A DNA stretch of 64,000 nucleotides from Clavaria fumosa (lineage: Eukaryota > Basidiomycota > Agaricomycetes > Agaricales > Clavariaceae). This document shows positions 1-64,000 of this stretch, in pieces. Location of the stretch: positions 1,798,001 to 1,862,000 of the forward strand of contig OX637795.1 of assembly GCA_951802425.1 (NCBI GenBank), read 5' to 3'. The first letter of the stretch is position 1, and every line of letters starts with the position of its first letter. A program made the position numbers and the translations under genes. The notes under the pieces are model-generated. The model did no database searches. It was not told the origin of the DNA and was given only the letters and a program-made list of their open reading frames with translations.

Positions 1-830
1 GTACGGATTACAGGGTATTGGGCAGAGAGGACGGGAATGTGGAAAGAGGCAGAGGAACGGGAAACGAGGGGTTGGACGGGATTACGGGTACGGGGGTGCG
101 GAAGGACGGAGGGACGGAAGTACGGGAGTTCGGGGGTATACGGGAGGGGTGTGAGGGTGTACGAGGGAGGTATCCAGACTGCAGAAATACTCTACGAAGT
201 AGGTAAGTATATATACTACGAGTCCGGGGCGTTTCCAGCAACCCGGAGAACTGATGGTAGCTACGGAAGATGTCCCGGAGATGCGTTGCAGGGATTGCGA
301 TGGGACAACGGGACGGCAACAGAGATCAGTGCCTTGATCCGGAGGTCGGATGCTACTACCATCAAGTTGGTAGCTTCGCTACCACGCAACTGCGCGGGTT
401 GCAGTGTTTCCACACTCGGAGTTCGTTGCTGGTAAGGTAACCACGGAAGTCGGTTTGCGACTGTCGGGAAGTCGGGAAGTCAGGATCGGGGATCGGGGAT
501 CGGGATCAGGAGTCAGGAGTCGGGGAGTCGGAGATCGGGAGTCAGGGTCGGGGGGTCGGAGATCGGGAGTCGGGATCGGGATCGGGGTTGGGACCACCAC
601 TGGGGCGGGTACCCTCTGATGCTGAGGCACCAGGGACGGAGGTTCGGAGATACGGGTCCGGAGTTCGGGAGTCGGGGGTCGGAGAGGGGAGACCGGGGAC
701 CGGAGTTAATATTCCCGGTCCGGGTCCGGAGGGAACGGCACGGACGTGACAACTGCCTCGACTTAGTTGCTTGTAGCTCTAGGCTTCAGGGGGAGTGTTG
801 GAAATCGAAGCCAATAGCTAAAGTGCCTCT
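1..830 (-). repeat. G-rich degenerate repeat tract (actccg-type array on minus strand)
   Basis: No gene is visible. The plus strand is made of short degenerate units such as cggggagtcggag and gtacggg, densest at about 450-710. Read on the minus strand these become ctccgactcc units, the same vocabulary that fills the inside of the non-autonomous LTR element at 7515-9722 and parts of the LTRs of element B. It is therefore probably a minus-strand fragment of such an element. No LTR end was found. Confidence 0.5.
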
Positions 831-1033
831 TTGATTGTGCCATACTGATGAATCATTACTTGTACCACTAGCGTAAATGCCTCACTGTAGCACTGCCACA
901 GGGCATTGTGTATTTAGCTACAAGCGATGGAGCCGGAACTCCATCGGTTTGTAATCAGTACACCAAGCATCCGCCTTCACTGAGTGATCCCTCCTAAGCA
1001 TCCTCACTGTCCTTGCTCTCCACAAGGGGTGCC

Positions 1034-3703
1034 CTACAAACCAACTCGAACCACAACTTCTACATGTCCACAGTTTGAATCACTGTATACCTGCAGAGGG
1101 GCACCAGTGGCCACATCCCACACTCTCACTGTCATGTCATCAGACCCTGAAACTATCCTTTTGCCATCTGGAGAGAATGACACTGATTTGACCCAACTAG
1201 AATGGCCCTCAAGTGTCTGCAGATGAGCACCAGTGACTGCATCCCACACTCTCACTGTCCTGTCATGAGACCCTGAAACTATCCTTTCGCCATCTGGAGA
1301 GAATGACACTGGTCTGACCAGATCAGAATGGCCCTCAAGTGTCTGCAGATGAGCACCAGTGACTGCATCCCACACTCTCACTGTCCTATCTGAAGACCCT
1401 GAAACTATCCTTTTGCCATCTGGAGAGAATGACACTGATATGACCTCATCAGAATGGCCCTCAAGTGTCTGCAGATGAGCACCAGTGACTGCATCCCACA
1501 CTCTCACTGTCCTGTCATCAGACCCTGAAACTATCCTTTTGCCATCTGGAGAGAATGACACTGATCTGACCCAATCAGAATGGCCCTCAAGTGTCTGCAG
1601 ATGAGCACCAGTGACTGCATCCCACACTCTCACTGTCATGTCTTCAGACCCTGAAACTATCCTTTTGCCATCTGGAGAGAATGACACTGATTTGACCCAA
1701 CTAGAATGGCCCTCAAGTGTCTGCAGATGAGCACCAGTGACTGCATCCCACACTCTCACTGTCCTGTCATGAGACCCTGAAACTATCCTTTCGCCATCTG
1801 GAGAGAATGACACTGGTCTGACCAGATCAGAATGGCCCTCAAGTGTCTGCAGATGAGCACCAGTGACTGCATCCCACACTCTCACTTTCCTATCTGAAGA
1901 CCCTGAAACTATCCTTTTGCCATCTGGAGAGAATGACACTGATATGACCTCATCAGAATGGCCCTCAAGTGTCTGCAGATGAGCACCAGTGACTGCATCC
2001 CACACTCTCACTGTCCTGTCATCAGACCCTGAAACTATCCTTTTGCCATCTGGAGAGAATGACACTGATCTGACCCAATCAGAATGGCCCTCAAGTGTCT
2101 GCAGATGAGCACCAGTGACTGCATCCCACACTCTCACTGTCCTATCTGAAGACCCTGAAACTATCCTTTTGCCATCTGGAGAGAATGACACTGATATGAC
2201 CTCATCAGAATGGCCCTCAAGTGTCTGCAGATGAGCACCAGTGACTGCATCCCACACTCTCACTGTCCTATCTGAAGACCCTGAAACTATCCTTGTACCA
2301 TTTGGAGAGAATAACACTGAGTTTATGTCTCCAGAATGGCCCTCCATGACTTGTACACATGCACCCCACTGTCCAGGTAATTCCCCTTTCACCAGCACTG
2401 CTCCCTCCATCTGCTTGTTGTAGGTATTGTATATTTCAGTGCCAATTGGGGTGAAGGGCAAGGCTGTAAAATACACTTGCAATGCAGACACACTGATGAC
2501 TGGAAAGAACTCCTGGATCAATCTTTCACCATCAGATAATAGGGCTGAGACAATACCCATATCATCATTCATCTATTTTAAGACCACATGTTAGTTTTGT
2601 GAACCTTGCTCAATAAGAACATGCACTTACTGAAAGATAGGCATGCACAGATGCCAACATTTGCAATGCATTTCTCAGATTCCCAAGGAGACTGCAGACC
2701 TCTATCCAGAGTAGTAAATGATTTGAGCAGAAATGTCCCAGAAGCTGTAATACATTGCTTGAAGGCTTGCCACTGCAAACATGCATGCCCCAATATCTAC
2801 ATGCATACTGCAGGCTGCCTGAGATATGTTTTGATATCATCTCTGGGAGATCTGGCACTTCATGGTTGGACTTGGTGGGGTCTCTCATACCACAAATATC
2901 CTTCTTCAGCCTTTTCATCACAATCAGGCATTTCTCTGCCATGATGGTGTGTTGCTCTTCAAGATCAACTCTAAACTGCATGTTGTGGCATCTAGTAGGG
3001 TCCACAATGAAGTCAAAGAATGATGGGTGAATCAATCTTATAACTCCAATACCATCATTTGGAGCTGTAATGATTGCCTGCAACTTCTGAAGATAACCAT
3101 TGACATCAACATCTGACTCAAGCAGGTCCTTCAATTGATCTGATGAGAGAGGATCCTGAAGGACAGCAATAGTTCCAAGAATCAAGAGCAATTTGACTCC
3201 AAGGTGTTCAGAAATATCAGGGAATGCAATATTCAACACTTGCAAATACAACTGATCCAGATGCTGCAGAGGAGAGGAGCCCACAGCAGTTGTTGTGTTC
3301 AAAAGCATCTCCAGTTGCCCTTTGGGATCAGCAACATCAATGAACCTTGCTGCAGTGGCAGCAAATATGAACAGGCCTGAGGACATATTGGTCAAACTCT
3401 CAACATCTGTAGGGGATGGCCAGGATCCAGGAATGAGATATCTGTGCTTGATATCTTCAAGGCACCATGTCAGATAATACTGGATATCACTTTTAATGAC
3501 ATCCAACCTGACTTCATGAAGAACCATTGGTCTGGTTGTATCTTTGAGAAATGGATGTTGAAAAGCACCAGTGATTTGGAGAATTGGTCTACTGGTGATG
3601 AGGAATTGCAAAGGGAATAATTTTTCAATGTGTTGGGATAATGATGCAAGAATGGTAGATGTGGAATTGTCATCCTTGCATTCATCTAAAGCATCAATCA
3701 CCA
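1034..3703 (-). pseudogene. NLR-like NACHT-WD40 repeat protein, 5'-truncated
   Basis: Two exons, 3703-2631 and 2572-1034, joined by a 58-bp intron (2573-2630; gtaagt donor, atag acceptor, phase 0). The first exon starts inside a NACHT domain at Walker B (VIDALDEC), runs through the region after it (ITSRP, then LTNMSSGLFIFAAT), and lacks the P-loop. The second exon has about 65 linker residues, then ten WD40 repeats of 42 residues that are almost identical in DNA and end in VRVWD. In fungi such STAND proteins act as intracellular sensors in non-self recognition, with the WD40 propeller as the recognition part; that role is known for the family and inferred here. The only residue before 3704 that looks genic is a possible splice acceptor (ag at 3704-3705). 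Sequence above about 3712 is unrelated, so the N-terminal effector domain and P-loop are lost or lie outside this context. Confidence 0.85.
1180..2340 (-). repeat. 126-bp WD40-coding tandem array with a 504-bp higher-order unit
   Basis: Near-identical 126-bp units encode the WD40 blades. Blades 3-6 and 7-10 carry the same ordered variants (DWVRSV, DEVISV, DLVRPV, SSWVKSV). The same block tttgacccaactag occurs at 1187 and 1691, exactly 504 bp apart. The array therefore grew partly by duplicating four blades at once. Confidence 0.9.
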
Positions 3704-3711
3704 CTAAACCT

Positions 3712-5316
3712 ACTCACAGAATGGATACTGCGACCCACCATGACCTCTGCATGACCTTTCGCAACCCCTGCGCAACCCGTGGAAACCCTACTGCAACCTG
3801 GCATGTGTCAGGACCCATTCATTTTGCCTTGCCCAAGCTGACTTCACCCACATTCACGAGCTTCCCGACGACCCTCTACAACCTCGCGAGTCCCTCTACA
3901 CACTTCCGGGACCTGCTGTCTCCTTCCAGAAGCCTCTCCAACCTCCCCCGCGCTCACACGACACTCGCAACCACCATGCTCTACTTGCAACGCTTCCTAT
4001 TACTTCACCCTATGCACATACTTTACCCGACCCACCAATCCTACGCGCGACACACCGATACACGTCTACTTCCACCAGCACGTGACTTGCCATGCGGCAC
4101 CCCTGGCACTACCACTGCCAGTGCCAATACGTTACCAGTGTTACGACCATTACTTGCGTTACCAGCATTACCCATGTGACTACCCGCCCATAGGTCACCT
4201 GCGTCACTAGCATCACCCATGTGATCGCTCTTATGACCTTGCGACCTTAACACTCAAATGCGCCACCAACGGTCAGCTGTATGAACACTTCAAATATGCG
4301 TCCCTTCTTCTCCTCAGTCGTCTATAATTATGTTACTTATGATCCGAGAATCCCTCCGTAATTATAGTGATGTATATACTTATTTAACTAGGTCGCGACC
4401 TGTGACAGGTCATCTTTGCGACCTTACCTATGCATACCTAACCCCTCGCGACCTTAGTAGAACACGCGCCTAGTCACTTTACGACTAAACATACCCCGTA
4501 CTACCATAGTCTTGTCGCCTGGCGACTTCTGTACTTTCCCTTTTTCGTTATACTCTCTGTACGTACGTATATAAGGTCTCGCATGTACTTATGGTACTCC
4601 AGACTTGATATTGACGCACATTGGTTTAAGCTTGAGGCTAGTACGCCCTTTGAGCTTGGAACCATCACGATTGATAGGTCTTGTCTCCCTTGGTGACCAC
4701 AAGATCGCCAAGACACACTCTACTCTGTTCTAACTCATCCTCTGCGCTCCTACAACTCGCGCGATCTAAGTATTCTCTATTATTCGTCTTGGTACTGATC
4801 TTGGAACCCCACAGGTTCACCCGTCGGTTGGCAAAGTCATCGCCTTCACCGACACATTTCTCAACACCGTCGCGACCACCGCGACCCTTCCAACATTCTC
4901 TATTTCTTTCACCTTGTCTATTTCCTTCTCTACGCTTCGTCGGTCGACCTCGCGACCTCCTCAGCATTATCACTTTCTCCCACCTCGTCTATTCCTTTCT
5001 TCACGCTTCATCGGTCGACTTCGCGACCCTCTCAGCATCACCCATTTCCCCCCTTCTTGTCAATTTCCTCCTTTACGCTTCGTCTACCGACTTCGCGACC
5101 TTCCCAACGATGTCTTCCTCCTCTATACTTGTCTTTCTTCGCTCTTACATCTTCTCACACGTCTTCGTGACCTTCCGGGACCGAGAATTCTCGACTGTGC
5201 TCAACAGTTGATTGGTCTTAGCGAGTTTCCAGCATAGGTCACCAACAAGTCGATCTCCAGCACTACTATCGAGACGGGACAGGCCCTAACAGCACGACCT
5301 TTCCGCAACCTCTGGA
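3712..5316. other. Unassigned GCGACC-rich sequence, probably LTR or leader of a gypsy element
   Basis: No supported gene. Many degenerate gcgacc and ttacgacc units occur at 3725-4480. A TATA-like stretch (tatataagg) lies at about 4568-4577. The sequence runs into the first recognisable gag residues of element A near 5317. It could be the LTR and leader of element A or of another element, but I found no second copy and no clean TG...CA ends. ORFs of up to 202 codons here are serine/leucine-rich, show no domain and overlap the tandem array, so I do not call them genes. Confidence 0.4.
4848..5115. repeat. About 71-bp tandem array (three to four units)
   Basis: Units share tacgcttcgtcggtcgac, tcgcgacc and cagcat, with successive copies beginning near 4920, 4991 and 5062 and a more diverged one before them. 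Confidence 0.6.
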
Positions 5317-6665
5317 TGGGCCCCTGCTGATGAGAGACATTGTTTCCGATGCCACCAGACTGGCCATGCTGTCTGATTCTGCCCCCTGCCCAATATGCAT
5401 CTGCAGGTCCCAAGGGCCCAAACCTGTGCAGTACTGTGTGCCCCCCAAATGGTGGAAGAATATGAGAAAGAGATTGTGTGGCTTCGAGCCTGCCTGGAGC
5501 TGTACAAAAGAGAGAGGAGGGCTCCTGCTGGGGAGAAGGACTGTGCCAGCCCCCTTTCTGTCCCTCTGCCTGCTGCAAGTATACCCCAATATACTATCTT
5601 GCAGCAGAGACATACCCGAATTGGGGCTGAGGTGAAGGAGGAAGTGAGGCTGGCAGAGTGCCCAACCATGGTGCAGCCAGAAGTGGGGAAACATGTGCCA
5701 CAAGAGCTAGCCATCCAGGTGCACTTGGAGGCTCTCAGCACTGGCAAGGGGGCTACAACGAAGGCCCTTGTCGACTCAGGATGCACCAACTGTTTCATGG
5801 ACCTGGAGTTGGCGAGAAGAGCAGGACTGGAGCCATCTCTCACCCAATCACGATGTACAAGGTGGATGGGTCACAGAATAGAGAGGGTAAAATCCAGTAT
5901 GGAATCAAGCTGCTGGTGATGATGGGTGACCATCATAAACAGATCCACTTCCTGCTAGGGAAGATCCAAACCCACAAGGTCATCCTTGGGCATGACTGGC
6001 TCAAGCAACACAAACCCAACATTGACTGGAAGAAGGCAGAGCTGAGCCTTACCTGCTGCCCCCCACAGTGTTCCCCATCCCCTCAAGCCCCTGCACCCCC
6101 AAAAAATGAGTACCCTCACATCTGCGAGTATTCCGGACACCTGTTTTCCCAACTCTGGCCCTACCCCTGATTGGCCCAGCCGCTACCCTTCGGTTTTTAG
6201 TGAAGCAAAGTGGGATGAACTTCCCTGCTCCCAACCAGACTTTGATATTAAGATCGAGTTCAAAAAGGACCCTGAGCACCTCTCTTCCAAGCTATACTCA
6301 CTGACGAGGGAAGAGATGGTGGAGATGAACCATTGGGTGGATGAGCAGCTTGCTTCTGGACGAGTCTGGCCCTCGACATCCCCATATGCCAGCCCCTTCT
6401 TCTTCAAACATGAGAAGGACAAGCTGTAGCTGATTATTGACTACTTGAGGCTGAATGTGCATCTGATCAAGGACAAGTACCCCTCCCCGCATCCAAGACA
6501 CAGTGGATGTGCCTAAAGGAGCGTCGATCTACTCTAAGATTGATGCGAAGAGAGGTTTCCCATCTATGCAGGTCTGGCCCAAGCACCAGCACTGCTGCAC
6601 CTTCCTGACACCCCATGGACTCTTTGAACCAGCTGTCATGTGGTTTGGACTGCAGAATGCACCTG
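5317..6665 (+). pseudogene. Element A part 1: gag zinc knuckle, protease and first part of RT (chromovirus, broken)
   Basis: The segment starts inside gag with an eroded zinc knuckle (CFRCHQTGHAV, last Cys missing) at about 5341. An aspartic protease with an intact D-S-G triad (LVDSGCTNCFMD, about 5767-5802) follows, then the N-terminal part of reverse transcriptase up to WFGLQNAP at 6660. Frames shift several times and there is a TAG at 6427. It is interrupted exactly at 6665 by a non-autonomous LTR element; the next RT residues resume at 10571. The gag N-terminus and a 5' LTR were not recognised. Confidence 0.85.
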
Positions 6666-7514
6666 TGTCATGGCCCTATCCAGTTACCCAGCCACCTCCG
6701 AAACACCTGCAATTACCTCCAATACATCTCCAACATATCTCCACTCCAACTCTGGCACCCCCGCTCCAACTCTGCCTTCTCCGCTCCAATTCCGCTCTGA
6801 CTCCGCTCCGGGGTCCGAAACTCCGGTCCGGACTTTCGTCAGACTTCAATATCGGTCCTTCGGACCGAATGGACTTTGTTTCTAGCATGTTCCTTGGTGC
6901 TAGTCCATGGTTAGTAACCATTGGGATGATGCCCACTACCCGTGGGAACTTATTCTTTGCCTTACATGTATCATCTATGCCTTTCTCACTCCTCAGGTGA
7001 AATTATTGTAGATATTTGATATATTCATGTTTCACAGTCTGCCCTATGCCCTACCCTAGTAGCATATAAGCCCCCATGTATCTCCATGATCCTGAGTTTG
7101 AATATTAACATTATTTCTGGTCCTTGCCACTTGGTCCATGCATTAAGGGACTTCGTCCTCACTGTTCTCAACAGTCCCAACGAGTTCCACAAAACTCTGG
7201 TGGACTCCAACAGACTCCGGGCGATTTCCCCTCAGACTTCGTCCTTCCTTGTCCTGGAAAGCAAAGTACCAGCAAGGTTAAATTGGGACACATATACACA
7301 TGGTGGCACAACCCATAAGTTGAGGCCACAGTCCCAACCTTTTGACCCCCTCCTTCTAGTCCTTCTCCTTTGTGTAGAGGAGAAGTCCTTGCACAACTCC
7401 GATCCGGACTCCGACTGGACTCTGCTCCACTCCGGCTTCGCCTTTGCCACCCCTTTTTGGTCTCCTCTACACTACCCCTACTCCTGCTTTGAAGCAAAGA
7501 ATCAGATCTTAACA
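6666..7514 (+). repeat. 5' LTR of the non-autonomous element
   Basis: 849 bp, starting TGTCATGG and ending TTAACA. It carries a TATA motif (7065-7069) and, 30 bp downstream, agtttgaatat (7095-7105), which can pair with the bases just after the LTR (7515-7527). This suggests the transcript starts near 7095. Confidence 0.9.
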
Positions 7515-7527
7515 GTATATTCGAACT
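7515..7527 (+). promoter_or_regulatory. Putative self-primer binding site
   Basis: gtatattcgaact directly follows the 5' LTR. Its reverse complement contains agttcgaatat, matching the LTR-internal site 7095-7105 (one wobble) and, perfectly, the equivalent site of the solo LTR at 33473-33483. Tf1-type elements prime from their own RNA 5' end in this arrangement. Confidence 0.65.
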
Positions 7528-7689
7528 AACAACCTTGTGTATAGAACTGGTCCTTTGCTTGCCCTTTGTGCTGCTGCTTGCCTTGCTCCTTGCTGCAAAA
7601 GCCAAAGGTCTGATCAGAAACTCCGATCCACACCTCCGATCCGAACCTCTGATCCGAAACTCTGCTCCGAAGCTCCGGTCCATTCAAGT

Positions 7690-7935
7690 GCACTTCGTGT
7701 GCATTTGCTCCGGACCTGGATTTGCCACAAGCTGTCTGTCCACGGCAATACAACTAGGACATTTTCCTAACCTCCGATCCAAAACTCTGATCCATAACTC
7801 CGATCTGCACCTCTGATCTGCACCTCCAATCCGAAACTCCGGTCTGTTCGAGCACACTTTGTGTGCATTTGCTCCGGACCTGGATTTGCCACAAGCTGTC
7901 TGTCCACGGCAATACAACTAGGACATTTTCCAAAG
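7690..7935 (+). repeat. 163-bp tandem duplication inside the non-autonomous element
   Basis: A block of about 70 bp beginning gtgcatttgctccggacc occurs at about 7699 and again at about 7862, with aactccgatc-type sequence between the copies. Confidence 0.8.
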
Positions 7936-9722
7936 CCCAGCCAACAATTCCCAGTGCTCCTTAGCTCATCTCCTTCATGTTGGGAGAACTGAGGCAGGAA
8001 AACACCGAATGCTGGACTTACGAACTCTGGCCCCCTGTTCCTGGGTTCTCCCTGGCTCGCCTCCTTCATATCCGATGTTGCGAGGCTCTGAAACAGGAAA
8101 CTCCGAACTCCAGATATCCGGACTCCGTCTCTGGCCACTCCGAGATGGGGAATGTTGGATATCCAGTCTCTGGCTCTTGTTTGTGCTTTCCTTGTGCTCA
8201 TTTCATTTGTGGATTACCATGTTGTGAAACTCCGAGATGGGAAATGCTGAACTCCGAGCTCCAGACCCCCAAAACTCCGAACCTCCGAAATCCGGAACTC
8301 CGAACTCTGGACACTCCGTCTTGCTTTGTGGCCCACTGTCTTGTCTCGACATGGCCCTCTGAACTCTGATCTTATCCCCTTGTGTGACTTGGTCCTTTGG
8401 ACACCTGGCTGTACCATATACAATCCGCTGATTGTCCAGTGTACAAGCCTAACAATTCGAGGACTCCTGCACTTGCGGATATCTGACTCCAAAACTCCGA
8501 TCCGACTCTGGCCCGATCCAGGCATGGACTCCAATGGGCGCTTGGCCAGCGCATACTCCGGACCTACTCCAGAACTCCGACTTGGGGACTCCGATTCTAT
8601 CCTTGCTGCAGCGAGTCCGAATCTGGACCCAATTCTGGATGCTCCCCACTGTGGTTGCATCACCAGTTCTCAGGATTGCTATCTTGTGAACACATCTGTC
8701 CAGCGAGGTTGCTCACGCAATCCTTACTACTCTGAACTACTCCGAACTCCTCTGACATGGTCTCGGACCTCCATGCCACATCTCCGCACATCTCCGGACC
8801 ACTCCACACTCACATTCTCGGACTCCGCATCTCCGAAACTCCGAGATTCTGCCCTCCTCTGATGCTCCAAAAACTCCGAAATTCCAAAATTATGTTCCTT
8901 TGCTACATTGTTATGCTTCCTATGTCCTTATGTTTCCTGTTACTCCAATCCCCATGAATTCTGAGTCTCCAAAACTCTGTTTTTTCATTTTTGATACTTT
9001 TGATTCCCTCACCTTTCTCGACTGTACAAAACTCAGAAATCTTGTTCCATACAATGTTGCTTTTTGTACAACTCCAACACTCCTTGTTTCCTGTTTTTGT
9101 TCTACTCTTCTGTCTACTCTAGCCCACTTCTTCACAATCCCTTAGTAAAACTTAGAATTTTTTTTCTTAAGATAAAAAATTCTTGTAGGAGGGGGGGGTG
9201 AGTGAACTTACAATAGGTCCTCACAGCCTCCCAGCATCTCCGACATTTTCTGGCCCCCCCCTCCACACTCTGCTACCTCTGCACCTCCACTCTGCACCTC
9301 CACACCTCTGCTCCGCGCCTCCGCACCTCCGCTCCAACTCCAATTCCACACCTCTGCACTCCACTCCAAAACTCCAAAATTCAATTCTGCACCTCCACTC
9401 ATCTCTGATTCCTCTCTCCACTTCTGCTCCTCTGTACCTCCACTCTGAATCTCCAAAACTCCGACTCCCTCACCTCCACACCTCTGCTCAAAAACTCCGA
9501 AGCTCCCAAACTCCAATTCTCTCAGCTCCACACCTCTGCTTCACATCTCCGACACCCTCTGATCCATCTGCACCATCTCCGACCTGCTCCAGACCTCCGA
9601 CTCTGACTCCAGCCCCAGTCCCACCCTCTCTGACCTCACCTCCAGCTCCAACTCTCTCCAACCCACACAGTGAAATACAGTGACTTAAGGGTCTTGAGGG
9701 CTCGACCCTAAGAAGGGGATAC

Positions 9723-10570
9723 TGTCATGGCCCTATCCAGTTACCCAGCCACCTCCGAAACACCTGCAATTACCTCCAATACATCTCCGACGTATCTCCA
9801 CTCCAACTCCGGCACCCCCGCTCCGACTCCGCCTTCTCTGCTCCAATTCCGCTCTGACTCCGCTCCGGGGTCCGAAACTCTGGTCCGGACTTTCGTCGGA
9901 CTTCGATATTGGTCCTTCGGACCGAATGGACTTTGTTTCTAGCATGTTCCTTGGTGCTAGTCCATGGTTAGTAACCATTGGGACGATGCCCACTACCCAT
10001 GGGAACTTATTCTTTGCCTTACATGTATCATCTATGCCTTTCTCACTCCTCAGGTGAAATTATTGTAGATATTTGATATATTCATGTTTCACAGTCTGCC
10101 CTATGCCCTACCCTAGTAGCATATAAGCCCCCATGTATCTCCATGATCCTGAGTTTGAATATTAACATTATTTCTGGTCCTTGCCACTTGGTCCGTCATT
10201 AAGGGACTTCATCCTCACTGTTCTCGACAGTCCTGATGAGTTCCACAAAACTCTGGCGGACTCCGACGGACTCCGGGCGATTTCCCTTCGGACTTTGTCC
10301 TTCCTTGTCCTGGAAAGCAAAGTACCAGCAAGGTTAAATTGGGACACGTATACACATGGTGGCACAACCCATAAGTTGAGGCCATAGTCCCCAACCCTTT
10401 GACCCCTTCTAGTCCTTCTAGCTTTTGTGTAGAGGAGAAGTCGTCATGCAACTCCGATCCGGACTCCGACTGGACTCTGCTCCGCTCCGGCTTCGCCTTG
10501 CCCCTCCTTTTTGGTCTCCTCTACACTACCCTACCTACTCCTTCTTGGAGTAAAGAATCAGATCTTAACA
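9723..10570 (+). repeat. 3' LTR of the non-autonomous element
   Basis: 848 bp, nearly identical to the 5' LTR, with the same TG...CA ends. It is directly followed by the target duplication acctg, after which the interrupted RT of element A continues. Confidence 0.9.
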
Positions 10571-12301
10571 ACCTGCCAACTTCCAGCACTTCATGAATCA
10601 TGTGTTGAGGGAGGAGATTGCAGGAGGACATGTCTGGGCTTATGTGGATGATGTGATTGTGTTTGCAGAGGATTTGGCAACACACTGGTATTGGATGGAT
10701 TGGGTCTTGAGGAAGTTTGGAGAGAATGGGTTGTGTTTCAAACTCAGTAAATGCAAGTCTGAGAAGAGTGAGATCATCTTCCTGGGGATGAAGATCTCTC
10801 ACAACCGGCTAGAGCATGACCCAGCCAAGGGTGTGGCAGTCTGAGATTGGCCATGTCCTATGAATGTGAAGGATGTCCAGAGGTTCAATGGGATGTTGAA
10901 CTACCTCCACTGGCACATCCTGAATCTTTCTGCCCAGGCAAAGCCACTCTTCTAGCTGACTGGGAATGTTCCATGGAAATGGGAGGAGGAGGAGGAAGCA
11001 GCCTTCTGAAATCTCTGCCAGGCACTTGTATCAGCCCCAGTCTTGGCTCTGCCTCAGGACAAAGGGAGATGGAAGATAGAGACGGATGCGAGTAACCTGG
11101 TGACTGGTGGAGTGCTCTCGCAGCAGCAGACAGATGGAACCTGGAGAGTTGTGGACTATATCTCCAAGGCCCTCACTGCAGCTGAGAAGAACTATGACAT
11201 GTACGACAAGGAGTTCTTGGCTGTGATTCGGGCACTTCATGAGTGGCGGGTGTACCTCATTGGAGCAGATGAGATGATTGAGATCTGGATGGACCATGCG
11301 AACCTCCAGTACTTCTGGAAGCCCCAGAAGTTGAAACCAAGGCAGGTCCATTGGGTTGGGGAGCTCCAGTGCTTTGACTTTGAAATAAAGTACTGCACTG
11401 GAAAGTTGAACATGAAGGTGGATGTATTTTTATGGAGGCCAGACTATGGAGAGATGGTGGAGGAGGATGTGCCGATACAAGTCTTCCCAGAAGTGGAGAC
11501 TCGTGTGTCATTCACATCAGAGATGGAGATGCTACTCCAGAAAAATAGTGCAGTACACATGCAGAAGCCAGAAGAGCTGGATGATGAGTGGACAAGAGAT
11601 CAGATGGGACTCTGGTGGAAGGCCAAAATCACCTGGGTACCCCCAGAGGCACATGAGGCAGTGCTCACCTTTGAGCATGACCTTCCCATTGTGGGGCACC
11701 CAGGGCCACAGAAGCTGACAGCAGCACTGCTGAGGTCCTACTGGTGGGTGGGGATGGTGAAGGATTTGAATCGGTATGCAGGAGAGTGTCAGATGTGCCA
11801 GAAAGTGAAGCCCAACCGCACTAGACATGCCGCTCCACTCCACCCTCACCCCGTGCCCAAAGGGCCTTGGGCAGTGATCTCTTGCTCTTGGGACATTGTG
11901 GGCCCTTTCCCACTCTCCTGTGGGCACAACACAATCCTGGTCATTGTGGACAAGTTCACAAAGTGGACCCTCACTGAGGCTATCAGTCTTGACCTCACTG
12001 GACTTGGTGCTGCTCATATTCTCCAAGACCATGGAGTTCTGCAGAAAGTTGTGAGTGACCAGGGCACCCAGTTTGTGTCTAGGTTCATGAAGGAGTTTTA
12101 TGGGATGATTGGGGTTAAGGCAAACCTGAGTACAGCCTTCCACCCCCAGACAGATGGACAGATGGAATGGGTCAACCAGGAGGTTGAGGTGTACCTCTGG
12201 GCCTATGTGGACCACCTACAGGATGACTGAGCAGAATGGCTGTCTACTGCTGAGTTTGCGCTCAATAACCAAGAACATTCAGCCACTTCATTCATGCTGT
12301 T
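10571..12301 (+). pseudogene. Element A part 2: RT, RNase H and integrase (broken)
   Basis: RT resumes with the residues that follow WFGLQNAP and contains the catalytic YVDD (about 10638-10650). RNase H follows (ETDASN...GGVLSQQ at about 11080; LTAAEKNYD), then the integrase HHCC region (H..GHPG...C..C, about 11680-11800) and the catalytic core (WDIVGPF, SDQGTQF, HPQTDGQ) to about 12230. In-frame stops occur at several places, for example TGA where sister copies have Arg before DWP (about 10842) and TGA for Trp at about 12228. It ends where minus-strand element D is inserted. Confidence 0.88.
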
Positions 12302-12592
12302 TATCAGACTGGGTCTCACACAACTTAAGCATAAGGTCATGACAACAATACTAAGATAAGGGGAAAAGAGTACAAAAATGGAAACGACAAAGTACTTATA
12401 GTGAGAGCCCCGGCACTTGCCGACTTTCCCACACTTGGACCCTCGGATCACGTGATGCACACAGGCCCCAGGTCATGTGATCTTACATGATTACATAATC
12501 TGACCCAGCCACAGGTCATGTGACCTTCCAACAACCCTCCCCAGTTTCTCCATAACTCCTCTTTGGGATGGCTTATGTAAGCAATCCTAACA
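12302..12592 (-). repeat. 3' LTR of element D
   Basis: 291 bp. It is about 43 bp longer than the other LTR because it keeps a segment lying between two aggtcatgtga repeats. The plus-strand left end is TATCAGAC where element C has TGTCAGAC. Confidence 0.82.
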
Positions 12593-12603
12593 TCACCCCC
12601 CTC

Positions 12604-13731
12604 TTAAGGCTGGGCGTCCTGACCAGCTAGCTTGGCCTTGTCAAGGTGGGAGAGGAAGAAGTCCCGGAGAAGCAATGTTATGATAGTGAGGTTCCCACGG
12701 GGCTCCCAAGTGTTTTCCTCCACTGGGTATCCCAACCACTTCACCAAGTACTTCACTCCATGCCCCACCTTCTTAACATCAAGCATCGCCTCCACATCAT
12801 ACTTCAGGTGGTCATCATCGATTGTAGGGGGTGGAGGGGGAGGCAGATTCTGAGAGGGGAAGGAAGGGGGATGGTAAGGTGTCAACAGCAACTCATTGAA
12901 GACCCAATGGATGCGCCAGGCCCAAGGGAGCTTGAGGCGATACCTGGCAGGTCCCACCTTCTCTTCAATTGCAAAGGGGCCCGCACGCTTGTTGTCAAGC
13001 TTTTTAGAGGGACAGTCCATCTTTAAGTTCCTTGTGTCCAGCCAGACCAGATCTCCCACAGAGTACTCACGACTTGGGCACTTTCCCATGTCGTAGCTCT
13101 TCTTCATCGCTGCTGCTGCTTTCTCCATAACCTCCTTGGCTGATCTTCGGGATTCCGTGAGCTTAGCCAGCCACTCATCTGCCACCAGGTTCACTTCTGT
13201 GGGTGGGCGGAGTCCCCCATTCCATAGGTGCTGACCGTACTTGAGGAAGAAGGGTGTCTGTCCAGTTGCAGAGTGCTCACGGTTGTCAAGGGCGAATTCT
13301 GCAGTGGACAACCACTCAGCCCAGTCATCCTGCAGGTGATCCACATAGGCCCGGAGGTAGATCTCCATCTCCTGGTTTGCCCGCTCCATCTGCCCATCAG
13401 TCTGTGGGTGGAAAGCTGTACTTGGGTTTGCTTTCACTTGTATCATGGAGTAGAACTCCTTCATGAATCAAGACACAAACTGGGATCCCTGGTCACTCAC
13501 AACCTTATGTGGGACTCCATGATCATGGAATACCCGGTCCCAAAGGAGGCGTGCGGCTCCAAGTCCTGTGAGGTCAAGTCCAATCCCTTCCAGCAGTGTG
13601 CGCTTTGTGAACTTGTCAACAATGATGAGGATGGCATTGTGTCCACATGAGAGGGGGAGGGGCCCCACAATGTCCCACATAATCACTGACCAGGGACCAT
13701 CCGGAATGGGGTGTGGGTGGAGTGGGGCCAC
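12604..13731 (-). pseudogene. Element D integrase and chromodomain
   Basis: From 13731 downward: integrase core (WDIVGPLPLSCGHN, DKFTKRTL, SDQGSQFVS), a stop TGA at 13468-13470, then FHPQTDGQMERANQE with the third acidic residue. The integrase C-terminal part and a chromodomain follow (YDVEAMLDVKKV...YLVKWLGYPVEENTWEP), ending in DAQP at 12604. The chromodomain probably targets integration to modified histones, as known for chromoviruses. The Arg codon after NLKMD is TGT (Cys) here. Confidence 0.88.
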
Positions 13732-16094
13732 ACACTTGGTACGGTCAGGCTTCGTTCACTGGCATGTCTCGCACCCCTGGGCATACCAATCTGCATCTTT
13801 CACCATCCCCACCCACCAATAGGTCCTCAGCAATGCTGCTTTCAGCTTCTGTGGTCCAGGGTGCCCAGCTGTGGAGAGGTCATGCTCAAAAGCAAGGACT
13901 GCCTCATGGGCCTCCTCTGGTACCCATGTGATCCCACCCTTTCACCAGAGTCCCATCTGATCTCATGTCCACTCATCATCAAGCCCCTCTGGCTTCTGTA
14001 CATGTACTGTGCTATTTTGTTGGAGTAGCATCTCCATTTCTGACGTGAATGACATGCAGACCTCAGCCTCAGGGAAGACCTGTACTGGGGCATCCTCCTC
14101 CACCATCTCCCCATAGTCTGGCCTCTGGGAGAGAGCATCAGCTTTCGTGTTCGATTTCCCAGTGCAGTACTTGATCTCGAAGTCAAAGCACTGGAGCTCC
14201 CCAACCCAATGAACCTGCCTTGGCTTCAACTTCTGGGGCTTCCGGAAGTACTGGAGGTTTGCATGGTCCGTCCAGATCTCGATCGTCTCCTCTGCTCCAA
14301 TAAGGTATGCTCACCACTCACAAAGTGCCCGAATCACAGCCAAGAACTCCTTGTTGTACACATCATAGTTCTTCTCAGCTGCAGTGAGGGCCTTGGAGAT
14401 ATAGTCAACAACTCTCCAGGTTCCATCCGTCTGCTGCTGCGAGAGCACTCCACCAGTTGCCAGGTTGCTCACATCTGTCTTTACCTTCCATCTCCCTTTG
14501 TCCTGAGGCAGAGCCAAGACCGGGGCCGATACGAGTGCCTGGCAGAGATCTCAGAAGGCTGCTTCCTCCTCCTCCTCCTCCAATTTCCATGGAACATTCC
14601 CAGTCAGCCAGAAGAGTGGCTTTGCCCAGGCAGAAAGATTTGGGATGTGCCGGCGGAGGTAGTTCAGCATCCCATTGAACCTCTGGACATCCTTCACATT
14701 CTTTGGACGTGGCCAATCTCGGACTGCCACACCCTTGGCCGGATCATGCTCTAGTCTGTTGTGGGAGATCTTCATCCCCAGGAAGATGATCTCACTCTTC
14801 TCAAACTCGCATTTACTGAGTTTGAGACACAACCCATTCTCTCCAAACTTCCTCAAGACCCAATCCATCCAGTACCAGTGTGTAGCCAAGTCCTCTGCAA
14901 ACACAATGACATCATCCACATAGGCCCTCACATGTCCTCCTGCAATCTCCTCCCTCAACACATGATTCATGAAGCATTGGAAGGTAGCAGGTGCATTCTG
15001 CAGTCCAAACCACATGACAGCTGGTTCAAAGAGTCCACGGGGTGTCAGGAAGGTGCAGAGGTGCTGGTGCTCAGGCCAGACCTGCATAGATGGGAAACCT
15101 CCCTTTGCATCAATCTTAGAGTAGATCAACACTCCTTTAAGCACATCCACTGTGTCTCGGATGCGGGGAGGGGGTACTTGTCCTTGATCAGGTGTGCATT
15201 CAGCCTCGAGTAGTTGATGATCAGCCGCAGCTTGTCCTGTTCATGTTTGAAGAAGAAGGGGCTGGCATATGGGGATTTCTAGGGCCAGATTCATCCAGAA
15301 GCAAGCTGCTCATCCACCCAACAGTTCATCTCCACCATCTCCTGCTGTGTCAAAGAATACAGCTTGGAAGAGAGGTGCTCAGGGTCCTTTTTGAACTCGA
15401 TCTTAATATCGAAGTCTGGTTGGGAGTGGGGAAGTTCATCCCACTTTGCTTCACTAAACACCAAAGGGTAGTGGCTGGGCCAATCGGGGGTAGGGCCAGA
15501 GTTGGGAAAATGGGTGTCCAGGATACTCGTGGATGCGAGGGTACTCGTTTTCAGGGGTGCAGGGGCTCGAGGGGATGGGGAACACCGTGGGGGGCAGCAG
15601 GTAAGGCTCAGCTCTGCCTTCTGCCAGTTGATATCCGGGTTATGCCGCTTGAGCCAGTCATGCCCAAGGATGACCTTGTGGGACTGGGTCTTTCCCAGCA
15701 GAAAGTGGATCTGCTCCTGGTGGTCACCAACTCTCACCAGCACCTCTATCCCGTACCGGACCTTTCCATTCCTGTTCTGCATCCCATCCACATTATACAT
15801 GGTGATTGGGTTCAGCAGGAGAGATGGCTCCAGTCCCACTCCTTTCACCCACTCCAAATCCATGAAGCAGTTGGTGCACCCTGAGTCGACAAGGGCCTTC
15901 ATTGTGGTCCCTTTGCCAGTGCTGAAAGCCTCCAAGTGCACCTGGATGGCTAGCTCTTGTGGCACATGTTTCCACACTTCTGGCTGCACTCTGGTTAGGC
16001 ACTCTGCCAGTCTCACTTCCTCCTTCACCTCAGCCCCAATTCGGGTATGTCTCTGCTGCAAGATAGTATATCGGGGTATACTTGCAGCAGGCAC
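13732..16094 (-). pseudogene. Element D protease, RT and RNase H (several frames)
   Basis: The protease has an intact D-S-G (LVDSGCTNCF, within 16094-15291). RT runs 15150-14551 with YVDDVIVFAEDL intact. RNase H (TDVSNLATGGVLSQQ; AAEKNYDVYNKEF) and the start of the integrase zinc region follow in shifted frames down to 13732. At least four frame breaks make it non-functional as read. Long plus-strand ORFs over the same bases are shadows. Confidence 0.85.
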
Positions 16095-16139
16095 AGGGAT
16101 GGAAAGGGGGCTGGCACACTTCTTCTCCCCAGTGGGAGA

Positions 16140-16990
16140 CCTCCTCTCTCTCTCTCACAGCTCTATGCAGGCTTGGAGCCATGCAATCTCTTTCTCATAT
16201 CCCTCCGCCATTTGGGGGGCACATGGTGCTGCCCGGGTTTGGGCCCTTGGGACCTGCAGACGTGTATCAGGCAGGGGGGAGAAACAGACAGCATGGCCAG
16301 TCTGGTGGCATCGGAAACAACATCTCTCATCAGCAGGGGCCCATCCTTGGGCCATGGCCACATCTGGAGTACACAGTAGAGGGGCCACAAGAGGTCGCAA
16401 AATGGTCATGGCAGGTCGTGGTAGGGTCGCGGTGGGTCGTGGTGGGTTGTGGTGTCCGTTCCGTGAGTATCCCATCCAGTTGCCTTTGCTGGGCATCAAG
16501 CCTCTCAGCCAGCACCTTCCATTCTCCATATGTCTCTGGCATCGGGGAGACACCATAGATTCTCTCCAACAACCTCCTACTCAGGTTCAACTCCAGCCAA
16601 TGGACTAGGATTCCTGAGTCCTTCTCTGCACTCAACTTTGCCTGTTGGAACAGTGTCTCAAATTTCGTGAAGAACTCCGGTGCTGTCATGGCACCCTGTT
16701 TCAGCTCAGCAATATCGGCAAGGGCAGTCGCACGGTCATTTGGGTCATCAAATGTGCACTTCATCTCCTCCACAAACTCTGCCCAGGTTCTGGCCTCACC
16801 ACTACCCAGGATCTCTTCCACCTTCATATTCGCCCACTCTGCAGCAAATCCTTCTCCAGTAATTTTGCTCAGAGCAAAAAGGACCTTCACCAGGTCCACA
16901 GCATAGACAGTCGGGTTTGCCATAAACAGGAGGTGAAGGGATCAGAGGAAAGTACAGAAGTTCCTTTTCTGCCCATCAAAGGGGGCAACA
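16140..16990 (-). pseudogene. Element D gag
   Basis: Gag begins near 16990 (LAVAPFDGQKRNF), has a TGA in a codon that is Arg in element C, then a long open stretch from MANPTVYAVDL at 16923. It includes a capsid-like region (FVEEMKCTFDDPNDRATALADI) and a decayed zinc knuckle (CFRCHQTGHAVCF). Element C lacks about 60 residues of the middle part present here. Confidence 0.82.
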
Positions 16991-17575
16991 GCTAGGTCCA
17001 GCATTCTGTAGCACTGTAAAATAAAATTCTGGGCCTTCGGCACTCAGGATTTCTTCGATCTCTTAACAGTCCTGTCCTCTTAGGCTGCTCTTCTAGGTAC
17101 TTATGTACCTATAGAACTCTTATTCTATGAAACTATTGGTAGTGTGGGGCCCAAATGGTGTCCCAGGTGGTCACTCCACAACTCCTAATGAGTTGCCTGT
17201 GCGCCCTTCTGACAATGGTCACAGAGCAAGGGCCCTGTCCACTGGACCAGGAAACTACAGAAAGACTATGTAGAGGGCCTTTCCTTGCCCTGTACATTAC
17301 ACAATTCACTGGTATGTAGCTGTAAAACAAAGTTCCAGGCCTTGGGCACTCAGTATCACTTGGGGAGGGTCACAGTTGACTTCCTCCTGGTCTGGTCACG
17401 TGTATCTACACACAGTAAAAATTTCACACAGTTCTGTTACACACCACGGGCAGGGTAAAGGAGAAGAGGATGATAGGGGCTGAGCTGTGACAACATGTCA
17501 CAGTTTGAAATTAAGGGTCCAGGCTAGCCAGGTTAGGACACAGGGGCTAGGGTGGACAGGCGGATCTTAGTATTA

Positions 17576-17823
17576 TATCAGACTGGGTCTCACACAACTT
17601 AAGCATAAGGTCATGACGACAATACTAAGATAAGGGGAAAAGAGTACAAAAATGGAAATGACAAAGTACTTATAGTGAGAGCCCTGGCACTTGCCGACTT
17701 TCCCACGCTCGGACCCTTGGATCACGTGATGCGCCCAGGCCCCAGGTCATGTGACCTTCCAACAACCCTCCCCAGTTTCTCCATAACTCCTCTTTGGGAT
17801 GGCTTATGTAAGCGATCCTAACA
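17576..17823 (-). repeat. 5' LTR of element D, with putative self-primer pair
   Basis: 248 bp. On the minus strand it holds a TATAAG motif and, 43 nt further, atcttagtattg (plus 17620-17631). The bases that follow the LTR on the minus strand, taatactaagat (plus 17564-17575), are complementary to it with one G-U pair. Element C shows the same layout with a compensated base change. Confidence 0.82.
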
Positions 17824-17979
17824 CCCTTCTACCTAGAGTATGGCTGGCACCCATGGAACAGTGGAATTCGGCCACCCTCAGAAGTGAACCCTGCGGCAGA
17901 TGAGTGGATGGCCAAGCTCATGGACTCGAAGAGCAGCCAAGGAAGCGATGGGGAAAGTGGCAGATGCAATGAAGGCCAG
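17824..17979 (+). pseudogene. Element A part 3: integrase C-terminal fragment
   Basis: Encodes FYLEYGWHPWNSG and following residues up to the codons for NEGQ, continuing the reading broken at 12301. It ends in gccag, the target duplicated by element B. Confidence 0.85.
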
Positions 17980-18680
17980 TGCTACGACCCCATCTGCTTG
18001 CATAAGCACGACCCCCGCTCTGGACTCTGAGCTCCGTACCAACTCCAATCCGCTCCGCCGTAATTCCATGTGCTCCACTCCGCACCTTCATCGGACCTTA
18101 CTCCACTGGCCTTTGGACTGTTCGGACTTCATTCTAGAACCTTCTCCCTCCATCCCCTCATTCTGTTTACCATTGAGAGGATACCCTTGACCCATGGGAG
18201 TCGCGTTTTTTGTTGTTGTTTCTTTGTTCCATGAAAATTGCACAGGCACATGTGGTGAAACTCTCCTAGTAATTTGATAAGTACATTGTTTCACATTACT
18301 CCTATACTCTGTCCTTGCAGTATAAGTTTCCACCTGTATCTCCCTGCTCCTCAGTTCGAATATTAATGTCTCTTGATCCTAAATATCTCTGAGCTTTCGT
18401 CCTCATCATCCTCGACGTTCTCCATGTCATCCGACCAACTCCGACCAACTCCGACAGACTCCAATCAACTTCGGAGTTTTGACTTACATTCTGATCCCCT
18501 CTTAGGTATTGTTCTTGTTTGATAAATAGGGACAAGTATATACGTGGTGGCACAACACATACGTTGAGGCCGCAGTCCCATAAGTCTCTTTCCTTTTGTT
18601 TACTTCTCTGTTTCTCCGATAGAACATCTCCACTCCGCTCCACTAACCCCTTCGCCGCTAACCTTGTTAGGACCTTGACA
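17980..18680 (+). repeat. 5' LTR of element B
   Basis: 701 bp, TGCTACGACC...CCTTGACA. TATAAG at 18321-18326 lies 32 bp upstream of agttcgaatat (18353-18363), the likely transcript start. It lacks about 25 bp present in the 3' LTR before agaacatctcc. Confidence 0.92.
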
Positions 18681-18693
18681 GTATATTTGAACT
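18681..18693 (+). promoter_or_regulatory. Putative self-primer binding site of element B
   Basis: gtatatttgaact follows the LTR directly. Eleven bases pair with agttcgaatat at 18353-18363 with one G-U wobble. No tRNA 3'-end complement (TGG...) is seen at this position. Confidence 0.65.
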
Positions 18694-18720
18694 TCAAACC
18701 TCGTATATACAAATTCAACA

Positions 18721-19875
18721 ATGCCTACTACACGATCCGATGCTCAATTTCCACCTCCTGTTGCCGATGACATTGACATTCCAGAACTGGCCGACAATAC
18801 TCCGACTCCAAGTGTGTCCAGACCCCCGGACCATGACGAAGAGTCAGACCCCTCAGTCACTGACAACGACGACAAGCTAAATGAACCTCCAACACCTCGA
18901 GCCGAACGTGAACTAACTCCGGCGTGTCTCCTTCAGAAGATCATTGACGCCAACAAGCGCCCGGAGACGGTTAAACCACAAGACCCCGATACCTTCGATG
19001 GCTCGGATGCTAAGAAGTTGAAAAGCTTCTTGGTCCAATGCCAATTGAACTTCCTTGATCGCCCTAGAGTGTTCAAGTCCGATTCTCATAAGGTACGCTA
19101 TGTCCTTTCCTTTCTCCAGGGCTTCACCCTGGAATGGTTCGAACCGATGATTCTGGATGGTGAAAGCCATCTGGTTCTTTCGAACTATAAGATGTTTGTT
19201 GCTCAACTTACAGAGAACTTTGGTCCTTACAATGCGATCCGCAAGGCAGAGTTCGAACTCGAACACCTCCGGATGCGCGAGGACCAGAAGTTGACGAAAT
19301 ATACCATTTCATTCAACAGATTCATGTCCATTGTCCATTGGGATGAGTACGCGTTGCAGCGGCAGTTCTACAAAGGACTTGCTAGCCGCATCAAGGACGA
19401 ACTGGCCCACATTAAACGCATGGATACACTCCGCGGACTCTGCGAGCAAGCCAGTGCGATCGATGGCCATTATTTGGCTCGGCAGCAGGAGATCTCTCGG
19501 GACTCTGTTAAGGCTCCGACACCTAACAACACCATCAAAAAGGAGTCTTCGGATAGTTCCAAGTCCCCGAACACTTCCGGCACTAATACCAAGTCCGAGA
19601 AACCATTGGAAAAGCGTCCAGTGAACTCCGTTCCAAAGGCCGCAGAGGGCTCTGCTAACTCTGGTAGCTCCAGCAACACAAAGAAGGCTCATCTGGGTCA
19701 GGATGGAAAACTGACTCCAGAGGAATGCCAACTGCGTTTCGATAATAATCTGTGCCTATTCTGTGGAATAGCAGGCCACAAAGCCAATGAGTGTCATAAG
19801 CGGACCTCGCAGGCCATTGCCAGTGCTGCACAAATCACCTCCGACAGAGATGACTCCATGCCAAAAAAAGATTGA
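18721..19875 (+). CDS. Element B Gag
   Basis: 384 codons, uninterrupted. Residues 1-65 are acidic and proline-rich. About 80-230 match the retrotransposon gag/capsid pattern (FDGSDAKKLKSFL, ALQRQFYKGLASRIKDEL). A serine/lysine-rich linker follows, then one zinc knuckle near residue 345 (C-x2-C-x4-H-x4-C in CLFCGIAGHKANEC). It builds the particle and binds element RNA. The ATG is the first in frame, about 40 bp after the LTR. The stop overlaps the pol frame at a run of seven A. Confidence 0.9.
   Translation: MPTTRSDAQFPPPVADDIDIPELADNTPTPSVSRPPDHDEESDPSVTDNDDKLNEPPTPRAERELTPACLLQKIIDANKRPETVKPQDPDTFDGSDAKKLKSFLVQCQLNFLDRPRVFKSDSHKVRYVLSFLQGFTLEWFEPMILDGESHLVLSNYKMFVAQLTENFGPYNAIRKAEFELEHLRMREDQKLTKYTISFNRFMSIVHWDEYALQRQFYKGLASRIKDELAHIKRMDTLRGLCEQASAIDGHYLARQQEISRDSVKAPTPNNTIKKESSDSSKSPNTSGTNTKSEKPLEKRPVNSVPKAAEGSANSGSSSNTKKAHLGQDGKLTPEECQLRFDNNLCLFCGIAGHKANECHKRTSQAIASAAQITSDRDDSMPKKD
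19863..19869 (+). promoter_or_regulatory. Candidate -1 ribosomal frameshift site between gag and pol
   Basis: The last gag codons are CCA AAA AAA GAT TGA. The heptamer A AAA AAA is in the correct register for a -1 slip, after which reading continues as AGA TTG AGC, the frame of the pol ORF. The gag stop is two codons past the heptamer. Confidence 0.7.
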
Positions 19876-22800
19876 GCAGCCCAGAGAGCACAGTACAACT
19901 CTCCGGCTGCTCCAACTCTGATCGTACTAAACCTATATTTGATACCCTTTCCTTTCATCATTCTCTTTCTCTTCTTGCCTCCTCTCCTTCTATTTCTTCT
20001 CCGTTCAAAGCAATGATAGACTCTGGCACTGAACTTTGTTTCATTGACACCAAATTTGCTTCTCGTTTCCATCTTCCGAAAACTCCAGTGACCCCTCGGG
20101 AGGTCGTTTTTATTAACGGGACCACCTCCGTATGGGTCACCGAAGCGGTCTGGTTATCCATTCGGCTATCCGCCATGGATCCGACCAACGTCTTGTGTGT
20201 AGTTACCGATCTTGATCCCTCTAGTGATGTGATCTTGGGAATGAATTGGCTGTTCCAAAACAACCCGCTGGTTGACTGGATCACTGGCCAGATAAAGCCC
20301 AGACCATCTATGAATGAGGAAAAAACTCCGAAATCTGATCCGGAGGGTGCACTGGCCAGCACTCTCCATTCCGTCCCTCTGTCTGTCTCCGCTCCGTGCA
20401 CTCCAGTTCAAATGTTGTCTGCAGAGACTCCGAACCAAGCCCAGACTCCGTCTCCATCTCTGCTTCTGTCTCCGTCTTTGACTCCATCTCTGACCTTTCC
20501 GTCCACTCTTTCTCTCCAGGAGACACCCAAGGTTTCTTTTGTGAATGCTGCTGCATTCGCCATGGCTTGTGGACTTCGCGGGTCCCAAGTCTTTGGCATG
20601 ACATTGTCAAGCGAGTCCACGCGTGCGGCCTCCACTTCGTTCAACGTTCCCGACACCACCCCCCAGGATCTCCTCTCCGTTCCGGAGGAGTACAGGGACT
20701 TTCCAGATGTCTTCAGTAAAAAGAAGGCAGATACCCTTGCTCCGCATCGACCGTATGATCTAAAAATCAACCTGCTGGATGGCCAATCCCCTCCGCCAGG
20801 TGCGGTCTATTCTCTGTCGCAGTCCAAACTCAACAAACTCCACGAGTTTCTGGACGAACACCTCCGCATCGGATTTATCCATCCGAGCCATTCTCCACAC
20901 GGAGCACCTGTGCTCTTTGTCTGGAAGAAGAATGGAACACTCCAATTATGCGTTGATTTCCATGGTCTAAATAAATTGACCAAAAAATACCGTTATCCAC
21001 TTCCGCTTACTAAAGGTCTTCTCAATGTTCCAGGAAAAGCCCGAATCTATACAAAACTCAACCTCTGACATGCATATCACCTGGTCTGTATCGCTGAGGG
21101 TGATGAATGGAAGACCGCATTCCACACCTGATACAGATCCTTCGAATGGTGTGTGATGCCCTTTGGGCTCACAAACGTGCCTGCCACATTCCAGCACTTC
21201 ATGAACGATATATTCTCCGACCTCCTCAACACGTTCATGGTCGTCTACCTCAATGACATCCTCATTTACTCCGAGGATCCAGAACAACACATTGAGCATG
21301 TCCGAGAGGTACTCCGAAGGCTCTGGAAGCACGGTCTCTTCCTGAACCCGGCTAAGTGTGAATTTCATGCTGAAACCGTGGAGTATCTCGGATTTGTTTT
21401 ATCTCCATCTGGACTTTCTATGGACATGGCTAAAGTGAAAACTATACAGGATTGGCCAACTCTGCAGAAGGTCAAGGATGTCCAGTCCTTCCTTGGGTTT
21501 GCTAATTTCTACCGCCACTTCATCCATGGCTATTCTGAGATTGTCGCTCCAATGAACCACTTGATGCATAAAAACATTGAGTGGCATTGGTCCGACGATT
21601 GCCAGTCCACATTTGACTATCTGAAAACTGCGTACTGCATGGCTCCGATCCTCTTGCACTTCATTCCTGGAGCTCTGCTGATAGTTGAAACAGATGCCTC
21701 GGACTACACTGTCAGCACGATACTCTCTACGGTCGCCTCCGATGGTGAAGTCCATCCTACGCTTTTCATTCCCGCATGCTAGGTGTCTCCGAACTGAACT
21801 ATGACACCCACAATAAGGAACTCCTTGCTATATTTGAGGCGTTTACCGCTTGGAGGCACTATCTCGAAGGTTCTGAAACTCTGGTCGACGTTGTTACCGA
21901 CCACAAGAACCTCGAGTACTTCTCCACGGTCCGCCTACTCACCCAGCATCAAGCCAGGTGGTCAGAGTTCCTTTCCCAGTTCAATTTCGTGATCTGATTC
22001 TGCCCTGGGTGCCTCGGAATGAAACCCGATGCATTGACTAGACGTTGGGATGTCTATCCCAAAGAGGGGGATAGCGACTATGCCCGCGTCAATCCGCAAA
22101 ACCTCCAGCCAATGTTCTCCAGCGAACAATTGATATCGTCTCTCCAAGCTTCATTGCTTTACATACCTGCACTCTGCGTGTCATTTGTGATTGATGATCA
22201 TCAACTCTGAGAGGACATCCAGTCTGGACTCTTGCTCGATCCTGTGATTGTCCTGATCCTAGAAGACCTCCACTCAAACTCTGCGGACCCTAAGTGGTCC
22301 ATGGACGATGACGGACTTCTCCGCGAGCGTGGACAGATTTATGTACCGGACATCAATGACCTCTGACTCCACGTTTTACGTGCGAGACATGATCACCCAC
22401 TCGCTGGACATTTCGGTCGGACCAAGACTATGGCCTTGGTCTTCAGGGATTATACCTGGCTGAAACTCCGAGGATTTGTATCGGACTTTTGCAAATCTTG
22501 CACAACTTGTGGTAGGGCAAAAGCCCCTCGGCATAAGCCATATGGAACGCTCAAGCAGCTGCCCATACCCGAGAAACTGTGGAATTCCATTTCGATGGAT
22601 TTCATCAAGCAACTCCCTGAGAGCTCCGGTTTTACCACAATATTGGTGGTTGTTGATAGGTTTACGAAGCAAGGGATCTTCATCCCGACAACTGACGAAG
22701 TGAACTCCACAGAGTTGGCCCATCTATTCGTATTCCACGTCTTCTTGAAATATGGAGTTCCGTCACATGTCACCTCTGATCGCGGCTCCGAGTTCATTTC

Positions 22801-23674
22801 CCATTTTTTTTTGCTCGTTGGGTAAAGTCCTGGACATGACTTTACACTTCACCTCCAGATATCATCCGGAAGGCGACGGACAGATGGAGCGGACTAACCA
22901 GACGTTGGAACAGTACCTCTGTTGTTACTGCAATTACCAGCAGGACAACTGGTTGCAACTCCTGCCCCTGGCCGAGTTTGCCTACAACAATGCCCCGAGC
23001 GCCACCACTGGGGTTTCTCCGTTCTTTGCAAACAAGGGCTATCACCTGAATATCTCAGTATTCCCTGAACGCGAAGTAACTTCAGTCTGTGCCCAAGAGC
23101 TCGCTGTAGACTTGGATCAGCTGCACCAAGAACTCCATAACCAAATTGCTGAGGTGCAGAGTCGCTATCAGGGTCCGGCGGACAACCGTCGGACTCCGGC
23201 ACCGGAGTTTAAGGTCGGAAACCAAGTCTATGTTAAGGCGAAGTTTTTCCGTATGACCAGACCCTCCAAAAAACTCTCCGACAAGTTCCTCAGACCTTTC
23301 AAATCATCGGAGAGGCCGGTTCGCACTCCTTCATACTCTGGCTCCCCATTGCCATGCGAGCCATCCACCCCGTCTTCCACATTTCCATGCTGGAGCCAGT
23401 CACTCCGAATACAATTCCAAATCGTACCATCTCCCCACCTCCTCCAGTAGAGATCGACGGAGACCTAGAGCACAAGATCTCCGAAGTGCTCGACTCCAAG
23501 ATCGACAAACGCCGCACCTGTAAACTCCTATACCTGGTGCGGTGGTCCGGATATGAAGGAACCGATGAGGAAACATCCTGGCTTCCCGCTATGGAACTTG
23601 TTCATGCCTCCAAGGCCATTTTGGATTTCCACCAAGCTTATCTGAACAAGCCCGGACCTCTCAATACCCTCTAG
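19872..23674 (+). pseudogene. Element B Pol: protease, RT, RNase H, integrase, chromodomain
   Basis: Protease IDSGTELCFID (about 20030). RT begins near DFPDVFSKKKAD; after TGA stops at 21066 and 21129 it continues with SFEWCVMPFGL and the active site, which reads YLND (21246-21257) instead of YxDD. RNase H is at 21690-21990 (ETDASDYTVS; ELNYDTHNKELLAIFEAF) with a frameshift near 21755. Further TGA stops lie at 21995, 22208 and 22364. The integrase has the HHCC finger (22380-22510), SMDFIKQL, SDRGSEF and HPEGDGQMERTNQ, with a poly-T frameshift at about 22808. A last frameshift near 23300 precedes a chromodomain (KLLYLVRWSGY...ETSWLP). Five of the six stops sit where Arg is expected. Confidence 0.92.
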
Positions 23675-24069
23675 ACCTTTCTCCGTTCACTCCGATACCC
23701 CAAAATTTCTCTTATGTTTCTACTTACGTACATTTTCTGTTCTATACTACTCCGTCTCTTTTCTCCGTTTTCTCTGAAACCCCCCCCCCAAAAAAAAAAT
23801 CTGTATTTCCGTCTCTCCGTCTCTCCGTCTCTCTCCTGATTCCTTTTCTCTGAAAACTCCGAACTCCTGATTCCTTTTCTCCAAAAACTCTGAACTTTTC
23901 TTCCTAGTCCAACTCCGAATCTCTCTTCATCTTCTCTGTCTTGTCTTACTTTATTTTCCTTTCACTCCGCTTACTTTTCACTCAAGTTCAAAGATAAAAA
24001 ACAATAAAATTATAAAAAGAAAACAATAAAAGAAACAATAAATGCAATGTAGATAATTTTTTTTATTTT

Positions 24070-24970
24070 TTAGGCGGAGGGGGGTGAGCCGGGTGATGCT
24101 TGTAAAACTGTTTCGGGCTCCTTAAGCCCGGACTCCGCTCCAACTTCTCCCTCCTCCACCTCCGCCCCTTTCTCTGCCTCCGCACCCATCTCCACTGCTT
24201 TCTCCGCCTCCATGTCCTTCTCCGCTCTCGCTTCCTCCACCTCCCTCTTCTCCGCCTCCGCCTCCTTTTCCGAGCCCGCCACCTCCACCACCATCTTCTC
24301 CGCCTCCTCCTTCTCCTCCCCCGCTCCCCGCTACCCCATCAAAAATTTCCGGAGGATCTTCCGATCCTCCGCCACTGCCTTCCGCTCCACCCTCATCTCC
24401 TTCCGCTCCGCCCTCGCCTCCTTCCGCCACTCCTCCAACTCGAACACCCCATGGACCACCAACCCGGTCCGCTTCGCCTCCGCCCTGTTCACGTCCGCCC
24501 GTGGCACCCGCACCTCCTTCACCTCCTCCTCCAACTCCACCACAGTCTTCTTCGACCGTGCAGAGCAGAATTTCTTCCACTCCGGCCCCTCCGCCTCTCC
24601 GCCCCCGCACTGCTGCTTCGCCGCCACACATGCGACACACACGGTGCCCCGCCCTCCACTCGGCCACACACACCCCATCCCGAGCTGGCATACGCTTCCT
24701 CCCCGTCCCCTGCACCTTCGCAATTTCCTCCGCCCTCCGCTTCACCTCCACCGCCCTCGCCCTCTCCATCTCCTCCTGCCACATCTTGTCTGCAACCTCC
24801 CTCTTCTTCCACTCCTCCTCCTCTTGCGCCTTGATCTGGCACATGAGGACCGCGATCTCGGGGTCCTCATCCTCCACGTGCGACTGCGCAGGGACAGCGA
24901 CCATGGGGCATGGTCGAGGGTGGGGAGGCCGGCTGGGCCCCGCTCCGGGTGTGCTCGGGTTTTGAGACAT
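24070..24970 (-). pseudogene. Antisense ORF in element B: coiled-coil protein with Cys motif
   Basis: Starts at ATG 24970 (MSQNPSTPGAGPSRP). A long glutamate/lysine-rich helix follows (QIKAQEEEEWKKREVADK and onward), then a basic stretch. After a one-base frame change near 24660-24710, a C-x2-C-x6-C motif (CVACVAAKQQC) and a second charged helix (ELEEEVKEVRVPRADV...ILRKFLMG) follow. A further Glu/Ala-rich segment lies at 24294-24070. It sits between pol and the polypurine tract, in reverse orientation. The intact gene at 30980-32472 has the same place and architecture. Function unknown; nucleic-acid binding through half of a zinc cluster is a guess. Confidence 0.65.
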
Positions 24971-25205
24971 TGAGGTTTTTAAAGAAAAAAGTAGAGATTG
25001 CCTGTGCTAGGGGCTAGTGATGATGGTAGCAGATTAAAGAAGAGAAAAAGTGTTGCACGACGCGCGTGGCCTTTTGACCCCCAAAAAAATTTCGGACTCC
25101 ACTCGACATGCTGTGAAACTCCAACACTAACTTGTTATGGGAGCCATGTGTTCACGCAGACTTTGGCCACAGGGTCTCAGGGGTTTGACCCTAAGAGGGG
25201 GATAC

Positions 25206-25931
25206 TGTTACGACCCCATCCGCTTGCATAAGCACGACCCCCGCTCCGGACTCTGAGCTCCATACCAACTCCAATCCACTCCGCCATAATTCCATGTGCT
25301 CCGCTCCACACCTTCATCGGACCTTACTCTGCCGGCCTTTGGACCATTCGGACTTCGTTCTAGAACCTTCTCCCTCCATCCCCTCATTCTGTTTACCATT
25401 GAGAGGATACCCTTGACCCATGGGAGTCACATTTTTTTGTTGTTGTTTCTTTGTTCCATGAAAATTGCACAGGCACATGTGGTGAAACTCTCCTAGTAAT
25501 TTGATAAGTACATTGTTTCACATTACTCCTATACTCTGTCCTTGCAGTATAAGTTTCCACCTGTATCTCCCTGCTCCTCAGTTCGAATATTAACATCTCT
25601 TGATCCTAAATATCTCTGAGCTTTCGTCCTCATTGTCCTCGACATTCTCCACGTCATCCGACCAACTCCGACCAACTCCGACGGACTCCGATCAACTTCA
25701 GAGTTTTGACTTACATTCTGATCCTCTCTTAGGTATTGTTCTTGTTTGATAAATAGGGACAAGTATATATGTGGTGGCACAACACATTCATTGAGGCCGC
25801 AGTCCCATAAGTCTCTTTCCTTTTGTTTACTTCTCCGTTTCTCCGATATTGGACTCTGACCGGACTCCAATAGAACATCTCCACTCTGCTCCGCTAACCC
25901 CTTCGCCACTAACCTTGTTAGGACCTTGACA
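25206..25931 (+). repeat. 3' LTR of element B
   Basis: 726 bp, TGTTACGACC...CCTTGACA, followed by gccag. It differs from the 5' LTR by scattered transitions and one 25-bp indel. Confidence 0.92.
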
Positions 25932-26062
25932 GCCAGCTATGATAAGGGAAAGCAGCCAAGTCAGGAATACTTGAAGGGAGACTTAGTCTGGTTGGACACA
26001 TGGAACTTAAAAATGGACTGACCCTCCAAAAAACTTGACAACAAGTGAGCAGGGCCCTTTGC
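25932..26062 (+). pseudogene. Element A part 4: last integrase fragment
   Basis: Resumes with YDKGKQPSQEYLKGDLVWLD, reads TGA after NLKMD (about 26019), then KKLDNK, stop, AGPF, and loses homology near 26062. The chromodomain and 3' LTR of element A are missing. Confidence 0.85.
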
Positions 26063-26950
26063 TGTTACGAGTTCTTGATTTATCAAGAATTTGTTCTTAT
26101 CAACCCCAGAAAAGGGCCCATCATTCATTCATTCATTCATTCATTCATCTTTTTGAGTGCCTATAGAGAAGTTTTTTTCAGTTTCTTAGCCAAAAATCTG
26201 AAAATATTATGGAATGTAGTATACAATAAGACACATGATATATCTCAAAATTCCATTGATATCTGTTTGCATTCACTCACAATTTAGGAAACAATGTGTA
26301 AAATGAAAAAAAGACCCTCAGACTTCAATTAAATTCTAGAAATCTAGAAAATATTCATGAAGGTAACCTATCATGATAGCATTTTTCAAAATACTGGGTT
26401 TTCATTAAATCCCACTAGTTCTTCCAGCAATAATATTTTGGTTTAATAAAGACAGACAATCCATTACACCTGCTAACTGATCTGTGTCAGCCTTGGATCT
26501 GTGGGCCTGATAATGGTGCTCTGTACACTCTTGGGATGGGTTTAGCTGGTGTGAAGACATCTGTTGAGAGTATGAGAGACTCTTGGGTCCTGGTTCAAGG
26601 TATATATTTGTGTCATTCCCTTCCATTCCCTCTTTTTGACCACTTTTTGTCTTGGCAATTGGGCGCTTTTTGTCAGCTCAGGTCCCTAACAGAAGTGAAA
26701 GGGGAGGATAACTTGATTTCAACATGGGGAAACTACGCTCATTACATGGATACTATATATACTAGGGAAGGGGGCTGTGTAGGGGATGAGTCATAAGTAG
26801 GGCAATGAGGCTACGCACTCTGAGTCACACGGGATAGGGGAGGCAGCATAGGGAAAGAGGAATACCAAATAGGGAAGGTAGCGGCAAGGCACGGGCAAGG
26901 GGAAGATGATGGGGAGAATGCTTGGCACGGGCTTGGCTGGCTGAGGGGCA
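26063..26950. other. Intergenic, no gene seen; ATTC microsatellite
   Basis: AT-rich unique-looking sequence with an (attc)6 run at about 26127-26150. ORFs of up to 86 codons show no domain. Confidence 0.6.
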
Positions 26951-27215
26951 ACCCTGAATAGGATAGATTAGTTGATGGGGCGTGTCAGTTCCGCTATCAT
27001 GGATCTGCCTCCATCACAAATTCCAAAGTGTGGGAAAGTTTGAGAAACCTGGGTGCGGGCATGTGACGGGTGCTTGTTGGGGGCCTTGTGGGCACTGGTG
27101 CATGGTTGCGAGTGTCCCCAAGGTCACATCACATGATTCCATGTCCACGTCTCGTCACTAGCTCCTAGTGCTCTCTGGAGTTCAATGGTGGTGGCTTACA
27201 TAAGCGATCCTGACA
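26951..27215 (-). repeat. LTR remnant of chromovirus fragment F (left limit uncertain)
   Basis: The right end reads, on the minus strand, TGTCAGGATCGCTTATGTAAG, like the LTR starts of elements C and D. It directly follows the chromodomain and a polypurine tract (gaggaggggg). The left boundary could not be fixed. Confidence 0.6.
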
Positions 27216-27224
27216 TGGCCCCCT

Positions 27225-27856
27225 CCTCAAGGCTGGGCATCTCAACCAGCAAGTTTCACTTTGTCCAGATGTTTGTGGAAGAAGTCGCGGAGGAGTAGCG
27301 TGACATTGGTGAGGTTCTGGCAGGGCTCCCAAGTGTTCTCCTCAACAGGATATCCTTGCCACTTCACCAAGTATTTCACTCCTCTTCCTACCTTCTTCAC
27401 ATCCAGGATCTCTTCAATGTCATATTCCAGGTGATCGTCGTCGATGGTGGGGGGTGGAGGGGGTGGTTGGGACTGTGAGGCGAAAGAGGGGGGGACATAC
27501 AGGTTAGGAGAAGCTCGTTAAACACATTGTGGATATGCCAGGCCAGGGGTAATTTGAGGCAATATCCTGCTGGTCCTACTTCCTCGATGATGCTGAATGG
27601 CCCAGCATGCTTATTGTTGAGCTTCTTGTTTGGGTGGTCCATTTTCAGGTTTCGTGTGTTGAGCCATACAAGATCTCCTTTCCCATACTCGCAGCTGGGT
27701 CGTTTTCCACTGTTGTAGCCTCTTTTCATTGTCAATGCAGCTTTCTCCATAGCCTCTTTGGCAGCCCATCGCAACTCCTCCAGCTTTGCCATCCACTCAT
27801 CCGCCACTGGATTCACCTCCATCCGGGGGTGAATTCCTCCATTCCATGGATGTTGC
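27225..27856 (-). pseudogene. Chromovirus fragment F: integrase C-terminus and chromodomain
   Basis: On the minus strand: HPWNGGIHPRMEVNPVADEW, GKGDLVWLNTRNLKMDHPNKK, then a chromodomain (about 27420-27290, DVKKVG...YLVKWQGYPVEENTWEP) and DAQP. The codon after NLKMD is CAC (His) where the family ancestor probably had Arg. The upstream part is cut by the LTR of element G at 27857. Confidence 0.85.
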
Positions 27857-28700
27857 TGTAAGGATAATATGTGGTTTAAACATGGAAACATGACAGATAC
27901 CGACTATTTGGATATTTTGGGATCCAAGGCAATTACGTCCAATATGATTCGATAACGATCCGACACTGTCCAATAACATCCGATATATCCGACATCGGAC
28001 TCTCCGGTCTCCGATCCCCCATGATGATCACAGCCTGCAGGTCACACACACCGCCTACACCTATCTATTTCATCACTCCAGCATGGTCAGCGCTTGACAT
28101 ACTCACTATTTCATTCCCCTTCCTCTATTTCATATACCATGCTGTAAAATTTCATATTGTGATCCCTTTCAACCATCCAATCATTTAAGCGTTTCAAACC
28201 CTTTGCAGTACTTTGCCCATTGTTCCCAGTACCCCTTTGCTGTACCAGCCACACTTTCCTTCATTTTACGAGCGGTCCGGACATGTGCTAGTCATCAGAC
28301 ATTTCATTCCTCCAAACTGCATGATTCCTTTATGAATTAAGACCCCCATATGACCCTTTACACAATGTCGCTTTGCTTTCTGTAGCTTCCGGAGATTTCT
28401 GCAGAACCGGATTTGCTGTACTTAGAAAAATGTATATAAGTATGTACCGGACTCTATGGAAATCCAGCTTTCTGGACCCCTCTCTCTCTTGGAGATTTCC
28501 CCTAAGTTCACCCATCGTCGCAACCTTCGATTTGTTGGCCTCCATCATTGCTGGCCCTTTGTCTTATCACACCCCCTTTTATCGGGTTATATCGGACCCA
28601 ATGCCGGATATTCTGGACATCATACATTTCTATTCCTTGCTCAATTTAAACTCATACTCCACATCCTCAAGGGTGTTTGGTGAACCTTAAATGCCTTACA
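27857..28700 (+). repeat. 5' LTR of element G
   Basis: 844 bp bounded by the 7-bp inverted repeat TGTAAGG/CCTTACA. It interrupts fragment F right after the codons for HPWN. The following bases, ggaacccctgaag, have no complement that I can see inside the LTR, unlike elements B, C and D. Confidence 0.8.
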
Positions 28701-28795
28701 GGAACCCCTGAAGAACTTGACTGCAAGCAAGCAGTTGCAGCAAGAACTGTATTACCCATTACAATTCTGGAGCCCACCGCGAGGGGTTCACAAAG

Positions 28796-29670
28796 ATGTC
28801 TTCACCACAGCCCTCAAGGATTCCAAGAGGCGTATCCGCTTCCCAGCCTCGACGTTCCGAACGCCTAAGAGCTCGACACCCAAATCCAACTTCGGAACCA
28901 GCACACACCGAATGTGCCGGAGAAATAATCAAAACTTCTCATCTACTCCCATCGGAAATACCCAGCATCTCATCCATTGTATACTCCCATACGAGCTTTG
29001 TGACTCCCGTTACCACATTACCACAGATCTTCGAAGAACCACTTACACCCCTCCCCTTCGAATCGAACATCCTTCACTTTCCACCAGAACCACCCCAGAA
29101 TTCACCGGACGACATTTACTTACCACCCCACGCACCAATACAAATGGCTAATCAACCAAGATATCCGCTCCGTGGCGCTCACAGGGCCCCTGCCTTCGAC
29201 GGAGTTCCGACGCACCTCAATCAGTACTTCGAGGACATCGACATCGTACTGACTGGCATTAATCCAGACATCCCAGAACCCGATTTAATTTGGTATGCAA
29301 AGCATTACCTCGACACCGATACATGTCTTCTCTGGGAGACTCTCACACCCGACCTGCATCTGGAATGGACTTGGGATACCTTTAAAGTGGCTGTCCGACG
29401 TCTTTATCCAGGTTCCGATGGCGGCTGATTGTTCTCTGTCACCAATTTGGACCATTTCATATCAGACTCAGCCCAAAAAGGAGTTTACACACACGCAGAA
29501 CACCGAGCGTACTACCGGGACTTTCTTCGAATCACCTCACATTTGATCAGTTCCCAGCGTATGTCTAAAATGGTTTGTTTGGACATGTCATCAGTGTCAG
29601 ACACGACAGATCTGAAAAATATTTATCCCTCCAACAGTCGTGACCCCAGCCGGACTATTCCACCGCATTC
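28796..29670 (+). pseudogene. Element G gag
   Basis: An acidic, proline-rich N-terminus is followed by a gag core from about 29144 (NQPRYPLRGAHRAPAFDG, THLNQYFEDIDIVL, YLDTDTCLLWETL, TFKVAVRRLYPG). TGA at 29426 breaks the frame. Homology goes on with VTNLDHFI and YRDFLRI and fades at about 29670. Confidence 0.75.
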
Positions 29671-29689
29671 ATATTGATACTATGTTCCT

Positions 29690-30758
29690 CCCCAGAGCTC
29701 ACGGTTCCAGACTTTTTGTACATGCGCGTTGCTCACTATCCACATATCCCGAAGGATGACCGCTACGAAACGAAACCACTAAATTAATCAGCACCTTCAT
29801 TTTCAAGGACATCCTCTGCCAATGGGGAGTGGTAGAAGAGCTCATCATGGACAATGGAACACCTTTTATCAAAGCACTAGACTTCCTTGGAAAACATTAC
29901 GGAATTCATCATATTCGCATTTCGGGATACAATTCTTGTGCCAATGGGGTGATTGAATGTGCCCACCGCTCGGTTCGTGAATCGCTCATCAAAGCCGCAA
30001 ATGGTGACGAATTGAAATGGCCCGATGTCACACCCTCAGTCGTGTGGGCTGAACGAACCACAATACAGCGGTCCACCAGTCATTCCCCATTTTTCATTGC
30101 CCATGGTGTTGAACCACTTTTCCCCTTTGACATAGCTGAAGCAACCTATTTAATCCCAACAGCCGACGCTCCGATGACGATGCCCGAATTAATTGCTCTT
30201 CGCGCCTGGCAACTCCAAAAACGAGAGGAAGACCTCACAACGATTGCCAACAAGGTTCTCGCAGCCTGAAGGCAATCCGTTCAACAATTTATCGACAGCC
30301 ATTGGAACGCGATTGTTGATTTCGACTTCAAACCTGGATCCTTGGTGCTGATCCGAAACTCAGCAGTCGAAATGGAACTAAACCGGAAGACGAAGCCCCG
30401 ATTTTTCGGCCCGATGATAATCGTCCGCCGAACTCAACACGGTGCTTATATTTTATCAGAGCTTGACGGCACCATGTCCAAGATTCGATACGCAGCATTC
30501 CGCATCATCCCATACTACCCTCGATCTCATACTTCAATCCTGATTGCCTCCATCATCAATCCAGAGGAAGAAGAGAAGGATATCGACGTACCCGTTGAAC
30601 AATACAAGGCATCAGATACTATAACTGAAGCCGATCAAAACCCCGATCAACTCACTTCACTATCCAACAAATCCAATAATGAAGCTACCAACACCGATGC
30701 CCCAGAAAGTCGTCCGCAACCCACAGGAGCCACCCGAAAACTCCGGCCTCGCCATTGA
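29690..30758 (+). pseudogene. Element G integrase (catalytic core and C-terminus)
   Basis: Contains DNGTPFIKAL (second acidic residue) and YNSCANGVIECAHRSVRESL (third, Glu). The C-terminal part runs from 30270 (FDFKPGSLVLIRN...RFFGPMIIVRR) to a charged tail ending at 30758. A TGA at 30267 separates the two. Both Cys residues in the quoted motif sit where Arg is usual, consistent with CGT to TGT. Confidence 0.8.
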
Positions 30759-30811
30759 GCATTTTCACCATTGTATCCTTTATGTCCCTTATCATTCCTC
30801 TGATTATATCT

Positions 30812-30833
30812 CTAAAAAAAAAAAAAAAAAAAA
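30812..30833 (+). repeat. Poly-A run of about 21 A
   Basis: A homopolymer 55 bp after the integrase stop; possibly slippage or a trace of a polyadenylated copy. Confidence 0.8.
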
Positions 30834-30979
30834 AATTGGAAATTTCAGACAAGTTCAAACTTTGCTCCCGATATTCTCTTTTATCCCAGACTCCATCATA
30901 CATTTCTCCTCACATCATAGCCAAAAATATCTCCATGAAGAAAAAGTAAAAACACAACAAAAAAACAGATATACATAAA

Positions 30980-32472
30980 TTACATACTTGACAGCTCACC
31001 AAGGAGAAGGACCCGGAGCAGTTCCGCTCCAGCCTTTACCTGATCTGCCCCCCTCTCCATCATCTGGAGCGCCTGCTCCAGCACCTCCCTCACGGACGAT
31101 CCCGTCACCGGCTCCCACTCCTTACCCTTCCGGCTCGGACCTGCCTCCATCCTCTTCCTCTTCGCTGGCGGCTCCTTCACCAGCTCCATGCTGTCGTCAT
31201 CCTCAATTTCATCCTCCTCCTCCTCCTCCGGTGTCGTCTCCTCATGGACCAGTGCCCATGTCACACCTCGCCTTGGCCTCTTGCTTCCGGTCGCCTCCGT
31301 GGCCTTCAGATCTGGTACTCTCTTGACTTACCTCCAGCACCGGACACCGCTGCCTTCTCCGCCCTCACTCCTAAAACATACCTATCACTTGTTTCATCAT
31401 GGAAACAAAAGAACACTACTCACCTCGCACAGCCGAGAGACTACACGATACCTTATAGGTCCGGCACCACCGGCATGCCACTCCTTCCACTCCGTAACAT
31501 GCGCGCCGTTTCCTAGCACACAACTCGCAGGCCGGGTCATGCTCCTATTCATCAGATCAGATAATTAAGTGTTTGTAGATGCCAATGAACCACTCACCTT
31601 GTCTCCAGGCTGCTGCGCAGCCCGGGATTTTATGTCAGCCCCTGCTCCGCTCCTCCTCCCTCGCCCCCACTCCGCCGCCTTCCGCCTCGCGATCTCCACC
31701 CACACAGGCGTCGCCGTCATCCGCCCGCCCACCCGATGCTCCAACACGGGGGGCGGCACCGCACTCACTGCTGCCGCCTCGATAACACCGACAGGCGTCA
31801 CCCCGTCGGTTCCCCACACGGTCCGATGACCGTCCCAATCCTCTGCCGCTGCCACCTGTGCCTCTCCTGTCTCCTCCTCCGCAGTCGCCACCGTGTCCGC
31901 ATGCAGCTCTGCGGCATCCGGCGATACCGTCGTTGTTGCCACTACCACTGCGGCGGGCTCCTCCGCTCCTGTCGTTGTTGTTGCTGCTGCCTCTGCCCCA
32001 CCATCGTCGTCACTGTCACTGATCATGATGAGACGCGCCCTCCTCTCGGCGGCCTTCTCCGCCTCCGCCCTCTTCTCCTCCGCCTCTACCTGCGCTTTCT
32101 CCTCTGCGACACGCTTTTCGGCCTCCGTCCGCTCCTGTTGCATGGCCAGTTTGGCGGCCCACACTTCACCACGCTGCTTCTTCCATTTCTTCAGCCTTTG
32201 CGCAACGGCCATGAGCCCCTCATCTACCTCTACATCCTCCTCAATCGCGGCCACATATCCTGCAAGAAAATAATCCTAAAAACATATATGTCAGCTCAAC
32301 ACCACGAACAAAAAATACTGTCATGCACCGCATCCCTTCCGTACCCCCACACCCACTCCACATATTCAGCATCTTGGCCCCGCTCAGGCAAAGCGTTCCC
32401 CAGAGCCACAGCCTGTGCTTCCACCATGGCCTGAACCATGTTTTGAAAAATTATAGTGTCGAAGTTTTCCAT
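30980..32472 (-). CDS. Spliced gene with a Zn2Cys6-like cluster, antisense at end of element G
   Basis: Model: exons 32472-32319, 32259-31598, 31544-31424 and 31311-30980, 1269 coding bases (422 residues plus stop). All phases match; introns are 59, 53 and 112 bp with GT-AG ends. Residues 1-50 are neutral. About 60-130 form a Glu/Lys/Ala coiled coil (AEKRVAEEKAQVEAEEKR), followed by an acidic and alanine/threonine-rich part. Exon 3 encodes C-x2-C-x6-C-x7-C-x2-C-x6-C with basic residues after the second Cys (CARKRRAC), the spacing of fungal GAL4-type zinc clusters. The C-terminus has KRPRR and KRKR basic patches, an acidic run and a helix. A nuclear DNA-binding protein is plausible but not shown. 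The position after pol of element G suggests that it belongs to the element. The third intron is longer than usual; a 53-bp alternative leads to an early stop. Confidence 0.75.
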
Positions 32473-32609
32473 GATCGATGAATCGCAATGGTCGAAGAAA
32501 AACACAAGTACATGTTTGGACCTGTGTGCATGGACACAACACATACTTTACAATCAACAAACAGTTATTTGGCCTCATTTGGTTGCAACCGAGGGCGGTT
32601 GCATTTTCA

Positions 32610-32914
32610 TGTCAGGATCGCTTACATAAGCAGGTTGGAAAGGCCAAGAAAGGATCGCAAAAGAGTTGCGGGAAGTTTGCGGACGAGTCATGTGACCCGA
32701 ACAGGTGGTGGATTACATAATGGGAAAATCACGTGACCCGGGCCTGGACGCATCACGTGACGCACGGGGTCCGAGCGTGGGAACGCCGGCAACTCCCGAA
32801 CCGCTCGCTATATACACCACATTGTTTTCTTACTTGTACCCTTTTCCCCTTATGTTAGTATTGTCATCATCGACCTTATGTTAAGTTGTGTGAACCGTGA
32901 GACTAAGTCTGACA
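32610..32914 (+). repeat. 5' LTR of element C
   Basis: 305 bp, TGTCAGGATC...GTCTGACA. TATATA at 32809-32814 lies 43 bp upstream of atgttagtattg (32852-32863), which is perfectly complementary to the 12 bases after the LTR. Confidence 0.92.
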
Positions 32915-32926
32915 CAATACTAACAT
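32915..32926 (+). promoter_or_regulatory. Putative self-primer binding site of element C
   Basis: caatactaacat is the exact reverse complement of 32852-32863. In element D the pair is taatactaagat with atcttagtattg, so a C/G change on one side is matched on the other. Confidence 0.75.
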
Positions 32927-33043
32927 CAACCCCTGTCCGCCCTAGCCCCGTGTCCTAACCCGGCTAGCCTGGACCCCTATCTCAAACTGTCACACTCTGT
33001 GACAGCTTATCCCCCTCATCCTCTTTCTCTTTACCCTGCCCAC

Positions 33044-33895
33044 TGTCACGGTCCTATCCAGTCACCCAGAACACCCTTAATCACTTTGAAATACCTCTGA
33101 TACACTTCCTAGTGCCTCCGAAATACCTCTGATGCATCTCCGATGCATCTCCGCTCCAACTCCAGCACCTCCGCTCCGACTCCACTCCAGGGTCCGAAAC
33201 TCCGGTCTGGACCTTCGTCGGACTTCGATATCAGTCTTTCAGACCATATGGACTTTGTTTCTAGTATGTTCCCTGGTGCTAGTCCATGGTTAGCAACCAT
33301 TGGGACGATGCCCACTGCCCATGGGAACTTATTCTTTGTCTTACATGTATCACCTATGCCTTCCCACTCCTCAGGTGAAATTACTATGTACATTTGATAT
33401 ATTCATGTTTCACAGTCTGCCCTATGCCCTACCCTAGTAGCATATAAACCCCCATGTATCTCCATGATCCTCAGTTCGAATATTAATGTTATTTCTGGTC
33501 CTTGTCACTTGGTCTGTGCATTAAGGGACTTCGTCCTCACTGTTCTCGACAGTCCTGATGAGTTCTGCAAAACTCCGGCGGACTCCGACGGACTCCGGGC
33601 GATTTCCCTTCGGACTTCATCCTTCCTTGTCCAGGAAAGCAAAGTACCAGCAAGGTTAAATTGGGACGCGTATACACGTGGTGGCACAACCCATAAGTTG
33701 AGGCCATAGTCCCACCCCCTTTGACCCCCTTCTAGTCCTTCTCCTTTGTGTAGAGGAGAAGTCCTTGCGCAACTCCGATCCGGACTCCGACTGGACTCCG
33801 CTCCACTCTGGCTTCGCCTTTGCCACCCTCCTTTTTGGTCTCCTCTACACTACCCCTCCCACTCCTGCTTTGAAACAAAGAATCAGATCTTAACA
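33044..33895 (+). repeat. Solo LTR of the non-autonomous family inside the leader of element C
   Basis: 852 bp, TGTCACGG...TTAACA, related to 6666-7514. It is flanked by cccac (33039-33043 and 33896-33900). It contains TATAAA (33443-33448) 30 bp before agttcgaatat (33473-33483). It lies between the primer site and gag of element C, splitting the leader that is intact in element D (17400-17460). Confidence 0.93.
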
Positions 33896-34423
33896 CCCAC
33901 GGTGTGCAACAGAACCATGTGAAATTTTTACTGTGTGTAGATACACGTGACCAGACCCGGAGGAAGTCTACTGTGACCCTCCCCAAGAGACACCAAGTGC
34001 CAAAGGCCCGGAACTTTGCTTTACAGCTACGTACCAGTGAATCGTGTAGTGTACAGGGCACGGAAAGGCCCTATACATAGTTTTTCTGTAGTTTCCTGGT
34101 CCAGTGGACAGGGCCCTTGCTCTTGACCATTGTCAGAAGGGCACACGGGCAACTCACTAGGAGTTGTGGAGTGACCACCTGGGACACCATTCGGGCCCCA
34201 CACTAGCAACAAGTTTTATAGAATAAGAGTTCTATAAGTACCTAGATACATAGAGAGCAGCCTGAGAGGACAGGACTGCTAAGAGATCGAAGAAATCCTG
34301 AGTGCCCAAGGCCTGGAATTCTATTTACAGTGTCTGCGTCCGAGACCGGGTCGAGCCCAGCTCCCCCCCGATTCCCCCGTTACTGACGTCCCCGAAACCC
34401 CATCACCACCACCAGGGTCTGTG

Positions 34424-35255
34424 ATGGCTGACCACGTCGCCCCGCCTGAAGTCCATGCCACGAGGCTGGATTTAGTCATCGCCCCATTCGATGGGCAAAA
34501 AAGAAATTTCCGTACATTCCTCCGGTCACTCCACCTCCTGTTTATGGCAAATCCGATAATCTATGCCATGGACCTGGCAAAGGTCCTCTACACCCTCAGC
34601 AAAATTACCGGTGAGGGGTTTGCCACAGAATGGGCAAATGTGAAGGGAGAGGAAATCCTGGGTAACAACGAGGTTGGAACCTGGGCAGAATTTGTGGAAG
34701 AGATGAAGCGAGTGTTCGATGACCCGAACGACCGTGCGACTGCCCTCGCAGCCAATGCCAGAGACCTATGTGCAGTGGAAGGCACTTGCCAAAAAGCTAG
34801 ACACTCAGCAGTGTTGCCTCGATGGAGTCATCGCACAACAGAACTCTGTGCGTCCTGCTCTGCCCGCAACCAGCTGCCCCCTCCCTCAACAAACCCGCTT
34901 CGCCCCAGCCCCCCGTCCCTTCCTGGCCCAGCCTCTGGCCCGCACCCCTGCCCCTCCCACCATGCCGCGTCCCACCAATGCCGGTGATGCCATGGTGGTG
35001 GATCGTGCCTGTGCCCCTGGAGTGTTGTGCACCTGCTTCCGATGTGGCCAAGCTGGTCACATGGTGAGAGATTGCCAGCTCCAGGACACACGTCCGCAGA
35101 TCCCGAGGCCGCAGGTCTGCGCCGTGGAAAGCCAGGCACGTAGTGCAGAGGACTATGAGAACGAGATCGCACTGCTCCAAGACCGCCTGGATTTGCTCGA
35201 GAGAGAGAAGAGGGCTCCTGTTGAGGAGCCGGATTTTGGAGACGAGGCCCAGTGA
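34424..35255 (+). pseudogene. Element C gag, with internal deletion and frameshift
   Basis: Starts MADHVAPPEVHATRLDL, runs to NDRATALA (about 34750), then jumps frame to MPETYVQWKALAKKLD. Compared with element D about 60 residues are missing and the frame changes at the junction. The C-terminal part has an intact zinc knuckle (CFRCGQAGHMVRDC, about 35035-35080) and a Glu/Arg helix, ending at TGA 35253-35255. Confidence 0.85.
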
Positions 35256-38200
35256 GTCCGAACTGGAGTCTCAGGAGTAGATATCCCAGCCCCCCTCCCA
35301 TCCCTGTACCCGCAGCTAGTATCCCAAAATACACTATCTTGCGGCAGAGACACACCCGGATTGGGGCTGAGGTGAAGGACAAAGCGGAAACGGAAACCGC
35401 TAAAAGTGAAATACCGAAAAGAGAAAAGGGGACTAGCAGCCAAGTGGAGCCAACAAAGCACCTTGCACCCTATTGCATATGCCCCAAGAGCTCTCCATCC
35501 AGGTGCACCTGGAGGCTCTCAGCACTGGCGAAGGGGCAACTACGAAAGCCCTTGTCAACTCAGGCTGCACCAACTGCTTTATGGACTTGGAGTGGGTGAA
35601 AAAAGTGGGATTGGAACCATCTCCCTTGCTGAATCCAATCACCATGTATAATGTGGATGGAACACAGAACAGAGATGGTAAGATCCGGTATGGGATGGAG
35701 CTGCTTGTGACAGTTGGTGACCACCAGGAGCGGATCCACTTCCTGCTAGGGAAGACTCAGTCCCACACGGCGATCCTTGGGCATGATTGGCTAAAGCGTC
35801 ATAATCCAGAGATTGACTGGGTGAAAGCTGAAGTAAGGCTCACCCGCTGCCCCAACTCCTGTGCCTCCTCCCCACACAGCCACCGGTCCCCTGTTCGACC
35901 CTCAGGTCCACCAAAAGCGAGTACCCTGGCCTCGGCCAGTATCCCGGACACCCGTTTTCCCAACACTGGCCCTACCCCTGATTGGCCCAGCCGCTACCCT
36001 TTGGTTTTTAGTGAAGCAAAGTGGGATGAGCTCCCCCACTCCCGCCCTGACTTTGATATCAAAATCGAGTTTAAAACAGACCCTGGACACCTCTCCTCTA
36101 AGCTATACTCTCTGACGCGAGAAGAGATGGTGGAAATGAATCGCTGGGTGGATGAGCAGCTAGCTTCTGGACGAATCCGACCTTCGAAGTCCCCGTATGC
36201 GAGCCCCTTCTTCTTCAAACGTGAGAAGGACAAGCTGCGGTCGATTATCGATTACTCTAGGCTGAACTCGTATCTAATCAAAGACAAGTACCCCCTCCCC
36301 CTCATATGAGACACTGTGGATGTGTTAAAGGGGGCGACCATCTATTCCAAGATTGATGCGAAGGGAGGTTTCCCATCAATGCAGGTCTGGCCAGAACATC
36401 AGCACCGCTGTGCTTTCCTAATGCCTTGTGGACTCTTCGAACCGGCAGTTATGTGGTTTGGGCTGCAGAATGCACCTGCAACCTTCCAGCGCTTCATGAA
36501 CCATGTGTTGAGAGAAGAGATTGCAGGGGGGCATGTCTGAGCCTATGTCGATGATGTTATAGTGTTTGCAGAGGATTTGGCTACACATCGGTATTGGATG
36601 GATCAGGTCTTGAAGAAGTTTGGGGAGAATGGCCTGTGTCTCAGACTCAGCAAGTGCGAGTTTGAGAAGAGTGAGGTTTTCTTCCTGGGGATGAAGATCT
36701 CCCACAACCATCTAGAGCATGACCCAGCTAAAGGCGCGGCGATCCGTAACTGGCCCAGGCTGAAAAATGTGAAAGAGGTACAAAGATTCAATGGGATGCT
36801 GAACTACCTCCGCCGGCACATCCCGAATCTCTCTGCCTGGGCAAAACCACTCTTCCGGCTGACAGGGAAAGTCCCGTGGAGATGGGAGGAGGAGGAGGAA
36901 GCAGCCTTCCAAGATCTCCGCCTGGCACTAGTATCAGTCCCGGTCTTGGCTCTACCACAAGACAAAGGGAGATGGAAGGTAGAAACGGATGCGAGCAACT
37001 TGGTGACTGGAGGAGTTCTCTCACAGCAGCAGGTGGATGGGACTTGGAGAGTTGTAGACTACATCTCCAAAGCCCTCACTGCAGCCGAGAAGAATTACGA
37101 TGTGTACGACAAGGAGTTCCTGGCTGTAATCCAGGCACTACGCGAGTGGCGGGCTTACCTGATTGGGGTGGAAGAGACTATCGAAATCTGGACGGACCAT
37201 GCTAACCTCCAGTACTTCCGGAAGCCCCAGAAGTTGAAACCGAGGCAGGTCCGTTGGGTTGGAGAGCTCCAGTGCTTTGACTTCGAGATCAAGTACCATA
37301 CTGGGAAGTCAAACACAAAAGCGGATGCACTCTCACGGAGGCCAGATTATGGAGAGATGGTGGAGGAGGATGCACCAGTACAGGTCTTCCCAGAGGCTGA
37401 GACCTGCACATCGTTCACATTGGAGATGGAGATGCTACTCCAGAAAAACAGCGCAGTATATGTGCAGAAGCCGGAGGAGCTTGATGATGAGTGGACAAGA
37501 GATCGGATGGGACTCTGGCGGAAGGCAGAAATCACTTGGGTGCCCCCAGAAGCACGTGAGGCAGTGCTCACCTTTGAGCATGACCTCCCCATCGCAGGGC
37601 ACCCTGGTCCACAGAAACTGAGGGTGGCTCTACTGAGGTCCTACTGGTGGGTGGGCATGGTGAAGGATTCCAATCGGTATGCAGGTGGATGCGAGACATG
37701 CCAATGAATCAAGCCTGATCGTACCAGGCACGCCGCTCCGCTCCATCCACACCCTGTCCCTGAGAGCCCCTGGGCAGTCATCTCTTGGGACATTGTTGGG
37801 CCTTTCCCCCTCTCACGTGGTCACAATGCAATCCTTGTCATTGTCAACAAGTTTACAAAACGAACTCTCATCAAAGCTATTGGCCTTGACCTCACGGGAC
37901 TTGGTGCTGCTTGGATCCTTCGAGGCCGGGTCTTCCGCGACCATGGAGTCCCGCAGAAAGTTGTGAGTGACCAGGGAACCCAATTTGTGTCCAGATTCAT
38001 GAGGGAGTTTTATGGGATGATTGGAGTTAAGGCGAACCTGAGCACTGCCTTCCACCCACAAACAGATGGACAGACAGAGCGGGTCAATCAGGAGGTTGAA
38101 GTGTATCTCCGGGCCTATGTTGACCATCTGCAGGATGATTGGGCAGAGTGGCTATCCACAGCCGAATTTGTGCTCAATAACTGTGAGCACTCAGCCACTG

Positions 38201-38859
38201 GATTCACACCTTTCTATCTGGAGTATGGCCGGCACCCTTGGAATGGTGGTATCTGGCCACCCTCTGAAGTGAACCCTGCAGCAGACGAGTGGATGGCCAA
38301 GCTCACAGAATCCCAAAGAGCAGCCAGGGATGCAATGGGGAAGGCGGCAGATGCGATGAAGGCTAGCTATGATAAAGGAAAGCACCCGAGTCATGAATAC
38401 TCAAAGGGGGACTTAGTCTGGCTGGATACCCGGAACCTGAAAATGGATTGACCATCCAAGAAGCTTGACAACAAGCGGGCTGGACCCTTCACTATCGAAG
38501 AGAAGGTTGGACCAGCAGCATACCGACTCAAGCTCCCCCGAGCATGGCGCATTCACCGGGTTTTCAATGAGTTGCTACTCACCCCGTATATTGCTCCCTC
38601 TTTCCCTTCCCAGAACTTGCCTCCACCCCCACCCCCCACGATTGACGATGACCACTTGGAGTATGAGGTGGAGGAAATTCTTGATGTCAAGAAGGTTGGA
38701 TGGGGAGTGAAGTATTTGGTGAAGTGGTTAGGATATCCTGCAGAGGAGAACACCTGGGAACCTCGTCACAACCTCACTAACGTTGCACTGTTGCTCCGGG
38801 ACTTCTTCCAGCAATACCCTGACAAGGCGAAGTTGGCAGGTCGAGACGCCCAGCCTTAA
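35256..38859 (+). pseudogene. Element C Pol: protease to chromodomain, broken by TGA codons
   Basis: The protease has Asn in place of the catalytic Asp (LVNSGCTNCF, AAC at 35557-35559). RT with YVDDVIVFAEDL is intact around 36545. RNase H is at 36960-37330. Integrase: zinc region to 37700, WDIVGPF, SDQGTQF, HPQTDGQTERVNQE. Chromodomain 38660-38770 (YEVEEILDVKKV, YLVKWLGYPAEENTWEP). Apart from an early frame change before 35473, the long frame is broken by four TGA codons (36307, 36538, 37705, 38449), at three of which sister copies support Arg. It is otherwise the best-preserved member of its family in the window. Confidence 0.92.
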
Positions 38860-38870
38860 GAGGGGGGTGA

Positions 38871-39177
38871 TGTCAGGATCGCTTACATAAGCAGGTTGGA
38901 AAGGCCAAGAAAGGATCGCAAAAGAGTTGCGGGAAGTTTGCGGACGAGTCACGTGACCCGAACGGGTGGTGGATTACATAATGGAAAAATCACGTGACCC
39001 CCGGGCCTGGACGCATCACGTGACGCACGGGGTCCGAGCATGGTAACGCCAGCAACTCCCGAACCGCTCGCTATATATACCACGTCGTTTTCTTACTTGT
39101 ACCCTTTTCCCCTTATGTTAGTATCGTCATCATCGACCTTACGTTAAGTTGTGTGAACCGTGAGACTAAGTCTGACA
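38871..39177 (+). repeat. 3' LTR of element C
   Basis: 307 bp, nearly identical to the 5' LTR, with TG...CA ends. Confidence 0.92.
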
Positions 39178-39440
39178 TGGGCATTGTTCAGGTTAGAAGG
39201 AGAATTGGAACATAAGACCCTCACTTTATATGGCTGTGATGCAAAGAATCGTTCATGGCAATTGAGACAAAAGAATACTAAATTTGAAGATGGAAAAGCC
39301 GGGATTGTTATGCAATTTGAGCATAGTGTGCGAGGACAGTTGTAGCAGATGATCAAGGGTTTATTGCCATTAAGGCACATGCAGCAATGCTGGGAGACAT
39401 TTGTACTAGTTCTGCAACAGCAAAAGAGCACATACATCAT
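39178..39440 (-). pseudogene. PHD/RING-like Cys8 zinc-finger gene fragment, cut by element C
   Basis: Minus-strand reading gives C-x2-C-x9-C-x2-C-x4-C-x2-C-x14-C-x2-C (begins SQHCCMCLNGN, includes CYNCPRTLCSNC, ends FFCLNCHERFF), a PHD-like spacing with Cys in place of the usual His. A likely splice acceptor (ttgctgttgcag) lies just upstream at about 39420. The coding frame runs into the 3' LTR of element C at 39177, so the rest of the gene was removed. The original protein is not identifiable. Confidence 0.6.
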
Positions 39441-41826
39441 TAGCAGCTGAAAGATGTCGCTTCTTATTCACAAGCTCCTCTTTTGTTGGAAGCCGTCACT
39501 TTTGAGACCAAGAAGCCATTATTAGAGATTCTCGGTTTCGTTTGGCAAGAATGTTTGCAGTGTAGTTACATAAGCTATAGCAAATAAGACCAAATTGCAC
39601 CAATTGCTGTGCCATCAGGATAGACCTATTTGTCACAGTCACCGCACGAGCGCACCAAATAGGACCAAATACAATTGCTGTGCCATCAAGATGGTCCTAT
39701 TTGGCGTAGTCGCCGCGCGACTGCGCCAAATAGAACCAAATACAATTGCTGTGCCATCAAATAGGACCAAATAGGACCAGATATTAGTATATGCATGCGA
39801 CTCCCGTGCCACACAACCTGGGGTGGTGAAACTGCAAGAGAATGAATGGGTTGTCAGCAAGGCCAATGAGAACAAGATATAGAGACAGACCTTCAACATT
39901 TATTGTGGGATTGTGATGCTATCTTATGACAGGCACACAGTACAGCATTGATGGCAGAGGATAGTCATTTAGAGAAGTTCAATCAGAGTAGCTGGTAACA
40001 AGGCAATGTGAGAGTCAGTGTCATCTAGGCCTTTATGTTGGCCTTGATAGATGCCTCATTAACCCAAGTGTGAGTGGGTGGGTGGTGAGCAGTAGTGACG
40101 GAGGGCGTGTCTCTCGGAGCATGGTATGCGGAGGCGCAGTGCGTTTGGTCGCACCCGAGTGCGGGTATATGCGGAGGTGGTTAAGGTGCCTCGCCCAGCG
40201 GAGTGTGTGGAGTTGCGAGCAATGCTTGTCACTCAGTGCATTGGCCACAGGCCACTACTGATTGGACTACTGTAAGCACATTTATTTTTTGGAGTGACTG
40301 TGAACGTGTCACGTGCTCATCTGTGAAACATGTGATAGACAACGCGTCGTGTGCTCATCATGTGATGGACAATGCGTTGAGCACTCATCATGTGATGATA
40401 ACATAAATAAACTGAAACAGAGATCCATCACTTTCTTCTCTATTCCATGCACTCTTCCTATAGGAATGCGACGCATCCAGCACTACACCTGCAGAGCAGT
40501 GCTGGATACGTCTTATTCCTGTGCTGCGGGCATTGCGACACCCTGTTCCAACGCTCTTTCTCTGAGGTCCGAATTGTCCGATACTCTTTCTCCGAGGTCT
40601 GAGACTCTTTTTCTCAGGTGCGCAGTTTCCTATCAGTCCATACTACTCATCTATTTTTTAAGGTATGGGCTTTGCAGTCAGGCTAGCATGAGTCAAGGGG
40701 AGGGGGCACTGTGCGCCTTCAGAATTGAGTTTGCGTCTATATGCTGGCGCGAGTCATTCTGCCTCCTACAACTGATGCTGATTGGCCTCATCTCACCCCT
40801 TGAAGATAATAGGCATTTGTTTCCACCTGGAATTATTGCCATTGTCAGTCGTGCAGTACTCACCAGATTGTTCCATTGCAGGACATTTCGAAGACCCGAG
40901 TTGGGTCTAGCAAATGGTATGTACTGCCTACTTTTGTTACTCATACTGACCTTAATTACTAGCCCTACCAACAAGAAATCGCAAGCCTCTGAACAAAAAA
41001 GTACTAGCCCTACAGACGAGACTGAGTGGAACCTCCATAGGAGCCTTTTCAAAGTACGTAGTATCTACATCTCACATATCTCTGTGCTCATCTCATGGGT
41101 GTTTCCCTTAGCGTATCTACAGAATTTCGATGCACCCATATTTAGATAGTGCTTCTTTCTCCGGGCTCAGGGAGGACTGAACTGGCCACTCAGTCCTCTC
41201 CAAATGGCCCTACATACATTTGCACTCTTATACTTTTTTTATTCAATCTTTTTTACATTATAACCAAGAATTGTACAACTTAAAAATTCGGAAGAAATTC
41301 TGGTTGGTGAAAGAAATCACATGGCCTCTGCTTTAAATGTCACTGCCTACGAGGTTCGCACTTTGCTTCGCTCAAGCAGTTACAGTGTACCAGCACTAGT
41401 TTTCACACCAAACATGGCTTCCGTGTCTCCACATCAACACAACATGATTAAAGAAAATCGGAGTAGGTGCGAAAGCTTGAGAATTACCTTAGGAATGCAC
41501 AGTAATTTTTTCATTAATTTTAAGGCCAGTGTATCAGTTGTATGAGCAGGCAGAAAGATGAGTGCCATTTCACTCAGAAACCGTTTGTTTTCACACCGTG
41601 GGAACAAACTGGAACACTCAGTCGCCATCGCTCGAATCTGCAAGGGAACAAGATGGGCTGCAAGGTTTCCTCTTTAGTTCTAAGGTCTCGAAGTAGAATT
41701 GCTGTGGCTCTGCTCTACTCAACTCACACCATTCAGTCATTTTTTGACATAGATATCATTCCAGCCCACATCTACACTAGTCCGTAAATATCAGGGTGGC
41801 CGATGTTCGGCTGCTTCTGATGGGTC
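39441..41826. other. Intergenic region without a supported gene
   Basis: Contains the palindromic array at 39587-39785, about 29-bp repeats at 40310-40405 (catcatgtgatgga) and three ctctttctc-gaggtc units at 40550-40625. A 278-codon ORF (40313-41149) overlaps these repeats, shows no domain and is not called a gene. Confidence 0.55.
39587..39785. repeat. Palindromic tandem array (ccaaataggacc units)
   Basis: Two to three copies of caattgctgtgccatcaa with aggaccaaat. One unit is an inverted repeat: ggtcctatttggcg (39693) pairs with cgccaaatagaacc (to 39737). It resembles a small foldback or MITE-derived element. Confidence 0.65.
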
Positions 41827-42081
41827 ATCACAATTACCAACCAAGTCAAATGTAGAGGGTGGTTCCAGACTAAGAATTGAGTTTCTTATCAGTCAGCATT
41901 ACATGTCACTATGTGACCAGCAGGTTTTGACTTTCCGCAACTAGAGTCACATCACAGTCACGTCAAAGACCAAACAAATAAATAAATTTTACAATAATAA
42001 TACAATTTGCATTTGGTGAATGAACGGTGCACGTGAGCTTGTGTGGACGCGCACCGGCTCGACGATGCGCACCAGCTCGAC

Positions 42082-44572
42082 ATGGACCAGGCCAGCACAA
42101 ATTCTCGCTCCCCTTCAACAAGGGGCAGCTTCATTTCTGATCGCGTTCATCACTATACTTTGCACTGGCACACGTGGGAAGAATTTCAGTACTGGCTCGA
42201 TGCCGAGCAGCGCAACCAGGGAATTCAATTTGTCTGGAAAAACAAACGCATGGCTGACCCTGGCCAACCCTGGTGCGAACGGCACGAATTTGTGTGTTCT
42301 CGGCAGGGGGGAGGCTCAGCAAAAGCCTATGTCACCAAGCACCCGGATTGGAAGCATCATATTCCTTCAAAGAGGACCGGGTGCCCCTGCCGTCTCACTG
42401 CCAAGACTTACCCAAATACGAAGGAGGTTCTCGGCATGTATAGCGAAGGGCATACCCATGAAATAGGGGATGAGAATCTGAAATTCACATGGCTGTCAAA
42501 GGAGGTCCGAGATAAGATTGCAGAAATGCTGCGATTGGGCATAGACAATGATCGCATCGTCAGTATTTAGTTCTGCTAAAATTAACTGCTTACTCATGTG
42601 TTCCCAGATCGAGACCATCCGCAGTGAGCAGCCAATCACCAAAGGGAATGCGAGGTGGGATGAATTTGTGACAGCACGAGATATTCGCCGGATTGAGGTG
42701 CGTGTGACCATTCCCACGAATCCATCAAGGGTCCTCAACATTTCCCAAGAGGGAGATGGAAGCGCATGAGATTCGGCTCAATCCCCAGGACGGGCCGTCC
42801 ATCTTTTTGTGGGCAACACGGCTTCGAGAGGAGGGCGCTCTTCTTGCCTTCAAGATGAGCTGTGATCTGCCTCCCCTTGGCTCTGCTTTGGCTAGGGATA
42901 CATTTGTTATGATAATTCAGACAGAATATCAGAGAAAAAAAATTAGGGACTTCGGAAATTCATTTTTGGGCATAGACGCAACACACAATACCACTCACTA
43001 TGAAAATGTCAGCCTCTTCACATTAATTATCCAAGACGATTGGGGCCATGGTGAGTAATCTCAAAAATACTTTTTCCTTGCTTACCAAATGTCAGGCATG
43101 CCAATTGCCTGGATGATCTCATCAAATGCACATCAGGAAACGATCACTTTCCTATTACGTGCAGTCCAAATTGAGAGCCCCGAGATAAAACCAAGGCGTA
43201 TCATGTCAGACAAGGATTGCGCACAGATGAATTCAATTCAGGTGGTGTATCCTGAGTCCCAGCTACTTCTGTGCTGGTGGCATGTGCTGCATGCCTGGCA
43301 ACAGCACTTTGTTACCTTACAGCACCCAGAACTTTGGTCGCTCCTTAAGGCCTGGGTCCAGATCACCGATCAGGCGGCTTTTGATGCGCAGTGGGAAGCA
43401 ATCAAGCACGTGGCACCGGCATCTGTCATTCGGTACCTTGAGACCGATTGGTGGGCTGAGCGGAATTTGTGGTCAGCAGTCAACCGTAGAGATCGGTCTG
43501 TGCTTGATTTAGGTGACACGAATATGCTCGTTGAGGCTTGAGGCATAGGTGGAATATTTTATAAGAAAGAAACCAATTAAAATGTGTATTCTCAGCTGGC
43601 ACCATCTCCTGAAGGGAAAGTTCTTGCAGCGCAAGCGGAATCGGCGTGTCGACCACCTCATCTACATACTCACTCGTAGGGCGATCCCCTATTTCGTTGC
43701 CAGGCATCGCCGGCAGGCCTTCGGCTTTGATGGTGCTAATTTGGAAGCCCAGCGCTGGGCCGAAGTCGAGAAAAGTGCCAAGGAGATCCCGCGATCGGAC
43801 ATCAGGGACATCAATGCCATTAATTTCCATGTTCGCTCGCAGCACAACCCTCAGCATTGGTTCAAAGTTGACCTCAAGGCTGGCGTGTGTGTGTGACTGC
43901 CCAAGTTGGCCATTAATTTCTTTCTGCAAGCACCTTACTGCCATCCAGAACTACTATCTGGAGGCCTGCGCAACCATCCCATTTCCCACCAGAGTCAAGA
44001 ATGCGGGCCAATTGACCGCACATGACAGTTCCCATGAGCATGCGAATATCTATCCATTTTCGGAAGTTGCTGTCAATATTGACAGCTGTCACCTCACACG
44101 GATTGGTCGCAAGATTCTGGACTCCACTTCCCGTGAGAATCAAGTGCATCATCTGATGCCCGCTTTACTCAATTTGGAGGCACAGCTTGACCACGCCAAG
44201 GCACCACTACCGAAGAAGGTGTCAATTGCCCCAAATCAGCACTCCTGGCCGGAGACTGCTGCAGTGATGATTGCAAAGCCGAAAACGAAGCGGAAGGGCC
44301 ATACGGACCCATACAGCGGCGGAGAGAGAGGCGGGAAGAGAGCAAAGCCTGACACGAGAGTTGTGAGGACTGCCCAGTCCGATGAGAACACCCCCGCTCC
44401 CGCCATTCCCCCCATACCTGCCAAACTTGTCATTAACGCCCCCGCTCCCGCAATTCCCCCCATACCCGCCAAACCCATTAACATCCCCGCTCCCGCCATT
44501 CCCACCATACCTGCCATACCTGCCATACCCGCCAAACTTGTCATTCACATCCCCCGCTGTCAGCCTAAATAG
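42082..44572 (+). pseudogene. Mutator-like (MULE) transposase with FAR1/GCM-like N-terminus and SWIM finger
   Basis: Exons 42082-42558, 42608-42697, 42750-43050, 43096-43537 and about 43602-44572; the first three introns (49, 52, 45 bp) are clean and in phase. The N-terminal part has a C/H-rich DNA-binding region (GCPCRLTAKTY...EGHTHEIGDE). The MULE core has FLGIDATHNTTHY (first Asp), IMSDKDCAQM (second Asp), LCWWHVLHAW (C-x2-H) and NMLVEA (likely Glu). The SWIM finger is CDCPSWPLISFCKH, at about 43895-43940. The tail is proline/alanine repeats (PAPAIPPIPAK). Two lesions: no canonical splice joins exon 4 to exon 5 in frame (TGA at 43540), and a (GT)n run at about 43890 shifts the frame just before the SWIM motif. 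Confidence 0.85.
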
Positions 44573-44634
44573 ATATTTTTTGACCGCCACACAAGTATTT
44601 TTTGCTAGACTCCCACTTTGGTACTGACTGAATG

Positions 44635-44814
44635 CTTACATAACGTGAATGATAGTTATTTATTATTTATCTTACATAACTTGAATGATAGTTATTTATT
44701 ATTTATCTTACATAACTTGAATGATAGTTATTTATTATTTATCTTACATAACTTGAATGATAGTTATTTATTATTTATCTTACATAACTTGAATGATAGT
44801 TATTTATTATTTAT
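44635..44814 (+). repeat. 36-bp AT-rich tandem repeat, five copies
   Basis: Units cttacataac-ttgaatgatag-ttatttattatttat repeat exactly five times. The 36-bp length keeps one frame open across the array, but nothing else suggests translation. Confidence 0.92.
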
Positions 44815-44859
44815 TTTACGAAAATATGTGCCTGCCGGTTGTGTTTGGTCCGTATCACA

Positions 44860-44975
44860 TGACCATGATGTGACTCTAGTTGGGGGTGGAAAGTCCCCAA
44901 CTGTGACCAGTGTTGAAGTACTTCAATGCAGGTCACATTGTGACTTGTCACACCCCTTTCAAAAACATCGAAGTG
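44860..44975. repeat. Palindromic repeat, copy 1 (GAAGTACTTC core at 44915-44924)
   Basis: gtgaccagtgttgaagtac pairs with cttcaatgcaggtcac. It is followed by gtgacttgtcacacccctt, the reverse complement of the left flank of copy 4. It lies at the right end of the MULE. Confidence 0.8.
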
Positions 44976-45322
44976 CATTGGTATTACCAACCAAGTCAAA
45001 TGTAGAGGAAGGGTGGTTCCAGACTAAGAATTGAGACCTCTGCATCGTTGCTTATTGGTTTTTCCATGTAAATGCCTCATAAATTATATAGCTGCAATTC
45101 TCTTATTGATCAAACATTGTGTGACAAGATGTGACAGTTGCTTTGATCTCCACCACTTCGACAATGTCTTCACCGATAATTCTCCCTTGTTCCTCTTATC
45201 ACATTGACAAACAGACAAAACAGATGAAATCACTCTATGTGTCTCTGCAGGTACAGGGAGCAATGTAAGCTTTTCTTGTTTGCTGTGCTTCGTGCGACAA
45301 CTAAATAGCTCTCTAAAGGGCA

Positions 45323-46911
45323 ATGATGACATTAACAGATCCTGGATTGCCCGATGTGCGGATCCGATTAGAAAGAGATGCTTATTCTTGTAAGGTGAGA
45401 TTCAAGTGCAGATGAAATCAGGCCAATGCATCTCACCGTTCTAGATGAGTGACCCCCAGGATAAGGGAGACCATGTCATAATGGTCCTGAACGTGAATCT
45501 TGTCCGTCCAGCAACTTCTGCAGTGATGGAATTTTGGAACAAGACTGATGCAAGTAAGTACTCATTCCAACTTCTATTCAAAATCAGTGGCCTGAGCATA
45601 ATTTCCAGATCGTGCTGCATTTCGAGAGCTCATGCTTTTGTTCGATCAAATGTGGACTAATAAGAAATATCGCATTTTTGTCCAATCTGTCAAACCCAAT
45701 TTCCCTGGAGACTCTTGGGGGTATCTCGAGTAAGTTTCCGTTGAGACAGGTGTAGTTCTGAATCTAATGGATGTCTCAAGGAGTGAAGAATCAACAACTA
45801 TTTGGGAAAGCTCTTCAGTGTAGATGAGCTTTCAATTCACTGCATATAGCAAGTATTCTCATATATTGTAGTCTACCAGATCAAACAATGATTGCAGGGG
45901 ACTTTGAGATGGATGTCAAAGAGCTTGAACTCTTGGATGATGGTCGGTGGATCAATGACCACATTGTGGACTTTGCCCTATGGTAGGCATTGGTGCTCTT
46001 TAGCAATCTTACTAATATAATAAAATTTATACAGTAAGACAGTAGCTGATGTGCAGATACAACATGGCTCTGCAGCAGCATCATTCTGGTTAGCCAGCTC
46101 ATTTTTCCTTACTAAATTACGGTAAATATTTTAATCTTTAAGAAGTATCAGCTGATGAGCTTGGAGCAGAAAAGATGGAGCAGAGAATGCTTCCAGATGG
46201 ATTCCAGATCTCACACCGAGATATGCATATTGGATTATTCCAGCATTCAGCAACAACAAGCAAGTGATTATCTCCTTTTTCCATCTTCCTCTCAACTTAT
46301 TACTGCTGTTATTCCAGAAAACATTGGTACTTAATAGTTGTAGTTAACCCATACCAATGCTTCATGAAAGGTAGCAATGAAGTAGAGGGATGGTAAGTTC
46401 TTGATCATTAGCATTGGTGTGGAATAATGGAAAGAAAATATCACAGTTTCATAGTTGTCCTCGACAGCCTTTACGACAAAATGCCCGCTGAAGATGAGGT
46501 GGCAATTATGGGTGTCTTTCACTCTGCTGGGAAGGCCCAAGGGTTGGCGTCTATCAAGCCACCCAAAGTCATTTATCCAAAAGTTGGTGTGAATTCTCTA
46601 AGGCTTTATTATTTGTCCTCATGTCGGGTAATTACAGGTTATCAAGCAAGGAAATGGAAGTGATTGCGGTATTTATACAATCCATTTTGGAAGGCTTTGG
46701 ATGACAGAGGGCAAAAGACTTTGGGATGCGGTACAGGTGAGACCACCCACCTTTGATTTCTATTCTTCTCATTGCTTTGCAGAATGGCTCAGGTTTTGAG
46801 CTGAGCCTGGACAACATGTGGAAGCATTCAATGGTCACAAATCTCTGTGAACAGCTAAGGAGTGAGATTCTAAGGAGTGTAGAGGAAGGATGGTTCAAGA
46901 GACAGAAGTAA
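45323..46911 (+). CDS. Ulp1/SENP-type cysteine protease (C48), apparently intact
   Basis: Ten exons by eye: 45323-45394, 45445-45553, 45609-45729, 45872-45982, 46035-46121, 46186-46263, 46318-46392, 46447-46582, 46638-46736, 46783-46911; all phases fit with GT-AG introns, most of about 45-65 bp. Motifs: LELLDDGRWINDHIVDFAL at the start of the C48 fold, KHWYLIVVVNP (catalytic His), FIVVLDSLYD (Asp), and IKQGNGSDCGIYTIHF (oxyanion Gln and catalytic Cys). Such enzymes remove SUMO or related modifiers; the substrate here is unknown. It follows the MULE in the same orientation. Plant Kaonashi-type MULEs carry Ulp1-like genes, so it may be a transposon passenger (inference). Exon 6 start is the least certain. 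Confidence 0.85.
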
Positions 46912-47084
46912 GAATGTAGATTTCTGTTTCAGGGCTTATCGAGTTCTCAGACCCTACTGTCTCTTTCGGATGTCTGAAAAGAAATGCTTAATAACTGTCT
47001 GTTCTGTGCCCTCTCTTGTCTTTACTGCACTGTTGAATCAAATTTTGTTGGCTTTTATATTCATCTAGGCTGGTACAGCGGTGT

Positions 47085-47160
47085 ATGACAAGTCACAATG
47101 TGACGCATGACGAAGTACTTCACCGCTTGTCACATAGTGACATGTAACGCCGATGGCACA
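47085..47160. repeat. Palindromic repeat, copy 2 (core 47112-47121)
   Basis: gacaagtcacaatgtgac and gtcacatagtgacatgtaac flank cgaagtacttcacc. The right flank (gtaacgccgatggcac, then tgactttgaaatac) matches copy 4. Confidence 0.8.
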
Positions 47161-47656
47161 TGACTTTGAAATACTCTCAATGTTCTTGTCATTAACGGTG
47201 AAGGACTCAAAGAAAGATCAATCAGGCTATAAATTAATAAATGCACAGAGATTATTCAACAACTGGAGTACTCCCAATGAGAGCATTCTCACACAAAGTC
47301 CAGGTGACAGGTTTCGGATTGTTGTCACCCAAAAATATGTAGAGCTCTGAGCTCTGCATATTTTTGGTAGCAATATCTCAATCATGTTTCTTAATCTCAT
47401 CATGCAACAAATCTCACTGAACACACCTCTGCCACATGTGAGATTTTAAGATCACAATTTTTATCATTATTGAGTGTTGCTGTGAGAAAACCCTGCGCCA
47501 AATGCACTCCAAAGATCTCTAAAACATTATTGAGTGTTGCTGTGAGAAAACCCTGCACCAAACGCACTCCAAAGATCTCTCAAACATTATTACAACTAAT
47601 TTCACTGCTTGCCATGCTTCCTCCACTTCAAGTCAGCTCATCATCTTCAGATTCAT
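47148..47656. other. Intergenic, with a 60-bp tandem duplication
   Basis: Two successive 60-bp units (cattattgagtgttgctg ... ccaaagatctct) at about 47464-47587. No gene recognised. Confidence 0.7.
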
Positions 47657-50600
47657 CTATGACATATACAATATAAATATCTCTGAAAGAAAATATAGGC
47701 AGGCAGTATGCACCATCAACCAACCTTTTTGCTGGGGATTCTTCATCTGAAGTATCGTCATCAGCATTGCTGAGGTTGTGAAGGCATTGGTGTAAATAGG
47801 TTCCTCGAGCCAGTCTAGAAGCTCTGTCCAGACTTGCGACTCATCGCGCCGGAGAATCCTAAAATTATGAGGCCATAGAAGCTTGTGAGCCTGACCCTTG
47901 TTTCGACATAAGCCTTCAAAAGGTGACAGGAGGTCCTGCCATTCGCTTTGAATATGGCTGTATACGAGTGCGACGACCATGGGGGAGACACCGAGATTGG
48001 TCTTCTTCTCCCATCGCTTGACATATGAGCATGTCGCAGCTGCAAAATTGATTAAAGACTGGTTGAAAATATAACACGGGTTTACACCCTGTCCACCAAT
48101 ATCCAGGATATAGTGTTTATTGAACCAGCTCTGGAATATTCGGTATTGCCACATCGCAACATTGCATTCTTCAATGACAGCGGGTGGAGCCTTCTTGCCA
48201 GGGATGTTGCGATCAAATGTGTGCCCAAACTCGAGCATGTTGCCAACCATGATGAGCTCCGAAAGGCCCTGCTTTGTCGTGATGTCTGGAATATGGGCCA
48301 GGGCTTCTGCAGAGGCTAGGAAACACTTAGATGTAAGACAGAAAAACATGAGGAGAGTAATAAAATACCATATTTTGAAGCACCACCAACAAAATGGTCC
48401 ACCCACATTGACATCATCCTTGCGAAGTATGACCGAGTTGTTTTATGATACTGGTTTGTTATGATGGGATTGAGGACTGTCATGTGGATGGCTGCAGCGC
48501 AACTGCGAGACATTGTCGAGGCACAATAAAAATGACCACCGTGAATGATGGTGTTGTCAGTGCCTAAAACGAAATGGAGGGTCCCGGGGTGCATGAAGCT
48601 GCAAGGATGCTATTAAATGAAGCGAGTGACACTATTTAAAAACTTACAATGAATCCCCTGCTTTTAGATAGACTGCCTCAGCCTCCAAAAACTCCTTCCC
48701 TGTGCTGAAGTGCTCCCAATTGAGGGGGAACGAGTGGGCTGAGAAGAGATCTCTGCAATGGTCACCCGTATCAGCATCCCGGTGATGGCGGAGCAGTACC
48801 CACCATTTTGAACCTGCCATGATCGTCACGACAGCTACTAGGCCATCATCATCGATGTGGGGCATCGACATTGATCCCTTCATTGCCGCCAATCCCCAAA
48901 CAAGATCTTCTTCTGTCAAATTATTTTTTACAAATCCTTCTACTTTACGTGTTTGATGTTTTGCATACTCATGCGTGGCGAGAGCACTAGAAGAAATTGA
49001 AATGAAATATAAAAATAAAAATAAAATCACTACTTGGTGAAGGTCCTTATTTGAATCGTGGTGGTGGGGGTAGGCTGAGGTGGCCCATGGGAAAATCAAG
49101 GCCGTTTAAGATCCTCCTCTGCCCTTCATTACGAGTAGCATCCAATAGTTCATAAAGTGTTGCATTTCGAAGCAGGTTGCCTGAGACATCCTTGCACATC
49201 TCTGCAACTACAGCAAAATGAGCATGAACAATTGAAGCAAAATAAAAGATACTACAAACCTTGGACAACACATCTTTGGTTGAGAGGTGCTAATGTCGAT
49301 AGTCCTTCTTCATCAAATTCCAATGTGTGGATAGGCATTGGTGATACAAGGATATGCTGGTGCCAAAAAATATCTTGAATCTCTTTGCTTGGAATGACCA
49401 TGAAGTCATCCCACGACATCACAAAGATCGACGATGCCTCTGGCTCGAATTTACGAGACCTGGGTGCTGGGAGGTGGTGCTTTGGGACCCCTTGCACATA
49501 ACGTGCTTCAACCATCTCCACCATATCATTCAATACCGGATATTCGCGAAAAGCCTGCAATAAATTGAATAAATAAGAGAGGAAGCAACCATATTAGACA
49601 AACTGAATTGGAGGTTGCGTAGTGCTTGTAGGTTGTTGGACCAGAACTAGGGTCAGCACCCCACATCATTACATCTACACTGCGCCCTTCAATCTGTTGA
49701 ACTGTGAGTAGAATGGTTAAGCACTTTGAGATTAGCTTACCTGAGGAGCAGGAAGAGAAGAGAGCTCAGGGACATCAGCTGTCTATCCAACTATGAGACA
49801 CATTTGCAAAGAGAAACAATCCAAAAGGACTTACCTCTACCTTGAGATCGACAATGACACCTATAGGCCTTGTCTGGCCCATTTGAGTTGGCTCGTTTAT
49901 TGTTTGGCGAGGCATGATTTTTTGAGTAGGTGTTGGCTTAAGGTCGTGTTTCACCTCCAAAGAATCCAGGCCTAGTGCTCGCATTACCGCCTTTCGGACA
50001 GGACGGCCAGATCTCGAAAGGGGAGGCGATTTTGTTTTCCCCTCAGCTTCTTCCACCTCCTCCATTTCATCTGCCTCGACAACTTCATCGGCTTCGTCAG
50101 CTCCCTCCCCTTCCTTTGCTTCTTCTACTTCCTCTACTTCCTCCGCTTCCTTCACTTCCTCTGCTTTTTGTGCCCTCTTCAAATCTGCTGGTTCCTCCTC
50201 TGGTTCTTCTACTTCATATTCTTGCTCCCACAGTGCTTCACCTGAGATGCCAGACCCCTCCTCCACCAAAGCCAAATTAACCTCGCCATGGGACGACAGT
50301 TCACTCTCTCCCCTCTCGGGAGCTGTAATAACACGGACAACTTTGCCTAGACACTATTTAGCCACTGCAACAGGCACCTCATAACCACTTACGAGAACGA
50401 GAATACCAATCTATTTCTACTATCGGACCTTTATGTTCGGTTTCTAGGTCTTGGAATTCGGTGATGAAGCTGTTGAATGCAGTCATCATTTCGCTGGTTA
50501 GACTTGCTCGCATCAGGGATCACCAGAGCACCTTCTCTGTCTGTGCCAAAAAAACCGGCTTCTCATTTCCGAGGCTCAGTGCAGTCTACACAATTTGTTA

Positions 50601-51190
50601 GCTATGCAATCAGTAACAACTGCTACACTCACTGAAACGAGATAACTTCGCCTGACAGATGATACATCAAATGACCAGGAAGACAGGGCAAGCAACGGCG
50701 ATATTGCGACACAGAAATGGAAAAGCGCTTGAACCGTGTTGAACAATGGGCTAATACGAGGATCTTGAAAACTTGCAATGACGTCAGGCGATATGGTGAG
50801 GCCTAGTGTGCTAGCCTCTCTAGATAGAGTCTGCTATTAGATGTAAGAGAGAAAAAAAGACATGTATTGCTCACCCTGTGAGAATCTTCACCCAGTCTTG
50901 TAAAGATTGAGAAAAGTTGGCCTGACTATTCTGCAGTAATATTAGCTTTCGGATAAGAGTTATAACGACACCGATACACACTAAACCAAACCAAGAAATC
51001 GCAAACACTGTCATTTCAAAGTTTTGGACAATAGTGTTTATCTGGATTTTTCGCATTCTTTCTGTCCCTGTGCCTAGGAACCTCACCATGTGTATGAGTT
51101 TCGCCTGTTGTGAGGTAGGATTTGTCGGAAGGGGGGTAGAAAAGAAAGATGTTGAATCCCGCAAAAGTTGGCCTTCAGAGTCTTGCAATC
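47657..51190 (-). CDS. JmjC-domain protein (multi-exon; N-terminal exons tentative)
   Basis: Minus strand. Well-supported exons in order: acidic linker exon from 50322 to about 49830 (LALVEEGSG, long Glu/Ala run, then SRSGRPVRKAVMRAL); IEGRSVDVMMWGADP (about 49700); AFREYPVLNDMVEM (49560-49260); DVSGNLLRNATL to GLDFP (about 49210-49080); the JmjC core (48990-48605) with MPHIDDDGL (Fe ligands His and Asp, about 48851-48859) and GSKWWVLL; then FMHPGTLHFVLGTDNT and IIHGGHFY (second His, about 48530); and a C-terminal helical region to 47657. Upstream exons near 50870-50380 (ISPLFNTVQALFHF; EIDWYSRSR) and 51190-51085 are likely parts of the same gene. JmjC enzymes are 2-oxoglutarate/Fe(II) oxygenases, mostly histone demethylases; this type is numerous in Agaricomycetes. 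No disabling change was seen in the core; the far 5' end was not fixed. Confidence 0.75.
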
Positions 51191-52358
51191 TGATTGCTGA
51201 TCGAATGGGTTTAACCCAATCTTTCAGGAGGGAGATGAACTGTGTTGCATAAGCGAGTCAACATTCCAGCCACTCTAGAAAACATTAAGGCTCTATACCT
51301 CTTTCAGCCTTGACGGGGCATCGAGGAATTCCGACTGCGGGGACAGTTGAAAGGGAGCATTGTTATCGGACGTTGAGAAAACTATACGATCTAAGAGACC
51401 ATCGATGAAGTACTTCAATGCCAGTCACACTGTGACCATTCTTGAGCTTCTCTTTTTTTGCCTTCATACTTTTTGTAGACGAACAGTCACCTTCTCAATT
51501 GCAACTGGTGAGGCACCCCTCTCTATGCAAGGCTATTCTATTCATCTTGGCTCTCGCATTTTCTGTTTTTATTATTATCAAGACGAGCTACTCTCACCTT
51601 CGGAAGGAATTCAAGGCAGCGGGGCTGATTTTTGGATAGTCAGTGGTACATCTTCACTTCACTTCTTGTTCCGACTGACTGTTTTTTTAGAAGTTTTTGA
51701 GAGAGAAAGCATCGTCGAGAAATGAGGCAATACGCTCGCCGTTTGCCCTTGCAGGAAGATCAGAGCGAGCAGAACGGGCGGTCTGTCGATAGGTACGCTG
51801 TCTTTACTTCTCGCACTTGCTCACCTCTGTTTCTTTTCTCAGAGAAAAAGACTATCGCTACGAGATGCCATCAGGACCAGACTACACCAAATATTGGTAA
51901 ATGCATGCGACTCCTGTGTCTGCAGCTCTCAGGCAGTTCAAGACAAGAAGACGGGGAAGGTATCCTCACATCACCGTCATTAAACTTCAATTACATCCTT
52001 TATCTTGGCCCTGATATATGCCTTGTTAATTGATGATTGGGCCATTGAGCAATGTATTAGTCACAGTTATCTAGGCCTATATGTTCATCATGATAAGTTA
52101 CAAGGATAGGCCTATATGTATTTCTCAACCAAAGCTCCTGCAACCAATTCACTTTGATTTTTTTGAAAGGGGTGTGACAAGTCACTATGTGACCAGCGTT
52201 GAAGTACTTCAATGCTGGTCACATAGTGACATGTAACGCCGACAGCACGTGACTTTGAAATACCTCTTGCATCAAGCAATTGACATCACGTGTTGGAATC
52301 ATCATTCTCTTACTTCTACCTACATCCTGCATATTGCCTCCTCACAATCCTCATGTAA
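51191..52358. other. Intergenic region with palindromic copies 3 and 4 and a shared repeat block
   Basis: Copy 3 core is at 51407-51416. A block at about 51882-52090 (atgcatgcgactcc, ctttatcttggcc, tgataagt) resembles 39770-40070. ORFs at 51360-52033 have no domain. Confidence 0.55.
52172..52262. repeat. Palindromic repeat, copy 4: 50-bp near-perfect palindrome
   Basis: 52181-52230 is its own reverse complement except for one G/T pair (left arm gtcactatgtgaccagcgtt; core gaagtacttc at 52201-52210). Flanks gtgtgacaa and atgtaacgcc are shared with copies 1 and 2. It lies about 100 bp upstream of the next gene. Confidence 0.92.
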
Positions 52359-54301
52359 ATGACCAAGTGGACAACCCCTGCTTATGTCGAGCTTCTCAAA
52401 GGCAGCCTGGAAGCATATGGGAAGGCGGACACCAAGGAACGTGCTAGTATTGTCAAGGAGATCAAGAGACAAATCCGACACCTGGCTGAAGCTATGCAGG
52501 AACATCCCCCTGATGGCTTAAACCAGGTAAAGCAGAACTTCACACATCTGATTCACTTATGATTTGATGCTTTCCTTTTGCAGAAAATTCGCAACTGGCA
52601 GCATAACCATCGCAGGGTTGGGGCAGGAATGGATAATGGTTCTGATTCTGAGCCAGGTCAAAGGCCAGGCCTCAATATTTGGAAATGCAAAAGGTGGACC
52701 TTCCAGAGTGTTGTTGAGCAGCATGAGAAGGAAAAAATCAATGCCCGCGCAGAAGAGCTCTCAAAGGCTGAGAGAGGCACAATAGACTTCTTATCCGCAT
52801 ACTGTCGAGCCAGGACTCAAATTTGCCAGGAGTTGTCAACACAGGAACAGCTTGAATATGAAGGCTTGGCTGAGAAGTGGAATACAGAGCCTGTACTGTC
52901 TAATATTCAAAGAGAGTGAGTGAATCTCTGCATGTTATTCATTTGCAACTTATGTCAGCTGTTTCCTTTACTGTAAGATTGGCTTTGCAAAAGTTTATGC
53001 ATAATGCTTTGGAGTTTTCCTGGTTGGCCAAAGAGCAGATGGGAGTAGAGATTTTTATGTTGGCCGGTTGGCAAGATGACAAAGGGCAGATCAAGAAGGC
53101 AAAGTGAGTGTTTTCCATGAGGTGTTCTACATTCCTGACTAATGCGTATGTTCTTGAATTTCTCTTAGAGTCCAGACGCCTGGACCCTCCACTGCTGGGT
53201 TCAAGGATGTGTTTCAACAAACAGGAGATGTTGTTTGGCAAAAATGGGATGAGTATTTAGGGGATATGTGGAACAGTAAGTGTGCTCTGTACAATTGTGT
53301 CTAAGAAGAGCTCTAATCTGAGTTCAGAGGATGCAACAAGGCCGCAAAATGATGGTTGGGATGCTGTGCTTCTCTCTAAGAGAACAGATACAAGTGTCCC
53401 ATGGGATCTTGCAAAAGACGAGGATGGTTGGCCATTACTACCTCTAGAATTGGCACTTCCCTTGGCTCAGCTCAAGGAGATCTTGAGATCATGTTTTACT
53501 ATTGCATACCATAAGCTTTTCACATTTCATTATTTCATAAATTGAAAAAATGTTGTATTTTGTAGGCAAGAAAAGTAACAACAAGAAGGCTGCTGTTCCA
53601 TGGCTGCAAATATCTGACAACCCAAGTGCCTTTATACAAGCACAATACATTCCTAAAGGAGTACACATCCGTGAGCCCTCAAAAATGCAATCAGCAGATG
53701 TGAGAAGGCTTTGTTCCTTCCTCCACCATCAACAAACTCTAGGTCAAAGGGTCCTTGACTTCAAGAATGTTCTACCCACCCATAGGAGAGGGAAGGCCTT
53801 AAGGGATGCAGACAAGAGTCATACACAAGATACTGATGATGAAGTGTCAAGGCTGTCTCAAACAGCTAAGCATATCCAGCTTGTCTCTGAAGTGTAAGAT
53901 CTTTTCTCACTTGAAAATATCATTGGCTAATGTGAGTCAGATCCAGTTCAGAGAAACCAGTCAATAACAGTGATAGAGAAGACACTGATGAAGACCATGC
54001 TGGTGATGATGAGGACACTACAGATGAAGACAGTCCCAATTATGAAGAGGACGCTGATGACGATATTGGTGGACAATCATATGAGATGGCCAATTTAAAT
54101 ATACTGGAGGTGCAGGAGAGGCAGAGGGATCAATTGCAAGTGGAGAGTGAGGTGGAGAATGATCAGCAGTTTGGCTCGCTGAAGAAGAAAAGAGCCAGAG
54201 TGGAGAGGGAGCCTCATCTTCCATACCGAACACGAAGCAAGAGGAAAGCATCCATGGAGGCAAAGCAGCAGGTGCTAAGACCCAGGGCAAAAAGGCAGTA
54301 G
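52359..54301 (+). CDS. Seven-exon gene of unknown function, acidic C-terminus with basic end
   Basis: Exons 52359-52526, 52584-52915, 52978-53103, 53169-53275, 53328-53492, 53566-53893, 53941-54301; GT-AG introns of 47-73 bp and all phases agree, giving about 520 residues. It begins MTKWTTPAYVELLKG. The middle has KIRNWQHNH, VVEQHEKEKINARAEEL, LEYEGLAEKWN and MLAGWQDDKG, followed by DEDGWPLLP. Residues after about 400 form a long Asp/Glu-rich tract, then basic PYRTRSKRKAS and RPRAKRQ, suggesting a nuclear protein. The layout recalls an uncharacterised basidiomycete family that often sits near transposons (recalled, not searched). No catalytic motif was recognised. Confidence 0.8.
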
Positions 54302-55821
54302 TTCTTTTTGACAAATGTATATTTATTGATTTCATAGCCCTACAAGTGTGAATAATGCACATTGTAGATTAAGTTTTCATATCCATGCATTTCAGAAAGG
54401 ACAATCAGATAAATCAGTATCTTGAGAAATGGCAATCCAATGTCTTTGAATTAGAACATTCTTTAAATCTATGATATAGAACTTTACTTTGACAGGTTTT
54501 CATTGTTTAAAATCTACCCCTTGTCAAACAAATATCATAGGAAATACAAGAGACATCTCAAGGCATACCTAGTATGTTGGTTCCTTCATATTATTCTCAA
54601 ATTGAGTGAATCTATTGAGAGTAACTATCTGGGTAAAGCTGCTGATAACAATGTATTAATATGAGGGGGTGTAAATGAATGGGAGTTGATCAATGCTGTA
54701 GAAATGAAGACAAGGGTGTTAGCATTTGCAAAGGTGGTTTAAGATATACAAGAAGGGGATACTGATGCAGTATGCTTGCCCATTTTGTAAGAGGCAATTC
54801 ATTATGACTGAAATAATAATGGTGATTGTTTCCATATGCAGTTTGTTCAATACTTGTAGAGAGGAGATATTTGAAGTTATGTAGACTGAAGAATAACCAT
54901 CCAGGCTAAGCCCTTTGTAAAGGCATCTTAATATCAAGTGGTCCAGATGAGTGGGTGGTTCATTGGGGCTAGAAATAAAATTATATGATCATTATTATTC
55001 TGAAATGTCATGATATGCAGGTTGAGCATATTTAACATGGGATTAGGCTTGGAGAATACTAGTCAAGCCCTTCATGAAGAGGTATTAATATCAAATAATC
55101 AACCTCCAGAGGTGTCTGCTGTGACTGGGAACATAGAAAGAAGGCTATGTTGAGTGAAGTAAAACCATCTGGGATAACCCCTTGGGAAGGGCATATTCAA
55201 ATGAAGAAATCCAGATGGGTGGCTCATTGGGGTTGGAATAATAATAGTAGGGTTGCTCAGGATTCATGATTTTGATCTGCGAGGAAGGGATATTTGACAT
55301 GAAATGCAGACCTGAGAATGACCATCTCAGCTGAGCCCTTTGTAAAGGCATATTCATATCAGGTAGTCCAGATGGGTGAGTGATGGGTGAGTGGTTTATT
55401 GAGGTGGTGAAGATGAGATTATAGACAATACCATTGCAGCAAGTTGTTTCATATTTAGGATAGTAGTATAGAACCTGAAATGCAGCTGAATTAACTTCTG
55501 ATGATCTACCTCACAAATCATTTTCTGCTGCTGATAAAATAAGAGCAACAGTGCTACTTATACAAGAATATTGAGCTAGCATATACAAGAGTACTGAGCT
55601 TGGATATACAGTCAAGAATGTAGGCTTTGGCTGGGCCTATTTTAAGGGCACCCACAATATCAAGTTATCTTTATTTCTAGATTTAGTTTTTGGGTGACCT
55701 AAGCATATCGGCCAAGCCTATTTGGCTATATCTCGGCCAATGAACAGCTGGGCCTATAAGATGGCCACCAGTCAAAATGGGCTGGCCCTATAAGATGGGG
55801 ATTGGGTATGCTGAAGGGTGT
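54302..55821. other. Gene-free stretch with diverged direct repeats
   Basis: Four diverged copies of a unit containing agccctttgtaaaggcat and gtccagatgggtg occur near 54895, 55060, 55165 and 55318. No coding region was recognised. Confidence 0.6.
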
Positions 55822-56586
55822 GCATCTGATGCATTACCTTGTGGATGGTACATCTGATATATCATGATGCCAGATGATGCATCTGCCATAGCCATAGACA
55901 GTGAATGTATCATGCATACATAATGTTGATGTATCAGCATGTCAGCATCTGATGTATTGTTGAAGCTGTTCTGGAAATTTGGCACATCTGATATAACATG
56001 GACATTCAATACATCACTGCCAGTGCTTATCCAAAAATGAATAAAAAAGCGAATTTATTATCATTAAACTTAAACTTATTAATGTATTACAGTAATGACT
56101 AATATTAAATCTATTTCTATATAAATTCTATTTATTCACACTCTATCAGGTGTTACCATGTCACGCGTTTGCACAGCCACAAAGCGTGGCATATAAATAC
56201 AGCAACTTGCCCTGCTTCCCCCCCCCACTTTCTCCCAACTTCAGGACTTGTGATAGAGTGTGAATAAATAGAATTTATATAGAAATAGATTTAATATTAG
56301 TCATTACTGTAATACATTAATAAGTTTAAGTTTAATGATAATAAATCTGCTTCTTTATTCATTTTGGATAAGCATTGGCAGTGATGTATTGAATGTCCAT
56401 GTTATATCAGATGTGCCAAATTTCCAGAACAGCTTCAACAATACATCAGATGCTGACATGCTGATACATCAACATTATGTATGCATGATACATTCACTGT
56501 CTATGGCTATGGCAGATGCATCATCTGGCATCATGATATATCAGATGTACCATCCACACCCAATGAGGAGGTAATGCATCAGATGC
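55822..56586. mobile_element. Foldback (MITE-like) element with arms of about 330 bp
   Basis: The left arm 55822-56148 is nearly the exact reverse complement of the right arm 56251-56586 (outer gcatctgatgc/gcatcagatgc, inner tctatca/tgataga). The 102-bp loop holds cgtggcatataaatacagc, a TATA-like box, and a run of C. Identical ORFs in both arms are a result of the inversion. A one-sided 10-bp difference (cctcattggg) lies near the outer end. Confidence 0.9.
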
Positions 56587-56689
56587 TCCAAAGTGATACA
56601 TCAGGTGCATGCACCAATTGATGCTAATTGTTCATCACTCAAATGCATCAATTTGGTGCATATGATATATCAAAACTACAGGATGTGGT

Positions 56690-58085
56690 GCCCTCCCACT
56701 TTCTCCTCCCACTTTCTCCTCCCTCTCTCTTCTCCCTCTCCCTCTCCTTCAGTGGCAGCGGCGCAATGACGGCGATGACGATGACAACGGTGGCAGTGGT
56801 AGCACCCACACCCTCCCCCCCTTGCTCCCTCTCCTTCGGCAGTGATGGCGGCAGCGGCACCCTCTCTCATCTCTCCTTCCCCTCTCCTCTTTCTTCTCCC
56901 ACCCCCCAAAGACGATAACGGCAGTGAAGGGTGGAAACCACAGGTGCACCCTCCCCCTGCCTTTTTTTTCTTTCATTTTTTAAATAAAACAAATACCATT
57001 TACAAGGCAACAGATGACGGCGGACAATGATGGACAGCAACAATGGCAATGATGGTGGCGGCTCTCCCTCTCCTTCAGAGGCAGCAGCAGCAGCAACAAT
57101 GGTGGCGATGGGGCAATGATGACAACAGCGGTGGCACCCTCACCCTCACCCTCCCCCCTCTCTCTCTCTCTTCTTTTACCCTCTCCCCCCTCCCTCTCTC
57201 CTCCCTCTCGCTCTCCCTCCTCCAGCAACAATGACGACGGCAGTGACACCCTCAGCGAGGGGCCTCCAGGTGCGTCCTCTCCCTTTTTGACATTTTTTTG
57301 ACATGTTTTTTTTTAATTTACAGGGCAATGGTGAGGGCGGCGGCAGCACTTCCCCTCTCCCTCCCCTCTCTTCTTTTACCCTCTCCCCCCTCCCTCTCCC
57401 CTCCCTCTCACTCTCCCTCCTCCAGCAACAATGACAACAGCAGTGACACCCTCAGCAAGGGGCCTCCAGGTGCGTCCTCTCCCTTTTTTGACATGTTTTT
57501 TGACATGTTTTTTTTAAAAATTTACAGGGCAATGGTGAGGGCAGCGGCAACACTTCCCCTCTCCTCTTTCTCCCTCTCCTCCCTCCCTCTCTCCTCTCTC
57601 CTCCCTCTTTCTTTCTCTCCCTCCTCCAGCAATAACAACAATGATGAGGGTGACAGCAGCAGTGGCAAAGCAACATCGGCAGCAACAGCGGTGGTGGCGC
57701 AGCAACAGCAGCAGCAGTGGCAGCAGGGTGGCGGCAGCAACAGCAGTGGCAGCAGCGGCAGTAAAGCAACAACAATGGCAGCAACAGCGGTGGTAGCAAC
57801 AGCAACAGCGGTGGCAGCAGCAGTAACAGCGACGGCGGTGGCAGCAGCAATGGCGATGTTGGTGGCAGCAGCAGCAACAGCGACAGGACAATGGACGACA
57901 GCAGACAACGATGGACAGCAATGACGGCAATGATGGCGGCGGCTCTCCCTCTCCCTTTTTTCCCTCTCCCTCTCCTTCAGAGGCGGCGGCAGTGGCGATG
58001 ATGGTGGCGACGGGGCAATGATGACAACAGCAGTGGCACCCTCACCCTCCCCCCTCTCTCTCCCCTCTCTTCTTTTACCCGTCAC
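56690..58085. repeat. Low-complexity region: ctc/ccct and ggcagcaac arrays with about 200-bp duplications
   Basis: Pyrimidine tracts alternate with CAG/CAA/GGC trinucleotide arrays. Blocks containing ggggcctccaggtgcgtcct, gacatgttttttt and acagggcaatggtgaggg repeat at about 57240-57340, 57440-57540 and in part at 57930-58080. ORFs of up to 208 codons are artefacts of the arrays. Confidence 0.85.
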
Positions 58086-59310
58086 GCTAATGCACTGTTA
58101 CAGGGGATTGCCCACCCCCACTCACCTTGCTCCTGCAAGGTCTCTCCCGCACACATTATGTAATTAATATGTCATTGTTCATGTTTGTATCGACTGGTTA
58201 TATAAGCAAACACACTGTGATGTCTTGTCAAAATTTTGAGTCAATGGAGCAAGGTTGCCAGAGGCGCCGGAATTGGTGATGACCACTAGTAATAGTAGTG
58301 GGACCCAGCAATTCCCACCCAAAAGCTGTGCCACAAGTACAGCCACAAACTTGCCAAATCAGTGACCTACAAATGTTCTTGCCCATTTCTCAGTCAATTC
58401 TCAAGCAATTCTTTTTCTTTTTTTTTTGATAAGACACTATTTGATCTGTAGATTAATGTGGAAATGTCAAAAGAAAATATTTTCTGTACTAATCTACCAA
58501 AACAAAATGGGTCTCAATTTAAATAGTGACATTTCATGTATCCAAATGATGGCTTGTGCAGTCTTGATTTCCAAGGCTCTGGAAATAATACTGGAGTGCT
58601 TATGGGTCTATATGACACACATTTCATGCATAATTTTAAATTCTGTGCTGTTCTGAATATGCTGAGTACTCTGTTCCTTCAGAACATTGCTAATGCAGTA
58701 GCATAGTTGGAACCATTATTAAAACAGTTCAGAAATGATGCAGTTGAGCTAGTTTAAGTATTATACACATCAGGATTCAGGACAGGCAATGGAAAAGCTG
58801 GCATAGTCATCAATTTTCCAAATCTATCTGTGCCAGAGTGGTTGCACAGCCACAGTTACCTAATTAGTCCACTCACATCCCATACTCCCCATACCTGGTG
58901 TTTTGGCTTCCACAGCATGATTTAAGTTTCGTTTTGGTGAGACAAAATGTTCCTAGAATATATTTGAGACAATCCTTCAAGATAGACATTTTTTATTTGG
59001 CCTCATTGTTGAGATATGGTATGTACATAGGCTATATCTCAAGAATAAAGCAAAATTTAAAAAATCGAGCTTAAACGATTTGCTTAAATAATTATTTGGA
59101 ACACTTTTTATACTCAAGGTTTCTTCGTATCTGGTTTGTGGAAGGCAGAACACCGGGTAGTGGAAGTTGGGTCAGTGATTTGGCATGTGTGCCGCGTTGT
59201 GTGTGTCACGTGACTTTGGCCGAAGCTGCCGGGTCCCACTACTAATAGTAGTGCTGCGGCTTTGCCACAATTGCAACTCCGCTGGCCTTGATCTCGATCT
59301 CGATTCTCAT
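58086..59310. other. Gene-free stretch with an inverted motif pair
   Basis: actagtaatagtagtgggac (about 58285) is matched in inverse by gtcccactactaatagtagt (about 59231), 950 bp apart. A 76-codon ORF at 58426 has no domain. Confidence 0.5.
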
Positions 59311-62300
59311 ATGAACCAGCCTTCTGGCAGTCTCAAGAGATCCAGTTCTCAGGCCGACCCTCCAATGGCTGGACCCTCTCGAAAGCGTCTGGAGACGACT
59401 CTGGAAGAAGTGCCGGAGACGACTCTGGAAGAAGTGCCGGAGACGACTCTGGAAGAAGTGCCGGAGACGACTCTGGAAGAAGTGCCGGAGACGACTCTGG
59501 AAGAAGTGCCGGAGACGACTCTGGAAGAAGTGCCTAATGACCTCGATGATACCGCCCACACCCGCCAAGACAAGTCAGTGCTTGATTCTGTCGAATCCAC
59601 GGGGGGTTGGGAGACCTTCAACAAAACATATGCTATCGTTCTTCTCGGACAGATTGTATCAGTCTCCGAAGGGAAACTCGACCCGAAGTTCGAAAAATTC
59701 GCCGAAGCGAAGGCGCTGCTCCAGGAGCATCCGAAATTAATGGAGCAGCTGGAGGACGCATGGAACGCTAGAACGTTCAGGGATATACGAAACTTGAGTG
59801 CGATATCCGCAGTTCAAAGAATACTAGATAATATCTGACGCATACACAGAGATTCTACGCCTATCAACGGGCAACACCATTTCCAGAGAAGCCATTGGCG
59901 TTCCAGTAGGATATAGTAAGTCGTCATGTCTTCGGTGGTCTATTCCCGCGTTCATATACCATTCCCCCTGCACTAGAGGACGGTAAGTTTGTCAATGGTC
60001 TGTTAGGCGCTCATTCACCGATGCTGTGTTATTCAGCTGTTATCAGCGCCTGGAGATCAGATTACATCGGCCAATCTCACAAAGCCTTACTCAGAGCGGT
60101 GGACGATGTCCATACTTTGGATGAAAAATCCAACTATGCCAAGATTCTCACGATCACCCAATCTTCGGGAATGGGGAAATCCAAAACGGTGGATGCAATT
60201 GCAAAGGAGCGGATACTTCTCCCATTGTGCATCCGTGAAGATCTTGGTGCTGACTCCTTTGGTACGAGACATTGACTACACACGGATCAGTTCGCTGACA
60301 TCCGAGAATTTAGCATATCCTCCGCCAGATACTGCGGTTCGCGACTTTCTCCTTGGAGCCCCAAGCACAGATAGGGGGGAAGAGTGCAAAGACTACTTGA
60401 GATCATTCCTGCGTTCTCTTTTCGACGAAGTACGATGCTTGCTCGAAACATTCAAAGGGACCAAAGGGGCCGAAGGGACCGAAGGGGACGAAGGGACCGA
60501 AGGGACAAATGCAACATATTCAACAGTGGCGAATAAATTCTACGATTTTTTTGGGCACCAGGAGGAGCGAAATTTATTCTATGCAAAGGTTATCAAGAAG
60601 ACGAATGGCAAAGTTGCTACTCCGGCGGAGACTTGGGAAGCGTTCGGGCTCACTCTGAACGCCCTAAAGACGTATTGCACCGATTGGCCACCCGAGACAT
60701 CTTGCCCTCTCATAATTTCGATGGACGAGGTGCATACCCTTTTCACTGCACGCACCGAGGACGCTCGGAGTTCCTATACACTATATTCACGGTTGAAGTC
60801 TGTATTGAGCGAGTTGGTCAAATATCCCTTTTGTGTGGTCTTTCTTTCCACCGTGAGCAGCGTCAGTAAACTTGCTCCATCAAAGGCGGTTGCAGATTCT
60901 CTGCGGGAACAATCCGAAGATCGTGTTCTTCCAGCCCCGTTCACAGAGCTTCCCTTCGATGTCCATATCATTGAAAATCCCCTTATTCCTGGGATAGAAA
61001 CTCTAGCTTCTGTTGGTTCGTTTAGATTTGCTGCAAGGTTTGGGCGTCCCCTGTACGTCCATTCTAACTTTGGAGAGTCATGACATCCTCACCTTGATAT
61101 TCTAGGTTTCATGCAACATTTACATCTCGCCTGGAAGAGGGAAAGGAATCTTCGGAGCAAATTGGTCTTGAACTGATGCGCGTCGCGCGAATGAAGCTCT
61201 CTGGACGGGATAAACTCGTGGCACCTTCTATCCTGGATGCGTCATCCATCGCTATTCTGTCAGCCCGACTTCTTCTTGACCTTTCTCCCACCGCTTCAAT
61301 GGCGAGAAAATACGAAGAAGATCAAGTTCGCTCTCATATGCGAATTCTATACTCTGTTAGTCAAGATCGGGAGACAATTGTGTCTGGATCATCCCCTGAG
61401 CCAGTCATTGCTGAGGCATCTGCTCAACTGATGCATTCTTCCGTTGATGTCCATGGTAGCAGGGTGCCGTACATGAATGTATGGGATCTTCTTGTGGGGT
61501 TCGTCGACAGGGGGTTGCTACCTCAGGGTACCATCGGAGAGCTGCTGGGTCGTGCTTTGAGCATTTTCGCAATGGATCGTGCTATCGAAAGCACGCCAGA
61601 TAAACGGGAACTCAAGTATCAGACGCCTGTGAAAGTCGTGGATTACTACAAAGCGCTCCTCACCGATGAAGCCTGGAAAGTTGTGAGGAACTCTGTACCT
61701 GCCAACCACTCAAACCTCACGGAGGAATACATATCAAGGCCGTTCGAAGAAGCGTTTGCGGATGCCTACTTCCATTTTTCTCATTATGGCAAAGCAAATG
61801 ACGAGACGCCAATACAAGATTGCTACGGTTGGGCCGCTTGGCTCCGAGGGACAGCAATTGTCTGCCAATTAAACCAGATGCGAACCGACCGTGCAATTCC
61901 CATCATCTTTTCCAAACCGGATCACGGAATCTCCCCACAATTGACATCGATGGCATTGGAGCAGGATAAGACAAGCCCATTGGAAGACCCTGGAACCGTT
62001 GCGATCCAATCTGCTGAGATCCTTGGTGTATTCACACAAGGCCAGAATTTGCCATATATTGCCGTGGTCCATTGCTATGGTGTAACCAAAAATGAAGGTG
62101 TACGCGCGCTTGGCCCAACCCGTGAACTCCGAGGAAAACAACGTTGCGAAGCCGCCCCACGCTACCAGATTGATTTTCGGGGGCTGGCTGCATACAGAGA
62201 TCTCAATGACCAAATGAAGGCTGATATTCATAGGATGATTGAAGGCACAAAAAATGCGTTGTTCACCCACCACCCTCGGCAAGAGTGTCTTAATTTGGTT

Positions 62301-62462
62301 CATCAGATGTTACCCTTTCTGAATGGACATGCGTCAGCAACAGCGTGGTTTGGTGGGTTGGGAGCATCAGCATCAGGAAATGGACAAGGACAACCATTGC
62401 AAGGTAGGGGCCAGAAAGAGCGGAACCGGAAACGGAAGGGGAAGGGAAAAGCGAAGAATTAA
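59311..62462 (+). CDS. Crinkler-like P-loop NTPase protein, with one frame break in exon 1
   Basis: Model: 59311-59915, 59977-59982 (6 nt), 60037-60261, 60314-61052, 61106-62462; introns 61, 54, 52 and 53 bp, phases agree. Exon 1 starts MNQPSGSLKRSSSQ, has six ETTLEEVP repeats, and reads TGA at 59836, while the next frame is open to the splice donor; one small indel near 59833 would explain this (real or an assembly error). Exon 3 has Walker A-like QSSGMGKSKTVDAI, exon 4 YPPPDTAVRDFL and Walker B-like LIISMDEVHTLF. The last exon has RFAARFGRPL continuing into a helical region, GWAAWLRGTAI, and a basic tail (KRKGKGK). This matches the NTPase-bearing Crinkler-type proteins expanded in Agaricomycetes; their role in fungi is unsettled. 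The family call is from recall. Confidence 0.75.
59390..59533 (+). repeat. 24-bp in-frame tandem repeat, six copies
   Basis: Each unit encodes ETTLEEVP; the copies are nearly identical in DNA, so copy number is probably variable. Confidence 0.95.
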
Positions 62463-62599
62463 ATGTGCACTGCCATGAATTTTTATTATAGCTGTTGAAT
62501 GCGACAGAAGTGTAATTTCGTCTGACTGGATGGCAACACCAATGCTTTCGAATGGTGTGCACAAATTGGGCATGCTGCTGATGTGTGGGTATGTTCTTG

Positions 62600-63297
62600 C
62601 CCTTGTTCATTCTCAAAGCTAACAAATCAGCCAAGGTGAACCTGCTGACCCTTTGAAAATGTATGGGGGTATGGCCTTTGGTTCCACTGTCACCCCCCTT
62701 TGTCAACTTGCTTGCTGTATACTATCTATCTGTGTGAATTCTGCATCTTGTGAATACCTCTTCAGTGCATTTGGCTTGATTCTCAACCAACTTCACTCAC
62801 AACTCAGGGGAAAAGCTATGACAGACCTGGCCAAACTTTGATTGTGCCTTTGGGATGAGCATTTGAGGGATGGGACTGTCAAAACTCACCTCAAGTGTCA
62901 CTTAACCTCCCAAACTCCCATTCTGCCAACCCTAGCTACACCACACTCAGAGCTTGAGGCTTCTGGGTCCCTGGTTGAATCTGTGCCTACACCCACCTCT
63001 GAGGCCAGCAGGACTGTGTCATTTGCAAGCATTGCTCAAAATTTGATCCAACAGCTTCACAAAGATGAGGACAGTGTGTTGGGCATGGATATTTCAGTCA
63101 CTCACAATGATAAGATCAAGGTCAAAGTCCTTTTCAATTCTGAAAATGAGTACTGGGTCAGCCAGACCAAGCAATACACTTTGCATGGGTTAAATGAAGA
63201 GCTTGAGATGTATGATCTGATAGAGGCAGATGCTGGAGGTGAGGAAGGGGCTGAACCAGAGCTGGACATCATGCTGGAGTCATTGCTAGTCCCTTAG
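62600..63297 (+). pseudogene. hAT transposase C-terminal fragment
   Basis: 62653-62838 encodes a hAT dimerisation signature (LSICVNSASCEYLFSAFGLI, then QLRGKAMTDLAKL). TGA at 62839 interrupts it; the same frame continues with CLWDEHLRDG and a 140-residue acidic tail to 63297. The DDE domain is absent upstream. It is therefore a relic; the tail could also be an unrelated ORF joined by chance. Confidence 0.65.
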
Positions 63298-64000
63298 TAT
63301 ACACAATCTGACTAAATTTTGCAAGTGACAGCAATGCCACTGCAAGCCAGAGGCAATGCTGCATTCATTCCTAATTGAGGCAAAGCCCATGTTTGGGCTT
63401 GGCCATGGTGTGCCACATGTTCATAGGATCATGGCATTTCACATGGGATCTCACTGAGCCTGCCAACATTGAATCCACTGATGCTATAAAATCTTCATCA
63501 TTCTCAGGGCAGCTACTATCTTCTTCACCCTCCTCCTCTTCTGCTGGCTGGATTAGCTCATTCAAAGTGGGTGGGTGTTAGGGTACTTAATGGTCTATAG
63601 TACCTAGCCCCTTGAGCAAGTGGTTCAGCACCTTATGTGTCTCTTCAATCATTCCCTATGCCCTCTCTTAGTCCTCTACCTGTTCTGTACTACTTACCCA
63701 TGTAAACTTACTCCCAATATGACCTAAGCTATGAAAGGTGACACTAAGAGGGAAAGAAATAGCTCTACAGTAGGAACAAAGAACTGCACAGGCAGACAGT
63801 CTTTACCATTGAATTCCCACTGCCTTGTTACCCTTAAATGCATAAAGACAGAAGGAAATAACCATTATTTACTCCCTCAAGCTGGTTCTACTATTGTTTA
63901 AGCTACATCCTAGTATTACTGAAATAGCACTAAAGGGAGGCTTTACAGCTGTTTGCAAAAAAGCTAGCCATGTGACTGAAACAAAAAAATTTGACCAAAA
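63298..64000. other. No gene recognised up to the window edge
   Basis: A short acidic minus-strand ORF (63371-63565) has no support. A stretch starting tgttagggtacttaatgg at about 63577 could be the start of an LTR, but its partner would lie outside the window. Confidence 0.4.

What the first reader, a model, noticed from the sequence alone, without database searches (positions are those of the whole stretch)
32852..32926. Self-priming signature in chromovirus C, with covariation against element D
In C, 12 bases after the 5' LTR (32915-32926) are the exact reverse complement of LTR positions 32852-32863, 43 bp after a TATA motif. In D the pair is at 17564-17575 and 17620-17631. Between the two elements one base of the primer site differs (C versus G) and its partner differs to match (G versus C). 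Tf1-type elements prime reverse transcription with the 5' end of their own RNA, which requires exactly this pairing. The compensated change argues for selection on pairing.
Basis: partly seen in the sequence, partly recalled or inferred. Interest (0 to 1): 0.8.

Follow-up and report, generated by a model that had tools for sequence, protein, structure and literature searches.

The report
Self-priming retrotransposons in a fungal genome
These jumping genes of a fungus appear to start copying themselves with a piece of the front of their own RNA instead of a borrowed tRNA, a mechanism already known from Tf1 of fission yeast, and one hybrid copy seems to be joined inside that very primer.

Summary
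The pairing is real, and reading it as Tf1/sushi-type self-priming is well supported, with corrections. The conserved duplex is 10 bp, not 12: R-start ATSTTAGTAT with PBS ATACTAASAT, 2 nt beyond the LTR end (59 of 60 best-hit copies). C's two extra pairs are private to its 5' LTR; its 3' LTR and 29 of 30 C-type copies read CG there. D pairs 11 of 12 plus a G·T. Genome-wide, base 3 is G/C at 208 sites, C/G at 381, unmatched at 3. But a tree of sampled copies needs only three changes of the PBS base, and copying the primer into the PBS could restore pairing without selection. Elements E and F in the window have an unrelated 11-nt primer in the same layout. Most interesting: the C/C-mismatched copy L085 has a D-type U3 and base 3 but is C-type from base 11 on, a junction inside the primer, as strong-stop transfer after primer cleavage predicts. 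That is one clear case only. RNA ends are untested. Known mechanism, new members.

The parts
32610..32914 (+). Element C 5' LTR (TGTCAGG...CTGACA)
   Evidence: Repeat with 38871-39177; ends confirmed on another C-family copy with 5-bp target duplication GTTGC (L026/L071)
32809..32814 (+). TATA motif, 43 bp before the presumed RNA start of C
   Evidence: D has TATAA also 43 bp before its R-start
32852..32861 (+). Presumed self-primer of C (R nt 1-10, ATGTTAGTAT)
   Evidence: Pairs with 32917-32926; all ten pairs kept in 59 of 60 sampled copies of both subfamilies together
32862..32863 (+). R nt 11-12 (TG here; CG in the 3' LTR and in 29 of 30 C-type loci): variable, outside the conserved duplex
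32886..32891 (+). U5 TTGTGT, candidate partner of the LTR end plus spacer (ACACAA in C, ATATAA in D with G-U pairs)
   Evidence: Short pairing in the consensus fold and by sequence; not in the minimum-energy folds of the single C and D leaders
32900..32910 (+). Small hairpin AGAC-TAA-GTCT before the LTR end
   Evidence: not in the fold of D
32915..32916 (+). 2-nt spacer between LTR end and PBS (CA in C, TA in D, GT in E and F)
32917..32926 (+). Primer binding site of C (ATACTAACAT)
32935..32974 (+). Conserved leader hairpin GTCC..CTAGCC/GGCTAG..GGAC after the PBS; role unknown
38452..38856 (+). C integrase C-terminus: Tf2-1-like SH3 domain and chromodomain
   Evidence: PF24626 E 1.1e-12, PF00385 E 3.3e-15
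38871..39177 (+). Element C 3' LTR; its R-start at 39115 reads ATGTTAGTATCG
17576..17823 (-). Element D 5' LTR (TGTTAGG...CTGATA)
   Evidence: six D-type LTR ends, the window's included, carry CTGATA before different flanks
17622..17631 (-). Presumed self-primer of D (ATCTTAGTAT)
17564..17573 (-). Primer binding site of D (ATACTAAGAT), after spacer TA at 17574-17575
12302..12592 (-). Element D 3' LTR
18353..18363 (+). Presumed self-primer of element E (AGTTCGAATAT), 32 bp after TATAA
   Evidence: Pairs at 11 of 11, one of them G-U, with 18683-18693
18683..18693 (+). PBS of element E (ATATTTGAACT), 2 nt after the LTR end TTGACA; E LTRs 17980-18680 and 25206-25931, target duplication GCCAG
7095..7105 (+). 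Presumed self-primer of element F (AGTTTGAATAT), 30 bp after TATAA
   Evidence: Pairs at 11 of 11, one of them G-U, with 7517-7527
7517..7527 (+). PBS of element F (ATATTCGAACT), 2 nt after the LTR end TTAACA; F LTRs 6666-7514 and 9723-10570, target duplication ACCTG

Best explanation
C and D are Tf1/sushi-type chromoviruses that prime reverse transcription with their own RNA. Transcription starts about 43 bp after the TATA box at the A of ATSTTAGTAT. The first 10 nt fold back on the PBS, 2 nt beyond the LTR. RNase H would cut near nt 10/11; the 10-mer primes strong-stop DNA through spacer, U5 and the rest of R; that DNA moves to the 3' R, so that U3 and the first 10 nt of R are then copied from the acceptor RNA, while the PBS comes from the first RNA or from a copy of its primer. 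Shown here: the pairing, its conservation and extent, its compensated states, the element anatomy, and one recombinant whose junction lies inside the primer. Inferred: RNA start, cleavage, priming and transfer.
For: All ten pairs in 59 of 60 best-hit copies. Genome table of base 3 and its partner: G/C 208, C/G 381, G/G 2, C/C 1. D-type bodies with G/C occur (7 of the 50 sites listed). The minimum-energy folds of C and D contain the primer:PBS helix, z -4.6 and -6.0. Chromodomain plus Tf2-1-like SH3 domain in both. E and F, with another 11-nt primer, keep the layout LTR-CA, 2-nt spacer, PBS, with TATA 30-32 bp before the primer. The C/C copy L085 has U3 diagnostics 30 D: 1 C: 2 other, base 3 D, bases from 11 on 22 C: 1 D: 1 other; 0 of 61 reference copies are U3/U5 mosaics by a leave-one-out test.
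Against: No transcript ends, strong-stop DNA or cleavage data. Of the three duplexes of the Tf1 'pretzel' only the central one is firm; a short U5:LTR-end pairing appears only in the consensus fold and the third was not found. Eight of the ten pairs never vary in the 42-row alignment and double changes are few. The fold of E is weak (z -1.4, 6 of 100 shuffles as good) and the primer helix is missing from the centroid of F. Only one of three mismatched copies is a clear recombinant; L083 is partial and L084 unclear, and some matched D-type copies (L035, L079, L080) also have a C-like proximal U3. With other alignment settings the proximal U3 of L085 is 13 D: 3 C. The reference copies are best hits near the centres of their subfamilies, which makes mosaics among them less likely.
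Confidence: 0.9

Rival explanations
1. The matched bases are kept not by selection on pairing but by copying: plus-strand strong-stop DNA copies the primer, so that a changed R-start is written into the next PBS.
For: Follows from how PBS sequences are regenerated in LTR elements (established knowledge). Bases 11-12 of C-type copies vary (CG, TG, CA, one CC) while the opposite spacer bases stay CA, apart from one CC: the coupling stops at nt 10.
Against: Cannot be separated from selection with these data; both end at the primer's end. [quoted passage not shown]
Confidence: 0.45
2. A tRNA or tRNA fragment primes these elements and the LTR complementarity is incidental or regulatory.
For: The E/F primer AGTTCGAATAT resembles the tRNA T-arm motif GTTCGAAT (recalled). 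Host tRNAs were not scanned beyond the window, which has none, so internal tRNA matches are untested.
Against: None of the four PBSs begins with TGG, so a CCA end cannot pair. Two unrelated PBSs each match their own LTR at a place 30-43 bp after a TATA box. The C/D match is exact at 589 sites.
Confidence: 0.04
3. The 208/381/3 table is mere shared ancestry without functional pairing.
For: Copies within a subfamily are near-identical and the tree needs few switches.
Against: The exact 10-mer complement is rare in shuffled LTRs. The PBS base changes at least three times on the tree of sampled rows. E/F repeat the layout with another sequence. Sliding the partner by 1-3 columns leaves 24.5-59.5% of cells paired against 99.8%.
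Confidence: 0.03
4. Copy L085 arose by DNA recombination or gene conversion between integrated elements and its junction fell inside the primer by chance.
For: One clear case. Mismatched copies were picked for study, so a junction between base 3 and the PBS partner was expected if recombination was the cause; bases 4-11 are about 8 of some 70 positions (my estimate).
Against: The junction coincides with the predicted edge of strong-stop DNA; U3 as a block is D-type, U5 plus leader as a block C-type.
Confidence: 0.3

Closest known systems
Tf1/Tf2 of Schizosaccharomyces pombe
   Same: First bases of the mRNA complementary to the PBS (passage of PMC7175516); chromodomain integrase; Pfam's Tf2-1-like SH3 domain is found in C and D.
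   Different: The Tf1 primer is given as 11 nt with a cut between bases 11 and 12; here 10 nt are conserved in C/D and 11 in E/F. The three-duplex structure was only partly recovered.
Tj1 of S. japonicus, Tosmo1-3 and Tcry1 of other fission yeasts
   Same: Predicted self-primers in the 5' LTR; [quoted passage not shown]
   Different: Their 5' LTRs always end in CA by the figure legend; D-type LTRs here end in TA. Not compared at sequence level.
Tcn1 and marY1 (fungal members of the Tf1/sushi group)
   Same: Fungal chromoviruses; Tcn1 was proposed to self-prime (passages).
   Different: Not compared at sequence level here. One study found no sign of self-priming in the spikemoss element SM-Tcn1.
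Ty3 of Saccharomyces cerevisiae
   Same: Best match among solved structures for C's RT-RNase H-integrase piece (7q5b, E 1.1e-44).
   Different: Ty3 uses a tRNA primer (recalled); the PBSs here lack TGG.

Membership tests
Tf1/sushi self-priming chromoviruses | Ty3-type pol with chromodomain | tested here: met
   Chromo and SH3_Tf2-1 in C and D; RVT_1 in C and D; RT_RNaseH and Integrase_H2C2 in C
Tf1/sushi self-priming chromoviruses | PBS complementary to a stretch of the 5' LTR at the expected RNA start | tested here: met
   10 bp in C/D; 11 bp, some with one G-U, in E/F
Tf1/sushi self-priming chromoviruses | No tRNA CCA match (no TGG) at the PBS | tested here: met
   CAATACTAAC, TAATACTAAG, GTATATTYGAAC follow the LTRs; internal tRNA fragments not tested
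Tf1/sushi self-priming chromoviruses | Three-duplex 'pretzel' RNA structure | tested here: inconclusive
   Primer:PBS duplex in the folds of C and D; a short U5:LTR-end pairing only in the consensus fold; third duplex not found
Tf1/sushi self-priming chromoviruses | Transcript starts at the self-primer | not testable with these tools
   Only a TATA box at 43 bp (C, D) or 30-32 bp (E, F)
Tf1/sushi self-priming chromoviruses | RNase H cleavage after the primer and cDNA primed from it | not testable with these tools
   Indirect only: junction of recombinant L085 between nt 3 and 11
Tf1/sushi self-priming chromoviruses | Placement of the RT in the clade | not tested
   No tree with named clade members was built
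LTR retrotransposons in general | TG...CA LTR ends and 5-bp target duplication | tested here: met
   C family GTTGC, E GCCAG, F ACCTG, a D-type solo LTR CATAT; but D-type LTRs end in TA, and C and D of the window themselves show no duplication

The most novel reading that the evidence does not exclude
The genome records the self-priming cycle directly: U3 plus the first 10 nt of R travel as one block and U5 plus PBS as another, so hybrids between subfamilies are born with a mismatched primer and PBS, and later rounds repair the PBS by copying the primer. Base-pair swaps would then spread by recombination and copying rather than by point mutation and selection, and the edge of the block at nt 10/11 would show the cleavage site without biochemistry. 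(Lowered from 0.3 after rechecking: matched D-type copies L035, L079 and L080 also have a C-like proximal U3, so L083 counts for less.)
Probability: 0.25. Interest if true: 0.6.

Novelty: new member of a known kind. Interest (0 to 1): 0.4.

Why it matters
As far as I know, self-priming has been worked out by experiment mainly for Tf1; elsewhere it is read from sequence. A fungal genome with several hundred paired copies in two sequence states, a few mismatched copies and a second, unrelated primer is a natural data set in which primer length, cleavage point and the renewal of the PBS can be tested by counting. It also warns that compensated changes in self-primed elements do not by themselves show selection.

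Tried and rejected
Rejected: the 12-bp exact match as a family feature. Rejected: reading the E/F base differences as covariation; all but one (the last PBS base of L113) are C-to-T or G-to-A within TTCGAA, as CpG decay would give. Rejected: reading the 2x2 table as hundreds of independent events.

Led nowhere: tRNA and Rfam scans of the window found nothing. The 3' LTRs of the three mismatched copies were not in the stretches fetched, so their second LTR could not be read. One search was meant to find C-type bodies with a D-type primer but mostly matched D copies read backwards; of its 100 listed rows (of 383 matches) one was such a copy, L085 itself. Of the 20 E/F stretches, R-start and PBS were captured together in eight, all F-type (L105-L110, L112, L113); in the other twelve the R-start was missing or mis-anchored, so for E the pairing rests on the window copy alone.

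My errors: the first wide pattern had a wrong gap length and returned 0, corrected. Sampling: the 60 loci are best hits, not random ones; the mismatched and D-body G/C rows of the tree were chosen on purpose; 42 of 50 distinct rows were aligned for the structure counts; one search demanded TTG and CAA, so its 31 of 31 G/C sites say little.

Full report
What is there. The window lies in a 48.8-Mb genome of 17 contigs. Element C spans 32610-39177 with LTRs of 305 and 307 bp; element D lies on the minus strand at 12302-17823. Both carry pieces of Ty3-type gag-pol, a chromodomain and a Tf2-1-like SH3 domain. C's frame is broken by in-frame stops: five stop-to-stop pieces from 35437 to 38859 follow each other in one frame.

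The pairing. Bases 11-12 are CG in 29 of the 30 C-type loci and TG in one, which is the window's C itself; C's own 3' LTR has CG. TG, CA and one CC occur among further sites. The opposite spacer bases stay CA, apart from one CC. The conserved duplex is therefore 10 bp, set 2 nt beyond the LTR end.

Is it more than chance. Shuffling single letters of the LTR gives the needed 10-mer in 3 (C) and 8 (D) of 20,000 shuffles. A blind scan of both strands of the window for exact 10-nt pairs behind an LTR-like end with a TATA box upstream finds exactly C and D; the reversed control finds one and the complement control none. Without the TATA demand it finds 26, most in one inverted repeat near 56 kb, against 7 and 1. 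In the fetched loci, with TATA, 81 hits of 11 kinds stand against 2 and 9 in the controls. Sliding the PBS by 1 to 3 columns drops paired cells from 99.8% to 24.5-59.5%.

Covariation. A pattern that leaves primer and PBS open has 555 sites in the genome and none in the control; the first 100 are listed. Among sites with the other nine pairs exact, base 3 and its partner are G/C in 208, C/G in 381, G/G in 2 and C/C in 1 (the patterns are each other's reverse complement and list the same three sites, and those of 76 and 77 count each site once per strand). Sites with any other change in the 10-mers are not in these counts. G/C also occurs on D-type bodies (7 of the 50 sites listed). On a tree of 84 LTR-plus-leader rows with the two bases masked, the primer base changes at least six times and the PBS base three times. 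Starred branches separate D-type rows with C/G both from basal D-type rows with G/C and from later G/C rows inside the clade, but the bootstrap had not settled and several of these rows have long branches. Of four independent pairs on starred branches, on average 1.7 change together, 2.3 do not differ and none goes the other way; too few for a test. So there is coupling, with few independent events.

Why this does not prove selection. In LTR elements the PBS of the new copy can be copied from the primer. In a self-primed element the primer is the R-start, so a changed R-start can be written into the next PBS. Selection and copying predict the same table and both stop at the end of the primer. 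The coupling here stops at base 10, which suggests a 10-nt primer (inference). Tf1's is given as 11 nt with a cut between bases 11 and 12 (PMC7175516, passages).

The mismatched copies. If strong-stop DNA ends where the primer was cut off, then after transfer U3 and the first ten bases of R come from the acceptor RNA and the rest from the donor. A hybrid of C and D would then carry primer and PBS of different types. L085 (contig C2, C/C) is such a copy: at positions that separate 30 C-type from 31 D-type rows, its U3 is 30 D, 1 C, 2 other; base 3 is D; from base 11 on it is 22 C, 1 D, 1 other. Best BLAST hits agree: U3 91% to a D copy, U5 plus leader 97% to a C copy. With fewer reference rows and another alignment setting its proximal U3 is 13 D to 3 C. 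None of the 61 reference rows is such a mosaic, but they are best hits near the centre of their subfamilies. L083 (G/G) has a proximal U3 that is mostly C-like (12 to 4) over a D body; however, matched D-body copies L035, L079 and L080 also lean to C there (9:6, 9:5, 9:5), so this is weak. L084 (G/G) has a poorly matched, mainly D-like U3 over a D body. One clear case is suggestive, not proof: the copies were chosen for their mismatch, so the junction had to fall between base 3 and its PBS partner, and about one in nine such places lies in bases 4-11 (my estimate). [quoted passage not shown]

A second primer. E (17980-25931) and F (6666-10570) have intact 5-bp target duplications. Their PBS, GT then ATATTYGAACT, pairs with AGTTYGAATAT in the LTR, 30-32 bp after a TATA box; both window copies pair at 11 of 11 with one G-U. 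Of eight F-type copies with both parts captured, three pair fully, three have one G-U, L106 has one mismatch, and L113 one G-U and one mismatch. For E only the window copy was read in both parts. The same layout with an unrelated sequence is, to me, the best evidence that the layout is functional.

RNA structure. The minimum-energy folds of C and D contain the primer:PBS helix (z -4.6 and -6.0). E folds weakly (z -1.4); F's helix is in its minimum-energy fold (z -3.1) but not in its centroid. U5 TTGTGT could pair with ACACAA (C) or, by G-U, ATATAA (D) at the LTR end plus spacer; a short version of this is in the consensus fold but not in the single folds. It would correspond to one of the two side duplexes of the Tf1 'pretzel' (PMC10085805, passages). 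The other side duplex was not found. A leader hairpin (32935-32974) is predicted in both subfamilies.

What is known. Self-priming is described as a common feature of Tf1/sushi elements and was proposed for Tcn1 of Cryptococcus (PMC6317226, PMC7175516, PMC10085805; passages only). The primary Tf1 papers I asked for are not held and were not read. The searches listed no title or abstract start about covariation of self-primer and PBS; I read passages of eight of the listed papers, so I make no claim of priority.

Verdict. A known mechanism, well supported by sequence, with new family members in a fungus. The copy number, the two matched states and the primer-junction recombinant make it a useful natural test case.

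Noticed in passing
window 12302-12592 and 17576-17823 (D-type LTRs); L031, L045, L046, L059: D-type LTRs end in CTGATA, i.e. TG...TA instead of TG...CA, before different flanks; the spacer changed from CA to TA as well, and copies with CTGATA followed by CA exist.
   Followed up: partly
L020-L037 (C-type copies): Several C-type copies are identical or nearly so over the 191-bp LTR-leader query, which suggests recent activity.
   Followed up: no
window 6666-10570: Element F has long LTRs (849 and 848 bp) and only about 2.2 kb between them, with a tandem duplication at 7602-7929; possibly non-autonomous.
   Followed up: no
window 33044-33895: An F-type solo LTR sits in the leader of element C, downstream of the conserved hairpin.
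   Followed up: partly
window 17821-26059: Element E sits between two pieces that align to adjacent parts of C, as if inserted in a remnant of a C-like element.
   Followed up: no
window 1034-3704, minus strand: WD40 protein with 126-bp DNA repeats, most copies 92-98% identical to the reference, and a sub-threshold NPHP3_N match in the next ORF, like fungal NLR-type genes with homogenised repeats.
   Followed up: no
window 55840-56558: Near-perfect inverted repeat: arms of 197 and 115 nt, 99% and 97% complementary, about 100 nt apart at the centre.
   Followed up: no
window 44635-44855 and 59391-59558: Tandem repeats of 36 bp and 24 bp.
   Followed up: no
L086, L088, L089: Mainly C-type U3 and U5 with a D-type leader: further mosaics whose junction lies after the PBS.
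   Followed up: partly
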